In this document: positions 1 through 64,000 of the stretch, piece after piece
How positions within the stretch are numbered: the first letter of the stretch is position 1
How the letters are laid out: each line of letters begins with the position of its first letter
Assembly: GCF_000720115.1 (NCBI RefSeq)
Contig: NZ_JOIR01000024.1
Span: 21,740 to 85,739, forward strand
Origin: Streptomyces sp. NRRL F-2580
Lineage (GTDB): Bacteria; Actinomycetota; Actinomycetes; Streptomycetales; Streptomycetaceae
Direction: 5' to 3'
DNA: 64,000 nt
Made by a program: the position numbers and the translations under genes
The notes under the pieces: model-generated
What the model was told of the DNA's origin: nothing
Database searches by the model: none
What the model saw: the letters and a program-made list of their open reading frames with translations, nothing else

Positions 1-25
1 AGGCTCGTCCGAGTCCCCCTCCGGG

Positions 26-1078
26 ATGGACAAGCTGCTGAAGGAACTCACGGGATACCTCGCCGCCCAGGCCGACCAACTGGCCGACAAGGCCACCGAC
101 AAGCTCTCCGACGTCACCGACCAGCTCTACGACGTTGCCGACAACGACGGCAGCCTCTCGGACGTCGCCGGCATCGGCAGCCGGCTCCTGCAGGGCGACT
201 CCCCCCTGAAGGCGTTCGCCGGCCAGAAACTCGGCAACCTCAAGGACAAGGTCACCGAGGCGTTCGGTGGCGGCAAAGGCCGCGGCCGCAAGAGCAGTGG
301 CGGCAAAGTCGTCAACATCGTCGAGGCCCTCGACGTCGGCCTCCCACTGCGCACGGTCTACGACCACTGGACGCAGTACGAGGACTTCAGCGGATTCACC
401 AAAGGCGTCCGCGACGTCTCCCGCGACGACGACACCAACAGCGACTGGAAGGTCAAGGTCGGCCCCTCCACGCGAAGCTGGAAGGCTACCGTCCAGGAAC
501 AGGTGCCCGACGACCGCATCGTGTGGACCTCTCAGGGCGCGAAGGGAACCACCCGCGGCTGCGTCACGTTCCACGAACTCGCCCCGTCGCTGACCCGCAT
601 CGTCATCGTCGTTGAGTACTACCCGTCCGGGCTCTTCGAAAAGACCGGCAATCTCTGGCGCGCGCAGGGCCGCCGCCTGCGCCTGGACCTGAAGAACTTC
701 CTGCGCCACGCCATGCTCACCACCGACGAACCGGAAGGCTGGCGCGGCGAGATCCGCGACGGCGAGGTCGTGCGGACACATGAAGAAGCGCTCGAAGAAG
801 AACAGGACGAAGAGGCGGAGGAGGGAGAGTACGAGGACGGCGGCGCCGAGGAGGACGAGGAGAACGAGGAGGAGTACGCGGACGGCGAGGAGCAGGGCGA
901 CGAAGGAGACGCGGACGAGGACGCTCAGTACAGGGACGAGGAGCTTGAAGAGGAAGACGAGGAACCTGAGGAGGAACCCGAGGAGGACGCCGAGGAGGAA
1001 CCGGACGAGGAACCGGACGAGGAGGCAGAGGAGGAGCCCGCTCCGCCTCGCCGGCGCCGGCACCGCCAGCCCGCGTGA
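26..1078 (+). CDS. SRPBCC-fold protein with long acidic C-terminal tail
   Basis: This is a 350-residue protein. Residues 1-90 are polar and helix-forming. Residues 95-235 form a START/SRPBCC-like domain (VVNIVEALDVGLPLRTVYDH, then HWTQYEDFSGF), a fold that binds hydrophobic ligands. From about residue 250 the protein is an almost unbroken Glu/Asp tail ending in a basic RRRRHRQ patch. Proteins with this SRPBCC arrangement occur in streptomycete gas-vesicle (gvp) regions, so it may be a gvp-associated accessory protein; no gvp structural gene is in the window. The frame stays open upstream of the first ATG to the window edge, so the true start may lie outside. The acidic tail comes from a purine-rich, GAG/GAC-biased stretch. 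Its function is not established. Confidence 0.82.
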   Translation: MDKLLKELTGYLAAQADQLADKATDKLSDVTDQLYDVADNDGSLSDVAGIGSRLLQGDSPLKAFAGQKLGNLKDKVTEAFGGGKGRGRKSSGGKVVNIVEALDVGLPLRTVYDHWTQYEDFSGFTKGVRDVSRDDDTNSDWKVKVGPSTRSWKATVQEQVPDDRIVWTSQGAKGTTRGCVTFHELAPSLTRIVIVVEYYPSGLFEKTGNLWRAQGRRLRLDLKNFLRHAMLTTDEPEGWRGEIRDGEVVRTHEEALEEEQDEEAEEGEYEDGGAEEDEENEEEYADGEEQGDEGDADEDAQYRDEELEEEDEEPEEEPEEDAEEEPDEEPDEEAEEEPAPPRRRRHRQPA

Positions 1079-1112
1079 AGCCGTCCCCTCGAAGCAGCAA
1101 CGGCTGACACAT

Positions 1113-1148
1113 GTGAGGGCCGGCGGGATATCTCCCGCCGGCCCTCAC
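1113..1148. terminator. Bidirectional stem-loop terminator
   Basis: A perfect 16-bp inverted repeat (GTGAGGGCCGGCGGGA and its complement) surrounds the loop TATC. It lies between the convergent SRPBCC gene and the CsbD gene, 35 bp after the first stop, so it can serve both. Confidence 0.75.
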
Positions 1149-1186
1149 CCCCACGTGACCTCACGTACCAGCCTCGCCTCGGGGTG

Positions 1187-1360
1187 TCAGTGCTTCAGCG
1201 CGTCTTTCGCCTTCTGGGCGGCCTGCTTCGCGTCACCCAGCGCCTGCTCGCTCCGCCCCTTGGCCTCCAGGCTCTCGTTCCCCACCGCCTTGCCCGTGGT
1301 TTCCTTCGCCTTGCCCTTGGTCGTCTTGGCGACGTTCTTGACCTTCTTCCCTGCACCCAT
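1187..1360 (-). CDS. CsbD family stress-response protein
   Basis: This is a 57-residue, lysine- and alanine-rich, helix-forming protein (MGAGKKVKNVAKTTKGKAKE, then KAVGNESLEAKGRSEQ). It matches the CsbD family, small hydrophilic proteins induced by general stress in Gram-positive bacteria; their molecular role is unknown. The ATG at 1360 is chosen because GGGGAGG lies 6 nt upstream; a GTG nine bases earlier is possible. A second CsbD paralogue lies at 2462-2632 and a GlsB-like membrane protein between them, giving a small stress-gene neighbourhood. Confidence 0.85.
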   Translation of the reverse strand: MGAGKKVKNVAKTTKGKAKETTGKAVGNESLEAKGRSEQALGDAKQAAQKAKDALKH

Positions 1361-1690
1361 TCCTCTCACCTCCCCGCCACTCGGTGCTAGGCAGTACAGC
1401 CTCCTCAGCCCCTACCCCTCGCGAGAACGAATACGCATTTCGTGTGCCGGGATGCACTGGGGAGGGGCTGTGCGACATGCGTGGGTTCGCTCAGCGGTGC
1501 GGCTGTCGACACGCTGTGTGTCCGGTCCGAAGCACCGTGGGGATCCTCGACGATTCAGGCAATTTGCAACGTTCTCGGCGTTTAAAACCGGGTAGGTGGC
1601 AAACATGGACTCGCAGAGGCTTCTCCCACTACTCCGGAATTGGTGTCGCCGACGAGGAGTACGTCGGCCCGTCGATCCGGGCAGGCAATC

Positions 1691-1978
1691 ATGATTTTCA
1701 CCCTGGGGCGGCATGGACATAAGTGGAGACGGCGTCGAGTGCTCGTTCGCTGGATGCGACGGCCCGTCGTGGGACGGATTTTCTTGCCACTGACGGTCTG
1801 GGGTTTGCGAGTGACGGTGTGGGCCGCTCGGCGGGCGCTGCGCCGTAGGATGAAACGCGCCCTGCATGGGTTATGGACCAGCCGCGTCACGCTCGGGCGC
1901 GGGTGCCAGGTGCGCCTGGTCCGCCGGGGTCGAAGCGCCCCATCGCGGCGCAACCTCGTCGGGCTCAGACCTCCGTGA
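1691..1978 (+). CDS. Possible small basic hypothetical protein
   Basis: An open frame of 95 codons starts MIFTLGRHGHKWRRRR and continues with an Arg/Trp-rich sequence containing one weak hydrophobic stretch (VVGRIFLPLTVWGLRV). It is the only plausible gene in the 700 bp between the CsbD and GlsB genes, and a stem-loop follows its stop by 14 bp. There is no convincing ribosome binding site and I do not recognise a family, so it may be spurious. The rest of 1361-2066 shows nothing else. Confidence 0.28.
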   Translation: MIFTLGRHGHKWRRRRVLVRWMRRPVVGRIFLPLTVWGLRVTVWAARRALRRRMKRALHGLWTSRVTLGRGCQVRLVRRGRSAPSRRNLVGLRPP

Positions 1979-1991
1979 GCAGCGAACGAAG

Positions 1992-2028
1992 GAAACGGCT
2001 TCGCCCACTCACGCAGGGAAGCCGTTTC
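1992..2028. terminator. Stem-loop terminator
   Basis: An 11-bp inverted repeat, GAAACGGCTTC / GAAGCCGTTTC, with a 15-nt loop. It lies 38 bp beyond the stop of the minus-strand GlsB gene and just after the plus-strand small ORF. Confidence 0.6.
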
Positions 2029-2066
2029 GCGCATCGAAGGGGCCGGCGTCCGGTTGCCGTTTCCTG

Positions 2067-2330
2067 TTAGTGCCTAGCGCGGCTGAAGAGGCGGAAGATG
2101 CCGAGGAGGATGAGGGAGCCGACGATGGCGGCGATCCATGTCGAGATTTCGAAGAAGCCGTCGACGGAGTCAACTCCGAAAATAACCTTACCGAGCCACC
2201 CGCCGAGCAGGCCGCCCGCGATTCCTATCAGTATGGTGATGATAATGCCGCCCGGGTCCTTCCCAGGCATCAGCATTTTTGCGATGATGCCCGCGAAAAG
2301 ACCGATAAGAATCCAAGCAAGTATGCCCAT
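2067..2330 (-). CDS. GlsB/YeaQ/YmgE family membrane protein
   Basis: This is an 87-residue, very hydrophobic protein with three membrane segments (MGILAWILIGLFAGIIAKML; GGIIITILIGIAGGLLGGWL; a final WIAAIVGSLILLGIFRLF). Glycine-rich helices and the PGKDPGG loop are typical of the transglycosylase-associated GlsB/YeaQ family. These are small inner-membrane proteins linked to general stress; the enzymatic annotation is historical and unproven. The start at MGILAW is preferred over an upstream in-frame codon because family members begin there and GGAAAG lies close upstream. Confidence 0.88.
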   Translation of the reverse strand: MGILAWILIGLFAGIIAKMLMPGKDPGGIIITILIGIAGGLLGGWLGKVIFGVDSVDGFFEISTWIAAIVGSLILLGIFRLFSRARH

Positions 2331-2461
2331 GATTTCTTTCCCGTCTCGTCGTGTAAAGGAGCGGTGCACTTCTGCTTCTGTGCCGTTCAGGCAGATCCAG
2401 CCTTCGAGACTGCCCGCACTGATCCTTCAGCTACTCGGCCAACGGCCAGGGAACTGACGGG

Positions 2462-2632
2462 TCAACTCAACGCATCCTTGCCCTTCTCCTTGAGGCGCCG
2501 GGCATTGCCCCGGGCTTCCAGAGCGGCACCCTTGGCGGCCAGGGTCTCCTTGCCCATGGCATGGGCCGCCTTTTTCACAGCCCTTCCCGCAACTCGTTCC
2601 ATCTCCGCCTTCACTTTCTCGCCAGTACTCAT
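2462..2632 (-). CDS. CsbD family protein (second copy)
   Basis: A 56-codon gene reads MSTGEKVKAEMERVAGRAVK and continues KKAAHAMGKETLAAKGAALE to a C-terminus KEKGKDALS. The composition and the K-E-T-L-A-A-K-G pattern match CsbD proteins. It is a diverged paralogue of the CsbD gene at 1187-1360. It lies upstream of the GlsB-like gene on the same strand with a 131-bp gap. Confidence 0.75.
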   Translation of the reverse strand: MSTGEKVKAEMERVAGRAVKKAAHAMGKETLAAKGAALEARGNARRLKEKGKDALS

Positions 2633-3224
2633 ATCACCCTCATTTGACCGTCTTATGCTATGGATATGTCCGCACAGGCGACTCCCAAACGATTCATGCG
2701 AGACCCGGTCTCGACGGTCTCAATGTCGGGGGCACGAGGCGCAGCAGGGCAGCCGGGGCCAGAATGCGACGGCGGCGGCGTCGGCCCCGATGGCGGTGAC
2801 GACACCCAGCCATCTGTCTCGCCGTGCCCTTGTAGCAGCAGCGGCCGCCAGCGCCTGTAGGCGCACCACCTGGTGCTGATTCCCCATCATGTTTGTCAAG
2901 GCACCGGGTATGTGGGAGAGGCTGGGAAGTGATCCCGGCGCTCGCCGCGGCGGCGGGTGTCGATCACCGTGCAGTGGTGCGGGGCCTTGTCGGCATCCGT
3001 CCCGCCCAGAGCTCGGGCACCCCAGCCTCCCTCGTCAATCGGTTGACCGGTCGTTGAGACCAGAGGAGTCACAGACGGAAGAACGCATGAGGTCGACGGC
3101 CACCGCTCCTCCGAGTGGCGGCCCGTCCACTGCCGCCACCAGCTCCGACCGCGGAACGGTCGGGCAGCCGGCACCGCGCCAGGGTTTCGCGTGCGCTTCC
3201 CGACGGCGGGCCGACACTGGAGGC
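2633..3224. other. Intergenic, no supported gene
   Basis: This is the divergent region between the second CsbD gene and the PHP-domain gene. Frames here have no coding-like composition or recognisable protein. It must hold promoters for both flanking genes, but I cannot place them with confidence. Confidence 0.5.
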
Positions 3225-4226
3225 ATGGATCCGAACGAAGCGCTGCGTCGGATCGCCTTCCTCCTCGAATGGCGCGGCGCCTCCCCGTACCGGGTGCGGG
3301 CCTTCCACACGGCAGCCGACGCCACTCGCCACCTGCAACCGGGCCCAGTGGACGCCGCCCAGGCCAGACGACTGCGCGGGGTGGGCCCGCTCACCGCCGA
3401 GGTGATTTCCCAGGCATCGACCGGAGCGGTACCGAGCTACCTCGCCCGCCTACAGGCCGAAGCCGGCCCGGGCGCCCGAGCCGGCTGGGACCTGGCGGCC
3501 GCGAGCACCGGGGACTGCCACCTGCACTCCGACTGGTCGGACGGCGGCAGCCCGCTCGAGGACATGGCCGAGGCGGCCAGCGCCCTGGGCCACCAATGGG
3601 CCGTACTGACGGATCATTCGCCGCGGCTGACGATCGCCCACGGCCTGAGCCCGGATCGGCTCGAGTGCCAACTACAGGCCGTGGCCGCCGTGAATTCCAG
3701 GATGGGCCCAGGCTTCCGGCTGCTCACCGGCATCGAGTGCGACATCCTCGACGACGGCTCGCTCGACCAGGACGAAGACCTGCTCGGCCGTCTCGACATC
3801 GTCGTGGCATCCGTGCACTCCAAGCTCCGCTCGGAACCCGAGCCCATGACCGCCCGCCTGCTGGCTGCGGTGCGCAACCCGAACGTCGACGTCCTGGGGC
3901 ACTGCACAGGGCGGATCATCACCGGCCGGGGGCGCCCGCGGTCGCGCTTCGACGCCGAGACCGTGTTCGCCGCGTGCGCGGAGGCCGGTACCGCGGTGGA
4001 GATCAATTGCCGGCCCGAACGACGGGACCCCCCGGATGACCTGCTCGTGCAGGCCGCCACCGCGGGCTGCCGGTTCGCCGTGGACACCGACGCCCACGCC
4101 CCGGAACAGCTGCACTGGCAGAGCTCCGGTTACGCACGTGCGGCGCGGATCGGCCTGGGCGCGGACCGGCTGATCACGACCTGGTCCCTCGATCGGCTGC
4201 TGCCAACCAGAAGCGGCAGTCAGTGA
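3225..4226 (+). CDS. PHP-domain metal-dependent phosphoesterase (PolX C-terminal type)
   Basis: This is a 333-residue protein. Residues 1-75 resemble the helix-hairpin-helix region of PolX-type DNA polymerases (LEWRGASPYRVRAF, then RRLRGVGPLTAEVI). The rest is a PHP hydrolase domain with its metal-binding motifs in order: DCHLHSDWSDG, LTDHS, GIECDIL, VVASVHS, VLGHCTGR, EINCRPERRDPP and VDTDAHAPEQL. It has no polymerase domain. The PHP part of PolX proteins has 3'-5' exonuclease or phosphoesterase activity, so a DNA-repair role is a reasonable inference. The start at MDPNEAL is chosen because GGAGG lies just upstream and homology begins there, although the frame is open earlier. Confidence 0.85.
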   Translation: MDPNEALRRIAFLLEWRGASPYRVRAFHTAADATRHLQPGPVDAAQARRLRGVGPLTAEVISQASTGAVPSYLARLQAEAGPGARAGWDLAAASTGDCHLHSDWSDGGSPLEDMAEAASALGHQWAVLTDHSPRLTIAHGLSPDRLECQLQAVAAVNSRMGPGFRLLTGIECDILDDGSLDQDEDLLGRLDIVVASVHSKLRSEPEPMTARLLAAVRNPNVDVLGHCTGRIITGRGRPRSRFDAETVFAACAEAGTAVEINCRPERRDPPDDLLVQAATAGCRFAVDTDAHAPEQLHWQSSGYARAARIGLGADRLITTWSLDRLLPTRSGSQ

Positions 4227-4377
4227 TCTACCCGCCTTGCGCCCTGTACGTCGGCCCGGCGCGAGGCAGCCGCCTCCGCCAAGCGGGTGAGACGCTCCTG
4301 CGACTGGGCGCCCGCGCGTCGGGCGGCTGGAGCCGGGCGAGGACCTGCCGGCGGACGGACGAACCGGCTGGCGGGGG

Positions 4378-4935
4378 TCAGTCGGCCGGCGACCAGAAGG
4401 CAGCCACGGTCCCGCTGCCCGGCGCCAGCCGCTCCCAGCCGCAGAGCACATCCATCACCACCACTCCCGAGGTCGGAAAACCCGCCCTCACCCGCTCCAG
4501 CAGGTCCGACGGGCCGCTCCCGGCCAGGCCGACGGCCAGCTCGTGGATCCCTGAGTTGTGGCCGACCAGGACCAATGAGCAGAGGCCCGGCCCCCGCTCC
4601 GCCAGGACGGTGGCCAGCATGCTGGGCGCCGCGTTGTAGAGCCGCTCGTCGTAAACGACGGGTGGTGGGTCCTTCAGCGCGGGGGCTGCGAGCTGCCAGG
4701 TCTGCCGCGTCCTGCGGGCCGGGGAGCACAGCACCAGGTCGGGCTCGAAACCGGAGTCCGCAAGCCAGTGGCCCGTCCGGGGTGCGTCGGCGTATCCGCG
4801 CTTACTCAAAGGACGATCGAAGTCGTCGATGGGCTGGTCCTTCGGCACGGCCTTGGCGTGCCGTACCAGCAGCAGCCGGCACACCGTCTTTTTGTCCGGG
4901 TCCGACGTCGGCCGGGATCCGGGATCCGGGGCCAT
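4378..4935 (-). CDS. SixA-like histidine phosphatase
   Basis: This is a 185-residue histidine phosphatase (phosphoglycerate-mutase superfamily). The phosphate-accepting motif LLLVRHAKA is near residue 25, the PLSKRGYADA segment follows, and the second catalytic histidine is in LVGHNSGIHELA. The RHAK variant and short length fit the SixA branch, which removes phosphate from His-containing phosphotransfer proteins; the substrate here is unknown. AAGGAGA lies 6 nt upstream of the ATG. It is convergent with the PHP gene (151-bp gap). Paired 8-bp GGGATCCG repeats overlap the N-terminal codons. Confidence 0.88.
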   Translation of the reverse strand: MAPDPGSRPTSDPDKKTVCRLLLVRHAKAVPKDQPIDDFDRPLSKRGYADAPRTGHWLADSGFEPDLVLCSPARRTRQTWQLAAPALKDPPPVVYDERLYNAAPSMLATVLAERGPGLCSLVLVGHNSGIHELAVGLAGSGPSDLLERVRAGFPTSGVVVMDVLCGWERLAPGSGTVAAFWSPAD

Positions 4936-5068
4936 GGCCGTCTCCTTCCAAGTGCGTACGGTCCGGGTTGTTGGTCCGGCCTCGCCCGCCTGCTGCGCCG
5001 GCGGGCGAACACCAGCCGGGCGCCTTCACGTGGCATCGGATTCACGACATCCCGACCGCGCTCGATCG

Positions 5069-6253
5069 TCAGGGGCGGAAGAGGACCTTCACCATGTTGT
5101 CCCGCTTCGCCTGGAAGTCCGCGTACGCCCGCGGGGCGTCGGCCAGTGACAGGTGATGGGTGGCGAAGCCTTCGACGCCGAGAGGATCGCCGTCGGTCAG
5201 CAAGGGCATCAAGTCGTCGACCCACCGGCGGACGTTGGCCTGGCCCATGCGCAGCTGGATCTGCTTGTCGAACATCGTGAGCAACGGGAGCGGATCGATG
5301 GCACCGCCGTAGACGCCGGAGAGGGATATCGTGCCGCCGCGGCGTACGAGCTGTATGGCCAGCTTCAGGGCGCCCAGGCGGTCCACGCCGGCTTTCTTCG
5401 TCAGGGCGGAGGCCATGGCGTCCGGGAGCAGGCCGGTAGCGGTCTGCGCGGCCTTGGTGCCGGCACTGCCGTGGGCCTCCATACCGACGGCGTCGATCAC
5501 GGCGTCCGGGCCTCGGCCGCCGGTGGCGCTGCGGACCGCGTCGGCGAGCTGGTCTCCGTAGTGGGACAGGTCGTAGACCTGCACGCCGTGGCCTGCGGCG
5601 CGGGCGAGCCGTTCGGGCACCAGGTCGATGCCCATCACCCGGCCGGCCCCTCGGTGGGCGGCGACGCGGGTGCACATGTCACCGATGGGGCCGAGGCCCA
5701 GGACGGCGACGCTGCCGCCGGGCGGGATGTCGGCGTAGACGACGGCCTGCCAGGCGGTCGGCAGGACGTCCGACAGGTACACGAACCGTTCGTCCGGTGG
5801 CCCTTCGGGAACACGGATCGGGAGCGTGTCGGCGAAGGGGACGCGCAGGTACTCGGCCTGCCCGCCGGGCACCTGCCCGTAGAGCTTGGTGTATCCGAAC
5901 AGGCTCGCGCCGGTGCCGTGCTCGTGGACCTGGGTCGTCTCGCACTGCGAGTGGAGCCCCCGCTCGCACATGAAGCAGGTCCCGCAGGACACGTTGAACG
6001 GTACGACGACCCTGTCGCCGACCTTCAGTTCCCGGACCTCGGGCCCCACCTCGGCGACGACCCCCATCGGCTCGTGCCCCAGGATGTCCCCGGCGTCCAA
6101 AAACGGCCCCAGTACCTCGTAAAGGTGCAGGTCGGACCCGCACAGCCCGGTTGTCGTCACCTTGATCACAGCGTCCGTGGGATCGACGATCTGCGGATCC
6201 GGAACGGTCTCCACCTTCACGTTGCGGCGGCCCTGCCAGGTCACGGCCTTCAT
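5069..6253 (-). CDS. Zinc-dependent alcohol dehydrogenase (formaldehyde dehydrogenase-like)
   Basis: This is a 394-residue medium-chain dehydrogenase. Cys38 (LCGSD) and His60-Glu61 (LGHEPMG) are catalytic-zinc ligands. Cys88, 91, 94 and 102 (CGTCFMCERGLHSQC) form the structural zinc site. The Rossmann motif LGLGPIG is near residue 190. The insert after the nucleotide-binding fold (GMEAHGSAGTKAAQ) is like that of glutathione-independent formaldehyde dehydrogenases, although the substrate could be another aldehyde or alcohol. AGGAGG lies just upstream of the ATG. The SixA gene is 133 bp downstream on the same strand. Confidence 0.9.
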   Translation of the reverse strand: MKAVTWQGRRNVKVETVPDPQIVDPTDAVIKVTTTGLCGSDLHLYEVLGPFLDAGDILGHEPMGVVAEVGPEVRELKVGDRVVVPFNVSCGTCFMCERGLHSQCETTQVHEHGTGASLFGYTKLYGQVPGGQAEYLRVPFADTLPIRVPEGPPDERFVYLSDVLPTAWQAVVYADIPPGGSVAVLGLGPIGDMCTRVAAHRGAGRVMGIDLVPERLARAAGHGVQVYDLSHYGDQLADAVRSATGGRGPDAVIDAVGMEAHGSAGTKAAQTATGLLPDAMASALTKKAGVDRLGALKLAIQLVRRGGTISLSGVYGGAIDPLPLLTMFDKQIQLRMGQANVRRWVDDLMPLLTDGDPLGVEGFATHHLSLADAPRAYADFQAKRDNMVKVLFRP

Positions 6254-6295
6254 CGCGCCTCCTCACATTGAGGTCCGCATTCCGGACCTTTCCGT

Positions 6296-6538
6296 CTACC
6301 CCGTCCTGGTGCTCGCACGCACCGGGAGCGCGGCCCGGCATCGAGGTACTGGACCCGCGTGACGGACGGCGTTGGTGACCAGCTCGCTGATCACCAGCAC
6401 GGCCGTGTCGCGTGCGACGGGCCTGCACGCTCGGTCGCCCGCGTCGGACGGTTCCAGGAAGCCGCGCGGTGCACTCCTGGCAGCAGCCGCGGCACCCGGA
6501 CCGTTCAGCTCCAGGTGCAGGATCGGGAGGAGGGGCAT
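6296..6538 (-). pseudogene. Truncated anti-sigma-factor-like ATP-binding protein
   Basis: An 80-codon frame begins MPLLPILHLELNGPGAAAAA and contains the N-box of a GHKL/HATPase_c domain, VISELVTNAVRHAG. Full-length relatives (RsbW-like proteins of about 130-150 residues, such as the one at 10965-11624) continue through the G1 and G2 ATP-lid boxes. Here the frame ends about 20 codons after the N-box in unrelated sequence. It therefore cannot bind ATP normally and is best read as a 3'-truncated remnant. Confidence 0.55.
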
Positions 6539-6887
6539 GGATCGGCTCCGAAAGCCACGACGAGTCCAGGGGCGTACCGGGTGTGTAACGCCCTCCGTTG
6601 TGCCCCTCCCCCCTCCGGCCGAGCCCAGTCGCACGCGTGGCGGATTCGGCAGCCATGAGGGCGGCGGGCTCACGTCACTCGTTCTGCCCAGCGTCCGCGA
6701 TCACCTCGCCGGTCTGGATCGTGCGCCGTGGCGGAATGCCGGCGGCTCCCGAGCTGGTCACCGGCTGGCAGGACCTGCGGACCTGATGCGTGCCCGCCCG
6801 AATCCCGGCACCGGATGGCCCCGAATCGATACTCCCGCTGCCCTACGGGCCTTACGCAAGCCCGCCTCTTCGGGGCGGGTCAATGCT
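6539..6887. other. Intergenic, no supported gene
   Basis: About 350 bp between the HATPase remnant and a small hypothetical gene. Short frames on both strands lack family resemblance or ribosome binding sites. It may be further decayed sequence. Confidence 0.4.
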
Positions 6888-7103
6888 TCAGCGGGAGGGT
6901 TCCCACGTCTCGGGGCCGGCCCCTCGCCACTCCACGAAGTCGGGGTCCGTGAGGTCCACGTCCTCCGCGTTCTCCAGCCCCGCGGCGGCGAGGAAAACAC
7001 GAATGTCGGCCGGGCGGTGCGCGACACCGATGGCGACACCGTCGTAGCGCACCCGGCGCCATCCCTGCTCGTCGGGCGGGTAGACGATCAGTTTGGCGGA
7101 CAT
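6888..7103 (-). CDS. Small conserved hypothetical protein
   Basis: A 71-residue acidic protein starts MSAKLIVYPPDEQGWRRVRY and ends WRGAGPETWEPSR. It has coding-like composition, a defined beta-rich start and the pattern DLTDPDFVEWRGAGPE, which resembles small hypothetical proteins of actinomycetes. No catalytic motif, signal peptide or membrane segment is visible. The ATG at 7103 is preferred over an upstream start because the extra N-terminus would be low-complexity. The function is unknown. Confidence 0.6.
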   Translation of the reverse strand: MSAKLIVYPPDEQGWRRVRYDGVAIGVAHRPADIRVFLAAAGLENAEDVDLTDPDFVEWRGAGPETWEPSR

Positions 7104-7369
7104 GGGCCCAGCTTCTTCCCCCCACTCCCGCCCGGCACCTCTCCGCGTCCGAATGGGTGTCACCCGGCCCTCCTGGGCAGGCCTCGGCAAGCCGCCGTCC
7201 GTTGTCCATGCCGTTGCGGTGTGGGTGCCGGTGGTGGAACCGGGCAGGCACCGGTTGGGTGGAGCCACGCTGCGACGGACAGCGCTCCGCCCCGCGTGGC
7301 CGCGCTGTTCGGGCAGCCGGCTGACCGGCGGGCGGGTGCCCGAACCGCCGCTCGGGTTCCGGCCGGGAT

Positions 7370-7693
7370 TCAGTGGCCGAGGGCGCGCTTGAGTTCGGCC
7401 TTGTCCATCTTCGAACGGCCCTCGATGTTCCTCTGCTTCGCCTCGTTGTAGAGCTGGTCCTTGGTGGGACCCTGCGAACCGCTGTGGGAGCGCTGGCCCC
7501 CGCGCTTGGAGGAGGACATGTCCTCGAGGGAGGACCGGCTCGCGGTCTTCGATTCCCCGGAGCGGGCCCGTTCCTTGTTGACGGTGCGCGCGGCGATCTC
7601 CTCGGCACGCTTGGTGCTCTCACCGCGCTGCTCGGCGCTCTCCTTGATGTGCTCGTACTGGCGTTCACGCTTGGGGCTGGAACCGCGGGGCAT
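7370..7693 (-). CDS. Plasmid-stabilisation-like basic protein
   Basis: This 107-residue, highly charged protein has an N-terminal part (MPRGSSPKRERQYEHIKESA, then TKRAEEIAARTVNKERARSG) conserved in many actinomycete proteins loosely called plasmid stabilisation proteins. The C-terminal 40 residues (TKDQLYNEAKQRNIEGRSKM, then DKAELKRALG) form a short SAP/Rho-N-like helical module that usually contacts nucleic acid. A role in DNA or RNA binding is inferred. Nothing nearby suggests a toxin partner. The ATG at 7693 is chosen because relatives begin MPRGSS. Confidence 0.75.
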   Translation of the reverse strand: MPRGSSPKRERQYEHIKESAEQRGESTKRAEEIAARTVNKERARSGESKTASRSSLEDMSSSKRGGQRSHSGSQGPTKDQLYNEAKQRNIEGRSKMDKAELKRALGH

Positions 7694-7797
7694 GGCCACT
7701 CCTCGACTCGTCACGTACCGGCACGGTGGCGGATCCACCGGAGCCGTACGGCGCCTGCCCGGAGGGGGAACGTCTCACACCCCCGTCTCACACCCCC

Positions 7798-8211
7798 TCA
7801 GCCGGCCGCGCCGTCGACGCGGAGGCGCACCTGCTCCTCCAGGCGGGCGAGGCTGCTGTCGAGGGCATCGTTCGCCGCCTGCTCCCCGGGATCGGTCTCG
7901 CCGGTGAGGAACGAGAGGTGGACCGTCACCTCGGTGGGACCCCCGTCATGGCCGGCCACCTGGAGCCACCCGGTATAGCCGCCGCTCTCCCGGCTCCCCC
8001 ACTCGAGCCGCATCTGGTCCGCCCTGGCGCGCAGAACGGCTGCCTTGTCCTCCTCCGCGCCGTCCTCGCGCACGCGGACGGCAGGCAGCTCGGCGGCGTG
8101 CACGTGCAGTTCGCGCGGGAGCCATTGGTCCATCTGCCCGACGTTGGACGCCTGGTCGAAGACGTGCTCCGGCAGCGCGGGCATCGTGCGGGACCGCTCG
8201 TACTCGGTCAT
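7798..8211 (-). CDS. SRPBCC family protein
   Basis: This 137-residue protein resembles small SRPBCC (Bet v1/START-like) proteins: an N-terminal strand and helix (LPEHVFDQASNVGQMDQWLP), a central sheet with WLQVAGHDGGPTEVTVHLSF, and a C-terminal amphipathic helix (DALDSSLARLEEQVRLRVD). Such single-domain proteins bind lipophilic ligands or act in stress responses; no substrate can be named. It is monocistronic on the minus strand. Confidence 0.7.
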   Translation of the reverse strand: MTEYERSRTMPALPEHVFDQASNVGQMDQWLPRELHVHAAELPAVRVREDGAEEDKAAVLRARADQMRLEWGSRESGGYTGWLQVAGHDGGPTEVTVHLSFLTGETDPGEQAANDALDSSLARLEEQVRLRVDGAAG

Positions 8212-8542
8212 CGGATCGTCACACCTCTCGTCCGTTCCACATCGTCCGTACCGGCGTCTGCCCGCCCCGGCCCCTGTCACGCGCATGCACGGGGGACGGA
8301 CCGTTCGCCTCCGTGAACCGAGGCGGACGCCCATACGGTCCACCCGGGCGGAACCGTGGGACGGTGGGAGGGATCGACCAGCCTGGTTCCGTCGTATCGA
8401 GGCTTCGGCGCCCCGACCGCCGGGCGGGCTCCCCTCGCGGCCTTGACGCCCCGGACGTGTCCACGGCGCCCGCCGTGCACCCGGACCAAGGCCCTCCCGG
8501 GTCTGCTGTCCAAGGCTGCCGCCCCCTGGTCCCCGGTGACCG
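8212..8542. other. Intergenic, no supported gene
   Basis: 331 bp between the SRPBCC gene and the DUF5709 gene. Only a short CGCCTC/GAGGCG inverted repeat near 8308-8326 was noticed. No gene is supported. Confidence 0.4.
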
Positions 8543-9004
8543 TTATGACTCCGCCTCGTCGGTGTCCGGGAGGACGTGCACGGCCGCCTCTTCCGCAGAC
8601 GCCGCCCCCGCGTCGATGCCGACATCACGCGCGAGGACGTTGTTCCCGTGGGGAGAGGCGGTGGCGGGGGCCAGCCGTCCGGCGCGCTCTCCGCCCGCCT
8701 GCGGGTCGACGGGCTCGCCCTCTCCGTCCGTCAGGTCCCCGATGCCGTCGCCCGTCGGGGGCGCCGCCTCTGGTTGTTCCCGGGCGAGGCGGCCGTCGAG
8801 GCTCTCACCCCTGCGCTGTCCCTCGGCCGTGGTGTCGTCCCGTTCGCTCGCGTAGGGCCGCTCGGGCGGCGAGTACCCCTGGTCGAGCTGTTCGTCCGTG
8901 TCCGGTTCCCCGAGGCTGTCGTCCATGTCGGGCTGGAGTTCGGAGGGCTCGTCCTCGGGCTGGGGCTGATAGACCTCGTCTCCACGGGCATCGCTCTCGC
9001 TCAT
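8543..9004 (-). CDS. DUF5709 family protein
   Basis: This 153-residue, strongly acidic and probably disordered protein begins MSESDARGDEVYQPQPEDEP and contains DDSLGEPDTDEQLDQGYSPP and the conserved EGQRRGESLDGRLAREQPE region. These are characteristic of the actinobacterial DUF5709 family, whose function is unknown. The C-terminus (NNVLARDVGIDAGAASAEEA) fits the family ending in acidic repeats. The start is placed at MSESD because the longer frame upstream adds an Arg/Ala-rich stretch not seen in relatives. Confidence 0.78.
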   Translation of the reverse strand: MSESDARGDEVYQPQPEDEPSELQPDMDDSLGEPDTDEQLDQGYSPPERPYASERDDTTAEGQRRGESLDGRLAREQPEAAPPTGDGIGDLTDGEGEPVDPQAGGERAGRLAPATASPHGNNVLARDVGIDAGAASAEEAAVHVLPDTDEAES

Positions 9005-9121
9005 GGCGCGTCCTCTCGTCGTCGCGGCACCTTCCGACGGAACCGCAGCTCTCCCGGCACCTCCCCGGAATCGCACGGATCACACGCTGCGCGATTCCGG
9101 GAGGTTGCCGGACGGCGGCCG

Positions 9122-9742
9122 TCAGGACCGCGGGGAGGAGAGTTCGGCGCGGACCAGGGCGGCCGCCAGCCTGGGCAGGTCCTCGCTGCTCACGAGACGC
9201 CCCAGGCCCTCGGGGGTCCGTGGGAGCCCGAGGGCGGCAGCGGCGCGGAGGGCCCTGCGGTCGAAGGCGGGGCGCAGCTCGGGCCACACTTCCTGGGACT
9301 CGCGGCAGAAGATGTCGGCGCCCACGGGTCCGATCCGCGGAACCTCCCGGAGCAGTTCGCGGATGCGGTCGGGGTCTTCGTGGGCCGCGCTGCGCAGTTT
9401 GCGCAGGTCTCCGCCGTACCGGTCGAGGACGAGCTCGGCGCTCTCTCCCAGTGCCGTCGCCGTGCCTTCGTCGTAGCGGCGGTAGTGAGCGCGGCCCAGC
9501 GCGTCCACCCGGTCCTGCCAGGAGGACGCCGCCATCGCCCGGGGCGTGCGCCACCCCGCGGCGTACACCTCGCGGGCAGCGGCCACAGCGATGTCGGCCT
9601 TGATCCGGACCGAGAACAGCAGGCACAGCGTCAGCAGTTGGTACAGCGGCATGGGCGTGTTCGCCATGCGGATGCCCGCCTCCTCGGCATGGGTCCGCCC
9701 GTGCTGTGACAGCAGCTCCTCGACGGTGGCGCGCTGCGTCAT
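9122..9742 (-). CDS. Endonuclease III-like HhH-GPD protein
   Basis: This 206-residue, all-helical protein has the HhH-GPD fold of DNA glycosylases. The hairpin is VPRIGPVGADIF, and the segment PLYQLLTLCLLFSVRIKADI corresponds to the N-terminal helices of Nth. At the position of the catalytic lysine of Nth (LPGVGRKTA) it has valine. The C-terminal four-cysteine iron-sulfur loop is missing, so classical glycosylase/AP-lyase activity is doubtful. Similar short proteins are widespread in actinobacteria. A DNA-binding or repair role is an inference. Confidence 0.7.
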   Translation of the reverse strand: MTQRATVEELLSQHGRTHAEEAGIRMANTPMPLYQLLTLCLLFSVRIKADIAVAAAREVYAAGWRTPRAMAASSWQDRVDALGRAHYRRYDEGTATALGESAELVLDRYGGDLRKLRSAAHEDPDRIRELLREVPRIGPVGADIFCRESQEVWPELRPAFDRRALRAAAALGLPRTPEGLGRLVSSEDLPRLAAALVRAELSSPRS

Positions 9743-10964
9743 GACGGACCTCGCAGTCGTTCCGGCCGGTGACGGCTCCGGGCAGTGTCGGCGGTGTCCC
9801 GCCCGTTCATCCGTGGCGCCTCTTTGGGGGCCGCTGCCCGTTTCCCGATGGGCGAAACGCACCGCGGCGGTCGGCCGCGCGGTGGCACTGCAGGCGAACG
9901 GCAAGCGGACACCGGTGCCCATGTGCAGGGCGCCCAGCCGTGTGCCGAGCCTGTGAACGGGAAGACGCCGGTACGGGCTCGCGGACGAACCCGGGAAAGG
10001 AGCGGCGTCGTGGAACGCCACTTGGGCGCGGAGAGGACCGAGCCCGGGAGCGGTGTCGTCAGTGCCCTGAGCGGAGCACGCAGCACGGTGGCACACACCC
10101 GCATCCGGGTCCGACCGCCGCTCGGCCTGTCCACCACGACCGATGGGAGATGTGCCCATGAAACGCATCGCTTCGGATCCCCGCCACCTGCTGGGCGTCT
10201 CCCTCCCAGCCTGGACGCCGAGTCCATGGGCAGGCTGCTGGCATGTGTCGAACGCCGGGCCGGCACATCCTGAAGACCCTGCGGCCGACCGCCGTGGACC
10301 GCGCCTTGCGGAGCGGCCCCCAGCGGGCACCGGCTGCTTCCCGCCGCAGCTGCCGGCGGACGGCGAAGGCGAGGTGGGCGTAACGAAGCTCATGGTGACC
10401 GAAGCGACCGACCGCCCCACGGCACCGCTGGTCCGCTCACCGGCTGCCGTTGGCGCCTCCACCTCGAAGTGAGGAAGTCCGTCGTGCGAAACACCGGAGA
10501 TCACCGCGACGAAGCAGACCAGTGCGGCCAGGGAACACGTCCCAGGTTGCCTGACAACGGGGCGATGCTCGACGAGCACGGACGTCCACCCGGGGTCGCA
10601 TCCCGGACCGGAACGGGCTCCGCGGCGCCGCCAGCCAACCCCGATCGCGTCGAACGGGCCTTGAAAGACGAGCCCTCCGGCCATGACGAGGACGCGCCAG
10701 GCGAGCCGGGACCTGGCGGAGCGGGCGGACCGCGCGGTTCGGGTCGTAGAGCAGGCAAATCCGGTACGCCACGTTGAACCCGGCCACGCCGGCGGCAAGG
10801 CGCTGCGCCCGTAGTACTCGCCCGCAGCAGGACAAGGGCACGGCACCGAAGGCAGTCCCGTCTCGGGCATCGGCGGCGCCGGGCCGAGACCCTGACGAGC
10901 ACCTAACCGTGGATGCCTCGACGTGCCCGACCCGGACTGCGGAGCGGTCAGGCACCCGCACGCG
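9743..10964. other. 1.2-kb region without a supported gene
   Basis: Several overlapping frames exist on both strands, but their products are Arg/Pro/Gly-rich shadows. On the minus strand two different frames carry locally protein-like stretches (AGVAGFNVAYRICLLYDPNR near 10780, and LAWRVLVMAGGLVFQGPFDA near 10670). This could be a frameshifted remnant of one membrane or enzyme gene. I cannot assign it and leave the region unannotated. Confidence 0.4.
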
Positions 10965-11624
10965 TCATGGGGTCGGCGTCGCGTACGTGATGTCGTGCCC
11001 GGAGCTGGGGAGGGGCAGTTCGAACCACGTCGTCTTGCCGGTGAGCGTGGCGTCGCTTCCCCAGGCTTGGGCCAGCGCGTCGACGAGTTCGATACCGCGT
11101 CCGCTCTCGGCGTCGGCGCCTGCGGTGCGGGGGACCGGGCCGTTCGGGTCGGCGTCCTCCACCTCGCACCGCAGGAGGGCGTCGTGCACGCGCAGATGGA
11201 CGCGGATGGGGCCGTGGGCGTGGCGGAGGGCGTTCGTGATCAGTTCGCTGGCCAGGAGCTGGGTGGTGTCCGTCAACTCGTGAAGCCCCCAGGAGGACAG
11301 CCGGGTGGTGAGGGCCCGCCGGGTACGGCCGACCGACGCTGCTTCGCGAGCCACAGCCCAGGACGAGTCCCACGTGCAGGTGCGGATGGCGGAGGCACTC
11401 GGGGCGGCCAGCACTCGCGACCACAGTGCCGTCTGGCGTGCCGCCCAGGACGTGCGGGCCTGACCGTGGTCATGGCCACGGTCAGGCTGCCCGCCGCTCG
11501 GGGAATCAGGCCGCAGGGGCCTGCCCCGGTCTGCCTGAGGCCAGGCAGGGAGCGTGCCGGCTCGTGCGGCGTCGCGCGCTGTGCGGTGGCCGACCTGGAC
11601 GGCCATGCTGATCATTCCCTTCAT
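10965..11624 (-). CDS. RsbW-like ATP-binding protein (anti-sigma factor type)
   Basis: This 219-residue protein has a GHKL ATPase domain from about residue 90: N-box LLASELITNALRHA, G1-like box ESGRGIELVDALAQAW and terminal TTWFELPLP. Such single-domain Ser/Thr kinase-like proteins are abundant in Streptomyces and act as anti-sigma factors or in partner-switching systems. The N-terminal 80 residues are not conserved. ATG 11624 has GGAG upstream; ATGs at 11615 and 11606 are alternatives. The gene is divergent from the TetR gene, and its likely promoter is overlapped by two palindromes, so the neighbouring TetR protein may regulate it. Confidence 0.8.
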   Translation of the reverse strand: MKGMISMAVQVGHRTARDAARAGTLPAWPQADRGRPLRPDSPSGGQPDRGHDHGQARTSWAARQTALWSRVLAAPSASAIRTCTWDSSWAVAREAASVGRTRRALTTRLSSWGLHELTDTTQLLASELITNALRHAHGPIRVHLRVHDALLRCEVEDADPNGPVPRTAGADAESGRGIELVDALAQAWGSDATLTGKTTWFELPLPSSGHDITYATPTP

Positions 11625-11677
11625 CGGCTCCGTGAGAGCCTCTCGCCTCCTCGTGCCGGGTGTCCCGGCCGGGTTCA

Positions 11678-11693
11678 TGTAGCAGTCGCTACA
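11678..11693. promoter_or_regulatory. Palindromic operator 1 (probable TetR site)
   Basis: TGTAGCAGTCGCTACA has 6-bp perfect arms around 4 nt. It covers the expected transcription start of the minus-strand ATPase gene, just downstream of its -10 box, within the divergent region upstream of the TetR gene. Confidence 0.65.
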
Positions 11694-11699
11694 GCTATC

Positions 11700-11728
11700 A
11701 GTATACCTGTAACGGGTGCTACAGTAAA
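11700..11728 (-). promoter_or_regulatory. Promoter of the ATP-binding protein gene, overlapped by operator 2
   Basis: On the minus strand TTTACT (11723-11728) and TATACT (11700-11705) are separated by exactly 17 nt, a good vegetative-type promoter. The spacer coincides with a second palindrome, CTGTAACGGGTGCTACAG read on the plus strand (11707-11724), which shares the CTGTA/TACAG arms with operator 1. A bound regulator would block RNA polymerase. Confidence 0.6.
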
Positions 11729-11777
11729 TACCTCGCATTTTAGACATTGAAGACATTCGGGCCAGGGGGTGTGATCC

Positions 11778-12377
11778 ATGGGGCGAGCGGCTGACCTGGG
11801 GAAACGAGCCGAGCTGCTGCGCCGGGTCCGCGAATACGTGATCCACAACGGGCTGGCGGACCTCTCCCTCCGCCCCCTGGCCAAGGCGCTCGGCACGAGC
11901 GACCGCATGCTCCTCTACTACTTCGGCACCAAGGACCGGCTGGTCGCCGAGGCGCTCGCCCAGGACGAGGGACGGCCGGTCCTCCTCCTGCGCCAGGCGC
12001 TCGACACCGCGGGCGCCCCCGCGGATGCCGCGGGCATGAGGCGCGTCGTGGAGGAACTGTGGCGCCAATTCACGCCTGCCGAGCGTCGCGCCGTTCTCCC
12101 GATCACCTTCGAGGTGATGACGGCCAGCGTGCTCAACCCCAGCCGCTACGGCCCCGTCATGCGCAACCTGCTCAACGAATGGAGGGACGTGCTGACCGCC
12201 GCTTTCACCGGCCTCGGCATGCCCGAAGACAGAGCCGACGCCGAGGCCACGCTCCTGGTCGACGCCACGCTGGGACTGCTCCACGCGCCACTCGCCGACG
12301 GCGACTGGGACCGGGCCACGGCAGCCTTCCACACCCTCCTCGACCGTCTCGAGCCCGCTTGGCGAGACGCCGAATGA
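11778..12377 (+). CDS. TetR/AcrR family transcriptional regulator
   Basis: This 199-residue protein has an N-terminal helix-turn-helix at about residues 25-60 (LSLRPLAKALGTSDRMLLYY, then FGTKDRL), typical of TetR repressors. The all-helical C-terminal ligand-binding domain contains FTPAERRAVLPITFEVMTAS. An AGGGGG sequence 8 nt before the ATG serves as ribosome binding site. It is transcribed divergently from the RsbW-like ATPase gene, and tandem palindromes lie in the 153-bp gap, so it probably represses that gene and itself. The ligand is unknown. Confidence 0.9.
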   Translation: MGRAADLGKRAELLRRVREYVIHNGLADLSLRPLAKALGTSDRMLLYYFGTKDRLVAEALAQDEGRPVLLLRQALDTAGAPADAAGMRRVVEELWRQFTPAERRAVLPITFEVMTASVLNPSRYGPVMRNLLNEWRDVLTAAFTGLGMPEDRADAEATLLVDATLGLLHAPLADGDWDRATAAFHTLLDRLEPAWRDAE

Positions 12378-12500
12378 CCTCCGGGGGTTCCGGTACATCG
12401 GTGGCTGGGTGGCGACCAAGCGCCATGGGGATCCGGCGGTGGATCAGGCCGAGCGGAGTCGCTGCCGGGGTACACGGCCTGGCGCTGAGACCTCGGCTGA

Positions 12501-13298
12501 TCGGGTGGGCGACAGACTGACCGTCGTCACGGCAGCAGACCCAGTGCCCGACACGCTCAGGATCGCCCTCGTCGGCCCCAAGACCGGCCCGGTGACCGCG
12601 GTCCCGAAGCGGTCGGCTTCTTCTACGACGAGGACCACGTCGTACGGGCCGCCGCCCTGCCGGATCCGGCAGCCGGCGCCCTGTTCGGGCACGGCGCCGT
12701 ACACACCCTCGACGGCCGGGCACACCGCGTCCGCAAGGCCATGTTCCTCTCGCTCCTCAAGGACGCGGACGGGGTCGCGGCACCGGGCGCGCTCGTCCGG
12801 CGGCGTTTCCCGGACACCGTGACCAGCCGGCCGTGGGACCGCCAGGTCCTCTTCGACACCACCGCCGATTCCCTCGCGCCGGCCGCCTGCGAATGGGCGG
12901 GCCTCCCCCTGGGCGGCGCGGCGGTCGCGGACCTGTCCCGTGACTGCACGGCCATGCTCGACGGCTTCGTATCGCCCGGCCCTCGCCACGTCCGCGCCCA
13001 CCGGGCCCTGTCGCGGCAAGAGCAGGCCCTCGCGGCCCTGACAACCGATGTCCGCGCAACACGGGCCGGCACCGACGACAGCTACGCCGTCCTGGTCACC
13101 CAAGGCGGCGGCGACCCCGCCCACGGCCACCGGTGCCCGGGGGAGGGGGAGGACATCACCGTGACCGCCCTCGCGGTCCTGGCGACGGAACTGGCCCGCC
13201 TCGACTTCGACGTCCCCCAGCAGGACCGGTGGTCCATCGCCCTGTCCCGCATTCCGGCCCTGCCCCGCAGCGGCTTCGAGCTGATCCTGCGCCCGTAA
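12501..13298 (+). pseudogene. Decayed CYP152-type P450 (fatty-acid peroxygenase) remnant
   Basis: One open frame shows pieces of a CYP152 P450. An N-terminal segment contains GPEAVGFFYDEDH and GHGAVHTLDGRAHRVRKAMF, a middle segment contains ACEWAGLPLGG and MLDGFVSPGPRHVRAHRA, and the heme-ligand region is VTQGGGDPAHGHRCPGE followed by LARLDFDVPQQDRWSIALSR. A full enzyme is about 410-430 residues. Here some 150 residues covering helix I to the pre-heme region are missing between roughly 13060 and 13090, and the N-terminal 50 residues cannot be found in frame. The cysteine ligand survives, but the protein cannot fold as a P450. Confidence 0.7.
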
Positions 13299-13312
13299 GG
13301 TCCCCAGGTCCG

Positions 13313-13348
<36 letters not shown>

Positions 13349-13427
13349 CGATGTTTGCCGCGCCGCGCCAGGGGCACGCGCCGACCGGGGGGCTGTCCAT
13401 ACAAGTCACCATGGAGGTACGAGGTCC

Positions 13428-14384
13428 ATGACGTCGTTCGGCTACTTCCTGTCCTGCGAGGAATTCACCCCGGGCCAGCTGCTGGAGCAGGCACGCCGGG
13501 CCGCGGACGCCGGTTTCACCCGCCTGGCCATCTCCGACCATTTCCATCCCTGGAACGACGCGCAGGGCAACAGCCCGCTGGTCTGGTCGGTGATCGGTGC
13601 CCTGTCCCAGACCGTGGACCTGCCGGTGACCACCCTGGTCACCTGCCCCACCATGCGCGTGCACCCGGCCGTGACGGCGCAGGCCGCCGCCACGTCGAGC
13701 CGACTGCTGGACGGACGCTTCGCCCTCGGCGTGGGTACCGGCGAAGCGCTCAACGAGCACATCCTCGGCGACCGCTGGCCCTCCTTCGACGAGCGCGCCG
13801 ACATGCTGGAGGAAGCCGTCGAGGTGATGCGCAAGCTCTTCACGGGCCGCCAGATCAGCCACCGCGGCACGCACTACACGGTCGACAACGCCCGCCTCTA
13901 CACCACGCCGGCAGGCCAACTGCCCGTCCACGTATCCGGCTTCGGCCCCAAGGCCGCGGAACTCGCCGGCCGTATCGGCGACGGGTTCGTCACCATGGGA
14001 CCGGACGAGGAGGCCATCGGCCGCTTCCGGGACGCAGGCGGTGCGGGAAAGCCGGTGATCGGCGGTCTCAAAGTGTGCTGGGACACAGACCGTGACAGGG
14101 CCGTGGACACCGCGCACAGGCTGTGGCCCACGGAACACCTCCCCGGTGAGCTGGCCCAGATCCTCCCGACACCGGCCCACTTCGAGCAGGCGAGCCAACT
14201 CGTCACTCGCGAGCAGGTGTCGGAGAACGTTCCCTGCGGAGACGACGTCGAGGAGCACGTGGCCGCCGTACGCGCCTATGTGGACGCGGGCTTCGAGGAG
14301 GTGTATGTCGGGCAGATCGGCCCCGAGCAGGAGGCCTTTTTCGCCGCCTACCGCGAAAAGGTACTGCCCGCCCTCGCCGGATAA
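13428..14384 (+). CDS. F420-dependent LLM-class oxidoreductase (FGD-like, TIGR03557 type)
   Basis: This 318-residue bacterial-luciferase-fold protein has the start MTSFGYFLSCEEFTPGQLLE, the SDHFHPWNDAQG loop, the DGRFALGVGTGEALNEHILG segment and the VSGFGPKAAELAGRIGDGF motif. These match the subfamily related to F420-dependent glucose-6-phosphate dehydrogenase. It presumably transfers hydride between coenzyme F420 and an unknown substrate. GAGG-type sequences precede the ATG by about 6-12 nt. It stands alone between the P450 remnant and the convergent tartrate dehydrogenase gene. Confidence 0.88.
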   Translation: MTSFGYFLSCEEFTPGQLLEQARRAADAGFTRLAISDHFHPWNDAQGNSPLVWSVIGALSQTVDLPVTTLVTCPTMRVHPAVTAQAAATSSRLLDGRFALGVGTGEALNEHILGDRWPSFDERADMLEEAVEVMRKLFTGRQISHRGTHYTVDNARLYTTPAGQLPVHVSGFGPKAAELAGRIGDGFVTMGPDEEAIGRFRDAGGAGKPVIGGLKVCWDTDRDRAVDTAHRLWPTEHLPGELAQILPTPAHFEQASQLVTREQVSENVPCGDDVEEHVAAVRAYVDAGFEEVYVGQIGPEQEAFFAAYREKVLPALAG

Positions 14385-14735
14385 CCGGTCACGGTCCGAG
14401 TCCTTCGGGTGCTCCCCGTGGCCCCCTCCGGACGGCAACCGGGCACCGATTCGGCTGGTGAACGTGCAGGGGGACGCCCGCGCCGGAGTGAGCACGCTCC
14501 CCCGCCCAGTCCCCACTCCCCTTTCCCCTTCGTAGCGACACGCGCCTGGTACGGCACGGCCGGGCAGGCGGTGCGCGCCGGTACGAGACGGCGCCGCCCG
14601 TGTCGACGGATGGGTTCCAACGGCGACGAGCGCCCTGCTCACAGGCTGCGCCCCTGACACGGACCGCCGATGAAGGCGGAGCGCAGGTGCCCTTCGCCCT
14701 CATTCCGGTCTGCGTTGCCTGGCTTCGGTGCCGTG
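14385..14735. other. Intergenic between convergent genes
   Basis: About 350 bp with no supported gene and no obvious strong hairpin. Frames are GC-shadow sequence. Confidence 0.4.
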
Positions 14736-15791
14736 TCAGAGGTGCTGGAGGATGGCGGATGTGAACACGGCGGTGGAGGCAGATCCGCCGAGGTCACGCG
14801 TGCGCACCGGGGTGGTGGCCAGGACGCGGGCGATGGCGTCGGTGACGTCGGCCGCGGCCTCGGGGTAACCGAGGTGGTCGAGCATCATGGCGGCGGACCA
14901 GATCGCGCCGATCGGATTGGCGATGCCTCGCCCGGCGATGTCGGGGGCGGATCCGTGGACCGGTTCGAACATGGAGGGGTACTCGCCCTCCGGATTGAGG
15001 TTGGCGGACGGGGCGATGCCGATGCCACCGGCCACGGCCGCCGCCAGGTCGCTGAGGATGTCCCCGAAGAGGTTGGAGGCGACGACGACGTCGAAGCGGG
15101 CGGGTTCGAGGACGAACTTCGCGGCCAGTGCGTCGATGTGCTCCTGGTTCCAGTCGACCGTGGGGTGCTCGGCGGCGCGCTCGGCCACCAGCTCGTCCCA
15201 GAACGGCATGGTGTGCACGATGCCGTTGGACTTCGTCGCCGAGGTGAGGGGGCCGCCGCGCCGTTCGGCGAGGCCGAAGGCGAAGTCCAGGACCCTGGTC
15301 ACTCCCCTGCGCGTGAACACGGCCTGCTGCACGGCCATTTCATCGGGGCCTCCGCGGTTCATCCGGCCGCCGATCTCGCTGTACTCGCCCTCGGTGTTCT
15401 CCCGGACGACCACGAAGTCCACGGCGCCGGGCGCGGCCGCGCGCACCGGGCTGGGCAGGCCCTCGAAGACGCGGATCGGGCGGAGGTTGACGTACTGGCG
15501 GAAGGCCCTGCGGATCGGGATGAGCAGCCCCCACAGGGACACGTGGTCGGGTACTCCGGGGTGGCCGACGGCCCCGAGGAGAATCGCGTCATGACGGCGG
15601 AGCTGCTCCAGGCCGTCCTCGGGCATCATCGAGCCGAGGCGCAGGTACCGCTCGCAGGACCAGTCGAACTGCTGGTAGGTGAAGGTGATGCCGTGGCGCT
15701 TCCCTACCGTGTCGAGGACCTCCCGTGCCGCCGGGAGGACTTCGGCGCCGATGCCGTCACCGGGGATGAGGGCGATGCTGTGGTTCGTCAT
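14736..15791 (-). CDS. Tartrate/isopropylmalate-type dehydrogenase
   Basis: This 351-residue protein is a beta-decarboxylating dehydrogenase. Motifs include IALIPGDGIGAEVLP at the N-terminus, VVRENTEGEYSEIGGR (substrate and phosphate region), the catalytic region MPFWDELVAERAAEHP, and SNLFGDILSDLAAAVAGGIG with FEPVHGSAPDIAG (metal and NAD binding). Overall pattern and length fit tartrate dehydrogenase/D-malate dehydrogenase rather than LeuB. It oxidises a 2-hydroxy acid with NAD and Mn or Mg. The start MTNHS is preferred to an ATG nine bases upstream. A LysR gene 57 bp upstream on the same strand is its probable regulator. Confidence 0.88.
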   Translation of the reverse strand: MTNHSIALIPGDGIGAEVLPAAREVLDTVGKRHGITFTYQQFDWSCERYLRLGSMMPEDGLEQLRRHDAILLGAVGHPGVPDHVSLWGLLIPIRRAFRQYVNLRPIRVFEGLPSPVRAAAPGAVDFVVVRENTEGEYSEIGGRMNRGGPDEMAVQQAVFTRRGVTRVLDFAFGLAERRGGPLTSATKSNGIVHTMPFWDELVAERAAEHPTVDWNQEHIDALAAKFVLEPARFDVVVASNLFGDILSDLAAAVAGGIGIAPSANLNPEGEYPSMFEPVHGSAPDIAGRGIANPIGAIWSAAMMLDHLGYPEAAADVTDAIARVLATTPVRTRDLGGSASTAVFTSAILQHL

Positions 15792-15848
15792 GGCACGCAT
15801 TCCAGCAATCAGGCGCAGCCGGGGTCCAACACGTATCCCCGATGTCCC

Positions 15849-16742
15849 TCATAGGCTGCTCCTATGAGTCGGCGGGACGGCGATCTCCAGGAAGGCGCTG
15901 GCAGCCGGTGTCAGTTGCGCCTTGCGGCTGACCAGGATGTTGTGCTGGACGGAGACCGGTTCCAGTTCGAGAACCAGGGCTCCGGCCCGCTCGGAGAGGT
16001 CGGCCCAGGACTCCGTCACCACCGCCAGCCCCACACCCCCGAGCACCAGGGGCAGGAACACCATGCGGTGTTCGGTCTCCACCGCGATGTGGACGTCGAT
16101 GCCCTGTGCTTTCAGGTCGTCGACGTAGGCGCGGATCCCGGTCCCCCGCTGCCCGACGATCAGCCGGTGGCCTTCGAGCTGTTCGCGTTGAACGGCCTGT
16201 CCGGGCGGGAAGGGGCCGTCCATCGGGGTGACCAGGACGAGCCGGTCCTCTCCGACGTGGTGCGGGACGACGTCCCGGCTCGGCAGTGGCGAGGAGGTGG
16301 TCAGCAGTCCGAGTTCACAGCCTCCGGTGCGCACCATCTCCACCACGTCCTCACGGGTGAGTGCCACGCGCAAGCTGAGCGACACCCCCGGATGGCGCTC
16401 GGTGAAGCGCTGGACCATGGTGCTGAGGGGGTGGACCGTGGGTGAGGCCATCGCGGCGATCTCCAGGCGTCCGGCGCGTAGTTCACGGACGGCGCCGACG
16501 CTGGCCCGCGCCAGCTCCAGGGCGTGCAGGGTTTCCCGTGCCCGTGGAACCAGTGCCGTACCGGCCTCGGTGAGGACCACCCTCCTGCCGATCCGGTGGA
16601 ACAGGCCGCTGCCCAGGTCGCGTTCCAGGCCCTGGATGGCCTGCGACAGGGACGGCTGCGACACGTAGAGTGCCGCGGCCGCGCGGTTGAAGCCGCCGTG
16701 GTCCACGATGGCGAGGAAGTACGTCAGCTGCCGGAAGTCCAC
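15849..16742 (-). CDS. LysR family transcriptional regulator
   Basis: This 297-residue protein has a canonical N-terminal winged HTH (MDFRQLTYFLAIVDHGGFNR, then LYVSQPSLSQAIQGLERDLG) and a periplasmic-binding-protein-like effector domain from about residue 90. Downstream and co-directional is the tartrate dehydrogenase gene, suggesting control of a 2-hydroxy-acid catabolic step. Unlike the classic LysR layout it is not divergent from its putative target. Its upstream side abuts the metallo-beta-lactamase remnant by 3 bp. Confidence 0.92.
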   Translation of the reverse strand: MDFRQLTYFLAIVDHGGFNRAAAALYVSQPSLSQAIQGLERDLGSGLFHRIGRRVVLTEAGTALVPRARETLHALELARASVGAVRELRAGRLEIAAMASPTVHPLSTMVQRFTERHPGVSLSLRVALTREDVVEMVRTGGCELGLLTTSSPLPSRDVVPHHVGEDRLVLVTPMDGPFPPGQAVQREQLEGHRLIVGQRGTGIRAYVDDLKAQGIDVHIAVETEHRMVFLPLVLGGVGLAVVTESWADLSERAGALVLELEPVSVQHNILVSRKAQLTPAASAFLEIAVPPTHRSSL

Positions 16743-16745
16743 GGT

Positions 16746-16961
16746 TCAGCGTAGGCCGTCCGCAGCGAACCGCACGCTGCCGTCACCGCCGCGCCGGAGC
16801 AGACCGGCGGTGGGAGGGGGGAAGTGGGTGCCGATCACGAGCGTTCCCGTGTCGGCGTACCGCTCGACGAATGCCCGCCGGGTGGCAGCAGCCTGCGCCA
16901 CGTCGGCGTCGGAGGGACTGGCCACGTCCAGTTCGGATCGAATGATATTTATGTCCGCCAT
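16746..16961 (-). pseudogene. C-terminal remnant of an MBL-fold hydrolase
   Basis: A 71-codon frame carries AATRRAFVERYADTGTLVIG followed by THFPPPTAGLLRRGGD. This is the conserved C-terminal end of metallo-beta-lactamase-fold hydrolases, including the GTHF metal-ligand histidine. The HxHxDH catalytic core that should precede it is absent upstream, where the DNA becomes AT-richer. It is therefore a tail fragment, probably left by deletion. Confidence 0.6.
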
Positions 16962-17182
16962 AAATGGGCAATATTTGGTGTGGTCCGAGACCTTCGATCC
17001 GGTCTGGACCCGAAAGGGTGGCGTGAGGGGCCGACGGAACCGGGTACCGTCTTTGTCATGTTCTTCCAGAGGCCGATTTACGAGTGAGGGCGTGATGGGC
17101 CCCTGCTGGCGTCCTTCGACGTCGCCGCCCGTCCCCCACCGATGAATCCGTAGATCACTTCACATCACTACCGGGAGAACCC

Positions 17183-17398
17183 GTGACCGTGAGCAAGAAC
17201 ATCAACAACCCCGTGGGCCAGGGCGGTGGCCAGCGCAAGAGGCTGTCCCGCGCCGAACGGCAGAACAACGGCCCGCACCGCAACCTCGACCGCCGGGGTG
17301 CGGCCGACCAGAAGGCGGAGCTGGTGCGAAAGATGCGCGAGAAGGCCGGCGTAGCCGAGGGCGCCGGGCAGGCGGGCGAGGACACCGCGCAGAGCTGA
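17183..17398 (+). CDS. DUF6243-like small protein
   Basis: A 71-residue basic protein reads MTVSKNINNPVGQGGGQRKR, then LSRAERQNNGPHRNLDRRGA and ADQKAELVRKMREKAG. This is a near-invariant small protein of Streptomyces that I associate with DUF6243; its function is unknown. It is followed after 32 bp by a GC-rich stem-loop. The upstream 220 bp are AT-richer than average and must contain its promoter. Confidence 0.8.
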   Translation: MTVSKNINNPVGQGGGQRKRLSRAERQNNGPHRNLDRRGAADQKAELVRKMREKAGVAEGAGQAGEDTAQS

Positions 17399-17430
17399 CG
17401 CACCGCCGCCGCAGGGCGGCACCGCACGGC

Positions 17431-17469
17431 AGCAGGGCCCGTACCGCGACGCGCGGTCCGGGCCCTGCT
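17431..17469 (+). terminator. Stem-loop terminator of the DUF6243 gene
   Basis: Arms AGCAGGGCCCG / CGGGCCCTGCT (11 bp, perfect) with a 17-nt loop, 32 bp after the DUF6243 stop. Confidence 0.65.
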
Positions 17470-17875
17470 CCCGTACCGCCCCGCGTTCGGGCGGGTCCGG
17501 CGGGCACGCTGCGTGAGCGGGGCACAGTCTGTAGGCGCCGGCAGCCGTCCCACGCAGACGAGAGAGGCCCCAGGTGCACGGGGTGCCGTCGGCGTCGTAC
17601 CAGCCTTCGAAGACGGGCACGCCGAAGAGGGAGTAGTCCTCCGATCCGGCGAGGATGCTCGTGGTGCATTCGTACCGCTCACCGGCCCGAACGGCACGCC
17701 CGTCCCCATCGACCCCGATGAGCCCACCCGTTCACCGGCCCCAAGGACGGACTCGTCCCGTCGCATGATCCCGGACGGGCTCCGGCCGAGCCACGTCGGC
17801 GATCTCAGCCCGGTGTGCGGCAGACGCCGATTTCACCTGCCGGCTGGGGACCACCGTGTCCGAGGACGCGCCGAG

Positions 17876-17928
17876 CCGGGAAGGCCCGGCGCCACGGTTT
17901 TGTCGACCGTGGCGCCGGGCCTTCCCGG
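17876..17928. terminator. Strong 23-bp stem-loop terminator
   Basis: A perfect 23-bp inverted repeat (17876-17898 and 17906-17928) with a 7-nt loop TTTGTCG. It lies about 90 bp beyond the stop of the minus-strand MFS gene and marks the left edge of the biosynthetic cluster. Confidence 0.75.
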
Positions 17929-18020
17929 ACATCGAGGTGAACCGCCGGCGGTCTCGGCGCCAGGCGTCCGATCGTACGAACGGCCACCTCACGGTTCCGG
18001 CGGTTCACCGCGCGGACGGC

Positions 18021-19301
18021 TCACTCGCCGGCGAGGGCCTCGGCCTTGGCCGGCGGGTTCGAGCGCGACCAGCTGCGCTCGATGAGGGCGCATATGAAGC
18101 CCGCCACGGAGACGATCACGGCGAGCACGATCCAGCCGGGCTTGCCCCAGTTGACGCACATCGCGATGACGACGATCGGCGCCACGGCCTCGGAGAGGCC
18201 GTGACCGAGTCCCATCACGCCCTGGTACTGCCCCTGGGCCTCGGGCTTGGCCAGCGCGAACGACAGCTCGAACGTACCGGCGGCCTGCCACACCTCGGCC
18301 AGCGAGTGCACCACGATGCCGACGAGGAGCAGGGCGACCGCGATCCACGCGGAGGGTCCCGCCGATACCGCCATCAGGATCCATGCCACCAGGAACATCG
18401 GGCCGGACAGCGCGAGCAGCCGGGCCGCCGAACGCGGGTCGGTGATGGACCGCGTAGCGGGAACCTGAGTGGCGGCGACGATGACCGCGCCGAGGAACAG
18501 GACGATCGCGGCCATCCACCGCGGCGCGTTCGTCCGCAGGACGATCCACACCGGCAGGGCCTGGACCAGCACGAAGTACTGCAGGCTCGCGACCGACGAG
18601 GCGGCGGTCAGACCCAGATAGGTCCGGTCGCGGAGAGCCAGCCACCGGGGCGTCTTCTCCTCGGCGGAATCCTCGGCATCGGAGGTCCGGGTCGGGGGGA
18701 AGTTCGGCAGCCGCGTCAGGATCGCGGCGGCGATCAGGAAGGTGAACGTGTCGATGAGGATCATCGTGACGTACGCCGCGCGCGTGTCGACGGCCAGGAC
18801 GACCGCGGCCCCGATCGTGCCCACCGCGATCCCGACGTTGGTCACGGCACGCAGGTAGGTGCGCAACCGTGCGCCCTGGCCCGCCTCGGCGAGCACACCG
18901 ATCATCGCCCCGCGCGCGCTGACCGTTCCCGCACGGCCGACCGCGGCCGCGGCGGCCACCACGAAGAGCGGCCACATGCTGTGCACCAGCAGCAGGCTGA
19001 CGCTCGCCACCGCCTCGATCAGCATGGAGCCGATCAGGACCTTCTTGGAGCCGCGACGGTCGGCCAGGTCGCCGATCAGCACTCCGGCGCCGAAGCCGGC
19101 CAGCGACCCGACGGTGAGGCCGATCCCCGCAGCCGTCGGGCTCAGCCCCGCGGATCTGATGAGGAAGATCGTGCCCGCGGACAGGAACATTCCCATGCCG
19201 ATGGTGTTCACGATGGTCGACATCGCCAACAGCTTCTGGTGCGGGTCCTCCGGACCGCTCACCGCGGCACGGAGCTTTGCCAACGAGGTGGTCGGGCTCA
19301 C
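18021..19301 (-). CDS. MFS transporter (probable exporter)
   Basis: This 426-residue integral membrane protein has about 12 hydrophobic segments and the MFS motif-A loop GDLADRRGSKK between helices 2 and 3. The central cytoplasmic loop (about residues 190-215) is acidic. Long stretches such as MWPLFVVAAAAAVGRAG fit drug:H+ antiporters. GTG at 19301 (VSPTTSLAKLR) is chosen because the 32-residue extension upstream is Arg-rich and unlike family members. It is the last gene of the cluster on this side and most likely exports the product or confers self-resistance. The nucleotidyltransferase gene ends 153 bp upstream. Confidence 0.85.
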   Translation of the reverse strand: MSPTTSLAKLRAAVSGPEDPHQKLLAMSTIVNTIGMGMFLSAGTIFLIRSAGLSPTAAGIGLTVGSLAGFGAGVLIGDLADRRGSKKVLIGSMLIEAVASVSLLLVHSMWPLFVVAAAAAVGRAGTVSARGAMIGVLAEAGQGARLRTYLRAVTNVGIAVGTIGAAVVLAVDTRAAYVTMILIDTFTFLIAAAILTRLPNFPPTRTSDAEDSAEEKTPRWLALRDRTYLGLTAASSVASLQYFVLVQALPVWIVLRTNAPRWMAAIVLFLGAVIVAATQVPATRSITDPRSAARLLALSGPMFLVAWILMAVSAGPSAWIAVALLLVGIVVHSLAEVWQAAGTFELSFALAKPEAQGQYQGVMGLGHGLSEAVAPIVVIAMCVNWGKPGWIVLAVIVSVAGFICALIERSWSRSNPPAKAEALAGE

Positions 19302-19454
19302 GGGGTCACCCCAGCTGGGCTCACGCCGGTCTCGGCGGCGAACGGGCTGCCCGGGGCGGCCTCCCGTGTGGCGATGATCACTCTGTCTCCTTCTCAACTG
19401 CGGCGTACGCAGGGGTGATGTGCTGGCGTCGCTGTGCCGGTTCGGCGACGGTGA

Positions 19455-20291
19455 TCAGGGGGTGGACAGGAAGGCGTCCTCGAGCCGCACGATGTGCGAC
19501 TGGGTCCAGCGGGCGACGCGCAGGGCGCAGTCGGCGTCGGTCTCCCCGGGGCGCAGGCCGTCGAGGACCATGGTGCGGTATTCGTCCACACCAATTCCGC
19601 ACTGCGGAGTGCTTTCCAGGCGACGGAGCAGCCACTTCTTGCGTCGGCAGAGCTCTCCGGAAAGCGCGAGGGCGGCGTCCGTCATGAATCCCGCGGCAAG
19701 CCCGGCGGAAACGCGGGCCGTCTTGTAGTCACCGGAGTCGAGCTGCCCCATGACATCGGTGAGACAGTTCTCCGCATCGGCCTTAAGGAATCGGGCGAGC
19801 GACCGGCTGTACGACGAGCTGCGGAGCAGCTCGCGCATTTCCTTGAAGAAGGCTTCGTTCTTCAGCGGAATACCGATGGAAAGCCGGTAGATGAAGTCCT
19901 GGAGGAAGTCGCCGGTGTTGCAGAACTCGACCTCCTTTTCGAGGTAGGACTTCAGCACCGTGGCGAGGGTGCTGGTCGGCCACACCCTCAGGTCGACGCG
20001 CTGGTCGCCGTAGGCGCCCATCCAGATGGTCCAGCGCACACCGCTCGGGTCGGAGCTCTGCCAGGTCTCCATCGTCTCGTCGACGGGAAGGTCGAGGTCA
20101 CCGTCGGCGAAGGCGTACATGTCGATGTCGCTGAACGTGTTGCCCCAGCCGGCGGCCGTCGATCCCGTCATGCAGACGGCCTCGGCCTCGGCCAGTCCCG
20201 GAAAGCGCTTGAGTATGGCCTCGAACGACAGGTCGGGCTGGGCGAGAACCGACGGCTGCTCGACAATGACCTCGACGCTTGGATTGAACAT
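19455..20291 (-). CDS. Pol-beta-superfamily nucleotidyltransferase
   Basis: This 278-residue protein has the nucleotidyltransferase signature GSTAAGWGNTFSDIDMYAF at about residues 43-61 (GS, then DxD) and a third acidic strand DQRVDLRVWP near residue 100. The rest is helical, with no HEPN or CCA-adding features. Soluble enzymes of this shape include antibiotic adenylyltransferases, so self-resistance by adenylylation or a tailoring step is possible. GAGAGG lies 6 nt upstream of the ATG. It is divergent from the Cys-thioesterase gene and co-directional with the MFS gene, supporting cluster membership. Confidence 0.75.
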   Translation of the reverse strand: MFNPSVEVIVEQPSVLAQPDLSFEAILKRFPGLAEAEAVCMTGSTAAGWGNTFSDIDMYAFADGDLDLPVDETMETWQSSDPSGVRWTIWMGAYGDQRVDLRVWPTSTLATVLKSYLEKEVEFCNTGDFLQDFIYRLSIGIPLKNEAFFKEMRELLRSSSYSRSLARFLKADAENCLTDVMGQLDSGDYKTARVSAGLAAGFMTDAALALSGELCRRKKWLLRRLESTPQCGIGVDEYRTMVLDGLRPGETDADCALRVARWTQSHIVRLEDAFLSTP

Positions 20292-20417
20292 CAGAATCCT
20301 CTCGAATGGTGGGGATCAGCATGCTGGAAGTGGCTTCCCAGGGCAGCAGCCGAGATTAATCTACGTTGCCTTAATCACGCTGCGGATCACCTGCAGAACA
20401 TGCTAGGATCCGCGCCC

Positions 20418-21167
20418 ATGGACATATCAAATTATGCGGCTATATCGAAGAAATCATCGAAGCTCGTTCCGTGGAGCACGGGAACGGAAACGAGGAATGG
20501 CATCGCACTCGCGTGCATTCCGTGGGCCGGTGCCGGAGCGACTCCGTTCCGTCCCTGGGGTCCGGTGATCGGCGACGCGGCCGACGTGTACGGCGTACGG
20601 CTGGCCGGCCGCGAGAGCCGGCAGACGGAGCCGCTGCCGACCTCCCTCGACGACGTCGTCGACGAACTGGTGGCGGAGCTGGTCGCACTGGACGTCCCGC
20701 GCGTCGCGCTGTTCGGCCAGTGCTCCGGCGCCCTGCTGGCCTACAAGACGGCGCAGCGGCTGCAGCGGTCCGCCGACGGCCCCGAGGTCGCCCACCTGCT
20801 CGTCGCGTCGCAGCTTCCGCCGCGCGTCCTGGCGGACGGCGACGACGAGTCGGGTGAGGACCTCACGCGTTACGTGCCCGAGCACCTTCGTGAAGAGCCT
20901 GAACTCCTCGAGGTGCTCCTGCCGATCCTCTCGGCCGACATGCGGCTGGTCTCCGACTACGTCTACACGCCGGACGCGCCCCTCGACGTGCCGCTCACCG
21001 TCCTTTACGGCGGGAGCGACGACCTGCTCAGCGGGTCCGAGGTCGACGGCTGGCGCCATGAGACCACCGGTCGGAGCACCTTCCACGAGGTCGCCGGTGC
21101 CGATCATCTCTTCGGCGGTGCCGCGTGGTTGGAGCTCGCCGAGGCGATCCGCACCGCGCTGAAGTAG
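20418..21167 (+). CDS. Type II thioesterase with Cys nucleophile
   Basis: This 249-residue alpha/beta hydrolase has the layout of NRPS/PKS type II thioesterases: CIPWAGAGATPFRPWG near residue 33, the nucleophile elbow FGQCSGALLAY with Cys102, an acid-bearing VLYGGSDDLLSG, and a terminal catalytic His in GADHLFGG. Standard enzymes have GHSxG, so the usual serine is replaced by cysteine. Type II enzymes clear misprimed carrier proteins; Cys thioesterases elsewhere (obafluorin and sulfazecin terminal domains) form strained rings. AGGA lies 9 nt upstream of the ATG. It is convergent, 22 bp apart, with the free carrier gene and divergent from the nucleotidyltransferase gene. Confidence 0.85.
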   Translation: MDISNYAAISKKSSKLVPWSTGTETRNGIALACIPWAGAGATPFRPWGPVIGDAADVYGVRLAGRESRQTEPLPTSLDDVVDELVAELVALDVPRVALFGQCSGALLAYKTAQRLQRSADGPEVAHLLVASQLPPRVLADGDDESGEDLTRYVPEHLREEPELLEVLLPILSADMRLVSDYVYTPDAPLDVPLTVLYGGSDDLLSGSEVDGWRHETTGRSTFHEVAGADHLFGGAAWLELAEAIRTALK

Positions 21168-21189
21168 GCGTCCGGAGCTCGCGGTCGGC

Positions 21190-21450
21190 CTACCCATCGC
21201 CGAGGAAGGCCGCGAGCTGTCGGACGGTCGGGCGGGAGAAGACATCGACGATCTTGATGCCCGGCCAGCGCCGACGCAGGACACGGACCACGTCGACGAC
21301 CATGACCGACGTCGCGCCCAGATCGAAGAAGCCTTCGTCCGGGTCGACGGTGTCCAGGCCGAGGGCCCCGGCCCAGACGGCCGCGATGACGTCGGTGGGG
21401 TCGCCGTCCAGGTTGACGTCGGTCGCTGAAGTGCTCGGCAGGTCAGTCAT
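21190..21450 (-). CDS. Free-standing acyl/peptidyl carrier protein
   Basis: This 86-residue carrier protein has the phosphopantetheine site FFDLGATSVMVVDVVRVL (Ser in GATS) and helix 3-4 sequence KIVDVFSRPTVRQLAAFLG. The LGATS motif is closer to peptidyl than to fatty-acid carriers. Its start overlaps the end of the LLM oxidoreductase gene by 8 bp, so the two are translationally coupled. An amino- or acyl-group bound here may be the substrate of that oxidoreductase. The loading partner is not obvious; the A-only protein at 38052-39605 is one candidate. Confidence 0.9.
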   Translation of the reverse strand: MTDLPSTSATDVNLDGDPTDVIAAVWAGALGLDTVDPDEGFFDLGATSVMVVDVVRVLRRRWPGIKIVDVFSRPTVRQLAAFLGDG

Positions 21451-22417
21451 CCATGGCCTCCCGCAGCGTCGTGCCGACCAGGCTCAGGTGCTCCAGATCG
21501 CCCGGGTCGAGCACGGTGACGATCAGGCCCTCGGCTCCGGCGTCGCGGTACTCCGCGATCTGGCGCCGCACTTCCGCGGGCGTGCCGCAGAGAGCGAACC
21601 CCCGGACGGCGCTCGGCGCGCGGCCCAGCAGCGTCCCGAGCCGTTCCAGCCCTTCCTGGAGCTCCGCTTCGGACTCGGTGATGATCGCGTGCCCGAGCCA
21701 GGTCTTGGTGATCTCTCCGGAGTCGCGGCCCACGGTGGCGCACGCTTTCTCCAGCACATCGATCTTGTGACGCACGGTGGCCGGCGCACCGAAGAAGTTG
21801 CAGGCGTCTCCGTAGCGGGCGACCATCGGGATCAGTACCCGCTCGCCGCCGCCGCCGATGAGGATCGGCGGGCCGTCGGGGTTGATCGGTCCGGGTACGT
21901 TGATCGGCTCGTCGATCCGGTGGTACGTGCCGGAGAAGCGCGGGGCGTGCTCGGTGAACATCGCGCGGCAGATCTGCACCGCCTCGGCCAGTCCCTTGAG
22001 GCGCTCTCCGGTGGTCTGGAAGTCCATGCCGTAGGCGCGGCACTCCTCCTCGTGCCAGCCGGCGCCGATGCCGAGCATCGCGCGCCCCTTGCTGATGACG
22101 TCGATGGTGGTGACCATCTTCGCGAGCAGCGCGGGGTTACGGAATCCGTTGCACGAGACGAGCACTCCGAGCTTGGCGGTCGACGTGACGGCGGCCAGCG
22201 CCGCGATCGTCGTGTAGGCCTCCAGGATCGGCTCGTCCGGCTCGCCGACCGAGGCGATCTGGTGCACGTGGTCCATGGTCCACAGGCTGTCGAAGCCGTT
22301 GGCCTCGGCGGTCTGCGCCATCTCGACGACACGGTCGAAGAGCTGGTTGTCCATGGTCCCGGGGAAGGAGTAGCCGGGTATCTGGAGGCCGACCTCGGTG
22401 ATGGCGGGGCGACTCAT
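21443..22417 (-). CDS. LLM-class flavin/F420-dependent oxidoreductase
   Basis: This 324-residue TIM-barrel protein of the bacterial luciferase superfamily has MDHVHQIASVGEPDEPILEA, KGRAMLGIGAGWHEEECRAY, and PPILIGGGGERVLIPMVARY, as in the TIGR03560 F420-dependent group. Family members in NRPS/PKS clusters oxidise carrier-bound intermediates, for example as hydroxylases or imine/ketone-forming enzymes. It is coupled by a 4-bp ATGA overlap to the PqqD-like gene upstream and overlaps the free carrier gene downstream, so it probably acts on a carrier-tethered substrate. Confidence 0.85.
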   Translation of the reverse strand: MSRPAITEVGLQIPGYSFPGTMDNQLFDRVVEMAQTAEANGFDSLWTMDHVHQIASVGEPDEPILEAYTTIAALAAVTSTAKLGVLVSCNGFRNPALLAKMVTTIDVISKGRAMLGIGAGWHEEECRAYGMDFQTTGERLKGLAEAVQICRAMFTEHAPRFSGTYHRIDEPINVPGPINPDGPPILIGGGGERVLIPMVARYGDACNFFGAPATVRHKIDVLEKACATVGRDSGEITKTWLGHAIITESEAELQEGLERLGTLLGRAPSAVRGFALCGTPAEVRRQIAEYRDAGAEGLIVTVLDPGDLEHLSLVGTTLREAMDD

Positions 22418-22764
22418 CCGGCGACTGCCACCAGTTCGAGCACCGCGACGTCGGCGGGCGTGACGACCTGGAGGATGTCGAGTTCGACGAGGCGGCCGCA
22501 GAGGGTGAGCACGGGCTGCTCGATCTCGGCGACCGGGAGGCCGGACTCCGCGGAGAGGTCCTCGACGATCCGGGCGATGCTGCGGCGTCCGTCGATGAGC
22601 CGCCAGACCTTGCGCGCGTCGGCGTCGATCACGTAGCGGCCGATCAGCCTTTCGATCAGGAGGCCGCCCTGGTGGCGCTCGCTGAGCTCCACCACCTGAT
22701 CGGTCACGCGGGCGGTCACGTCCAGTCGGCGGATCAGGACGTCGTTGGTGTTGATGGTGCTCAT
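22414..22764 (-). CDS. PqqD-like (RRE-fold) protein
   Basis: This 116-residue protein matches the PqqD family (winged-helix RiPP recognition element). The central part has DADARKVWRLIDGRRSIARI, VEDLSAESGLPVAEIEQPVL and TLCGRLVELDILQVV. PqqD proteins bind leader peptides for modifying enzymes, yet no RiPP precursor or maturase is visible here. In this context it might bind a carrier protein or an HprK-like kinase. ATGA overlaps join it to the KS-ACP gene upstream and the LLM oxidoreductase gene downstream. It is slightly longer than the usual 85-95 residues because of extra residues at both ends. Confidence 0.8.
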   Translation of the reverse strand: MSTINTNDVLIRRLDVTARVTDQVVELSERHQGGLLIERLIGRYVIDADARKVWRLIDGRRSIARIVEDLSAESGLPVAEIEQPVLTLCGRLVELDILQVVTPADVAVLELVAVAG

Positions 22765-25124
22765 GAGTTCTTCTCCGTAGCCAGGGCCTTCTCGACGTAG
22801 GTCGAAGTGGCCTCGATTGTGGGCGCGATGAAAGGCAGGTCGATCGGCAGGTCGAGTCCGAGCTCCTCGTTCAGGCAGGCCCCGATCTCCACCGCGTGCA
22901 GCGAGTCGCCGCCGAGATCGTCCAGGAAGTGCGCGTCGTGCTCGATGCGCTCGACGCCGAGGACGGTGCGCCAGACCTTCTCGACGAATTCGGTGATGTT
23001 CGCGGTGTCGGCGCGGGTCGGCGCGGTCTGCGGGGCGCTGCCGGCCACCTCCGTCTCCGGACGTTCGAGCCAGAACCGGCGGCGGGTGAACGGGTAGGTC
23101 GGCAGGGGGACGCGGCCGCGCTGCTCGTCGCCGTAGTAGGCGGCCCAGTCGACCGCGACGCCCGCTCGCCATGCCGCGGCCGTCACGTCGGCCAGGTCGA
23201 AGGACGGGCCGACGATGATCCGGCCGACGCCCTCGCGGACGGACCCGGCGTCGGTGTCGGCCGTCCAGGCGGCGAGGGCCGCCTCCAGCGACGCGGGGTC
23301 GGCACCGGCGGCCAGCCACTGCGCGGCCGGACGCGCCCACTTCGGCGCGTCCACCCTGGCGAAGGTGAGGCCGAGGCGGAGCAGGACCCGGGCGACGCCG
23401 AGCGCGGCGAGCGCACCGGCTCGTTCCGGGGCGAGGCCTCGGAGGTCGGCGTGTCCGGTGAGTTCGGTGAGCGCGGAGCGCAGCAACGGCTCGGTGGAGA
23501 CGAGCCGTTCACCCATCGCGGCCAGTTCGGCAGGGGTCCCGTGCATCGCCAGCGACCACCGTGCGGTGGGCCGGTCCGCCTCGCCGGCCGCGCGCAACTG
23601 TGCGACGGCGTCGGCAGGTCCGGTGACCACGGCCGCCCAGCGGCGGGCGAATCTGGCGCGCCCCACTCCGAGCGTGTACGCGATGTCGGCCAGTTCGGCG
23701 TCATCGGTCGAGGCCGCGGCAGCGAGCCGGTCGGCGAGCCGCTCCCGCATCCGGGCCAGCTCTTCGTCGCTGCGCGCGGAGAGCGCGAGGACCTGGCGCG
23801 AGCGCGGCGAGGGCGCGGCCGGCGCGGCGGGGGCGGACTCCAGCACGACATGGGCATTGGACCCGCCGAGGCCGAACGAGCTGACACCGGCGATGCGCGG
23901 TCCCTCGGCGTCCCAGGGGCGGGTCTCGGAGGTGAGGGTGAAGGGAGTCGAGGCGAGGTCGATCTCGGGGTTGGGCGAGCGGAAGTGGAGTGTTCCCGGC
24001 ACGACGGCCCGCTCGACGGTCAGTGCCGCCTTGATCAGCCCCGCGGCGCCCGCCGCCGCGTCGGTGTGCCCGATGTTGGGCTTGACCGCGCCGAGCACGA
24101 CGGGCGTTCCGGCCGGCCGGCCGGGGGTCGCGAAGACGCGGCGCAGTGCCTCGAACTCGACGGGGTCGCCGATCGCGGTGCCCGTTCCGTGGGTCTCCAC
24201 GTAGCCCACCTCGTCGGGCTTGACGTCCGCGCGCAGGAGTGCGGAACGGATGACCGCTTCCTGACCGTTGATGTTCGGGACGGTGAATCCCCCGCGTGAC
24301 CCACCGTCGTTGTTGACCGCCCAGCCGCGGATGACCGCCCTGCGGTGGTCACGGGCGGCCTGTGCGTCGGATTCGCGCCTCAGCACGACGACACCGGCTC
24401 CCGATCCGGGTATCGTGCCGGAGGCCTCGGCGTCGAAGGCGCGGCACCGCCCGTCGGCCGACAGGATGCCGCCCTCGGTGTACGTGTACCCGTCGACGTC
24501 CGGCATCAGCAGGCTCACGCCGCCCGCCAGGGCGATGTCGCAGTCGCCTGCGGCCAGGGCCGAGCAGGCGAGGGCCACCGCGCTGAGCGCCGTGGCACAG
24601 CCGGTCTGCACGGTGATGGCGGGACCGTTGAGGCCGAGCTTGAAGGCGAGCCGCGGTGCGAGGAAGTCCTTTTCGTTCGCAAGTGTGATGCGCACGTCGC
24701 CGGTACGTCCCGCGCGGGCCTCCGTCGGGGCCACGTAGTCACGGAAGTAGTGGTTCTCGCCGGAACCGACGAACACACCGACCACCGCGTCGTGTTCACC
24801 GGCGTAGCCGGCGTCCTCCAGCGCCTCGGCCGCCACCTCCAGCAGCACGCGCTGCTGCGGATCCATGATGATGGCTTCGGTCGGCTGGATGCGGAAGTGG
24901 TCGGCGTCGAACGACTCGATGTCGTCGACCCGCGCGACCCCCCGCACAAAGTTGCCGTTACGGCTGCCGTCTTCCGGACCGGTTCCGTCGCCGGCCTGCC
25001 GGTTCGACGACTCGACACCTTCGACGAGGTTCGTCCAGTACTGCTCGACATTCTCCGCGCCCGCGAAACGGGCCGCCATACCGATCACCGCAATAGGGGG
25101 TGCATAAGGTGGCTTCTGCTGCAT
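22761..25124 (-). CDS. PKS protein: KS, eroded AT, ACP
   Basis: A 787-residue protein. Residues 8-440 are a ketosynthase with Cys176 (VQTGCATALSAV), His in VETHGTGTAIGDP and KPNIGHTDAAAG, so it should be catalytically intact. The KS-AT linker (QVLALSARSDEELARMRERL) and post-AT linker (RVPLPTYPFTRRRFWLE) are present. Between them a shortened AT-like stretch (HGTPAELAAMGERLVSTEPL) lacks GHSxG and most of the domain. A C-terminal ACP has DDLGGDSLHAVEIG. No KR, DH or ER is present. AGGAG precedes ATG 25124 by 8 nt. It heads the KS-ACP / PqqD / LLM / carrier operon. Confidence 0.9.
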   Translation of the reverse strand: MQQKPPYAPPIAVIGMAARFAGAENVEQYWTNLVEGVESSNRQAGDGTGPEDGSRNGNFVRGVARVDDIESFDADHFRIQPTEAIIMDPQQRVLLEVAAEALEDAGYAGEHDAVVGVFVGSGENHYFRDYVAPTEARAGRTGDVRITLANEKDFLAPRLAFKLGLNGPAITVQTGCATALSAVALACSALAAGDCDIALAGGVSLLMPDVDGYTYTEGGILSADGRCRAFDAEASGTIPGSGAGVVVLRRESDAQAARDHRRAVIRGWAVNNDGGSRGGFTVPNINGQEAVIRSALLRADVKPDEVGYVETHGTGTAIGDPVEFEALRRVFATPGRPAGTPVVLGAVKPNIGHTDAAAGAAGLIKAALTVERAVVPGTLHFRSPNPEIDLASTPFTLTSETRPWDAEGPRIAGVSSFGLGGSNAHVVLESAPAAPAAPSPRSRQVLALSARSDEELARMRERLADRLAAAASTDDAELADIAYTLGVGRARFARRWAAVVTGPADAVAQLRAAGEADRPTARWSLAMHGTPAELAAMGERLVSTEPLLRSALTELTGHADLRGLAPERAGALAALGVARVLLRLGLTFARVDAPKWARPAAQWLAAGADPASLEAALAAWTADTDAGSVREGVGRIIVGPSFDLADVTAAAWRAGVAVDWAAYYGDEQRGRVPLPTYPFTRRRFWLERPETEVAGSAPQTAPTRADTANITEFVEKVWRTVLGVERIEHDAHFLDDLGGDSLHAVEIGACLNEELGLDLPIDLPFIAPTIEATSTYVEKALATEKNS

Positions 25125-25436
25125 CTGAAGGGCTCCTGGGATCAGCGTGGCCTCGCGGCGACTCATTCGGCTGTGGCGTGCAGTGCGGCACGCGAGAAGA
25201 CATCGGCGCGTGAAACTATCAGAGAGTTGACACCGGCATCAATCGTTTTGATCACTTAACACTCCGTCAAGTAATGCGGAACCAAGGGTTCCTGTGGAAC
25301 ATGGTGCTCACGGAAATCCGCAGGGAACGGCCGATCCCTGAATGAGACAGGCTCTACGGAGATGCCGGATAAAACAGTCAGTCAAGACGTCTTGCCGACG
25401 CGTTTTCGGCGCGCCTCGGGCAGTCCGGACCGCTCC
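25125..25436 (-). promoter_or_regulatory. Intergenic with candidate promoter for the KS-ACP operon
   Basis: These 312 bp are AT-richer than the genes around. On the minus strand TTGATG (25237-25242) and GATAGT (25215-25220) are 16 nt apart, about 90 nt before the KS-ACP start. It is a reasonable but unproven promoter. No gene is seen here. Confidence 0.35.
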
Positions 25437-26258
25437 TCACGCCCTTTCCAATTCGTGGCGGAGGTCGTCGAGCTCGCTGCCGCCGGCCATCTGGCGGGTC
25501 AGTTCGTCCAGCGTGACGTCCCGGCGGGTGTGACTGCCGGACATCCTGCCGCGCTTGAGGAGTACGAAACGGTCGCCCACCAGGTACGCGTGGTGCGGGT
25601 TGTGGGTAATCAAGATCACTCCGAGCCCGGCGTCCCGCGCCGCGGCGACGTACTTCAGGACCACGCCCGACTGCTTGACGCCGAGGGCGGCCGTCGGCTC
25701 GTCCAGGACGAGGACCTTCGCACCGAAGTACACGGCACGCGCGATGGCCACGGACTGGCGCTCGCCCCCCGAGAGGGTGCCGATGGGCTGGTCCACGTCA
25801 CGCAGGTCGATGCCCAGGCGCGACAGCTCCGCCCGGGTCGTCCCGCGCATGAACTCCACGTCCATGCGCTTGAAGGGACCCACGCCCTTCGTCGGCTCGG
25901 ATCCGAGGAAGAAGTTCCGCCAGACCGGCATCAGCGGAACCACCGCGAGGTCCTGGTAGACCGTGGCGATACCCAGATCGAGGGCCTCGCGCGGCGAGCC
26001 GAGCTTCGTCACGGCGCCCTCGATCGTGAGGGTGCCCGCATCATGCCGGTGCAGCCCCGCGATGATCTTGATGAGGGTGGACTTGCCCGCGCCGTTGTCG
26101 CCCAGCACGCAGGAGATCTCACCCGCGTGGACTTCGAGGGACACACCCTCCAAGGCCCGGACGTTTCCATAGTACTTGCTGACGTCGTCCAGTTCGACGA
26201 GCGGCGTGCGAGCCGGCGCGGCATCCTGGCTGGTCACACCCTTCCTCCCGGTCGTCAT
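25437..26258 (-). CDS. Sugar-type ABC transporter ATP-binding protein
   Basis: This 273-residue ATPase has Walker [10 protein letters not shown], the signature LSGGERQ, Walker [12 protein letters not shown] and the H-loop [10 protein letters not shown]. It is a single nucleotide-binding domain of the FrcA kind, not the double-domain RbsA/XylG kind. It is coupled by ATGA to the permease gene and together with the lipoprotein gene forms a complete CUT2-type importer. Position next to an A-PCP gene suggests uptake of a precursor sugar or polyol, or recruitment of the promoter; the substrate is unknown. Confidence 0.92.
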
Positions 26259-27346
26259 GACGTCGCCTCCGCGCGCTTTCGAACCCAGTGGTTGAGCAGG
26301 GTCGCCAGGAGCAACATCGCCCCCAGGAAGAACTTGAACCAGTCCGGGTTCCACTCGGCGAACACGATGCCCTTGCTGACCATCCCGAAGATCAGCGCGC
26401 CCACCGCCGAACCGACCGCGGAGCCGTAGCCGCCGGTGATGAGACAGCCGCCGATGACCGCCGCGATGATGTAGATCAGCTCGTTGCCGACGCCCTCGCC
26501 GGACTGCACCACGTCGTACGAGAACAGCAGGTGCTGACCCGAGACCCAGGCGCCGAAGGCAACACCGAGATAGAGGCCGATCCTGGTCCTGGCGACCGGC
26601 ACACCGACCGCGCGGGCCGCGTCCTTGTTGCCGCCCACCGCGAAGATCCAGTTGCCGGCGCGGGTGCGCAGCAGGATCCAGGTGGCGGCCGCGACCAGGC
26701 CGAGCCACCAGAGGATGGTCACCTTGTAGTCGACGCCGCCGACGGTGAGCGACGAGGCGAACACCGCCCGGGCGGAGCTGAAGCCGTCCATGTCGGCGAT
26801 CGACTTCGTCGACACGGTGCCGCTGATCAGCTTGGTCAGGCCGAGGTTCAGTCCCGTCAGCATCAGGAACGTGCCGAGCGTGGTGATGAAGCTCGGCAGC
26901 TTCGTGCGGGTCAGCAGGACGCCGTTGAAGAACCCGACGGCCAGGGCCACCAGGAGTGAAACCCCGACGCCCACCCACACGTTGACGGACAGCTGGTAGC
27001 TGAACATCGAGGAGCACAGCGCCGAGCTCGTCACCAGGACGCCGGCCGACAGGTCGAACTCGCCGCCGATCATCAGCAGCGCCACCGGCACCGCCATGAC
27101 ACCCATCACCGACGCCGCGTACAGGACGGTGGAGAGGCTGGAGACGCGCAGGAAGCTGTCGGCGACGACCGCGAAGACCAGGAAGACGGCGACGGCGCCG
27201 ACCACCGAGCCCAGTTCCGGACGGCCCAGCAGCCTGCGCAGCGGTGACCGCCCCAGCAGGCGTTCGTCGGGCCGCGCGGTCGCGGCGGGCGGCGGGGGCA
27301 CCCCCGGCCCGGGTCCCTTGGCGAGCTTCTCGTCCAGGCGGTTCAT
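26255..27346 (-). CDS. Sugar-type ABC transporter permease
   Basis: This 363-residue membrane protein has about 10 hydrophobic helices and the branched-chain/ribose permease features [16 protein letters not shown] and [20 protein letters not shown]. The N-terminal 45 residues are a Pro/Arg-rich cytoplasmic extension. ATGA overlaps join it to the lipoprotein gene upstream and the ATPase gene downstream. With them it forms a CUT2-type sugar importer. Confidence 0.92.
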
Positions 27347-28359
27347 CGGGTGCCGCGGGCGGTGTACTTCTCGAGCGCGGGCACATCCTTCTCGGTGACG
27401 ATCGCGGGCCCCGTCAGGACCGGCTTGCCACCGCCCAGGACATTCCCGTTCGTCTTGTACAGCCACAATTCGTCCACCGCGAGATAGCCCTGCAGATACG
27501 GCTGCTGATCGACCGCGAAGCCGACCTCTTCGGCCTTGAGCCTCTTGACCACTTCGGCGTTCAGGTCGAAGGTGTCCACTTCCGCCTTGCTCCCCGCGTC
27601 CTGCTTCGCCTTCACCGACACCGCCGCGATCGGTGCACCCAGGGTGATCACCGCGTCGATGTCATTGGACGCCTGCAGTTTCGCACTCAGCGAGGACTGC
27701 GCACCGGGTGCGTTGGTGCCTTCGACATTCAGGTTCTCCACCGATCCCTCGAATGTCTTCTTCACTCCGGCGCACCGTTGTTCCAGCGAGACATTGCCCT
27801 GCTCGTGGATTACGCACAGCGCCTTCTTCTTCCCGCGCCGGCTTAATTCCTGACCCACTGCTTCACCCGCCACCGACTCATCCTGACCGATGTGGCCGAG
27901 CGCACCGAACTTCGTGGAGAACTCCGCTCCGGAATTGATCGTCACCACCGGAATCCCCGCTGCCGCGGCCTTGCCCAGGACGTCCTTCATGGCCTCCGGC
28001 TTGGCCAGCGTCACCACGATCCCGTCGACCTTCTTGTCCACGAACGACTGGACCAGCTCGGCCTGCCCCTTGGCCTCCTTGTCGTTGGCGTAGAGGAATT
28101 CGACATTGTCCTTCCGGGCCGCCTCCTTGGCTCCGCTCTGCACGATGTCCCAGAACGTGTCCCCTTCACCGGAGTGCGTCACCATCGCAATCTTCAGCCG
28201 AGGTGTGTTCACGTCCCGGGCGCTCCCGCCGGCGTCACCGGAGCCGGCTTCGTCGGCCTTGCCGCCGGAGCTGCTGCACCCGGCCACGAGCGCGATCACC
28301 GCCATGCAGGCCGCGATCCCCGTCGTCCTGCGCTTGTTGCCACTGCGTACTGCACGCAC
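27343..28359 (-). CDS. Sugar-binding lipoprotein of the ABC transporter (contains TTA codon)
   Basis: This 338-residue periplasmic-binding-protein family 1 protein has a lipoprotein signal peptide ([16 protein letters not shown], lipidated Cys28). The mature part has [20 protein letters not shown] and [20 protein letters not shown], typical of ribose/fructose/inositol-binding proteins. It starts with GTG, with GTGGAA 6 nt upstream. Codon 172 (27844-27846) is TTA, the rare leucine codon read by the bldA tRNA in Streptomyces, so expression is probably tied to development. It lies 72 bp downstream of the A-PCP gene, probably in the same transcript. Confidence 0.92.
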
Positions 28360-28431
28360 GTTGTTCCACCCAATTCCTCAGGCCGCCCCGTGGCGGCTGG
28401 AGTTCGTACACGGCGTCCGACGACCGGTCGT

Positions 28432-30312
28432 TCAGCGGTCGGCGGCCGCACCCACCGAGGTCGCCGCCTGGGCCCGTACGCGCTCGACGAAGTCACCGAG
28501 CCGCGGTGCTTCGAACAGGGCGCGCGCGCCGATCTGTGCACCGATCTCCGTGCGCGTGCGGCGGATGACCTTCGAGACCAGCAGGGAATGTCCGCCGAGG
28601 TCGAAGAAGTCGTCCCCGAGGCCGACTTCGGGGACTCCGAGTTCTTCGGCCCAGATGCCCGCCACGACCGCCTGCAGGGAATCGCCCTGGGGGGCGTCCT
28701 GCGCGGCGGGGGAAGCGGTGCGGGAGGCCTCGCGGGCCTGTTCGAGCAGGGCCTTGCGGTCGACCTTGCCGTTGGGCGTCAGCGGCATGGAGTCCACGAT
28801 GCGCAAGTCGTTGGGAACCATGTGGCCGGGCAGCCGCTCGGTCAGGAACGCCCGCAGGCCGTCCGTGCCCGGGCCGCCGGGTCGTACGGTCGCCCATGCC
28901 AGCAGCCGGGATCCCACCGAGTTGCCGGTGTCGGTCGCGACGCAGGCGTCGATGACGTCCGGGTGGGCCTTCAGCGCCGCACCGACTTCGCCCAGTTCGA
29001 CGCGGTAGCCGCGGACCTTCACCTGCTCGTCGCGCCGCCCCACGTAGAAGAGCCGTCCGTCGGCGTCCGCTCGCGCGAGATCGCCGCTGAGGTAGGTCCG
29101 CCGCTGGTCGTCGGGACCCCAGGCCGCCATGCGGAAGCTGCGCGCGGTGGCGTCGTCGTCGCCGAAGTACCCGCGTGCCAGGCCGGGCCCGGAGATCCAG
29201 ATCTCGCCGACCTCCCCCACGGGGGTCGGTGCGCCGTCCTCGTCCCGCAGCGACACGTCCAGGTCGGGGAGCGGCACACCGATGGGGCTGCCCGCGCCGG
29301 CGGCGGCGTCCTGCGCCGTGATGGGGCAGTACGTGACGTGGACCGTCGTCTCGGTGATCCCGTACATGTTCACCACGCGCGGCTGCTCGTCGCCCCGGCG
29401 GGCGAACCATCCGCTCAGCGTGGCCGGGTCGAGGCGTTCACCTCCGAGCACGATCAGCCGCAGGCGGTCGAGGCCGGCGGGCCGCACCTCGTCGGCGCCG
29501 GTCAGTGCCGCCAGGGCCGAGGGCGTCTGGCTCAGTACCGTGACGCCTTCGCGGTCCATCAGGTCGAGCAGCTCGTCGGGGGCACGGGCCTCGTCGTCCT
29601 CGACGACGACGAGACGACCGCCGAACAGCAACGCCCCCCACATCTCCCACACGGAGAAGTCGAAAGCGTAGGAGTGCAGCATCGTCCAGACGTCCTCGGC
29701 ACCGAGGTCGTAGATCGCCGACGACTCGGCCATCAGCCGCGTGACGTTGCGGTGCGTGATCTTCACGCCCTTGGGCGTGCCGGTCGAGCCCGACGTGAAC
29801 ATCACGTAGGCGAGGTCGTCAGGGGCGACCTCGACGCTCAGCGCCGGAAGGTCCGAATCCGCGGCGTCGCCGACGAGCACGAACGATCCGGTGTGCCACG
29901 CCTTCGCCCGCACGACGAGTTCGTCGTCGGTCACGATCACGCCCGCCCCGACCCGTTCGGCGAGGCTCGCGTGGCGGGTGTCGGGGTACCGGGGGTCGAG
30001 CGGCACGTAGGCGGCGCCCGCCATCAGCACGCCGAGGATCGCGGGGATGACCAGGCGGCGCTGGACGAGCACCGGGACGAGGTCACCGGGGCGCACGCCT
30101 GCCGCGACCAGACGGGCGGCCATGCGTCCTGCCAGGTCGTGCAGTTCCTCGTAGGTCATGGAGGTTCCACCGGCGGTGAGCGCGGTGGCCCGGGGGCTCC
30201 CGGCGGCCTGACGGGCGAACCACGTGTGCAGCGTGTCTGCGGATGCCTCGGGCTTCGCCGTTGGACGCGCTAGGTCGTTGACTTCCGGCACAATTTCCCC
30301 CAGAGATTGCAT
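28432..30312 (-). CDS. NRPS module A-PCP (Thr-like adenylation code)
   Basis: A 626-residue protein. Residues 25-510 are an adenylation domain (MFTSGSTGTPKGVKITH; YGITETTVHVTY; TYLSGDLAR; LTPNGKVDRKALL). Residues 540-615 are a PCP with FFDLGGHSLLVSKV. Manual alignment to GrsA gives the binding-pocket residues D-F-W-S-V-G-M-V-H, differing from the Thr code DFWNVGMVH only at position 4, so Thr or a close analogue is likely. There is no condensation domain, so it supplies an amino acid to a C domain in trans or acts as a loading/modification platform. The upstream 431-bp gap contains a candidate promoter. Confidence 0.9.
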   Translation of the reverse strand: MQSLGEIVPEVNDLARPTAKPEASADTLHTWFARQAAGSPRATALTAGGTSMTYEELHDLAGRMAARLVAAGVRPGDLVPVLVQRRLVIPAILGVLMAGAAYVPLDPRYPDTRHASLAERVGAGVIVTDDELVVRAKAWHTGSFVLVGDAADSDLPALSVEVAPDDLAYVMFTSGSTGTPKGVKITHRNVTRLMAESSAIYDLGAEDVWTMLHSYAFDFSVWEMWGALLFGGRLVVVEDDEARAPDELLDLMDREGVTVLSQTPSALAALTGADEVRPAGLDRLRLIVLGGERLDPATLSGWFARRGDEQPRVVNMYGITETTVHVTYCPITAQDAAAGAGSPIGVPLPDLDVSLRDEDGAPTPVGEVGEIWISGPGLARGYFGDDDATARSFRMAAWGPDDQRRTYLSGDLARADADGRLFYVGRRDEQVKVRGYRVELGEVGAALKAHPDVIDACVATDTGNSVGSRLLAWATVRPGGPGTDGLRAFLTERLPGHMVPNDLRIVDSMPLTPNGKVDRKALLEQAREASRTASPAAQDAPQGDSLQAVVAGIWAEELGVPEVGLGDDFFDLGGHSLLVSKVIRRTRTEIGAQIGARALFEAPRLGDFVERVRAQAATSVGAAADR

Positions 30313-30743
30313 TTAACCTGACTTCGGATTGCAGAAGATAATAGACGAACTTCGTCGTGTCACCGCGAGTAATTCCGCTTGACTCGGGATGGTTCGTCCC
30401 ATTCTGCCGACGTGGGATTTTCCACACCGGCGCACTGTTCGATCGAGATCATTCGGCGTCCGTCCGCCGCGTTGCGAGGTGGGGACACCTCGCCACCAGG
30501 CCTGCCGTAGGGGCGACTTCAGCGGGGACGGGCGCACCATTTGGCCCCATTCGGTAATTTCGCCCATTCATTCACAACCGAACGTGTGTAGTCTACAACC
30601 TGCTGATGTCGCGCTATAAGCGTGCCCATTCCGGCTGCAATCACCAGGCGCTGAGGCTCGCGTTTGACGTACGAAATCCGCTTGCGGACATTCGCCTCCG
30701 GAAAGGCGGACTCGTCGCGGTCGGAAGGCCCGGGATCTGGACA
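30313..30743. other. Regulatory gap between thioesterase and A-PCP genes
   Basis: This is the longest break in the minus-strand cluster genes between 25.4 and 57.7 kb. It is AT-richer near 30315-30450 and 30560-30610 (GTGTGTAGTCTACAACC, an imperfect palindrome at about 30585-30601). No gene is supported. It separates the main operon from the A-PCP/transporter unit. Confidence 0.45.
30338..30356 (-). promoter_or_regulatory. Candidate -10 box with adjacent palindrome upstream of A-PCP gene
   Basis: On the minus strand TATTAT (30338-30343), about 25 nt before the ATG, directly abuts the palindrome GACGAA-C-TTCGTC (30344-30356). No good -35 is seen, so an activator bound to the palindrome is conceivable. 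Confidence 0.35.
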
Positions 30744-31514
30744 TCAGCCGGCCGGTTCGGCGATCGCGGCGAAGCGGCGCTCGACCGCCTCGACGTACTG
30801 CCGCCGGTTGACGGGATCGAAGAGGGCGAAGTGGCCGCCGGGGACGACGTGCACCTCGCACTCCGCGGCCGAGTGGGCGCCCCACCCCGCCAGCACGTCC
30901 TGGTTGACCAGACGGTCCTCTCGTCCGCACAGGACGGTGATGGGTGCGTCGATGCGCAGGCCCCTGCTCCGCTCGGCGCTCTCCCTGCCGAGCCTGAGGT
31001 CCGCGCGCAGGTTGTCCAGGAGGGCCGTGCGCCATGCCGTGTCCTCCAGGATCGCGGACGGCATGTCCCCGCCGAGTTCGAGCAGCCGCAGGACGTCCTC
31101 GTCGCTGGAGTGCTCGGAGAGCCAGCCGATGCCGTCGCGCGGCTCCTGCCCTGACGCGATCAGACCGACGCAGTGCTCGCCGAGGGCGTGCGCGAGGTGG
31201 AGACCGAGCGTCGCGCCCAGGCTGTGACCGAGTATCAGCGTGGGCAGTTCGGGCAGACGGATCGCCTCGAGGCTGGTGAGCACCTCGTCCAGGGTGGCGC
31301 CGGGCGGCTCGGTCCTGCGGCGCTCCCGGCCCGGGAGCGTGAGCCCGAGTATCTCGACGTCGTCGGGGAGATCACCGAGCAGCCGCAGGTAGCGGTTGGG
31401 ACCACCGCCGGAGTGCGGCACGACGAGGAGCCGGGCGCGGGGTACGGGCACGGGCTCCCCGTACGGTCGCAGCCGCGACCACCATGGTGGCTGGGCGGTC
31501 GTTCGAACGCGCAC
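30744..31514 (-). CDS. Type II thioesterase (canonical Ser)
   Basis: This 256-residue alpha/beta hydrolase is of the NRPS-associated type. It has LLVVPHSGGGPNRYLRLLGD at the N-terminus, nucleophile elbow ILGHSLGATLGLH, acid region VLCGREDRLV and catalytic His in PGGHFALFDP. It removes wrong or stalled groups from carrier domains. It begins with GTG, preceded by AGGAAGG 9 nt upstream. It is the last gene of the main operon, 18 bp after the PPTase gene. The cluster therefore has two type II thioesterases with different nucleophiles (see 20418-21167). Confidence 0.93.
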   Translation of the reverse strand: MRVRTTAQPPWWSRLRPYGEPVPVPRARLLVVPHSGGGPNRYLRLLGDLPDDVEILGLTLPGRERRRTEPPGATLDEVLTSLEAIRLPELPTLILGHSLGATLGLHLAHALGEHCVGLIASGQEPRDGIGWLSEHSSDEDVLRLLELGGDMPSAILEDTAWRTALLDNLRADLRLGRESAERSRGLRIDAPITVLCGREDRLVNQDVLAGWGAHSAAECEVHVVPGGHFALFDPVNRRQYVEAVERRFAAIAEPAG

Positions 31515-31532
31515 TGTGGGGGCCTTCCTGGA

Positions 31533-32258
31533 TCAGATGTGGTGGCGATGGACGGCGACGGCGGCGGCCATGTCGTCCGCTTCGAGGGGAACGTCGGCGA
31601 TCTGCCAGCCCGGCGGGGCGGCCGGCTCCGGTGTCGCGCCGACGTAGTCCTCCGAGAGCGGCCGCGAGAGACCGGTTCCGATGCCCTTCAGGTAGGCCTC
31701 CTTCCGGCACCAGGTGCGGGTGAAGGCCCGTGGCAGCTCGGACCCGGGGAGCTTGCCCAGTTCGGCGCGCTCGGTGGGGTGCAGGGACCCGACGAGCGGC
31801 GCCGCGGCCTCGGCGGTCGCGGTCTTCTCCACGTCCACGCCCACGGGCGTGGCTGCCACGGCGATGAGTCCCAGGTGCTCGCTGTGGCTCAGGGAGAAGT
31901 GCAGGGGATCGCCCGATACGCCCGGCCGGCCGTGCGGTTCGCCGCAGCCCGGGCAGGCCCGGCGGGTGAACGGCACGGCGGCCGGGGCCACACCGAGGAG
32001 ACGGCCGAGGACGAGCCGCAGCGCGAAGTGGGTCACCGCGTACGTGTCCCTGTCCTCGCTGCGGCGGAACCGGGCGGCCCGGGCCCGCTCCTCCTCGCTG
32101 AGCACCGCCGCCAGGGCGCCTTCCCACTCCCCCGCCAAGTCCTCGGCGTGCACCAGGAACAGGGAGGGACAGGGTTCCGGTCCCGCTACCGGGACCGGAC
32201 CCCCTGACGGCAGTGCGATGGCGTCTCCCGGGGAGAGCCGCACGACGGACGGGATCAC
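31533..32258 (-). CDS. Sfp-type 4'-phosphopantetheinyl transferase
   Basis: This 241-residue PPTase has the conserved motifs HFSLSHSEHLGLIAVA, GVDVEK (Mg-binding Asp/Glu) and WCRKEAYLKGIGTGLS. It transfers phosphopantetheine from CoA to the carrier domains of the cluster's synthetases. The GTG start at 32258 shares GTGA with the stop of the NDPK-like gene (4-bp overlap), which fixes the start. Its presence in the operon makes the cluster self-sufficient for carrier activation. Confidence 0.93.
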   Translation of the reverse strand: MIPSVVRLSPGDAIALPSGGPVPVAGPEPCPSLFLVHAEDLAGEWEGALAAVLSEEERARAARFRRSEDRDTYAVTHFALRLVLGRLLGVAPAAVPFTRRACPGCGEPHGRPGVSGDPLHFSLSHSEHLGLIAVAATPVGVDVEKTATAEAAAPLVGSLHPTERAELGKLPGSELPRAFTRTWCRKEAYLKGIGTGLSRPLSEDYVGATPEPAAPPGWQIADVPLEADDMAAAVAVHRHHI

Positions 32259-33229
32259 GTCAGCCAGGAGTCCGGTGCCGGGTTGCCGATCACCTTGATG
32301 GCGCCGGGCTCGTCCTCCTGGATGTGGCTGGCGCCCACGATGGCGAGATCCCAGACGTCCAGCTTGAGTTCGAGCGAGCCGAGGACACTGGCGAACTCCC
32401 GCCACGGCAGCAGTTCACCGCGCTCCGCACCCTCCAGCCACGCCCGGATCCGCCCCGCGGGCTCCGCGAGGTCGGGACGCTCGGCGGCGCGCTCCGCGAC
32501 CAGCTCGTCGATGCGCCGCGCGGCGGCCGCACGGTCGAGGATGACCCCGCCGAACTCGCCGGAGTGCAGCACGCGGTCGAGGAGCTCCTCGTCCGCCGGG
32601 GACGGGACGCCTTCCGCCAGCCGGCCGAGCAGCCGGTGACGCGGTGCGGGATCCATCAGCAGGTTCAGCTCGCGGACCAGGTCGGCCGGCTCATCGGCAC
32701 AGTGGATCATGCTGCACAGCCGGTTGGGCCGCTTCAGGAGGCTGCGCAGGCTGTCCGCGGCCTGCTGCGAGATGTCCGCCTTCCCCTTGAGCGAGCTGAG
32801 GTGGACGGTCGCGGGGACGGCGTGGCTGCCGTGGCTGCGCAGGAGCAGCATCAGGGTGGGGCCGGCCTGCAGCACGATGTCGTTGACGGCGAGGCGGTCC
32901 AGCGAGGCCAGTGTGTGCTGGTGCCGCCAGAGTTCACGGCCCGTGTGCCGGTTGAAGTGGAACATCTCGGCGCCGACGACGCTGAAGTCGTGATCGGCGA
33001 GGAAGTCCAGGATGACCTTGAGCTTCCCGGTGGCCATGCCGTCGGGCTTGACCAGCATCAGCGCGGAGCGGTGCAGGACCTCGTCCCGCCGGCCGCCGAA
33101 GGCCTCCTGGCACTCGCTCAACCCCTCGCGGAAACAGGTGTCGAGCTCGTAGTGGTACGCCTTGACCGGCATACGCGTGAGGGTGCTCCAGTTCGTGGGG
33201 CCCATGTCGCCTATCACTCTCTCGTTCAT
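32255..33229 (-). CDS. Nucleoside-diphosphate-kinase-like protein with C-terminal extension
   Basis: A 324-residue protein whose residues 55-190 resemble NDP kinase: ALMLVKPDGMATGKLKVILD (KPDG at 61-64), VVGAEMFHFNRH, and LCSMIHCADEPADLVREL, placing His176 where NDPK carries its phospho-histidine (normally NxxHGSDS). The nucleotide-contact residues around the histidine are changed. Both the 50-residue N-terminus and the 130-residue C-terminus are foreign to NDPK (about 140-150 residues). The gene lies between an HprK-like kinase and the PPTase. A role in phosphoryl transfer within the pathway is inferred; classical NDPK housekeeping is unlikely. Confidence 0.75.
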   Translation of the reverse strand: MNERVIGDMGPTNWSTLTRMPVKAYHYELDTCFREGLSECQEAFGGRRDEVLHRSALMLVKPDGMATGKLKVILDFLADHDFSVVGAEMFHFNRHTGRELWRHQHTLASLDRLAVNDIVLQAGPTLMLLLRSHGSHAVPATVHLSSLKGKADISQQAADSLRSLLKRPNRLCSMIHCADEPADLVRELNLLMDPAPRHRLLGRLAEGVPSPADEELLDRVLHSGEFGGVILDRAAAARRIDELVAERAAERPDLAEPAGRIRAWLEGAERGELLPWREFASVLGSLELKLDVWDLAIVGASHIQEDEPGAIKVIGNPAPDSWLT

Positions 33230-33247
33230 GGTGGTGCGGGTCCGGTG

Positions 33248-34192
33248 TCAGCCGTGCAGCACTGCTGCCAGGCGTTCGAAATTGCTGTCCAGGTCGGTGG
33301 AGAGACCGAACTGGAGGACTGTCATGTCCGAGAGCCGCGCGCGCAGGTCGCTCTCCACCTGCTCCAGTACGGCGGGGCTGTCCTTGCCCGCCGCGAAGTC
33401 GCTGCGGCACAGGTCGAGTACCGCGTCGACCTCCAGTGGCCGGACCGTCTCGTGCTCCCGGGTCAGGACGAGCAGGGCCCGCGGGCGTACGGCGGACCGC
33501 AACCGGCTCTCGTAGACGGCGGGCCATTCGACGCGCTTCTTGTCGCGCGCGGGAACCTGTGCGGCCGGCGCGTCGGCGAGCTCCGGCCTGCTCTTGATCA
33601 GAGCCGGGTCGAGGTAGGCACAGCGGGGGTATCCCCAGAACCGGCCCTCCGTGTCGTCGATGTGCCGCATCATGGCGTCCTCGCCGGCGAAGTCCGCGCC
33701 CTTGAAGAGGCCCCATGCGGTGAACGTCGACTTGCCGACACCGCTGTCCGCGGTCACCAGGGCGGCGCGGCCGTCGACGGACAGCGCGCCGGCGTGCAGC
33801 CCGTAGTGCCGGTCGGAGCGGAGCGTGAGGACGAGGAAGGCCTTCTCGACGAGCCAGCGGCCCCACACGACGGGGTCGTCGAGGTCGGAGCGGGCCAGCG
33901 TCACCCGTACCGTCCAGCGCCCGGGGGTGATCGCCGCCCGGGAGCTTCCGGTGTCGAGGACGACCACGTCCGAGGTGTCCCAGTGCTCCGGGAAGTAGGG
34001 CGGCGGCACGGCTTCGCGGTCCGTGTCGGTCAGCTCGATGGACAGGTGCACGGTCTGCGGCGTCCACGGCGACCGGGTCGCGTCGCCGGTCCGCAGCGGG
34101 GCACCGAAGAGCCGGCCCACCACGGCCTCGGCTTCCGGGGGCGCCGTGCAGGCGACCTGGTACCCGTAGAACTCGTAAAGGTCTTCTCGCAT
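33248..34192 (-). CDS. HprK-like kinase (stand-alone)
   Basis: A 314-residue protein resembling the C-terminal kinase domain of HPr kinase/phosphorylase. P-loop ADSGVGKST at 148-156 follows the strand HAGALSVDGRAALVT, and a second acidic motif is FAGEDAMMRH. The N-terminal part (EFYGYQVACTAPPEAEAVVG, then VWGRWLVEKAFLVLTLRSDR) is shared with the C-terminal half of the FkbH fusion protein at 39617-41695, so the two are paralogues. HprK-like enzymes phosphorylate Ser hydroxyls in HPr or in lasso peptides (paeninodin type). Here the target may be a carrier-bound Ser/Thr or the product. It lies 3 bp from the aminopeptidase gene. Confidence 0.82.
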   Translation of the reverse strand: MREDLYEFYGYQVACTAPPEAEAVVGRLFGAPLRTGDATRSPWTPQTVHLSIELTDTDREAVPPPYFPEHWDTSDVVVLDTGSSRAAITPGRWTVRVTLARSDLDDPVVWGRWLVEKAFLVLTLRSDRHYGLHAGALSVDGRAALVTADSGVGKSTFTAWGLFKGADFAGEDAMMRHIDDTEGRFWGYPRCAYLDPALIKSRPELADAPAAQVPARDKKRVEWPAVYESRLRSAVRPRALLVLTREHETVRPLEVDAVLDLCRSDFAAGKDSPAVLEQVESDLRARLSDMTVLQFGLSTDLDSNFERLAAVLHG

Positions 34193-34195
34193 GCG

Positions 34196-36814
34196 CTATC
34201 CCCTCCGGGCGCGGTCGGTGGCCTGTGCGCGCAGGGCGCGCCCGGCGTCGTCGTACTGCTCCAGGATCAGTCGGCGCAGCGCGGGCGGGGCCGCGGCCTG
34301 GCGCTCCAGCCAGACTTCGGCCTGGTCGAGCGCGGGGCCGTCCACGACCGCCGGGTAGAGACCGAGGACGATCTGCTTGGCCATCTCGTGGCTCCTGGTC
34401 TCCCACACGCCGAGGACCGCTTCGAAGTACCGGTCGGTGTACGGCGCCAGCAGCGCGGGGTCGAGGGTCTCGGCGAAGCCCGCGATGACCGCCCGCTGGA
34501 GCTGGTTGGGCAGGTCGCCGCGGTCCACCACGGCCGCCCAGGCGGCTGCCTTGGCCTCCGCGTCGGGCCGGGCGGCACGGGCCGTCGCCGCGTGGCACTC
34601 GCCCGCGGGTGTGGGGTCACGGCGCTGCTCGGCCGCGATGCCGTCCTCGTCGAGGCGTCCGGCGGCGGCCAGGCGCACCACGATCGCCCAGCGCACCTCG
34701 GCGTCCACGGCGAGCCCGGGAACCGGGGTCGCTCCGTCGAGGAGCGCGGCGAGCAGGTCGAGGTGCGCGTCGGTACGGGCGGCCGTGACGAAGGCCCGCG
34801 TCCAGGCGAGTTGGTGGTCACTGCCGGGCTCGGCGGCGCGCAGCCGTTCGAGGGCGGCGGCCGCCCAGTCGGCCGTGAGGCGCACGCGCTCGGCCGGGTC
34901 GGTGAAGTGGTTCAGGGCTTGCAGGACCTGGCGGTGCAGCGACTCCACGACGCCGATGTCGCTCTCCGAGCCGATCGCCGAGAGCACCAGGCTCAGGTAG
35001 TCCCGGGCTGCCAGCTCTCCGTCGCGCGTCATGTCCCACGCCGCGGCCCAGCACAGGGCGCGGGGCAGCGGGTCGGCGAAGGAGCCGAGGTGCCGCGTCA
35101 GAGCGCGCAGGGACACCTCGTCGAAGCGGACCTTGGCATAGCTGAGGTCGTCGTCGTTCAGCAGCACCACGTCGGGGCGGCGGCGCCCCACCATGTCGGG
35201 TACGTCCGTGTACGCGGCGGCGGCGACGTCCAGTTCCGTGCGGTGCGTGCGCCGCAGCCGCCCGTCCGCGCCGTCCAGCGTGTAGGAGCCCACCGCGATG
35301 CGGTGCGGGCGCAGCGTCGCCTCGCCCGGGACGCCGGGCGGCAGGGCCTGTGCCTCCTGGCGGATGCGGAAGGCGGTGATGATGCCGTCCGCGTCCGTTT
35401 CGATCTCGGGCCGCAGCACGTTGATCCCCGCGGTCTCCAGCCACTGCTTCGACCAGGTGCCCAGGTCGCGCCCGGAGGCCTCCTCCAGTGCCCCCAGCAG
35501 GTCCGTCAGCCGCGTGTTGCCGTAGGCGTGAGCGGCGAAGTAGGCGCGTACGCCCTCGAAGAAGGCGTCCATGCCGACGTACGCGACCAGCTGCTTCAGG
35601 ACGGAGGCGCCCTTGGCGTAGGTGATGCCGTCGAAGTTGACGAGGACGTCGTCGAGGTCGTGGATCTCCGCCACGACGGGGTGGGTGGAGGGCAGTTGGT
35701 CCTGCCGGTACGCCTTGGCCTTCTGGTGGTTGGCGAACGTCGTCCACGAGTCGGCCCACCGCGGGTCGGGCCCGAGCGCCTGGCAGGCGAACGAACTGTA
35801 GGTGGCGAAGGACTCGTTGAGCCAGAGATCGCTCCACCACGCCATGGTGACCAGATCGCCGAACCACATGTGGCTGAGCTCGTGGAGGATCGTCGCGGCC
35901 CGCTTGCGGTGGGCCGCTTCGGTGGCCCGCGAACGGAAGACGTACTTCTCGTGGAACGTGACGGCGGCCGCGTTCTCCATGGCCCCCGCGTTGAAGCCCG
36001 GGACGAAGATCTGGTCGTACTTCTCGAAGGGGTAGGGGTGGCCGAACCGGTCCTCGAACCAGTCGAAACCCTGCCGCGTCACCGCGAAGATCTCGTCGGG
36101 GTCGAGGTGTTCGGCCAGGCTCTTCCTGCAGTACAGGCCGAGCGGGATGGTGCGCTCGCCGCGCCGGTGCTCCGCCCGCACGGCGTGGTAGGGGCCGGCC
36201 ACGAGGGAGACGACATACGTGGAGAGCCTGGGTGTGCGCCCGAACGACCACACCGTGGCGGCGCCTTGGCGTCCGTCCCCGTGCTCTTCGGTGGCCTCCG
36301 CGACGGTGACGGCGGCCGAGTTGGAGACCACCGTCCAGTCAGCGGGCGCGGTCACGGTGAAGCTGAACTCCGCCTTCAGATCGGGCTGGTCGAAGCAGGC
36401 GAAGACCCGCCGGGCGTCCGCGACCTCGAACTGGGAGTAGAGGTAGATGTTGCCGTCGACCGGGTCGGTGAAGCGGTGCAGCCCTTCGCCGGTGTTCGTG
36501 TACGCACAGTCCGCCACCACCCGCACCTCGTTGCGGCCGGCGACGAGGTGCGAGAGCTCGATCCGGGAGTCCCGGAAGACCCGGTCCGCGGCCAGGGCAC
36601 GGCCGTTGACCACGACCTCCCGCACCCGGGGGGCCCGCAGGTCGAGGAAGACCGGCGCGTCCGAGTCCGCGCAGTCGAAGCCGATCTCCGTGACCGACGG
36701 GAAGGTGTCGGAGCCGGCGGCCTCACGCAGGTCGAGCGTGATGTCGTACGTGTCCACGGTGACCGCGTGAGAGCGGTGTTCGGCCTCCTGGGCCGTCAGG
36801 TTCGTCCCGGGCAT
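34196..36814 (-). CDS. M1-family aminopeptidase N
   Basis: This 872-residue cytosolic metallopeptidase has no signal peptide. It has the substrate motif GAMEN (NAGAMENAAAVTFHEKYVF), the zinc site HELSHMWFGDLVTMAWWSD with the third ligand in WLNESFATY, and a helical C-terminal ERAP1-like domain. It is full length and apparently active, cleaving N-terminal residues from peptides. Streptomyces genomes already carry a housekeeping PepN, so a copy between kinase and phosphatase genes (3-bp gaps) implies a dedicated role in trimming an N-terminal residue from the product or inactivating it within the producer. Confidence 0.93.
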   Translation of the reverse strand: MPGTNLTAQEAEHRSHAVTVDTYDITLDLREAAGSDTFPSVTEIGFDCADSDAPVFLDLRAPRVREVVVNGRALAADRVFRDSRIELSHLVAGRNEVRVVADCAYTNTGEGLHRFTDPVDGNIYLYSQFEVADARRVFACFDQPDLKAEFSFTVTAPADWTVVSNSAAVTVAEATEEHGDGRQGAATVWSFGRTPRLSTYVVSLVAGPYHAVRAEHRRGERTIPLGLYCRKSLAEHLDPDEIFAVTRQGFDWFEDRFGHPYPFEKYDQIFVPGFNAGAMENAAAVTFHEKYVFRSRATEAAHRKRAATILHELSHMWFGDLVTMAWWSDLWLNESFATYSSFACQALGPDPRWADSWTTFANHQKAKAYRQDQLPSTHPVVAEIHDLDDVLVNFDGITYAKGASVLKQLVAYVGMDAFFEGVRAYFAAHAYGNTRLTDLLGALEEASGRDLGTWSKQWLETAGINVLRPEIETDADGIITAFRIRQEAQALPPGVPGEATLRPHRIAVGSYTLDGADGRLRRTHRTELDVAAAAYTDVPDMVGRRRPDVVLLNDDDLSYAKVRFDEVSLRALTRHLGSFADPLPRALCWAAAWDMTRDGELAARDYLSLVLSAIGSESDIGVVESLHRQVLQALNHFTDPAERVRLTADWAAAALERLRAAEPGSDHQLAWTRAFVTAARTDAHLDLLAALLDGATPVPGLAVDAEVRWAIVVRLAAAGRLDEDGIAAEQRRDPTPAGECHAATARAARPDAEAKAAAWAAVVDRGDLPNQLQRAVIAGFAETLDPALLAPYTDRYFEAVLGVWETRSHEMAKQIVLGLYPAVVDGPALDQAEVWLERQAAAPPALRRLILEQYDDAGRALRAQATDRARRG

Positions 36815-36817
36815 GCT

Positions 36818-37555
36818 TCAGGCGTCCCCGCCGGTGAGGAGCCGGGACCGCAGCCGGTCGACCGTGGCGTCCGTGAGCTGGACCCGGTCCTTGAGGTAGC
36901 CGTGTACGGATCCGTAGCGGGATTCGAGGTCGGCCAGGACCAGCTCCATGATCTCCGCGGGGGCGCGTCCGTAGCCCGGCCACTTCATGACCCGGTCGGG
37001 GTTGGCGGTGTGCCAGTCCGCGAGCAGGCGCTCCGTGGCCAGCTCCGTCAGCTCGAAGTCCGCGAGCACGTCCTCGCGGTCCACTCCGAGCAGGGTGAGG
37101 ACGAACACCCCGATGAGCCCGGTGCGGTCCTTGCCCGAGGTGCAGTGGAAGACGACCGGGCCGGGGGCCCCGGCGATCTGCTCCAGGACCTGCCGGATCT
37201 CCTCGGCCCCGTCCTCGGTGACCTCGGCGAAGCGGTCGGCGAGGTAGCGCCACGGGTCGACGTCGGGGGAGATCTCCGCCTGGTCGTACGGCTGGTGCTC
37301 GATGCTCAGGTTGACGTAGTGGAAGCGCTCGGCCTCGGGCACCCGGCCCTTGGCCTCGATCTCCCAGGGATAGCGCAGGTCGATGACGGTCTGCACGCCG
37401 AGCTCCAGGAAGCGCTCCCAGTCGGCCCCCTGCAGCTTGCCGAGCGAGTCGGCCCGGTACAGCGTCTGCCAGGCGACGGTCCTGCCGTCGGCCGAGCGGT
37501 AGCCGCCCAGGTCACGGAAGTTGTGCAGTCGCTCGAACGCAACGTGCCGGTTCAT
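36818..37555 (-). CDS. Tyrosine-phosphatase-family phosphatase (CX5R)
   Basis: This 245-residue protein has the catalytic loop HCTSGKDRTG (Cys and Arg of CX5R) followed by a long hydrophobic helix, the N-terminal signature LHNFRDLGGYRSADGRTVAW and the strand VQTVIDLRYPWEI. This matches the bacterial protein-tyrosine/serine phosphatase family, which also contains phosphoinositide and small-molecule phosphatases. It lies in the same operon as two HprK-like kinases and so may remove the phosphate they add. Its ATG overlaps the CYTH stop (ATGA). Cytosolic; no signal peptide. Confidence 0.9.
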   Translation of the reverse strand: MNRHVAFERLHNFRDLGGYRSADGRTVAWQTLYRADSLGKLQGADWERFLELGVQTVIDLRYPWEIEAKGRVPEAERFHYVNLSIEHQPYDQAEISPDVDPWRYLADRFAEVTEDGAEEIRQVLEQIAGAPGPVVFHCTSGKDRTGLIGVFVLTLLGVDREDVLADFELTELATERLLADWHTANPDRVMKWPGYGRAPAEIMELVLADLESRYGSVHGYLKDRVQLTDATVDRLRSRLLTGGDA

Positions 37556-38055
37556 CGGGTCTCTCCTTGTTCGTCGGGCACCGCTCGTGCCGAAGCCGCG
37601 AGTACACGGTTGCTCCAGGCCGGACTGCCGGTCACTTCCTCGCCGAACCAGTCGGGCGGCTCGAAGCTCCTGGCCTCCTCCAGAGTGTCGAACTCGACCT
37701 CGACCACGCGCAGTCCGGCCAGGGCCCCGTCGTACTCGTCGACGGTCGCCACGTGGTGCTCCAGGGGAACGTTCCAGCGGTACTTGCTCAGGCAGTCGCC
37801 TCCGGCCAGATCCCAGAGCTGCGTGAAGACCGCGTCGTCGATCTCGAACTCGACTTCCTGGCGCACCATGGCACCCGAAGCGGCGTCGAAGGTCTTCACC
37901 GTCATGACGCGGGCGTCCCGCTTGGACCTGACCCGGAACTCCACGGGGGCGCCCTGGGGCGACAGATAGGCCTGGCGCAGCTGCTCCCCGGTCGTACCCG
38001 GGGGCACCCGCCAACCGTCCGCCACCGTGAACTTGCGCTCGATCTCCAGACTCAT
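37552..38055 (-). CDS. CYTH-domain protein (triphosphatase-like)
   Basis: This 167-residue protein has the ExExK signature LEIERKF at residues 3-9 and the alternating basic/acidic strands of the triphosphate tunnel fold (FRVRSKRDARVMTVKTF; RQEVEFEIDD; CLSKYRWNVP; VVEVEFDTLEEARSF). CYTH proteins bind triphosphates: inorganic or thiamine triphosphatases and class IV cyclases. It is coupled by ATGA overlaps to the A-domain gene before it and the phosphatase gene after it. Inference: it hydrolyses tripolyphosphate or a triphosphorylated intermediate in the pathway. Confidence 0.88.
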   Translation of the reverse strand: MSLEIERKFTVADGWRVPPGTTGEQLRQAYLSPQGAPVEFRVRSKRDARVMTVKTFDAASGAMVRQEVEFEIDDAVFTQLWDLAGGDCLSKYRWNVPLEHHVATVDEYDGALAGLRVVEVEFDTLEEARSFEPPDWFGEEVTGSPAWSNRVLAASARAVPDEQGETR

Positions 38056-39605
38056 CGCACAACCACCCGCAGCGCGCTGTCGGTGGCGAGCCGCGCCCGG
38101 TCGAGCTTCCCCGACGGGGCGAGCGGCATCTCCGAGACCACCACGAGCCGGTTGGGCAGCATGTGCGCGGGCAGCCGCGTGCGGCACGCCTCGCGCAGCT
38201 GCGCGGTGAGCTGCTCGGTCGCCGTCCGGTCCGGGGCGAGGGCCACATAGGCGACGAGGAGCGACTCGCCGCCCGCGGTCTCCTCGGTCAGGACGACCGC
38301 GTCGAGGACGTCGGACTCGGCGCGCAGGGCCGCCTCCACCTCGCCGAGTTCGACGCGGAACCCGCGCAGGCTGATCTGCCGGTCGTTGCGGCCGAGGTAC
38401 TCGTACGTGCCGTCGGGCAGCCGCCGGGCGACATCACCCGTGCGGTACCAGGTGCGCGTCTCGTCGTCGCCGGCCAGCTTGAGCCGGGGGAACCGCTCCG
38501 CCGTCAGGTCCGGCTGCCGGAAGTATCCGTCGGCGAGCCCCAGGCCCGCGATGTACACCTCGCCCGGCTCGCCCTCGGGCGCCGGCTGCCCCTCCGGGGT
38601 CAGCACGGCCATCCGGTGGTGCGCCAGCGGCTCACCGATCCAGGTGCCGGAACCGTCGGACGCCACCCGGTCCTCGGTGAGCGCGCCGAAGGTGGTGTGC
38701 ACGGTCGTCTCGGTGATGCCGTACATGTTGACCAACGTCTCGGCTCCCGGACGCAGTTGCATCCACCGGCGCACCGACATGGGGTCCAGCTGCTCGCCGC
38801 CGAAGACCACGTAGCGCAGGGAGAGCGGGACGGGAGCGCGCTCGTACGCCTTCGGCATGTACTTGAAGAAGCTCGGGACCGCGTTGAGCACCGTGACCCG
38901 TTGCTCGGCGAGGAGTTCGAGGAACGCCGCGGGACGACGGGCGGTCTCCGGCGGCACGATCACGAGCCGCCCGCCGAACAGCAGGCTGCCCCAGATCTCC
39001 CATACGGAGAAGTCGAAGCTGTAGCTGAAGTACTGCGTCCACGTGTCGTCGGGACCGAACTCGAACGGGCCGTCCGAGCAGGACCTGAACAGTTCGAGGA
39101 CCGCGCTCTCGGGGACGGCCACCCCCTTGGGCTGCCCCGTCGACCCCGACGTGTAGATCACGTAGACCGGGGTGCCCTCGGGCCTCGGCAGGGGTTCGGC
39201 GGATGCGGCCGCGTCACCGTCCGAGCGCACCACCCGGTCGAAACCGGCGGGCAGCGCGGCGTTGTCCGGCGCCGAGATCACCGCGCGCACGCCGCTGTTC
39301 CGCACCATGAAGGCGAGCCGGTCCGCCGGGTACGAGGGGTCCAGCGGAACGTAGCCGCAGCCGTGACCGAGGATGCCGAGGATCGCCGCGACGACTTCCC
39401 AGCCTCGTTCGAGGCTGATGCCCACCAGGTCCCCGGGTCGTACGCCGTGGAGCGCGAGGCCGGCGCGGTACTCCCGGGCCGCGGTCTCGAGTTCGCGGTA
39501 TGTGATGTCGAGCGGGCCGTCCGTGATCGCCACGGTGTCGGGGCGCTGGGCGGCCTGCCCGGCGAACACCTCGTAGAGGGAGGTGGCCTGCTTCAGCTCG
39601 TGCAT
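38052..39605 (-). CDS. Stand-alone adenylation domain (Thr code)
   Basis: This 517-residue adenylation protein has YTSGSTGQPKGVAVPE, YGITETTVHTTF, WYRTGDVARRL and APSGKLDRARL. It ends directly after the A10 motif with no carrier domain. Pocket residues by hand alignment to GrsA are D-F-W-N-V-G-M-V-H(K), essentially the canonical threonine code. It must load a carrier in trans, such as the free PCP (48510-48833) or the carrier at 21190-21450. AGGAGA is 4 nt upstream of ATG 39605. It is coupled to the CYTH gene downstream and follows the FkbH-HprK fusion gene by 11 bp. Confidence 0.92.
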   Translation of the reverse strand: MHELKQATSLYEVFAGQAAQRPDTVAITDGPLDITYRELETAAREYRAGLALHGVRPGDLVGISLERGWEVVAAILGILGHGCGYVPLDPSYPADRLAFMVRNSGVRAVISAPDNAALPAGFDRVVRSDGDAAASAEPLPRPEGTPVYVIYTSGSTGQPKGVAVPESAVLELFRSCSDGPFEFGPDDTWTQYFSYSFDFSVWEIWGSLLFGGRLVIVPPETARRPAAFLELLAEQRVTVLNAVPSFFKYMPKAYERAPVPLSLRYVVFGGEQLDPMSVRRWMQLRPGAETLVNMYGITETTVHTTFGALTEDRVASDGSGTWIGEPLAHHRMAVLTPEGQPAPEGEPGEVYIAGLGLADGYFRQPDLTAERFPRLKLAGDDETRTWYRTGDVARRLPDGTYEYLGRNDRQISLRGFRVELGEVEAALRAESDVLDAVVLTEETAGGESLLVAYVALAPDRTATEQLTAQLREACRTRLPAHMLPNRLVVVSEMPLAPSGKLDRARLATDSALRVVVR

Positions 39606-39616
39606 GGTTCTCCTGG

Positions 39617-41695
39617 TCACTCGGCGGACTTCGTCGGCAGGGCGACGAGGGCCGCGTGCAGCCTGTCGTAGCTCTCGTCCAGGTCGTCGGAGACCTCGAA
39701 CTCCCACAGCGGCAGCCCCGCCAGGACCTCCCTGAGGTCCTCCTCCACCGCGGCGACGCCTTCGGCGCTCTTCGCGGTGGCGTAGTCCTCGCGGCAGCGG
39801 TCGAGGGCCTCTTCGATGTCCAGCTCGCGCGGTGCACCGCCCTCGCCCCTGACCAGGAAGACCAGGCAGGAGGGACGGGCCCGCGACAGCAGCCGGTCTT
39901 CCAGCGCCGCGGGGACGGTGACGCGGCACTTGGCACCGTTCTCGATCGGCGCGGCGGTCGCGTCCTGGAGCGCCGTGCTGCGGGCGATCATCTCGGGGCT
40001 CAGGTACAGGGCGCGGGGGTAGCCCCACAGCACACCGCCGGGCTCGTCCATGTTCCTGGCCAGGATGTCCTCGCCCACCAGGCGCGCCCCGCGGTGCAGC
40101 GCCCAGTACGTGAACGTCGACTTGCCCACGCCCGCGGCGGCGGTCAGGACGGCGACCCGTCCATCGGCCTCGATGGCCCCCGCGTGCAGCGGGTAGCTGC
40201 GCGGGGAGCGGCAGACGAGGTACAGGAAGAGGCGCTCGAGGATCCACCGGCCCCATACGGCGGAGCTCTCCAGGTCGGCCCGGGCCAGCACGAGTTCACC
40301 CGAGGCGCTCGTCGGGTCGAACACGCAGCGGGAGCTGACCGTGTCGATCACGATGGGGTCGCCCGTCATCACGTCCAGGTTGTGCGGCGGGTTCACGGCT
40401 TCACCGGCCGGACCGTCCTGCACCGAGAAACCGAGCCGCACGGTGCGGCTGTGGGCCCCGGTCAGGGCGTCATCGGCCACGGCCGGGCCGAAGAAGTCCC
40501 GCACCACGCCGCTCGCGGCGACGTCGTACGAGCATTCCACGCGGTAGCCGTAGCACTCGTGCACGGAGTGGATCCGGTCGGCGCCGAGCGTCGGGGCCGT
40601 GACCCGCATGGTGGTCGAGACCTCCTGGGCGGTGGGGACGAGGTGAAGCCGCTGGATGCCGGATTCCGCGCCGTCGGCCGCGTCGGATCCGGCTGCCGGG
40701 CCGCAGTCCGGGCACGGCTGCTGGGTGAAGCCGGCGAACCTGTAGGCCACTTCCATGATCCGGTTGCGGTCGGTGGCGCGGAAGTCGGCGGTCAGGTGCA
40801 CGCCGGCGCGGTGCGCCTGGGCCATGAGCCAGCGCAGGATCGTCGCGCCGGTGCCGAAAGAGACCACGCGGCAGGACGTGGCCAGGAGCTTGAGGCGCCA
40901 GCTCTCCCTGCCGCGCTCCAGCAGCATCACGCCGACGGCACCGTGGCTGCCGAAGCGGTCGGTCAGGCTCATGACGAGGACGTCGTGGTCCGGGTCGGCG
41001 AGCAGGGCCCGCAGGTCGGCGTCCGAGTAGTGCACGCCGGTCGCGTTCATCTGGCTCGTGCGCAGCGTCAGCTCTTCGACCCGTGCCAGATGCTCGTCGC
41101 CCGCGTGCTCGATGACCAGGCGCAGGTCGAGGGACTTGAGGAACTCCTCGCTGGATCCGACGTGTTCCTGCTCGGCCTGTTCGCGCTGGAAGCCCGCCCG
41201 GTACATCGCACGGCGGTTCGCCGCGTCCTGGGTGACATGGGCGGGGCTGAACTCCGGCAGCCCCGTCAGCTCCGTGGCGCGCTCTGCCTCGTAGGTCCGC
41301 ACGGCGGGCAGCTCATGGGTCACCTCGGCACGCTCGGTGGGCTGGTCGTCGATGAAGGCGACGACCGACTCGGCGAACTGGAGCTGGCTCGCGATGGTGC
41401 GGACGGAGTCCGACTTGCGGCCCCAGCCGATCTGCGGGAGGACGAAGTACTCGGCCATCCCGAGCTTCTCCAGCCGCTCCCAGGCGAGGTCGTGGTCGTT
41501 GCGGCTGGCGACGGACTGCAGGATGCCCCGCGCGTCCAGCTCCACCACGGTGCGCCGGATCTCCTCGGGCAGCTCGACCTCTTCGTCTTCGAGGATCGTG
41601 CCGCGCCACAGGGTGTTGTCCAGGTCCCAGACCAGACACTTGACCAGGGGCTGGTCGGCTTCGGCCGGCGTCGGCCCGGCTGCGGATTGCGACAT
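39617..41695 (-). CDS. FkbH-type HAD protein fused to an HprK-like kinase domain
   Basis: A 692-residue two-part protein. Residues 18-325 are a complete FkbH-family glyceryl-carrier synthase: VWDLDNTLWRG with the HAD nucleophile Asp24, SVASRNDHDLAWERL, DDQPTERAEV, and the GNAT-like half SFGTGATILRWLMAQAHRAG. After a linker with CPDCG, residues 363-692 resemble the stand-alone HprK-like protein: ECYGYRVECSYD, VWGRWILERLFLYLVCRSPR, P-loop AAAGVGKST at 519-527. FkbH dephosphorylates 1,3-bisphosphoglycerate onto an ACP. An AGGAGG 11 nt before in-frame Met363 (40609) could allow separate initiation of the kinase part. I do not know this fusion from characterised pathways. Confidence 0.88.
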   Translation of the reverse strand: MSQSAAGPTPAEADQPLVKCLVWDLDNTLWRGTILEDEEVELPEEIRRTVVELDARGILQSVASRNDHDLAWERLEKLGMAEYFVLPQIGWGRKSDSVRTIASQLQFAESVVAFIDDQPTERAEVTHELPAVRTYEAERATELTGLPEFSPAHVTQDAANRRAMYRAGFQREQAEQEHVGSSEEFLKSLDLRLVIEHAGDEHLARVEELTLRTSQMNATGVHYSDADLRALLADPDHDVLVMSLTDRFGSHGAVGVMLLERGRESWRLKLLATSCRVVSFGTGATILRWLMAQAHRAGVHLTADFRATDRNRIMEVAYRFAGFTQQPCPDCGPAAGSDAADGAESGIQRLHLVPTAQEVSTTMRVTAPTLGADRIHSVHECYGYRVECSYDVAASGVVRDFFGPAVADDALTGAHSRTVRLGFSVQDGPAGEAVNPPHNLDVMTGDPIVIDTVSSRCVFDPTSASGELVLARADLESSAVWGRWILERLFLYLVCRSPRSYPLHAGAIEADGRVAVLTAAAGVGKSTFTYWALHRGARLVGEDILARNMDEPGGVLWGYPRALYLSPEMIARSTALQDATAAPIENGAKCRVTVPAALEDRLLSRARPSCLVFLVRGEGGAPRELDIEEALDRCREDYATAKSAEGVAAVEEDLREVLAGLPLWEFEVSDDLDESYDRLHAALVALPTKSAE

Positions 41696-41697
41696 GG

Positions 41698-42684
41698 TCA
41701 GATCTCCCAGAGTGTGGCGGCCCAGGCGGCGACCGGGCTGTTGTTCAGGACGAGCACGTGATCGCCGTGCCGCAGTCCGCCCTCGGCGAGCAGCAGTTGC
41801 AGGTTGAGCACGACGTCCATCGCCCCCAGGTGGCCGAACTCCGTGAGATGGCGTCGGCAGACGGGGTGGATGGGGAGTCCGAGCAGGGTCTCGTAGAAGT
41901 CGAACGCCCCCGAGGTGACGTTCTGCATCAGCGTCGCGGCGACGTCCTGCTTGCCGATCCCCGCGTCGGCGAGCACCTCGTCGACCAGGCGGCCCAAGCG
42001 CTGCCGGCTGTGCAGGGCCAGCTCGAACCGGTAGCGGTCCGCCGACTGGCACTCCTCGCGCCACTCGTACCAGGGCGCGGACTTGTAGTCGACGCGGAAG
42101 AGGTCGTGGAAGGTGCCGTCGCTCTCCATCCGGTGGGCGCGCAGCACCGGACGGCCACCGCGCACCATGGTCATGGCGTACGCGCCGTCACCGATCACGG
42201 TGACCGGGTAGCGCACCCGGTCGGCCCCCGTGGGGCGGCTGGCGTGGGCGATCACCGCGCTGTCGCGGCCCGGGTCAGCTGCGATCAGGTCGCGGGCCAG
42301 CGCCCACGCCGCGCTGGAGCCGGTGCAGCCGAGGCCGTCCACGGTGAAGGAGAAGGTACCGGTCAGGCCGGCCTCCGCCTGCACCTGGCCGACGTCCGAA
42401 CCGAGCAGCACGTCCGGGGAGCGGGGGCTGACCAGGATCAGCAGATCCGGGTGATCGGTCTCCGCCAGGCCGAGCCCGCGCACGGCCTCGGCCGCGAGGC
42501 CGGCGGTGGCGCGCCCGTCGAACACGCCGACGGTCTCCACGCCCGAGCCCCGGGCGAACTCGGCTTCCTCGTGGCCGAGCAGACCCGTCTCGGGCAGATC
42601 GGCCACCTTCGTCCGTTCGTCCGGCAGCAGGCAGTGGATGGCACCCAGGCCGATCTCGTCGCCGTTACCGTCACGCTTCGTCAT
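41698..42684 (-). CDS. KASIII-like ketosynthase/acyltransferase
   Basis: This 328-residue thiolase-fold protein has nucleophile Cys120 in TVDGLGCTGSSAAWALAR. At the usual His/Asn positions it has LMQNVTSGAFDF and FGHLGAMDVVLN, so the KASIII Cys-His-Asn triad is altered. Proteins of this kind include CerJ-type acyl transferases that move acyl groups from ACP rather than condensing them. Located among the FkbH/I/J/K genes, it may carry the hydroxylated C3 unit from its ACP to the synthetase and so compensate for the missing AT. It overlaps the dehydrogenase gene (ATGA). Confidence 0.78.
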   Translation of the reverse strand: MTKRDGNGDEIGLGAIHCLLPDERTKVADLPETGLLGHEEAEFARGSGVETVGVFDGRATAGLAAEAVRGLGLAETDHPDLLILVSPRSPDVLLGSDVGQVQAEAGLTGTFSFTVDGLGCTGSSAAWALARDLIAADPGRDSAVIAHASRPTGADRVRYPVTVIGDGAYAMTMVRGGRPVLRAHRMESDGTFHDLFRVDYKSAPWYEWREECQSADRYRFELALHSRQRLGRLVDEVLADAGIGKQDVAATLMQNVTSGAFDFYETLLGLPIHPVCRRHLTEFGHLGAMDVVLNLQLLLAEGGLRHGDHVLVLNNSPVAAWAATLWEI

Positions 42685-43790
42685 GCCCACACCGTCATTG
42701 CCTCGTCAGCCAGGAGCAGCTGGCTGATCTCGTTGCTTCCTTCGATGATTTCCATCAGCTTGGCGTCCCGGAACGCGCGGGCCACCACGTGCGAGGAGGT
42801 GGCTCCCGCCGAAGCGAGCACCTGTACGGCGCTGGCCGCGCCGCGCGCCGCGTGCCCGGCGGCCACGTGCTTGGCGAGTACGGCCGCCGACGTGTGCTGC
42901 GGCCGCTTGGCGTCCCAGTCCGCGCTGGCGCGCTCACAGGCGTGGGTCGCGGTGCGCTCGCCCACGTGCAGCTCGGCGATATGACGTCGGATCAGCTGGT
43001 GTTGCGAGAGCGGGCTGCCGAAGGTCTCCCGCCGGGCGCTGTGGCGTACGACCTCGCGCAGGCAGGCCCGGAGCATGCCGACGCAGCCCCAGGCCACGGA
43101 GATCCGCCCGTGGGTCAGCGAGGAGGTCGCGAGCATGGTCACCGGCATCCCCGCACCGCCGAGCAGGTACTCCGCGGGCAGCCGCACGCCGCTGAGGCGC
43201 ACGGTGGAGTGCCCGGCCGCACGGCAGCCGAGCGGGTCGGGCACGCGCTCGATGCTCACTCCGGGGGCGTCGGCCGGGACCACGGCCATGGCGGCCCCGT
43301 TGCCGTACCGGCCGAAGACCACGAGCAGGGACGCGTAGTGGGCGCCCGTCACCCAGGTCTTCACCCCGTCGACGACGATCGAGTCGCCGTCCCGGGTGAT
43401 CTCGGTGGCCATCGCGGCCAGGTCGCTGCCGGCCCCCGGCTCACTGAACGCCACTCCCGCGCTTTCGCCGGACGTGAGGCGCGGCAGGAAGTCCGCCTGC
43501 TGCTCGGCCGATCCGAACCGGGACACGGTCCAGGCGGCGATGCCCTGCGACGTCATGATGCTGCGCAGGGAGCTGCACACCTCGCCCGTGGCGGCGATCA
43601 GCTGCCCGTTGTCGAGACTGCTCAAGCCGAGGCCGCCGAAGTGTTCGGGGACGTCGGCGCAGAGCACGCCCTTGGCGCCGAGCTCGCGGATCACCTCGCG
43701 CGGCAGTTCGGCGCGGCGGTCCCACTCCTCGGCCATGCCCTCGGCGAGACCGGTGACGAGGACGGCCGCCTGCTCCATCGCCTCGTTCAC
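42681..43790 (-). CDS. Acyl-CoA dehydrogenase family protein (FkbI-like)
   Basis: This 369-residue flavoprotein has VAFSEPGAGSDLAAMATEIT, VVDGVKTWVTGAHYASLLVV, the RETFGSPLSQHQLIRRHIAE helix and the C-terminal RDAKLMEIIEGSNEISQLLL. It resembles FkbI/ZmaI-type dehydrogenases that oxidise ACP-bound hydroxyacyl units in making hydroxy-, methoxy- or aminomalonyl-ACP. The GTG start at 43790 overlaps the ACP stop (GTGA), so it is translationally coupled. Together with FkbH-, FkbJ- and FkbK-like partners it forms an extender-unit pathway. Confidence 0.9.
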   Translation of the reverse strand: MNEAMEQAAVLVTGLAEGMAEEWDRRAELPREVIRELGAKGVLCADVPEHFGGLGLSSLDNGQLIAATGEVCSSLRSIMTSQGIAAWTVSRFGSAEQQADFLPRLTSGESAGVAFSEPGAGSDLAAMATEITRDGDSIVVDGVKTWVTGAHYASLLVVFGRYGNGAAMAVVPADAPGVSIERVPDPLGCRAAGHSTVRLSGVRLPAEYLLGGAGMPVTMLATSSLTHGRISVAWGCVGMLRACLREVVRHSARRETFGSPLSQHQLIRRHIAELHVGERTATHACERASADWDAKRPQHTSAAVLAKHVAAGHAARGAASAVQVLASAGATSSHVVARAFRDAKLMEIIEGSNEISQLLLADEAMTVWA

Positions 43791-44086
43791 GAGCGGACCC
43801 CGTCCCGTAGCCGCTCGACGAGCGCCACCATGGCCTGCACGCTGCGGAAGTTGTCCATCCGCAGCTCGTCCCCCTGGACCGCCACGCCGTACGCCGTCTC
43901 CACGTGGACGACCAGTTCGAGGGAGAACAGGGAGGTGATCGCCCCGGAGGCGAACAGGTCGGTGTCGGGGGCCACCGGCACCTTCACGCGGCCCTCCAGG
44001 AAGGAGAGCAGCGCGGCCTCGATCTCGGCGGCGGTCGGCTGGGCGGAAGAGGTGGTGGACACGGTGATCAGGGGCCTCTCGGTCAT
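43787..44086 (-). CDS. FkbJ-like acyl carrier protein for the extender unit
   Basis: This carrier protein of 99 residues (start MTERPLITVS) has the motif DLFASGAITSLFSLELVVHV, where the Ser of AITS is the phosphopantetheine site. The pattern is like FkbJ/ZmaD carriers. A GTG at 44062 and a longer frame to 44185 are alternative starts; the longer one would translate 12-bp direct repeats (TCGGGTCAGGGT at 44110 and 44131) as Pro/Asp-rich sequence and is less likely. It should carry the glyceryl to hydroxymalonyl series of intermediates. Confidence 0.88.
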   Translation of the reverse strand: MTERPLITVSTTSSAQPTAAEIEAALLSFLEGRVKVPVAPDTDLFASGAITSLFSLELVVHVETAYGVAVQGDELRMDNFRSVQAMVALVERLRDGVRS

Positions 44087-44135
44087 GGGTCCCGAAGGGA
44101 CGGCGGTGGTCGGGTCAGGGTCCGGACGGGTCGGG

Positions 44136-45008
44136 TCAGGGTGTGTACGCATAGAAGCCACGCCCCGTCTTGCGTCCGAAGTCACCCGCGGCGACCTTGC
44201 TGAGCAGCAGGTCGCACGGCGCGTACCCGGCGTCGCCGGTGCGCTCGTGGAGTACCCGCAGACTGTCGACGACGTTGTCGAGCCCGATCAGGTCCGCGGT
44301 GGCGAGCGGGCCCGTCGTATGGCCGAGACAGCCCTGGAAGAGGGAGTCGACGCCCTCGTGGGAGGCGATGCCCTCCTCGACGATCCGGGCGGACTCGTTG
44401 ATCATCCGCTGGAGGATCCGGTTGATCACGAAGCCGGGGCCGTCTCCCACCACGATCGACTCCCGGTCGAGGGCGGTGAGCAGCGCCAGGGCCCGGCCGA
44501 GCGCGGCTTCGGAGGTGCGCGGCCCTCGGATCACCTCGACGGTGCGGATCAGGTACGGCGGGTTCATGAAGTGCGCGCCGAGGACGTCGGCCGGGCGGGC
44601 GGTGTGCCCGGCGAGCTCGTCGACCGGGATGCCGGAGGTGTTGGTCACCACCGGCGTGCCGGGAGCCACCAGCTCGGACACCTCGCTGAGGACCTTGGCC
44701 TTGACCGCCGGCAGTTCCACCACGGCCTCCACCACGACCGTGGCGTCCCTCACCTCGTCGAGGGAGGTGGTGGTCACCAGCGGGGGGTGCGTCGTGTCGC
44801 GCGGCAGCTTGCCGAGGAGCTGCCCCTGGCGGATGCGCAGCGGCACCTCCCGGGCGGCCCGCTCCAGCGCGGCGGCGTCCACGTCGACGAGGACCACCGG
44901 AATGCCGTGGCCGAGGGCCAGTGCGGCGATTCCCACGCCCATGACTCCCGCGCCCAGCACGGCGAGCAGATCGGTCTGCTGTCGTTCCGTCACGTCTTCC
45001 TCACTCAT
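44136..45008 (-). CDS. 3-hydroxyacyl-CoA dehydrogenase family protein (FkbK-like)
   Basis: This 290-residue protein has the NAD-binding motif VLGAGVMGVGIAALAL, the catalytic-region motif GAHFMNPPYLIRTVEVIRG (His in AHFMNP), and GDGPGFVINRILQRMINES. It matches FkbK/ZmaG-type 3-hydroxybutyryl-CoA dehydrogenases that oxidise the ACP-bound glyceryl group at C3. Start MSEEDVT overlaps the stop of the KS-ACP-reductase gene by 8 bp. No O-methyltransferase (FkbG) accompanies the set, so the unit should be hydroxymalonyl- rather than methoxymalonyl-ACP. Confidence 0.9.
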   Translation of the reverse strand: MSEEDVTERQQTDLLAVLGAGVMGVGIAALALGHGIPVVLVDVDAAALERAAREVPLRIRQGQLLGKLPRDTTHPPLVTTTSLDEVRDATVVVEAVVELPAVKAKVLSEVSELVAPGTPVVTNTSGIPVDELAGHTARPADVLGAHFMNPPYLIRTVEVIRGPRTSEAALGRALALLTALDRESIVVGDGPGFVINRILQRMINESARIVEEGIASHEGVDSLFQGCLGHTTGPLATADLIGLDNVVDSLRVLHERTGDAGYAPCDLLLSKVAAGDFGRKTGRGFYAYTP

Positions 45009-48000
45009 TTCGATCGGGTCCGGGTGTGCCACGGCTCCCGAGTAGTTCCAGATAGGCCGGGTCCTTGCCGGCGAGGTGCCGCAGCGCCGTGCGCAGCAAC
45101 TCCCCGCTGGGCTCCGGGCTGTGGCCGCTCTCGGCCAGCCAGGGGCGCCATGCCACCGCTTCGACGGCGCTGTCGCCGCTCTCGTGTCCTGCGAGGTCGT
45201 AGAGCGCCATGCTGCTCAGCACCTCGTTGTCCGAGGCACGGGCCCGCTCGACCACCGCTGAGAGCCAGTCGGATCGGCTCAGCGGTTCGGTGGGCAGTCC
45301 GCTCTCGCCGAGCAGGGCGAACAGCCGCTGCGCGCTGACCCCTTCGGGTGCCACGAGGTGGAAGGCCCGCCCCGCCGCGCCGGGCGTGAACGCGAGGTCG
45401 ACGACGGCCCGCGACACGAGGTCGACGGGTGCCATCGGCATCGGCCGGTCGTCCAGCGGATGGGCCCCCGCGGCGAGGCCGGCGGCCAGCATGCGCCAGA
45501 GCATGTCCTTCGGGTTGCAGGCGCCGGTGACGGTCGAGCCGAGGATGAGGCCGGGCCGGAACACGCGTACGCGCATGCCGTCCGTCTCCGCGCGCTCCAG
45601 GAGCCGCTCGCAGACCCACTTGCCGACGCCGTAGCCGCCCGCGGCGGGGTCGAGCGGCTGCTCCCTCGTCTCCAGGGTCCGGCCGTCGGCGCCGAGCGCG
45701 GCTCCCGTCGCCGCCAGCGAGGAGACGAAGTTGAACTCCCGCACGCCGTGGCGCCGCGCCCAGCGCAGCAGACCGAGGGTGGGGACGACGTTGTCGTCGC
45801 GCAGTTCGCTGTAGGGCTCGGTGAACACCACCCGGGCGGCGCAGTGCATGATGTGCCCGACACGGCGCGTCAGTTCGCCGTCGCGGTATTCGTCACAGAC
45901 CTTTTCGACGTCGCGCAGGTCACCGGTCACCACCCGTACCCGCTCGGGGTCGGGTACGGGCAGCCCGTACGAGGCCGCGGCTTCCCGCAGGCGCCGTTCG
46001 CCCTCGGCTTCGCTGTCCGCACGCACCAGGCAGTACACACGGCGCTGCGTCGCGGCGAGGTGCTGGTGCAGGAGGAACGCGCCGAGGAAGCCGGTGGCTC
46101 CGGTGAGGAAGACGTCGGTTCCCGGGGCGGTGGCGGTTGACGCCTCTCCCAGCGACAGCCCGAGATCGGCGTCGACGAGTGCGCCCTCGCCGTCCGCGAT
46201 TTCCCCGTCGGCGTTCTCCCCGTCGGCGGGCGTCGCGTCCTCGGCCTTCAGCCCGGCGCGCACGGTGGCCGCGAGCTTGCGCACAGTGGCCCGGCTGCCT
46301 CCGACGCGGTGCAGGTTGACCAGGACGCCGAGCCGCGCGTGGACCTCCAGCCCCATCTTCACCGACAGCAGGGACGTCCCGCCCAGCGCGCCGAACTCGT
46401 CGTCGAGGCCGATGTCCGGGGTGCCGAACAGCTCGGCCCAGATGGCGAGGAGCGTCTCCTCCGTCACGTCGGCGCCCGTCGGACGGCCTTCGGCCGCCGG
46501 TACGCCGGTGCCCGCCGCAGTGGCGGGGGCGGAGACGGCCCGTACGTCGATGCGGTCGAGGGCCCAGTAGCGGCGCCGCTCGTAGGGGTAGGTGGGCAGG
46601 GCGAGCCGCCGTCCGCGGGCGCCCCGCGCGAGGTACGCCCAGTCGACCTCGGCGCCGTGGAGCCACGCCGTGGTGACGGCCTCGTCCAGGGCGTCCGGCT
46701 CCGGCACGCCCTGCGGGCCGAGCACGAGCAGGTGGGCGCCGGCCGGGGCGTCCTCGGCCGACAGCCACAGGACGTGGGTGTGCGGCGCCGGATCGGCGGG
46801 GGCCTGCGTGACCACGTCGGCCCGGCCGTTGAAGGCCTTCACCAAGTGGTCGAGGAGCGGCTTGGCCGGTACGGCCTCCCCGTGCTCCGGGGCGACCAGG
46901 ACGACCTTGCCCGGTGTGGCCCGCACGGTCCGCGCATGCGGCGGACGCGGCAGCCGCAGGGCGGCGGCGAGCCGGTCCGGGGCGGCCGTCACGACCCGGC
47001 GCTCGGCGAAGGAGCGGCGGCCGACCCGCAGGGTGTGGGCCACGTCGCCCGCGGGGGCACCGGCGTCCAGGCTGTCGGCCAGCAGGCGTGACAGCGCGTC
47101 CAGTTCGGTGCGCGTGCGGGCGGACAGGACGAGACGCGTCCGGTCGGCGGGCTCGGCCGCGGGGCGGGTGGGGGCGGGGGGCGGTGCGAGCACCACGGTG
47201 GCGTTGGTACCGCCGAGGCCCATCGAGTTGACCAGGACGTGCCAGCCGTCGCCGTCGCCGTCGCCGTCGATGGGCGACGGTGCCTTCGGGATCCGGAAGG
47301 GGCTGTCGGCGAGGACTCCCGGGTCCCGGGGGTGCTCGAAGGACGGGTGCGGCGGTACGACGCCGGTGTACGCGACCTGTACGGCCTTGATGAATCCGGC
47401 GATTCCCGCGGCCCAGCCGGCGTGCCCGATGTTGGCCTTCACCGAACCGAGGGCGCACCCGCCGGGGCTCGGCTGCAGGGTTCCGGCGCTCTCGGCGGCG
47501 GTCCGGAACCCCTCGGTGAGACCACGGAGTTCGAGGCTGTCGCCCAGCTGGGTGCCGGAGCCGTGTGCTTCGACGTACCGCACCGTGTGCGGCGCCGTGT
47601 CCGCCACCGCGAGCGCCCCGGCGACGACCCCGGCGAGCCCCGTGGAGCTGGGCGCCGTGAAGCCGGAGCGCTGGGACCCGTCGTTGCCGACCGCGCTGCC
47701 GCGCACCACGGCGAGCACGGTGTCGCCGTCGGCGAGCGCGTCGGCCAGGCGGCGGAGCACCACGGCCCCCGCCCCCGCACCTGCGGCGGTGCCGGTGGAG
47801 CGGGCGTCGAACGGGCGGCAGTGCCCGTCCTCGGACATCACCCCGCCGGGCTGGTAGTTGTAGCCGACCAGCGGGTCGCTGACGGCCGCACCGCCGACGA
47901 CGGCCAGGTCGCATTCGCCGGACAGCAGGCTGAGGACGGCGTAGTGCACTCCGGTGAGGGAGGACGAGCACGCCGTCTGGACGCCGACCGAGGGGCCGCG

Positions 48001-48513
48001 CAGGCCCAGTTTGTACGCGACGCGCGAGGCCAGGAAGTCCGGTGCCCCGCCGAGGGTGAGGTCCAGGTCGTCGACCGCGGCGGCGAGGCCGCCCTCACGG
48101 AGCTTGGCCGCCTGCAGAGCCACGGTGTAGGGGCTCGGGCCGCCGCTGGCGAAGACGCCGACGACCGGCCCCGTACCGGACTCGCCGGGGGCGTGCCCGG
48201 CGGACTCCAGGGCCTCCCAACAGACTTCGAGGAAGAGCCGCTGGCCGGGGTCGATGCTTTCGGCCTCGGCCGGGGAGTAGCCGAAGAACTCGGCGGCGAA
48301 CATTTCCACGTCGGGGACCGTTGCGGCCACCCCGACGAAGTTCGGGTCGTTCAGCTCAGCGTCGGACAGGCCGGTGGCCCTCAGTCTCTCGTCGGACTGG
48401 GCACGCGTGGACACGACCCCCGACATCAGGTTGTTCCAGTACGCCCCGGTGTCGGGGCCGTCGGGGAATCGGCAGCCCAGGCCGACCACCGCGATGTCCG
48501 TCGTACGGCTCAT
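45001..48513 (-). CDS. PKS terminal module: KS, eroded AT, ACP, thioester reductase
   Basis: A 1170-residue protein. The KS (about 1-430) has VQTACSSSLTGVHYAV, VEAHGSGTQLGDS and VKANIGHAGWAAG and looks intact. The region up to the post-AT linker LALPTYPYERRRYW is only about 200 residues, has no GHSxG and is not a functional AT. The ACP (about 690-770) has EFGALGGTSLLSVKM. The C-terminal 370 residues are a thioester reductase: FLTGATGFLGAFLLHQHL, then FNFVSSLAATGAAL and GGYGVGKWVCERLL (YxxxK). Product release is therefore reductive, giving an aldehyde or alcohol. It is coupled by ATGA to the free PCP gene upstream. Confidence 0.93.
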   Translation of the reverse strand: MSRTTDIAVVGLGCRFPDGPDTGAYWNNLMSGVVSTRAQSDERLRATGLSDAELNDPNFVGVAATVPDVEMFAAEFFGYSPAEAESIDPGQRLFLEVCWEALESAGHAPGESGTGPVVGVFASGGPSPYTVALQAAKLREGGLAAAVDDLDLTLGGAPDFLASRVAYKLGLRGPSVGVQTACSSSLTGVHYAVLSLLSGECDLAVVGGAAVSDPLVGYNYQPGGVMSEDGHCRPFDARSTGTAAGAGAGAVVLRRLADALADGDTVLAVVRGSAVGNDGSQRSGFTAPSSTGLAGVVAGALAVADTAPHTVRYVEAHGSGTQLGDSLELRGLTEGFRTAAESAGTLQPSPGGCALGSVKANIGHAGWAAGIAGFIKAVQVAYTGVVPPHPSFEHPRDPGVLADSPFRIPKAPSPIDGDGDGDGWHVLVNSMGLGGTNATVVLAPPPAPTRPAAEPADRTRLVLSARTRTELDALSRLLADSLDAGAPAGDVAHTLRVGRRSFAERRVVTAAPDRLAAALRLPRPPHARTVRATPGKVVLVAPEHGEAVPAKPLLDHLVKAFNGRADVVTQAPADPAPHTHVLWLSAEDAPAGAHLLVLGPQGVPEPDALDEAVTTAWLHGAEVDWAYLARGARGRRLALPTYPYERRRYWALDRIDVRAVSAPATAAGTGVPAAEGRPTGADVTEETLLAIWAELFGTPDIGLDDEFGALGGTSLLSVKMGLEVHARLGVLVNLHRVGGSRATVRKLAATVRAGLKAEDATPADGENADGEIADGEGALVDADLGLSLGEASTATAPGTDVFLTGATGFLGAFLLHQHLAATQRRVYCLVRADSEAEGERRLREAAASYGLPVPDPERVRVVTGDLRDVEKVCDEYRDGELTRRVGHIMHCAARVVFTEPYSELRDDNVVPTLGLLRWARRHGVREFNFVSSLAATGAALGADGRTLETREQPLDPAAGGYGVGKWVCERLLERAETDGMRVRVFRPGLILGSTVTGACNPKDMLWRMLAAGLAAGAHPLDDRPMPMAPVDLVSRAVVDLAFTPGAAGRAFHLVAPEGVSAQRLFALLGESGLPTEPLSRSDWLSAVVERARASDNEVLSSMALYDLAGHESGDSAVEAVAWRPWLAESGHSPEPSGELLRTALRHLAGKDPAYLELLGSRGTPGPDRNE

Positions 48514-48833
48514 GCCCGGTCCTCCACGGTCTCGGAACGGTTGCGGCCGAGCAGCTGGGACCGGGCGCGCGCGCCCAGGCCCGCGTCGACCGCGGCACCG
48601 GCAGCGGCATCGGGCCCCGCGGCGAGCAGGGCGGCCTGTGCACGGATGGTGGGATGGTCGAAGAGGTCCTCCAGGGCGATCTCGCGCATCGCCAGTTCCT
48701 CCAAGTGCTCCTGGAGTACCATGACGAGCAGCGAATGGCCGCCCGCGTCGAAGAAGTTGACGTCGGTGTCCTGGACCTCGGTGCCCAGCACCGTGCTCCA
48801 GATCCGTCGTATGTCCTCCGTCGGGTCCGTCAC
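48510..48833 (-). CDS. Free-standing peptidyl carrier protein
   Basis: A 107-residue carrier protein has FFDAGGHSLLVMVLQEHLEE (Ser in GGHS) and helix 3 ALEDLFDHPTIRAQAALL. It starts with GTG, overlapping the stop of the C-A-PCP-C gene (GTGA), and its own stop overlaps the KS gene. Placed exactly between a terminal C domain and a KS, it is probably the acceptor carrier for that C domain and the donor to the KS. Its amino acid must be loaded in trans, probably by the stand-alone Thr-type A protein. Confidence 0.92.
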   Translation of the reverse strand: MTDPTEDIRRIWSTVLGTEVQDTDVNFFDAGGHSLLVMVLQEHLEELAMREIALEDLFDHPTIRAQAALLAAGPDAAAGAAVDAGLGARARSQLLGRNRSETVEDRA

Positions 48834-51800
48834 GGCTGTATTTCTCCAGTCTCCGGACCCTGTTCGGGCCGGTCGGCGTGCGCGCCCTGGGGCGCCGGGG
48901 TCAAATCGTTCAGGACTCGGAAGTCCGGATGCGTGGCCAGCAGGTCGGCGGCACGCGCCACGTCACTCAGCAGAGCGTCCACGGTCGTGCGGTCGAACAA
49001 GGCCGTCGAGTAGGACAGTTCGAGCTCGATGCGATCGTCGGTGTCCCGCAGCATCAGTTCCAGCTCGTACTTGATGCGCAGTCCGGGCGGCGTCGCCTGC
49101 CGGGCCCCTACCCCGGGCCCGAGGTCGGGCACGGCGGGCGGACCCGACGCGGCGGTCACGAGGACCGGGGTGACGGGCGGGCGGCCGAGGCCGCGGCCGG
49201 GGTCGAGGCCGGCGACGAGCTCCTCGAAGGGGACGTCCGCGTACTGGTAGCTCGTCAGGCTCTCCTTCCTCACAGAGGAGAGGAGTTGGCGCCAGGTCGG
49301 ATCGTCCCTCAGGTCGACCCGCAACACCAGCGTCTTGATCAGCATGGCGACCGCCTCGGTTCCCGCGACGCTCTCGCGCCCGGCCCAGGGGAAGGCGAAG
49401 AGGAAATCGCGCTGGCCGCCGGGCCGCGCGAGTGCCGCGGCCAGCAGGGCGGGCGCCGCCATCGAAGTGGTGACGCCTGCGCCGGCGAGGACCTCGCGCA
49501 GCCGGGCACTGGTGGCCCCGGACAGCCGGACGGCGCAGCTGTCCGCCGCGGTGTCCTGCACGGACGGGCGTTCGCGGTCGCGCGGGAGCTCGATGTCGGT
49601 GGGCGCTCCGCGCAGCCGCTCCAGCAACACCTCGATGCGGGCCGCGCGTTGGTCGGCGCCGAGTGCGGCCCAGCCGTCGGGCAGCGCGCCGGGGTGGACC
49701 GCCGGGGGCAGGTCGGGCCGTACACCGGCCACGACCGCCCGGTACGCCTCGCCCAGCTGCCGCATCAGGAGCTGCTGGGCCCAGCCGTCGGCGACGATGT
49801 GGTGGCACACCAGGACCAGTACGGTGCGGTCGCCGACCGCGGCGATCTCCGCTCGGGCCGGAGCCTCCTCGGCGAGGTCGAACGGCGTCCAGCACAGCTC
49901 CTTCAGGTGCTCCGCGAACCGTTCGTCGCCGCGTCCGGTCCAGTCGCTCAGGCGGACCTCGGGGGCGGTGCCGTCGGTGGTGTAGAAGACCTGCCTGCTG
50001 TCGCGGTCCAGGGCGAACCTGGAGCGCAGCGCCGGGTGGTGCCCGAGGACGTGGGTCAGGGCCTGGGCCAGGGCCCGGCGGTCGACCGGGCCGGTGAACT
50101 CCACGACGGTGGGCGCCAGGTAGGCGGTGCGCTGGCTGGCGAGCCGGTCCAGGAACACCATGCGCTGCTGGATCGGGGTCGCCGGGTGACGGCCGCCTTG
50201 CGGCGTCGGTGCCGCACCGTCGCGCGGCCCGCCGGGTGCGGTCTCCCGCAGCCGGGCGAGGCCGTCCACGGTCGGCTGGGCGAGGAAGGCCCCCAGCGCC
50301 GGCGCGGCGCCGTCCTCGCGCTCGATGGCGGCCAGCATGCGCACGGCCAGCAGCGAGTGCCCGCCCAGCGCGAAGAAGTCGTCGTCGGGGGCGAGCGAAC
50401 CCGCCCGGAGCGCCTCCGCGGAGGCGCCGAGCCGGCCGTCGGCTCCCAGCGCGGACAGGAACTGCTCGCTCGCCCACCGCTGCGCCGGGTCCAGCTCGGC
50501 GGCCCGTCGCTCGGCCCGGGGCAGCGGTACGTCCCGCAGCGCGCGCAGCGCCCGGAAGTCGATCTTGTCGTTCGGGGTCATGGGCAGGGCGTCCACCGCA
50601 TGGACCGCGCCGGGCAGGACCGCCGCGGGCAGCCAGCGCAGCAGCGGCCCGACCAGTTCGTCATGGGTCGGTGCCGCGCCGGGGTCGGCGAGGACGACGT
50701 ACGCGACGAGGCGCTCGGGGTCGTCCTCGTCGACGGTGACCGCGGCGGACAGCACTGCTTCGTGCTGCTCCTCGAGGAGTGCGGCGACCTCGGCGGGTTC
50801 GATCCGGTTGCCGAGGATCTTGACCTGATCGTCGGCGCGGCCCAGGTACTCGATCAGACCGTCGCCGCGGACCACGACGCGGTCGCCGGTCCGGTACATC
50901 CGGGCGTCCGGCTCGTCCGCCGGGGCGAACGGGTCCGCGAGGAAGGCCGCGGCGGTGAGGTCGGGGCGGCCGAGGTAGCCCCGGGACACGCCGTCCCCCG
51001 CGAGGTAGAGCTCGCCGGGCACGCCGGGCGGCAGCTCCTCCCCCGCGGGCCCGAGCACGTAGGCCCGGGTGTTCCACACGGGTGAGCCGATCGGCGGCGC
51101 CTGCGGGTCGTCCGGGTCGACCGACGCGGACAGGCTGGTGCACGAGACCTCGGTGGGCCCGTAGACGTTGCGCAGGGACACCTGCCAGCGCCGTGCGCAC
51201 TCCGCGGCGAGGGCACGGGTGAGCTTCTCGCCGCCGAGGTGGATCAGCCGCAGCGAGGTCCCGGGGTGCCCGGCGCCTGCGGTGTCCGCCCTGTCTTCGG
51301 CGTCCAGCACGGCGCGCAACAGGCCGGGCGTCATGGACACCACCGTGCTGGTGCGCAGGAGGCGGAGCAGGGCCCGGCCGTCCTTGCGCTCGACGTCGTC
51401 GGCGTAGACCAGCTCCGCGCCCGAGGCGAGCGCGCGGAAGGTCTCGAAGGTCGCCGGGTCGAACGAGGTGCCCACGACGCACAGCAGCCTGTCGTCCGGC
51501 CCCAGTCCGGCGTCATCGGCCCACCACAGCACGGTGTTGGCGAGTCCGCGGTGGGGGACGGGAACGCTCTTGGGCCGGCCGGTGGTGCCCGAGGTGTAGA
51601 TGACCACGGCGGTGTCGTCGCCGGTGAGGGCGGGAGACCGTCGCTCGCCCTGGGGGCCGTGCCGGAGCCCCTCCACATCGATCACGCGTACGTCGGTGTT
51701 CACCCGCCGGAGCGCCGCGGCCCCGGCCGCGTCGGCGAGGACGACCCGGGCGTCCAGGTCGCCGAGTACGTGCTCCAGGCGCTCTACGGGTGTGTCCAGG

Positions 51801-53461
51801 TTCAGCGGGACGTAGGCGCTGCCCGCGCGCAGGGTGCCGAGCCAGCCCGCCACCAGGGCGGGGCCGCGCGCGGCGAGCACGGGGACGACGCCGCCGATGC
51901 CGCCTGCGCCTTCGGAGCCGAGGCGCGCGGCGACCGACCAGGACCAGTCGTCGAGCTCGCCCCTGCTGAGCCGGGTGTCGCCCACGCGGACGGCGGTGGC
52001 GTGCGGGTCGTCGGCCAGCCGGGAGGCGAGCACGTCGAGCAGCGTCCGGTCGGCGGGCGGTTCGTTTCTGCTCAGGTCCTTGCGGGGTCCGGCCAGCACG
52101 CCCGGGATGGCGGCGCCCGGAGCCCTGCTGGACAGGGGGAGCGCGGCCAGCGCGGTCTCCGGGGCGCGCACGGCTGCGGCAAGGAGTGCGAGATAGGCGT
52201 CCCGGAAGCGCTCGGCGGTCTCTTCGGAACAGAGCGCGAGGTCGTACTCGATGGTGCCGACGACCCCGTCGGCACGCTGCTCGATCAGGAGGAGCAGGTC
52301 GTACCGGGCGGTGCCGGTGGGCAGCAGTTCCGGCTGCTCCCAGCGGTGGTGGCCCGATGCGCGGGGGGCCGGCATGTTCTGCAGGCCGAAGGCGACCTCC
52401 ACCAGCGGGCCCCGGCCGGATCCCCGCTTGGCGGCGGTCAGTGCCGTGAGCCGGTCGAAGGGGATGTCCTGGTGGGCCAGGGACCGGAAGGACTCCGTAC
52501 GCGACCGCAGGCACAACTCTTCGAACGTGATGTCGGGTGCGGGGCCGCACCGGAGCGGAACCGTGTTGACGAAGCAGCCGACCACGCCCTCCAGGACGGG
52601 CTTCGGGCGGTTCGCCATGACGGTGCCGACGACGAAGTCCTCCGCCCCCGACCAGCGGCGCAGCACCTCCTGGAAAGCGGCGAAGAGCACGACGAAGGGG
52701 GTCGCCCGCAGCCGGGTGGCGACCAGGCCGGTCTCCTCCCACAGGTCCGCCGGCACGGAGAACGCCAGATGACCGCCCGTGCGGACGTCGTCGCTGGGCG
52801 CGCCTCGGCCGGGGAACAGCGGAGAGTCGGCCGCCTCGGCCAGCTCGTCGGCGCGTCGGGCCGCCCGGCCCTCCACATCGCGCTGCTGCCAGGACTCGCT
52901 CTCCCACGCGGCGAAGTCGGCGTACTGGAGCGCCGGTTCGCCGGAGGGGACGCCACCCTGGGACAGGGCCGCGTCGTACGCCTCGCGCAGGTCGTCGAAG
53001 AACGTCGCCAGGGACCAGCCGTCGAAAGCGATGTGATGGACCGTCAGCAAGAGGGTGTCACCCTCGGGCGCTCCCTGCCACAGGTGGCACCGCAGCAGGG
53101 GCCCGCTCTCCAGGTCGAAGGGGACCCGCGCGACGGCGTCGAGCTCGTCCGGACCCGGCCTGGTATCGAGTGCGCTCACCGTGACGTCGACGGCACGGGG
53201 CGGGCCCACGACCTGCACGGGCCGGCCGTCGTGCGACGCGTACGTGGTGCGCAGCGCCTCATGACGAGTGGTCAGGTGCAGTAAAGCCCGGCGCAGGGCC
53301 GGCACGTCCACCGTCTCGCTCCAGCGGAGCAGCAGCGGCACGTTGTAGGCGGCAGTGCCGGGATGGGCCTGCTCGATGAACCACAGGCTCTGCTGCGCCG
53401 CGGAAAGGGGCGCCTGGGACGCACCGCGCCGGCCGAGGACCGGGGTGTTCTGATCAGCCAT
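48830..53461 (-). CDS. NRPS C-A-PCP-C (contains TTA codon)
   Basis: A 1543-residue synthetase. C1 (about 20-440) has VHHIAFDGWSLATFF. A (about 480-980) has IYTSGTTGRPKSVPVPH, YGPTEVSCTSLS, MYRTGDRVVV and TPNDKIDFRAL. The PCP (about 1010-1085) has FFALGGHSLLAVRMLA. C2 (about 1110-1530) has CHHIVADGWAQQLLM. Both C domains keep HHxxxDG. The hand-derived A code is D-P-F-S-H-G-V-C-T, which matches no standard amino acid I know. It ends in a C domain, requiring a carrier in trans (the adjacent free PCP). Codon 60 (53282-53284) is TTA, a bldA target. ATG 53461 overlaps the upstream stop by 8 bp. Confidence 0.93.
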   Translation of the reverse strand: MADQNTPVLGRRGASQAPLSAAQQSLWFIEQAHPGTAAYNVPLLLRWSETVDVPALRRALLHLTTRHEALRTTYASHDGRPVQVVGPPRAVDVTVSALDTRPGPDELDAVARVPFDLESGPLLRCHLWQGAPEGDTLLLTVHHIAFDGWSLATFFDDLREAYDAALSQGGVPSGEPALQYADFAAWESESWQQRDVEGRAARRADELAEAADSPLFPGRGAPSDDVRTGGHLAFSVPADLWEETGLVATRLRATPFVVLFAAFQEVLRRWSGAEDFVVGTVMANRPKPVLEGVVGCFVNTVPLRCGPAPDITFEELCLRSRTESFRSLAHQDIPFDRLTALTAAKRGSGRGPLVEVAFGLQNMPAPRASGHHRWEQPELLPTGTARYDLLLLIEQRADGVVGTIEYDLALCSEETAERFRDAYLALLAAAVRAPETALAALPLSSRAPGAAIPGVLAGPRKDLSRNEPPADRTLLDVLASRLADDPHATAVRVGDTRLSRGELDDWSWSVAARLGSEGAGGIGGVVPVLAARGPALVAGWLGTLRAGSAYVPLNLDTPVERLEHVLGDLDARVVLADAAGAAALRRVNTDVRVIDVEGLRHGPQGERRSPALTGDDTAVVIYTSGTTGRPKSVPVPHRGLANTVLWWADDAGLGPDDRLLCVVGTSFDPATFETFRALASGAELVYADDVERKDGRALLRLLRTSTVVSMTPGLLRAVLDAEDRADTAGAGHPGTSLRLIHLGGEKLTRALAAECARRWQVSLRNVYGPTEVSCTSLSASVDPDDPQAPPIGSPVWNTRAYVLGPAGEELPPGVPGELYLAGDGVSRGYLGRPDLTAAAFLADPFAPADEPDARMYRTGDRVVVRGDGLIEYLGRADDQVKILGNRIEPAEVAALLEEQHEAVLSAAVTVDEDDPERLVAYVVLADPGAAPTHDELVGPLLRWLPAAVLPGAVHAVDALPMTPNDKIDFRALRALRDVPLPRAERRAAELDPAQRWASEQFLSALGADGRLGASAEALRAGSLAPDDDFFALGGHSLLAVRMLAAIEREDGAAPALGAFLAQPTVDGLARLRETAPGGPRDGAAPTPQGGRHPATPIQQRMVFLDRLASQRTAYLAPTVVEFTGPVDRRALAQALTHVLGHHPALRSRFALDRDSRQVFYTTDGTAPEVRLSDWTGRGDERFAEHLKELCWTPFDLAEEAPARAEIAAVGDRTVLVLVCHHIVADGWAQQLLMRQLGEAYRAVVAGVRPDLPPAVHPGALPDGWAALGADQRAARIEVLLERLRGAPTDIELPRDRERPSVQDTAADSCAVRLSGATSARLREVLAGAGVTTSMAAPALLAAALARPGGQRDFLFAFPWAGRESVAGTEAVAMLIKTLVLRVDLRDDPTWRQLLSSVRKESLTSYQYADVPFEELVAGLDPGRGLGRPPVTPVLVTAASGPPAVPDLGPGVGARQATPPGLRIKYELELMLRDTDDRIELELSYSTALFDRTTVDALLSDVARAADLLATHPDFRVLNDLTPAPQGAHADRPEQGPETGEIQP

Positions 53462-55328
53462 TTTCGTGCCCACCCGTCCCGCGACCGGACATCGAGCGCC
53501 GCACCACGTCGATCAGTTCGGTCAGGTCGGCCGCCAGCAGGACGTCCGCGGGGCCGAGGTCGACCGACGCGGCCTCGCTGATGCGCGACGACAGCTGGAT
53601 CGCGAGGATGGAGTTGCCGCCGGACGCGATGAAGTTGTCGTCGACGCGGGCGTCGGGCACGTCGAGGACCTCGCACCACAGGCGCAGGACGTCGCGGGCC
53701 ACGGAGTCCGGATCGGGAAGTCCGTCATCGGCGGAACTGGCGGAACCGGCGGGTGCCGGCTGCGGCGTTCCCGCCTCGGCACCGCCCGCCAGCAGTGCGG
53801 CACGGTCCACCTTGCCGGTGGGGCCGAGCGGCAACCGGTCCAGAACGCTCCACCGGGCCGGAAGCATGTAATCGGGCAGCACCTCGGTGAGGGCGGCCTG
53901 CAACTTTTCCACGACAGCGGCGTGTTCGAGGGTGTCGTGGGCCGCGGCCGGCACCACGAAGCCGACGAGCGCGGCCGAGGCCCCCTCGGCGATCTTCTCG
54001 ACCACCGCGGTCTCGACGAGTCCCGTGGCGACGGCTGCCCGCTCGATCTCCTCCAGCTCGACGCGGAAGCCCCGCACCTTCACCTGCCGGTCGAGGCGCC
54101 CGAAGATCTCCAGTCGGCCGTCCCGGCCCCTGCTCACCACGTCGCCGGTGCGGTACAGCGTGCCCAGGTCCTCGGAACCGGGAACGGTGACGAACCGTTC
54201 GGCCGTGAGGTCGGGGCGGCCTTCATAACCGAGCGCGACGCCCGGTCCGCCGATGCACAGTTCGCCGCGCTCTCCGTCCGGGACGGGGAGCAGGTCGGGT
54301 CCGAGCACGTGGAGCGTGGTGTGCTGGATCGCGTGGCCGATCGGCACCCGGTCCGTGTGGTCGAGGCGCTCGGGCGTGAGGTCGTAGTACGTGGCGAAGG
54401 TGGTGACCTCCGTCGGTCCGTACACGTTGACCAGGCGCTTCGGCGGTCCGGCCGCCAGCACGCGGCGCGCGGCCTCGGGCGTGAGGGCCTCGCCGCCCAC
54501 GAGCAGGGTGTCCAGGACGCCCAGGGCGGCGGGCCGCTCATGGGCGATCATGTGGAACAGCGCCGTGGTCAGGAACAGCGCGTCGACCCGCTCGGTACGC
54601 AGCAGCTCCAGCCAGCCGTCGAGGCCGGCGGCGACCACGGGCGGCAGGACCACGACGGTGGCGCGGGCGGACAGGGCCGCCCAGATCTCGAAGGTGGTGG
54701 CGTCGAAACTCGGGTTGGCGGCGTTGCCCACGCGGGTGCCCGGCCCGATGGTGCAGTACGTCGGGTCGTCGACGAGGCGGCGCACGGCACGGTGGGGCAC
54801 GACGACCGCCTTGGGCAGACCGCTCGTGCCGGAGGTGAAGTTCACGTACAGCGCGTCGTCGGCACCGCTCGCGTGACTGGTGCCCAGGGGGTCGCCCGCG
54901 CACTCACGGACCACCTCGATCACGGGCAGCCCCGGAGCCAGCGCCTGCACACGGGCGATGTCGCCGGGTGCGCCGATGACGGCGCGCGCCGCGGTGTCGG
55001 TCAGCTGTGCGGCGCGGCGTCGCGACGGCGCGCCGTTGTCGAGTGGTACGTAGCGTGCTCCTGTGCGGGCCACGGCGAGCATGGCCACCACGAGGTCCGC
55101 ACTGCGGTCCAGGGCGATCCCGCAGGCGTCGCCGGGGCCGACGCCCGCGGCGGTCAGCCGCGCGGCGACGGAACCGGCCAGGTTCCACAGGTCGCGGTAG
55201 GTGAGGCGACGTCCGGTGGTCGCCTCGTGCACGGCGAGCGCGTCGGGGTGGTGCTGCGCGTGCTGTCCGATGGGGTGGTGCACTCCGGCCACATTGTCGG
55301 CCCGGGAGTAGGCATTCTGGGTGTCCAT
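53454..55328 (-). CDS. NRPS loading module A-PCP (branched aliphatic code)
   Basis: A 624-residue protein. The A domain (about 10-500) has NFTSGTSGLPKAVVVPH, YGPTEVTTFATYY, LYRTGDVVSRG and GPTGKVDRAALL. The PCP (about 540-610) has NFIASGGNSILAIQL. The pocket residues are D-A-F-F-L-G-V-T-F, close to Ile/Val-type codes (for example DAFFYGITF for Ile). With no C domain and position before C-A-PCP-C, it is probably the starter module. ATG 55328 is chosen; an in-frame GTG at 55385, 1 nt after the flavoprotein stop, is an alternative. Confidence 0.9.
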   Translation of the reverse strand: MDTQNAYSRADNVAGVHHPIGQHAQHHPDALAVHEATTGRRLTYRDLWNLAGSVAARLTAAGVGPGDACGIALDRSADLVVAMLAVARTGARYVPLDNGAPSRRRAAQLTDTAARAVIGAPGDIARVQALAPGLPVIEVVRECAGDPLGTSHASGADDALYVNFTSGTSGLPKAVVVPHRAVRRLVDDPTYCTIGPGTRVGNAANPSFDATTFEIWAALSARATVVVLPPVVAAGLDGWLELLRTERVDALFLTTALFHMIAHERPAALGVLDTLLVGGEALTPEAARRVLAAGPPKRLVNVYGPTEVTTFATYYDLTPERLDHTDRVPIGHAIQHTTLHVLGPDLLPVPDGERGELCIGGPGVALGYEGRPDLTAERFVTVPGSEDLGTLYRTGDVVSRGRDGRLEIFGRLDRQVKVRGFRVELEEIERAAVATGLVETAVVEKIAEGASAALVGFVVPAAAHDTLEHAAVVEKLQAALTEVLPDYMLPARWSVLDRLPLGPTGKVDRAALLAGGAEAGTPQPAPAGSASSADDGLPDPDSVARDVLRLWCEVLDVPDARVDDNFIASGGNSILAIQLSSRISEAASVDLGPADVLLAADLTELIDVVRRSMSGRGTGGHENG

Positions 55329-55386
55329 GACGAGTGGCGTCTCTTGAGAGGTCGGATACGGGCGAGGGTCCGGCGCGTGGGCCACG

Positions 55387-57714
55387 TCAGGCTGCAGTGG
55401 TCTGCTTCCAGAAGGTGCGCAGCCAGCAGAGGACGTTTCGCATGGCGTGGTGGTTCGCGTCGGGCTTCATCGCACCGCCCTGGAAGAACCGCTGGCCCTC
55501 GATGGCGGGGCCGAGCACGGAGATCCGGTCGTCGACGGAGCCGTCCGGGCGGATCACCCGGAAGTCCTCGGTGAGGTCGAGGCCGCCCGGTTCGAAGGCC
55601 TCGCCACCGCCGGTGTGCGGGTTGCGCCAGACGCGTACGAGCCCGCGGCGCAGCAGGTTCGGGTAGAGCGGCGCGATGTCGGCCGAGGCGTCGAAGGAGG
55701 GGACCCGGCCGTCGACCAGGACGTCGATCGGGCGGACGGCGCCGGTGCGCGGACCTCTGACGACGAGGGTGTCGCCGTCCGTTTCCACCCGAGCCAACGG
55801 CCCGGGGGACACGTCCAGGATTCCGTGCTCGATGAGCGCCTGGATCCGCTCCATGACCTCCGGCACCGGACCGTACGCCAGTCGGTTGTGCTGGCGCAGC
55901 CAGCTGCCGAGGAAGGTGCGGTGCGCGTCGGCGTGCAGGCCGCCGAAGTTGACGGCGTGCACGATGGCGGGGCGCAGGCCGCGCCAGACGCCGTCCGCCG
56001 CGGTCTTGGCGGGGTTGGTGAAGGTGCCCTGCCGCGCCCAGACGTGATCGACCGTCATGAACTCGACCATGGCCTTGCGGTACTGCTCGGGCGACGTCTG
56101 ATCGCTCGGCGCGATCGGTTCGAGGGTGCGTTCCCAGGAGAACAGGTTGCCGGAGGGAAGGACGGCGTGCCGGCTCGGCGACTCCAGGCCGGCGACGATC
56201 GAGGCCACCTCGGCCGGGTCGTCGAGCGCTGCTTCCAGCCGCTCCCTGGCGCTCTGTCCGAGAACCACGTCCACGTAGCGCCACAGCAGGGTGTCGAAGC
56301 ACCAGGGCCGCACCTCGGCGCGGAGGGAGACGTACGGCGAACGACCGAGGAGGAACGACTCCAGGGCGTCGACTGCCTCCGCGACGGCGCGCTCGATCGG
56401 CGCCGTCAGCATGCGGACGGATTCCTCGGTCGGTGCGGTCTCCGCGGTCCGGTCGAGGAAGTCCCGCCGGGCGGCGGCCGTGGCCTCCGCGAGGTGTCCG
56501 CCGAAGTCTTCCCCGAACAGCGTCTCGTAGTACAGCAACCACATTTCGGCCACGATGAGCGGAAACAGGTGGCGCTCGTAGTCAATTTGGCGCGATACCG
56601 ATCGTCCCACCCTGACCGGGTCGCTCCCGAAGTTCTCGCGCAGCCGGTCAACGGATTCCACGGTAAGGAATATTCCTTTCCGTTTTTTCTTCTTCGCACC
56701 GGACGAACCGGACTCGTGGGGCCGGGCGAAGGCGAACAGACCGGATTCACTGAAGGCGACGATGGAACGCGGCTCGTGCCCGGACGGCACATAGCGCAGT
56801 TCACCGGTGGCGGCCCGCTGGAAGAGGCCGCCACGGCCCTCCGTAAGATGCAGGATGACGTCGATGCCCGTGAGCATGGTTCCGGCACAACCGACCACCC
56901 GGCCGGGTCCTGCATTCTCCGTAGTGAGTCGCTCACGCAGCGGGTAGGCGCTGGGCACGAAAACGGAACCGGGTGTACGAGCGGCGGACTCGACCCACTG
57001 CCGGGTGCGCTCCGAACGCATGGGATCGTTGTAGGAGTGACCGGTCAGGAGGAGTACCTGGTCGACGGCCGTCCGCGTCACGGCGCCGTTCCGCACGTCG
57101 CCCACGGGGGCCGACGTGACGAGGAGCGTACCTTCTTCTCCCTTTTCGGCGAGGTCCTCGATGTCGGTGACCTCACTGTGGTGCAGGGTCACCGTGACCG
57201 AGGGCTGGGAACGCAGAATTTCCACGTACTCGGAAAAGTGCTCACGCAGCGCGAGGCCGTGCAGATAGCGCTTGGGCCAGCTGTCCGGATCGATGTCGAA
57301 GCGGGGATCCCCGGTACCTTCGAACTTTCGCCTGCACCAGTCGTACAGGTTGGGGCGAAGCTCCGCGGGAAGCAGCGGGCCCGCGTCTTCGACGCTCTCG
57401 TCCGCGCCGAAGGACACATGCCTGGCGATGCGGTTGAGGAAGCTCGTGGGAGCCTGCGCGTCGCTGTGCACCGCGCCGGCACCGAAATGACCGGTGCGGT
57501 CGAAGACGTGGATGTCGAGCTCGACGGAGCCGTCACGAGAGGTTACGGAAGCGGCGAGGCGCTCCATTGCGTAGGTGCAGTACGGGCCGCCGCCGACAAT
57601 TGCCAGGCGTATCCGGGCCAGTCCTCCCTCTCTACCCGCAACTCCTCCCACTTCCCCATGAATACCGGATTCGGACATACTGGCCGGTTTGGCCAGATTC
57701 TCCGCAGGCTGCAC
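55387..57714 (-). CDS. FAD/NAD(P)-binding oxidoreductase
   Basis: A 775-residue protein with an N-terminal dinucleotide fold at about 35-50 (RLAIVGGGPYCTYAMERL), VFDRTGHFGAGAVHSD, a second nucleotide-binding region VVGCAGTMLTGIDVILHLTE and a long helical middle. It resembles large FAD-NAD(P)-binding proteins found beside NRPS genes, related distantly to N-hydroxylating monooxygenases; the reaction is unknown. The GTG at 57714 is preferred over ATG 57678 because GGGGGAG lies 9 nt upstream. It is the first gene of the long minus-strand operon. The internal tract KKKKRKG (near residue 345) is unusual. Confidence 0.82.
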   Translation of the reverse strand: MQPAENLAKPASMSESGIHGEVGGVAGREGGLARIRLAIVGGGPYCTYAMERLAASVTSRDGSVELDIHVFDRTGHFGAGAVHSDAQAPTSFLNRIARHVSFGADESVEDAGPLLPAELRPNLYDWCRRKFEGTGDPRFDIDPDSWPKRYLHGLALREHFSEYVEILRSQPSVTVTLHHSEVTDIEDLAEKGEEGTLLVTSAPVGDVRNGAVTRTAVDQVLLLTGHSYNDPMRSERTRQWVESAARTPGSVFVPSAYPLRERLTTENAGPGRVVGCAGTMLTGIDVILHLTEGRGGLFQRAATGELRYVPSGHEPRSIVAFSESGLFAFARPHESGSSGAKKKKRKGIFLTVESVDRLRENFGSDPVRVGRSVSRQIDYERHLFPLIVAEMWLLYYETLFGEDFGGHLAEATAAARRDFLDRTAETAPTEESVRMLTAPIERAVAEAVDALESFLLGRSPYVSLRAEVRPWCFDTLLWRYVDVVLGQSARERLEAALDDPAEVASIVAGLESPSRHAVLPSGNLFSWERTLEPIAPSDQTSPEQYRKAMVEFMTVDHVWARQGTFTNPAKTAADGVWRGLRPAIVHAVNFGGLHADAHRTFLGSWLRQHNRLAYGPVPEVMERIQALIEHGILDVSPGPLARVETDGDTLVVRGPRTGAVRPIDVLVDGRVPSFDASADIAPLYPNLLRRGLVRVWRNPHTGGGEAFEPGGLDLTEDFRVIRPDGSVDDRISVLGPAIEGQRFFQGGAMKPDANHHAMRNVLCWLRTFWKQTTAA

Positions 57715-59109
57715 TGATTCCTACTCCCCCGTTGCACAAGAACAGCTATCGGCGACGAGCGCCAACCAATCCCCGTGTCGCATCAATCCTCGTCGCAGTC
57801 GACATGACCCTCGGCCGTGCGAATAGCCGGGCAGAACGACGACTGCGCAAACCTACACTCCCGCGAAGCGCACGGCACCCTCCAGCCATTCGGAATTAAC
57901 CGGGGAGCCGTTCAAGATCCATCGAGTGTAGCCCTTCGAATTATCTCTGACTACCCTAATTTTCAGGTCCTATGGAGCCGAAACGGACGGAAGCACCCCT
58001 AACCCGAAGGATCGGTGACACCTCGTCAGTCTTCAACGGGTGATACGACAAAGACCACCGGTCCGGCCTCCAGCCGTGACGAGTTCTGGCCAAAATCGGA
58101 CACTCGGGCCCCAATAGACGCGAGCCAAACAGGCCCGTCGAGTATTCAAAGGCGGGCTTTGTCTTCCCTGGTCCGGGAATCACGGCCACATACGCCTCAC
58201 CGCAAGCCGACTCCTGCGCCACAGCGTCTCTGGTGGCGGACGGAGCGGTTCCCGGCGAGCGGCCGTGACGCTCGCCATCGTGACGGGACCGCGCGGAAGA
58301 GTGCGGTGTCGGCAACCTTGGCAGTAGCCCTGCCATCTCGCTCAGCGGCAGGTCGTCCTGACGGTCGAGCGCCGCAAACAGCGTGCCACCGAATCACGTT
58401 CGGCGTGGCGCTCACGCCCGCCGCCCCGGCGGCCGGCCCAGCCGTACGGCCGTCGAAGTCGAGGACCTACGGGGCCACCGCGCACCCCGGCAACCCGGCC
58501 GGACGGAAGGTGGCGCAGGTCAGGCCCAATGCAAGCGGCGCGCCGTCGAGTTCACTGCGCCAGTACTCCCCCCAATGCTGAAGCGGATCGGAAGCCAGAG
58601 CGTGCTCGGCACACGCGGATGCGTGAACTGTAGGGACCGGAGCGGGCGTTGGGTATCAATCACCTCGCGGGCGACCTACGGCTCCCGAGGATCCTGCCAC
58701 AACATGCATCGGCCAACTATCGCGCAGATCACACAGTCCGGCACCGCCCGCAGGACCTCCGCAAGTGGAGGAGGAGGGTCCGCCGCGTCGGCTCCGGGAA
58801 CCGGGGGGAACAGCGGCCTCGGGGAGGGTGCGTAACCAACGCAAACCCCGTCGGCGTCGCTGTCATCCGACACCCAACTCCCTTGCCACCAGCGGAGATA
58901 CGGTCACTACCAACCTCGGGCAAACACCCCCCAACGCGAAGAAGAACACCTTCGAAGTGAACGGCGAACCCTGCTAGCCTTCCGGATGCATGTGCGGGGG
59001 CCATGTACGTTTTGGCGTGCCGCGCTGGAGTACCGCGCCATCTTCTGCCACGCCGCCCGACCGACCGGGCTGGCCTCCTCGGCGGAACCAAGGACGGAGA
59101 CATCCCCAT
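57715..59109. other. 1.4-kb divergent intergenic region
   Basis: This lies between the flavoprotein gene (minus) and the SnoaL-like gene (plus). It is less GC-rich near 57880-57980 and should contain promoters for the 27-kb minus operon and the plus-strand unit. No convincing large gene is found. A short minus-strand trace (RQDDLPLSEMAGLLPR near 58340) and a possible 65-codon gene (58676-58873) are the only coding-like spots. It may contain decayed regulatory genes, since no pathway-specific regulator is seen in the cluster. Confidence 0.5.
58676..58873 (-). CDS. Possible small Cys-containing hypothetical protein
   Basis: A 65-codon frame begins GTG with GGGAG 4 nt upstream. The product is Pro-rich with four cysteines (DGVCVGYAP and DCVICAIVGRCMLWQDP). 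Third-position GC bias is weaker than in neighbouring genes, and I do not recognise a family. It could be spurious. Confidence 0.22.
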   Translation of the reverse strand: MSDDSDADGVCVGYAPSPRPLFPPVPGADAADPPPPLAEVLRAVPDCVICAIVGRCMLWQDPREP

Positions 59110-59484
59110 ATGACGGCCTCCATCAACACGGCGGAGGAACTGATCCCCCGCTACTACGACTGCGTCGACCGCCAGGACCCGGCGATGTTCGACCTGTTCC
59201 ACCCCTCCATCCGCTACAAGCGACCGGGCTACCCCCTGATCCAGGGAATGGCTGAATTCCGCGAGTTCTACGCCACCCGCCGTGTCATCGTGGAGGGCCG
59301 GCACGTCGTCGACGCGTTGTTCCACTCGGACCGACAGGTCGCGGTCGAGGGACGGTTCACCGGCATCCTCCGTGACGGTTCACGCGCCGACCTGACCTTC
59401 AGCGACTTCTTCGACCTCGTCGAGGAGGCGGGCACGGTCCTCATCGCGTCGCGCCGCACCTACTTCGACGACACGCGAGTGTGA
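59110..59484 (+). CDS. SnoaL-like/NTF2-fold protein
   Basis: This 124-residue protein has the SnoaL-like cone fold: PRYYDCVDRQDPAMFDLFHP, IRYKRPGYPLIQGMAEFREF, RVIVEGRHVVDALFHSDRQV and SDFFDLVEEAGTVLIASRRT. NTF2-like proteins act as small isomerases, hydrolases or hydroxylase partners in natural-product pathways. GGAG lies about 10 nt upstream of ATG. It is followed 214 bp later, same strand, by the A-PCP-C synthetase, so a tailoring role for that module's product is plausible. The reaction cannot be read from the sequence. Confidence 0.82.
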   Translation: MTASINTAEELIPRYYDCVDRQDPAMFDLFHPSIRYKRPGYPLIQGMAEFREFYATRRVIVEGRHVVDALFHSDRQVAVEGRFTGILRDGSRADLTFSDFFDLVEEAGTVLIASRRTYFDDTRV

Positions 59485-59698
59485 CGGTCCGTCGCAGCAA
59501 GGCCCGCGCATGCCCCAGAGCCACGACCAGAGGTGTTCACCCGGGTCGCGGCGCCCGGCACGGCGCCCCGCCGCGTTGACGGACCGCGCGAGTACGTCCC
59601 GTACGCGCTGCGGCCCTCCGCCTTGCGACGTACCGCACCGGACACCGCGACCTGGCATATCTTCCCGGCCACGGCACTAGCTGAAAGACCGATGACCC

Positions 59699-62600
59699 AT
59701 GGACATCCACAGCCCCTATGCACGTGGTGAACGCATCGAACGCGTCATCGCTCACCACGCCGAGCGCACGCCCGAAGCGATCGCCCTCCGCCAGGGTGAC
59801 CGTACCTTCACCTATGCGGAACTACGGCAGCGGGCCGCCACCATGGCAGAGGGGCTCCACGCCGCGGGAGTGCGGCACGGAGACTGTGTCCCCGTACGCA
59901 TGGAGCGCTCGCCGGAGCTGGTCGTGGCGCTCCTGGCCGTCCTCGAGGCGGGGGCGGCCTACATCGCCGTCGACACCGCCTGGCCCGCGGCTCGCACCGA
60001 CTCGATCATCCGGCGCTCCGGGGCGTCCCTGGTGGTGTCCGAGGAGAACTACGCACACCTCGCGGCCGGCGCGCCCGGGCCCGTCTCGCTGGAGCCCCTG
60101 GAGGACGGCGGCGAAGCGGCGTGCGTCTTCTTCACCTCCGGCTCCACGGGGCAGCCCAAAGGGGTGATGTCACCGCACCGCGGCACCATCCGCACCCTGG
60201 TCGGCTGCCCGTCCATTCCCCTGGACGCCGACAGCGTCTTCCTGCAGTCGGCGCCCCTGCCCTGGGACGGCCTGTCCCTGGAGTTGTGGGCCCCACTGCT
60301 CAACGGCGGCTGCTGCGTCCTCCTCGACCGGGGGCATCCCGCCCTGGACTCGGCCACGCTGCGGGAAGCCGTGCGGAGCGGGGTGAACAGCCTGTGGCTG
60401 ACCAGCTCCCTGTTCAACGTACTGACCGAGGAGGACGTCGAGGTCTTCCGCGGCATCCGGTTGCTGCTCGTCGGCGGCGAACGCGTCTCACCGGCGCATG
60501 TCCGCAGGGTCCTGGCGGCCCTTCCCGACCTGCACGTCGTGAACGGCTACGGGCCCGCGGAAAGCACCATTTTCGCCACCACCCACGTCGTGCGCGCCCA
60601 GGACGTCGTCGAGACGGCCACCGAAGTCCCCATCGGCCGGCCGGTGCCCCGGACCGGCGTGGCCCTGGTGACCGCCTCCGGAGAACGCGCGAAGCCGGGC
60701 GACATCGGGGAGATCGCCATCTCGGGCGACGGCCTCGCCCTGCGCTACCTGGCGGACCCCGAGGCCACGGCGCGCGCCTTCTTCGAGCTGGACGGTGTCC
60801 GCCACTACCGCACGGGCGACCTGGCCATCCTGGACGAGGACGGCAACTACCGCTACCGGGGCCGCGCCGACCGCGAGTTCAAGGTCCGCGGTGTGCGCAT
60901 CGCCCCCGGCGAGGTCGAAAAGGCGCTGGAAGCACACTCCAACGTCGCCACGTGTTGTGTGCTGCGCATAGAGACCACGCCCGGCCGCCCCGAGCTGGCC
61001 TGTGCTTACACCACGCTCGACGACGCGCCCCTGGACCCGCGCGAACTACGCGAGTTCGCGGCCCGTACGCTGCTCGGCTCCATGGTGCCGACCCGGCTCC
61101 TGCACCTGCGGCGACTGCCACTGACCGCCACGGGCAAGGCCGACTACGCGGCAGTTCGCGTCCTGGTCGAGCAGGACGCCGCTCCGGCGCCGGCTTCCTC
61201 CGGCGACGCCGCTCCAACGCCTGCCTCCGCGGCCGGCGTCACGGACGCGTCTTCCGACTCGGTCGCCGACCAGCTGCTCGCCGAGGTCGGACAGCTCCTC
61301 GGCCGCCCGGGCACCACACCTCACGAGGACCTCTTCCACGCCGGGCTCACCTCCCTGGACGCGGTGCGACTCGCCTCCCGGATCACCGTCCGCACCGGAG
61401 CCCACATCACGGCGGCCGACGTGTACCGGCAGCGGACCCTCGACAAGCTGCTGACTTTGAGCGGCGGTCGGGAGCAGTCGGCTGATGTCGGCCCCGGATC
61501 GCTGGACGCCAACCACGGCGACGCGCCCCTGTCGCGGGCCCAGGAACGGTTCTGGCTGGCCGAAGAGTTCACCCCCGGCGATGCCGACAACGTGGTCGTG
61601 CTCGCTTACGCCCTGAAGGGCCCTCTGGACACCCAGCGGTTCGAGGCGGCGCTCGGCCGGGTGATCGCGCGCCATCCCGTACTGCGGACCGTGTATCCCT
61701 ACGAAGGCGCCGGCGCGGTACAGCGCGTCCTGCCGGCGGACGACGCCGGCGTGGCCCTGGAACGCACGAGCGCCCCGCACCAGGCGGGTGGGGACGATCT
61801 GCGAGAGCTCGCCGAAGCGGTCTCCGCGGATTGGTGGGGCGGAGCCACTGATCTGGAGAAGGAGCCGTCCCTGCGACTGCGGCTGTGCCGCGTGGACGAG
61901 CAGACCCACCTGTTCTGCATGCGCGTGCACCACCTGGCCTTCGACGGCTGGTCGGAGACCCTCTTCATGGAAGACCTCGCCGCTGCCATGGACCCGGACG
62001 TATCACTGGCCGAGCCACCCCACGTCACGTACGCCGGGTACAGCGAGTGGGAGCGCGACCGGCTCGACACCTGGCTCGGGCACGATCTGCCGTACTGGCA
62101 GGAGGCGCTCAAGGATGCGCCGCGCCCCTTCCTGCCCCGCCCCTCCGAGGGAACACAGGACCGCCGCGTCGAATCCGTCCTGCCGGTGTCCCCCGAGGTG
62201 GTCGCCCGGCTGACGCACACCGCGGACACGTTCGGCGGCACGCCGGTGGCCGCACTGCTGGCCGCGGCCGGCAGGTCCTTGTCCCAGGTGTTCGGCGTGG
62301 AGGACCTGTGCCTGGGCACCGTGTCGACCGGACGGCACAATCCCGAGCTGGAATCGATAGTCGGCTGCTTCATCAACTCCCTGCCGATTCCCCTGACTTC
62401 TGTGCCGGCACAAGACATCACGGAGCTCCTGGCCACCTGCGCCCGGACCGTCGCGTCGGGCTTCCAGCACGCCCGTACGCCCTTCGACGAGCTGGTGCGG
62501 TCCTTGCAGCCGAAGCGCGAGAGGCACCCGTGGTTCCAGGTCTGGGTGATCCTGCAACGCCAGCCTCCGCGGGTGCGCCTCGGCGCCGGGGTGACGGCGG

Positions 62601-62782
62601 AGGCACTGCGCATCCGTCCGCCCCACACCGGTTTCGAGCTGCTGATCGAGGCTGTACCGCAGCCCGATGGCGCCTGGGAGCTCGTGGTGAGCAGACGCGC
62701 TGACGGAATGTCCGAAGCCGAGGCCGAGCGATTGCTCGAACAACTCGCCGTCGCGCTGCGGGAGTTGTCCGCTGCCGCCTGA
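59699..62782 (+). CDS. NRPS A-PCP-C
   Basis: A 1027-residue synthetase. The A domain (about 10-480) has FFTSGSTGQPKGVMSPH, PWDGLSLELWAPLLNGG, YGPAESTIFATTH, HYRTGDLAILD and TATGKADYAAV. The PCP (about 520-590) has DLFHAGLTSLDAVRLAS. The C domain (about 610-1020) has VHHLAFDGWSETLFM. The pocket code read by hand is D-G-L-W-L-G-G-I-F, nearest to Val-type codes (DALWLGGTF). Domain order A-PCP-C is a starter-like arrangement whose terminal C needs an acceptor carrier elsewhere. It is the only synthetase on the plus strand and the right edge of the cluster. Confidence 0.92.
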   Translation: MDIHSPYARGERIERVIAHHAERTPEAIALRQGDRTFTYAELRQRAATMAEGLHAAGVRHGDCVPVRMERSPELVVALLAVLEAGAAYIAVDTAWPAARTDSIIRRSGASLVVSEENYAHLAAGAPGPVSLEPLEDGGEAACVFFTSGSTGQPKGVMSPHRGTIRTLVGCPSIPLDADSVFLQSAPLPWDGLSLELWAPLLNGGCCVLLDRGHPALDSATLREAVRSGVNSLWLTSSLFNVLTEEDVEVFRGIRLLLVGGERVSPAHVRRVLAALPDLHVVNGYGPAESTIFATTHVVRAQDVVETATEVPIGRPVPRTGVALVTASGERAKPGDIGEIAISGDGLALRYLADPEATARAFFELDGVRHYRTGDLAILDEDGNYRYRGRADREFKVRGVRIAPGEVEKALEAHSNVATCCVLRIETTPGRPELACAYTTLDDAPLDPRELREFAARTLLGSMVPTRLLHLRRLPLTATGKADYAAVRVLVEQDAAPAPASSGDAAPTPASAAGVTDASSDSVADQLLAEVGQLLGRPGTTPHEDLFHAGLTSLDAVRLASRITVRTGAHITAADVYRQRTLDKLLTLSGGREQSADVGPGSLDANHGDAPLSRAQERFWLAEEFTPGDADNVVVLAYALKGPLDTQRFEAALGRVIARHPVLRTVYPYEGAGAVQRVLPADDAGVALERTSAPHQAGGDDLRELAEAVSADWWGGATDLEKEPSLRLRLCRVDEQTHLFCMRVHHLAFDGWSETLFMEDLAAAMDPDVSLAEPPHVTYAGYSEWERDRLDTWLGHDLPYWQEALKDAPRPFLPRPSEGTQDRRVESVLPVSPEVVARLTHTADTFGGTPVAALLAAAGRSLSQVFGVEDLCLGTVSTGRHNPELESIVGCFINSLPIPLTSVPAQDITELLATCARTVASGFQHARTPFDELVRSLQPKRERHPWFQVWVILQRQPPRVRLGAGVTAEALRIRPPHTGFELLIEAVPQPDGAWELVVSRRADGMSEAEAERLLEQLAVALRELSAAA

Positions 62783-63024
62783 CGTCAACCTCACGGTACG
62801 ACGACGGGCCCCCTCGCTGATCGCGCGCCCCGACCCCGGGCGGGGCGCCGTGGAAGCGCCGGCCACCCCTCGTGGTGACCGGCGCTCTCCACCGTCGAAG
62901 CGCTGCCCCGTCCTGCGCCCCCGTACCGAGGTGGAAGAACCAGTGCGGGGCCGCCGGACCGCTTGGGCACGCGGACGCCGATCCGGGAGGTCGCGCCGTC
63001 CCGGCGACCCGGCCCCTCGGTCTG

Positions 63025-63492
63025 TCAGGCCACCGTCCCGCCCGCGTTGCGGATCAGTTGGTGAAGCACCTTCACCGTGGTGACGTAGTCCGCGTCGGGG
63101 ATGCCCTCGTGGAGGGCGGCGCGGATCGGGGGAGCGTTGCGCGCGAGGTCGACGCGGGCCCGTTCCCCCTCCTCGGTGAGCCACAGCCGGTCCTCGGCGT
63201 CCCGGGTCAGCCAGCCGCGCTCCAGGAGTACCGCGGCCTCTGCCGCCAGATCGTCCTCGGGCCGGATGTAGGAAGCCATCGCCTCCCGCAGCTCGGGCAG
63301 GGTCATCCCCTCGCCGTCGGGCGAGATGTCGTTGTCCGACAGATTGCGCAGGAGCCAGAACTGCGGCTGGGTGTAGCCCTTCGCGGCCTGCTGAGCCCGG
63401 GTGTACGCGATGAGCGCCTCGTAGGCGACACCGGTCCAGTAGGCGGCGGGCTGCCCGGCGAGTTCGACGTCGGACAGCTGATGGGCCGTCAT
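63025..63492 (-). CDS. MarR-like winged-helix regulator
   Basis: This 155-residue protein fits a MarR-type dimeric winged helix. The helical N-terminus is WTGVAYEALIAYTRAQQAAK, the DNA-recognition region is GYTQPQFWLLRNLS followed by MTLPELREAMASYI, and the wing is LERGWLTRDAEDRLWLTEEG. AGGAGAGG lies 10 nt upstream of the ATG. It lies 242 bp after the A-PCP-C gene, convergent with it, so it may be either a cluster-border regulator or an unrelated gene. Ligand and targets are unknown. Confidence 0.78.
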   Translation of the reverse strand: MTAHQLSDVELAGQPAAYWTGVAYEALIAYTRAQQAAKGYTQPQFWLLRNLSDNDISPDGEGMTLPELREAMASYIRPEDDLAAEAAVLLERGWLTRDAEDRLWLTEEGERARVDLARNAPPIRAALHEGIPDADYVTTVKVLHQLIRNAGGTVA

Positions 63493-63774
63493 GTGGAGTT
63501 CCTCTCCTGGCACTTCGGTTCGGGACCTGCACGCCGAGCAGGTCATGCGCCGACCGTACGACCTCAAGTGCGGTTGAGGACAAGCAGATGATCTTCCAGA
63601 CGTCGTCGGGAATGTCTCGCGCCGGCCTGACGGAACAACAGTGCGCGAAGTCCGAGCAGGAGCGGACCAAAGCCCCTGGGGCCCGAGGGCCCGGCAGGGG
63701 CTGATCAGCTGCATGGCGGTTTCACCGCGTGAACCGATGCGGGCGCGGTGAGCTACGCCACCGGGGTACCAGAC

Positions 63775-64000
63775 TCAGCCGGACGCGGCCGCGCCGGCCT
63801 CCACGGGTGCCTCACCGGTCTCCGCGGCCGGCGTCTCCGCCTCCGTGGTCGGGGTCTCGGTCTCCGTGGTCGGGGTCTCTGTGGTCGGCGTCTCCGTGGT
63901 GGGGGTCTCCTTGCCCGGGGTCTCCTTGCCCGGGGTCTCCTTGCCCGGGGCGGGCTTTTCGGGCTTGTGCTCGCAGTAGACGGTGCCCTGGTAGAACTTG
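63775..64000 (-). CDS. 3' end of a protein with Glu-Thr-Pro repeat tail (partial)
   Basis: The minus strand from the window edge reads KFYQGTVYCEHKPEKPAPGK, then repeats of ETPGK and ETPTT, ending EAGAAASG and TGA at 63775. The low-complexity Thr/Pro/Glu tail resembles surface or secreted proteins of actinomycetes. The N-terminal part, including any signal peptide, is outside the window, so function cannot be given. Confidence 0.7.
   Translation of the reverse strand, partial: KFYQGTVYCEHKPEKPAPGKETPGKETPGKETPTTETPTTETPTTETETPTTEAETPAAETGEAPVEAGAAASG
63902..63946 (-). repeat. Three 15-bp tandem repeats encoding ETPGK
   Basis: GGGGTCTCCTTGCCC occurs three times exactly, coding for ETPGK units of the partial protein; degenerate copies precede it toward 63840. 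Confidence 0.85.

What the first reader, a model, noticed from the sequence alone, without database searches (positions are those of the whole stretch)
30744..41695. Phosphate-handling cassette embedded in an NRPS/PKS operon
In one coupled operon lie two HprK-like kinases (33248-34192 and the C-terminal half of 39617-41695), an NDPK-like protein with His176 kept (32255-33229), a CYTH triphosphate-binding protein (37552-38055) and a CX5R phosphatase (36818-37555), next to an aminopeptidase and NRPS genes. Seen directly: the motifs and stop/start overlaps. Known: HprK-like enzymes phosphorylate Ser hydroxyls in HPr and in some lasso peptides. Inference: Ser/Thr hydroxyls of carrier-bound intermediates or the product are phosphorylated, perhaps as activation for elimination or cyclisation, or as a protective prodrug group removed by the phosphatase. 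I know of no characterised cluster with this set.
Basis: partly seen in the sequence, partly recalled or inferred. Interest (0 to 1): 0.92.

Follow-up and report, generated by a model that had tools for sequence, protein, structure and literature searches.

The report
Kinase pair grafted onto peptide assembly line
A soil bacterium's antibiotic-type assembly line carries two related kinases of an unusual fold, one fused to the enzyme thought to load a three-carbon unit, plus a third phosphate-transfer protein, suggesting that its molecule is phosphorylated while or after it is built, although no product or activity is yet known.

Summary
K1 models as a PEPCK/HprK fold (pLDDT 95.6); K2 is 42% identical. 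K1 and K2 form two well-separated clades and occur as a pair in 6 of 6 genomes reached. FkbH-K2 fusions recur in Streptomyces, Kitasatospora, Catellatospora, Micromonospora and a Frankiaceae MAG. An NDK-like protein (catalytic His in 29 of 29) accompanies them in the Streptomyces type and, by contig listings, in those last three. The 'cassette' is layered: two Lentzea clusters keep synthetases, FkbH set and both kinases, but lack NDK, CYTH, phosphatase and aminopeptidase. Close relatives of the backbone in other Streptomyces have none of these. So the kinases are an add-on to a conserved hydroxymalonyl-type assembly line; CYTH, phosphatase and aminopeptidase are a further, lineage-specific layer. 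Best reading: K1/K2 phosphorylate a hydroxyl of the carrier-bound or finished product, most likely in the FkbH-derived unit; self-resistance (as with the corramycin kinase) is the main rival. Product, substrate and activity are unproven. New variant of a known kind.

The parts
59699..62782 (+). NRPS A-T-C, divergent end of the cluster
   Evidence: Pfam; matched in G392 and G393 at 91 and 84% identity, not in G394
55387..57714 (-). FAD/NAD(P)-binding protein (PF13454), role unknown
   Evidence: conserved 72-93% in three relatives
53454..55385 (-). NRPS A-T; code DAFFLGVTFK (Val/Ile type, recalled)
   Evidence: also in Lentzea
48830..53473 (-). NRPS C-A-T-C
   Evidence: also in Lentzea
48510..48833 (-). 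stand-alone carrier protein (PF00550)
45001..48513 (-). PKS module KS-T-R: no acyltransferase domain listed, terminal thioester reductase
   Evidence: TIGR01746, 243 bits over cut-off 213
44136..45032 (-). 3-hydroxyacyl-CoA dehydrogenase-like (hydroxymalonyl-ACP route)
43787..44185 (-). acyl carrier protein (PF00550)
42681..43790 (-). acyl-CoA dehydrogenase-like (hydroxymalonyl-ACP route)
41698..42690 (-). KASIII-like protein, proposed trans-acyltransferase; Cys122 and GHLGAMD at 286
   Evidence: (aligns with ChlB3 GHLGASD)
40718..41647 (-). FkbH domain (glyceryl loading and HAD phosphatase) of the fusion protein
   Evidence: TIGR01686, 339 bits; DLDNTL and SCRV motifs
39617..40600 (-). K2: HprK/PEPCK-like kinase domain fused behind FkbH (start approximate)
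   Evidence: 42% identical to K1; separate clade; same fusion in the proteins, FkbH confirmed in 11 of 12
38052..39620 (-). stand-alone A domain, code DFWNVGMVHK (Thr type, recalled)
37552..38055 (-). CYTH protein with EIERK (like 2fbl/3typ)
   Evidence: not found in Lentzea
36818..37555 (-). CX5R phosphatase, Y_phosphatase3 (PtpB-like), HCTSGKDR
   Evidence: not found in Lentzea
34196..36814 (-). PepN-type M1 aminopeptidase with active-site motifs; three related copies elsewhere in the genome
33248..34192 (-). K1: HprK/PEPCK-like kinase
32255..33229 (-). NDK-like protein: NDK domain plus helical C-terminal extension; His176 invariant in 29 of 29 rows
31533..32258 (-). 4'-phosphopantetheinyl transferase (start as called; the part 31533-32195 was searched)
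   Evidence: matched in G392 only
30744..31514 (-). type II thioesterase
28432..30312 (-). NRPS A-T, code DFWSVGMVHK (Thr-like, recalled)
22761..25166 (-). PKS KS-T, no acyltransferase domain listed
22414..22764 (-). PqqD-like protein
   Evidence: PF05402, 32.4 bits over cut-off 23.4
21443..22417 (-). F420-dependent luciferase-like oxidoreductase
   Evidence: TIGR03560, 270 bits over cut-off 231

Best explanation
The locus is an NRPS-PKS cluster whose AT-less KS modules are fed in trans by a self-contained hydroxymalonyl-type cassette. FkbH loads glyceryl on the ACP, HCDH and ACAD oxidise it, and the KASIII-like protein hands it on. The main chain is released by a thioester reductase. Onto this backbone a lineage of actinobacteria has added two paralogous PEPCK/HprK-fold kinases (K1 and K2) and, in the non-Lentzea lineages seen, an NDK-like phosphotransferase. 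K1 and K2 most likely phosphorylate hydroxyl group(s) of this pathway's own molecule, and the FkbH-K2 fusion makes the FkbH-derived three-carbon unit (on its carrier, or after condensation) the likeliest site. The CX5R phosphatase, CYTH protein and aminopeptidase are a further layer of the Streptomyces type, probably for maturation or self-protection. Shown here: gene content, conservation, predicted fold of K1 and of the NDK domain, fusion, two-clade history, sister clusters without kinases. Inferred: kinase activity, substrate, timing, trans-acyltransfer, product.
For: K1 model is a PEPCK/HprK fold. P-loop, His133 and the E/D pair are present; His133, K154, S155 and T156 are invariant in 33 rows. 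Both kinases occur in 6 of 6 genomes reached and fall on two sides of a split with 100/99 support, each side holding Streptomyces and Lentzea members (39 rows). FkbH-K2 fusion: one search lists 12 proteins of 617-699 residues; FkbH is confirmed by NCBIfam in 11 of 12, and the twelfth (P0048) has HAD and weak HprK matches. One search's length window excluded stand-alone K2. NDK-like genes share contig length with K1 and FkbH-K2 in Catellatospora (210669), M. haikouensis (228400; its K1 is listed without a name) and the Frankiaceae MAG (105574), two NDK copies in the first two. All 16 stretches are under purifying selection. The same kind of backbone exists without kinases, so the kinases decorate rather than build it.
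Against: No activity, substrate or metabolite is known. K1 and K2 fall far below the curated HprK cut-offs. FkbH is fused to an A domain, not to K2, in L. aerocolonigenes, so fusion may only reflect operon neighbours. Sister clusters carry the FkbH-type set without kinases, so nothing proves that this unit is the target. NDK-like relatives occur in other loci of genomes without a true HprK match, so its link to K1/K2 is not exclusive. The X. bovienii amicoumacin cluster lacks the kinase and phosphatase and still makes amicoumacins, which shows that a kinase inside such a cluster need not be biosynthetic.
Confidence: 0.45

Rival explanations
1. Self-resistance: the kinases inactivate the finished product inside the cell and the CX5R phosphatase (or an external one) reactivates it, with the aminopeptidase as duplicated target or prodrug-trimming enzyme.
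For: Precedents: corramycin is inactivated by kinase ComG (PMC10996006, passages read). For amicoumacin a putative kinase amiN, an alkaline phosphatase amiO and peptidase AmiB are named, and the X. bovienii cluster does without amiN and amiO (PMC5055758, passages read), so they are optional there, as the kinases are here. The phosphatase is in all four Streptomyces-type clusters, and the aminopeptidase is a paralogue, 66% identical to the nearest other copy in its genome.
Against: Two kinases kept as a pair on both sides of an old split, one fused to the loading enzyme FkbH: resistance kinases are usually single and free (recalled). No phosphatase, aminopeptidase or CYTH match within 60 kb in Lentzea.
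Confidence: 0.25
2. Building-block role: K2 prepares or re-phosphorylates the substrate of FkbH (an acyl phosphate or phosphoglycerate other than glycolytic 1,3-bisphosphoglycerate), so a different three-carbon unit is loaded.
For: FkbH-K2 fusion; PEPCK-type fold handles small carboxylates (function recalled).
Against: Sister clusters with ACP, ACAD, KAS3 and FkbH lack K2, and K2 is a free protein in Lentzea, where FkbH is fused to an A domain in L. aerocolonigenes. Does not explain K1 or NDK.
Confidence: 0.12
3. Protein-level control: K1/K2 phosphorylate a serine of a carrier protein, the PqqD-like protein or a synthetase, as HprK does with HPr, to regulate the line.
For: HprK acts on a small carrier-sized protein (recalled). 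The window has a PqqD-like protein, and HprK-related A systems carry a PqqD relative (recalled).
Against: No PqqD match among the six proteins around the L. aerocolonigenes kinases that I scanned; the rest of that region was not scanned. A dedicated regulator pair in so rare a cluster would be unusual (judgement).
Confidence: 0.08
4. No functional unit: CYTH, phosphatase, aminopeptidase and perhaps NDK are passengers in the operon, unrelated to the kinases.
For: They are not found in Lentzea clusters; NDK-like genes have other homes.
Against: Same order in the window and three relatives, 4-base overlaps on both sides of CYTH in the window, dN/dS 0.16-0.34 for these four genes; NDK-like on contigs with K1/K2 in several lineages.
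Confidence: 0.1

Closest known systems
HPr kinase/phosphorylase and PEP carboxykinase (PEPCK-like fold)
   Different: Below Pfam and NCBIfam cut-offs; sits in an NRPS-PKS operon, in a pair, one copy fused to FkbH.
HprK-like kinases of lasso peptide clusters
   Same: HprK-type kinase in natural-product biosynthesis (recalled; one search lists lasso peptide papers that hold the term 'HPr kinase', listing only).
   Different: Here the host is an NRPS-PKS line; lasso enzymes were not searched for specifically.
Hydroxymalonyl-ACP cassettes (zwittermicin, amicoumacin/xenocoumacin type)
   Same: FkbH, ACP, 3-hydroxyacyl-CoA dehydrogenase and acyl-CoA dehydrogenase together; the amicoumacin table lists methoxymalonate, 3-hydroxyacyl-CoA dehydrogenase and acyl-CoA dehydrogenase functions.
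   Different: AT-less KS modules with a KASIII-like protein in the cassette; FkbH fused to a kinase.
Amicoumacin AmiN/AmiO/AmiB and corramycin ComG
   Same: Kinase (and, for amicoumacin, phosphatase and peptidase) genes inside NRPS-PKS clusters.
   Different: ComG is reported as aminoglycoside-phosphotransferase-like; here two kinases of PEPCK/HprK type, plus NDK-like and CYTH.
Nucleoside diphosphate kinase
   Different: About 115-residue helical C-terminal extension; 20 bits against an equivalog cut-off of 155; distant relatives sit in several other loci.
ChlB3/CerJ-type KASIII-like acyltransferases
   Same: KAS3 C-terminal part aligns with ChlB3 around GHLGAxD (acyltransferase role recalled).
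   Different: Proposed to move a hydroxymalonyl-type unit between carriers; not tested.

Membership tests
HPr kinase/phosphorylase (HprK) | Curated HMM score (PF07475, TIGR00679/TIGR04352/TIGR04355) | tested here: not met
   K1: no Pfam hit, 18.7-20.8 bits against 200; K2: 11 of 33.3 and 26.9 of 200
HPr kinase/phosphorylase (HprK) | PEPCK/HprK-type catalytic fold | tested here: met
   for K1; K2 only by 42% identity
HPr kinase/phosphorylase (HprK) | P-loop, catalytic His and acidic pair in order (motif meaning recalled) | tested here: met
HPr kinase/phosphorylase (HprK) | Phosphorylates Ser of HPr | not testable with these tools
   needs assay
FkbH (glyceryl-ACP loading) | TIGR01686 above cut-off, HAD DxD motif | tested here: met
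   339.4 bits, cut-off 146.65; DLDNTL
Hydroxymalonyl-ACP cassette | FkbH + ACP + HCDH + ACAD adjacent | tested here: met
   kept in Lentzea and in several sister clusters
Hydroxymalonyl-ACP cassette | Hydroxymalonyl-ACP actually formed | not testable with these tools
   needs carrier mass spectrometry
Nucleoside diphosphate kinase | NDK fold and catalytic His | tested here: met
Nucleoside diphosphate kinase | Nucleotide-binding residues of canonical NDK kept | tested here: inconclusive
   scripts did not recover the housekeeping NDK for alignment
CYTH triphosphate tunnel family | PF01928 over cut-off and ExExK | tested here: met
   26.7 of 23.2 bits; EIERK
Amicoumacin-like kinase/phosphatase self-resistance | Kinase of the same family as AmiN or ComG | not tested
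   neither sequence was compared; ComG is reported as APH-like, K1 is PEPCK/HprK-like
Lasso peptide cluster | Precursor and lasso cyclase/protease genes | not tested
   not searched for specifically

The most novel reading that the evidence does not exclude
On-line phosphorylation in an NRPS-PKS: PEPCK-fold kinases (K2 physically joined to the FkbH loader, with K1) phosphorylate the alpha-hydroxyl or its enol on the carrier-bound hydroxymalonyl-derived unit. The NDK-like protein, using its phospho-His, extends this to a di- or triphosphate, with CYTH as the triphosphate-handling safeguard, giving a peptide-linked nucleotide-like or enol-phosphate product class.
Probability: 0.1. Interest if true: 0.88.

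Novelty: new variant of a known kind. Interest (0 to 1): 0.6.

Why it matters
If K1/K2 act as proposed, PEPCK/HprK-fold kinases would join the tailoring enzymes of modular assembly lines, and an FkbH-kinase fusion would mark clusters for phosphorylated products by simple genome mining. The natural contrast set (Streptomyces type with NDK/CYTH/phosphatase, Lentzea type with kinases only, sister clusters without kinases) makes the role directly testable. The NDK-like family, seen here also beside AfsA, PEP-synthase-like and AMP-ligase genes and near a YcaO gene, looks like a wider group of biosynthetic phosphotransferases.

Tried and rejected
One search used the wrong strand (shadow frame); repeated correctly. 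In one search, 11 of 392 genomes passed E 0.001; the 10 besides the own genome were rejected as P-loop matches (at most 29.6 bits over 44-82 residues), so I count 1 of 392. Class and family scans gave 1 of 394 (own) and 2 of 297 (the two known Lentzea) at E 1e-15; in these scans only the best few candidates per genome were scored. No plasmid hit. Foxicin (PMC5318452, passages read) was considered as a relative and rejected: its FkbH sits in a modular PKS, and the only kinase in the part of the gene table seen is a two-component sensor. Naming the product from A-domain codes was given up: Val/Ile and Thr types are readable, the C-A-T-C and A-T-C codes are not. The codes were read on recalled GrsA motif positions. 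Literature: in the listings of searches I saw no title or abstract about HprK-like kinases in an NRPS or PKS cluster; several of these matched hundreds of papers or more (over 600,000), of which only the top rows were shown. Passages were seen of PMC5318452, PMC10996006, PMC5055758 and PMC6429109 only; no paper was read whole. The library holds open-access papers only. Comparison with the housekeeping NDK failed. A UbiA-like label that I gave by eye to a gene in L116 found no Pfam match and is withdrawn. PTM05 in the protein listings has the contig length of the Streptantibioticus record behind G394 (477198) and is not counted as a separate case.

Full report
Observation. The operon runs well beyond the stated interval: A-T, C-A-T-C, T, KS-T-R, HCDH, ACP, ACAD, KASIII-like, FkbH-K2, A, CYTH, phosphatase, PepN, K1, NDK-like, PPTase, TEII, A-T and, after a sugar-type ABC transporter (named by eye except for the ATPase), KS-T, PqqD-like, F420-dependent oxidoreductase, T and MFS.

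How rare and how conserved. The genome-contig scan gave 5 loci: Streptomyces sp. NBC_01481, S. capoamus, Streptantibioticus parmotrematis, Lentzea aerocolonigenes and L. indica. These 5 genomes and the window's own each carry exactly two HprK-like matches. Only the own genome of 392 Streptomyces had a true match (10 further short matches discounted), 1 of 394 in the class sample and 2 of 297 in the Lentzea family sample, both already known. The protein search listed 36 relatives (only 8000 candidates were scored).

Layers. In the three Streptomyces-type relatives the order from A-T (53454) to TEII is that of the window, except that the PPTase was matched only in G392; in G394 the A-T/KS-T pair lies on the other side of the cluster. 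In both Lentzea the A-T, C-A-T-C, T, KS-T-R, HCDH, ACP, ACAD, KAS3, FkbH, an A domain, K1 and a free K2 are present. In L. aerocolonigenes FkbH and A are one frame, and an MFS transporter, a luciferase-like oxidoreductase and a flavin reductase lie between A and K2. CYTH, phosphatase, PepN and NDK are not found in 60 kb of either, and NDK-like is not found in either genome. The L. indica contig shows several reading-frame breaks in large genes, which look like sequence errors. That is an inference from listings; the contigs were not read, and whether they have CYTH, phosphatase or aminopeptidase is unknown.

Sister clusters without kinases. KAS3 relatives of 54-74% identity occur in 12 other genomes of the 392. 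FkbH lies beside KAS3 in 10 of these 12. In the 10 regions read (15.6-40 kb each; G048 and G175 were not read), KS-T-R is seen in 7, and none has a match to K1, the K2 part, NDK, CYTH, phosphatase or PepN at E 1e-5. G383 and G253 share with Lentzea the order A-T, C-containing protein, T, KS-T-R, HCDH, ACP, ACAD, KAS3, FkbH, A, MFS, oxidoreductase, but then have a second KASIII-like gene where L. aerocolonigenes has kinases (in G383 confirmed by Pfam, followed by a thioesterase-SAM synthetase fusion). The trans A code is DPFF[VI]IVVAK in Lentzea, G383 and G386 but DFWNVGMVHK in the Streptomyces type. So the kinases are an optional decoration of a shared kind of backbone.

Mechanism. The KS-T-R and KS-T proteins show no acyltransferase domain. 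FkbH, ACP, HCDH and ACAD are the set known for hydroxymalonyl-ACP (recalled; similar functions in the amicoumacin table). The KASIII-like protein aligns with ChlB3 around GHLGAxD, which fits a trans-acyltransferase. The fusion of K2 to FkbH (FkbH confirmed in 11 of 12 proteins) and the absence of the kinases from otherwise similar clusters together suggest phosphorylation of a hydroxyl in the FkbH-derived unit or of the product carrying it. I hold this at 0.45. Self-resistance is next at 0.25, backed by ComG and by the optional amicoumacin kinase and phosphatase genes. The in-cluster PepN, with three related copies elsewhere (66, 53 and 42%), could be a protected target or a trimming peptidase.

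Limits. All functional statements are inference. could list only proteins of 0.55-1.75 times 692 residues, so stand-alone K2 was outside it; four free K2-clade proteins (P0031-P0034) and the Lentzea ones exist. dN/dS values are simple Nei-Gojobori estimates. Gene calls in relatives come from my own simple script. No metabolite is assigned.

Noticed in passing
L112-L119 (about 9-11 kb in each); window 32255-33229: A wider NDK-like family with a kept HxxD[ED]PxDxxRE signature sits in several other loci of genomes without a true HprK match (beside AfsA, AMP-ligase and PEP-synthase-like genes in L116; near YcaO in L112).
   Followed up: partly
L085-L102 (G383, G386, G253, G337, G036, G185 and others): A recurrent NRPS-PKS backbone (T, KS-T-R with HCDH, ACP, ACAD, KASIII-like, FkbH, A) that I could not name: its KASIII-like marker is in 12 of 392 sampled Streptomyces besides the own genome, and KS-T-R in 7 of the 10 regions read.
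   Followed up: partly
window 25437-28305: A ribose-type ABC transporter (binding protein, permease, ATPase) lies between A-T and KS-T; a match to the ATPase-bearing frame is also in G392, but in G393 the two synthetase genes are nearly adjacent, so it looks inserted.
   Followed up: no
window 22414-22764 and 21443-22417: PqqD-like protein and F420-dependent luciferase-like oxidoreductase beside the second KS; the latter could reduce a beta-keto group as recalled for pepstatin.
   Followed up: partly
window 32213-37969 (+): An antisense open frame of 1918 codons over the cassette, a GC-rich coding shadow; one search matched it by mistake.
   Followed up: yes
window 19455-20291: 278-aa protein with no Pfam match, nucleotidyltransferase-like by eye.
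   Followed up: no
window 55387-57714: 775-aa FAD/NAD(P)-binding protein (PF13454 only in the first third); remainder unassigned.
   Followed up: no
L042-L043 (L. indica, G396): Several large genes of the cluster are split between frames, probably assembly errors.
   Followed up: no
L085:11371-13395 (-): A thioesterase fused to a full S-adenosylmethionine synthetase in the kinase-free sister cluster of G383.
   Followed up: no
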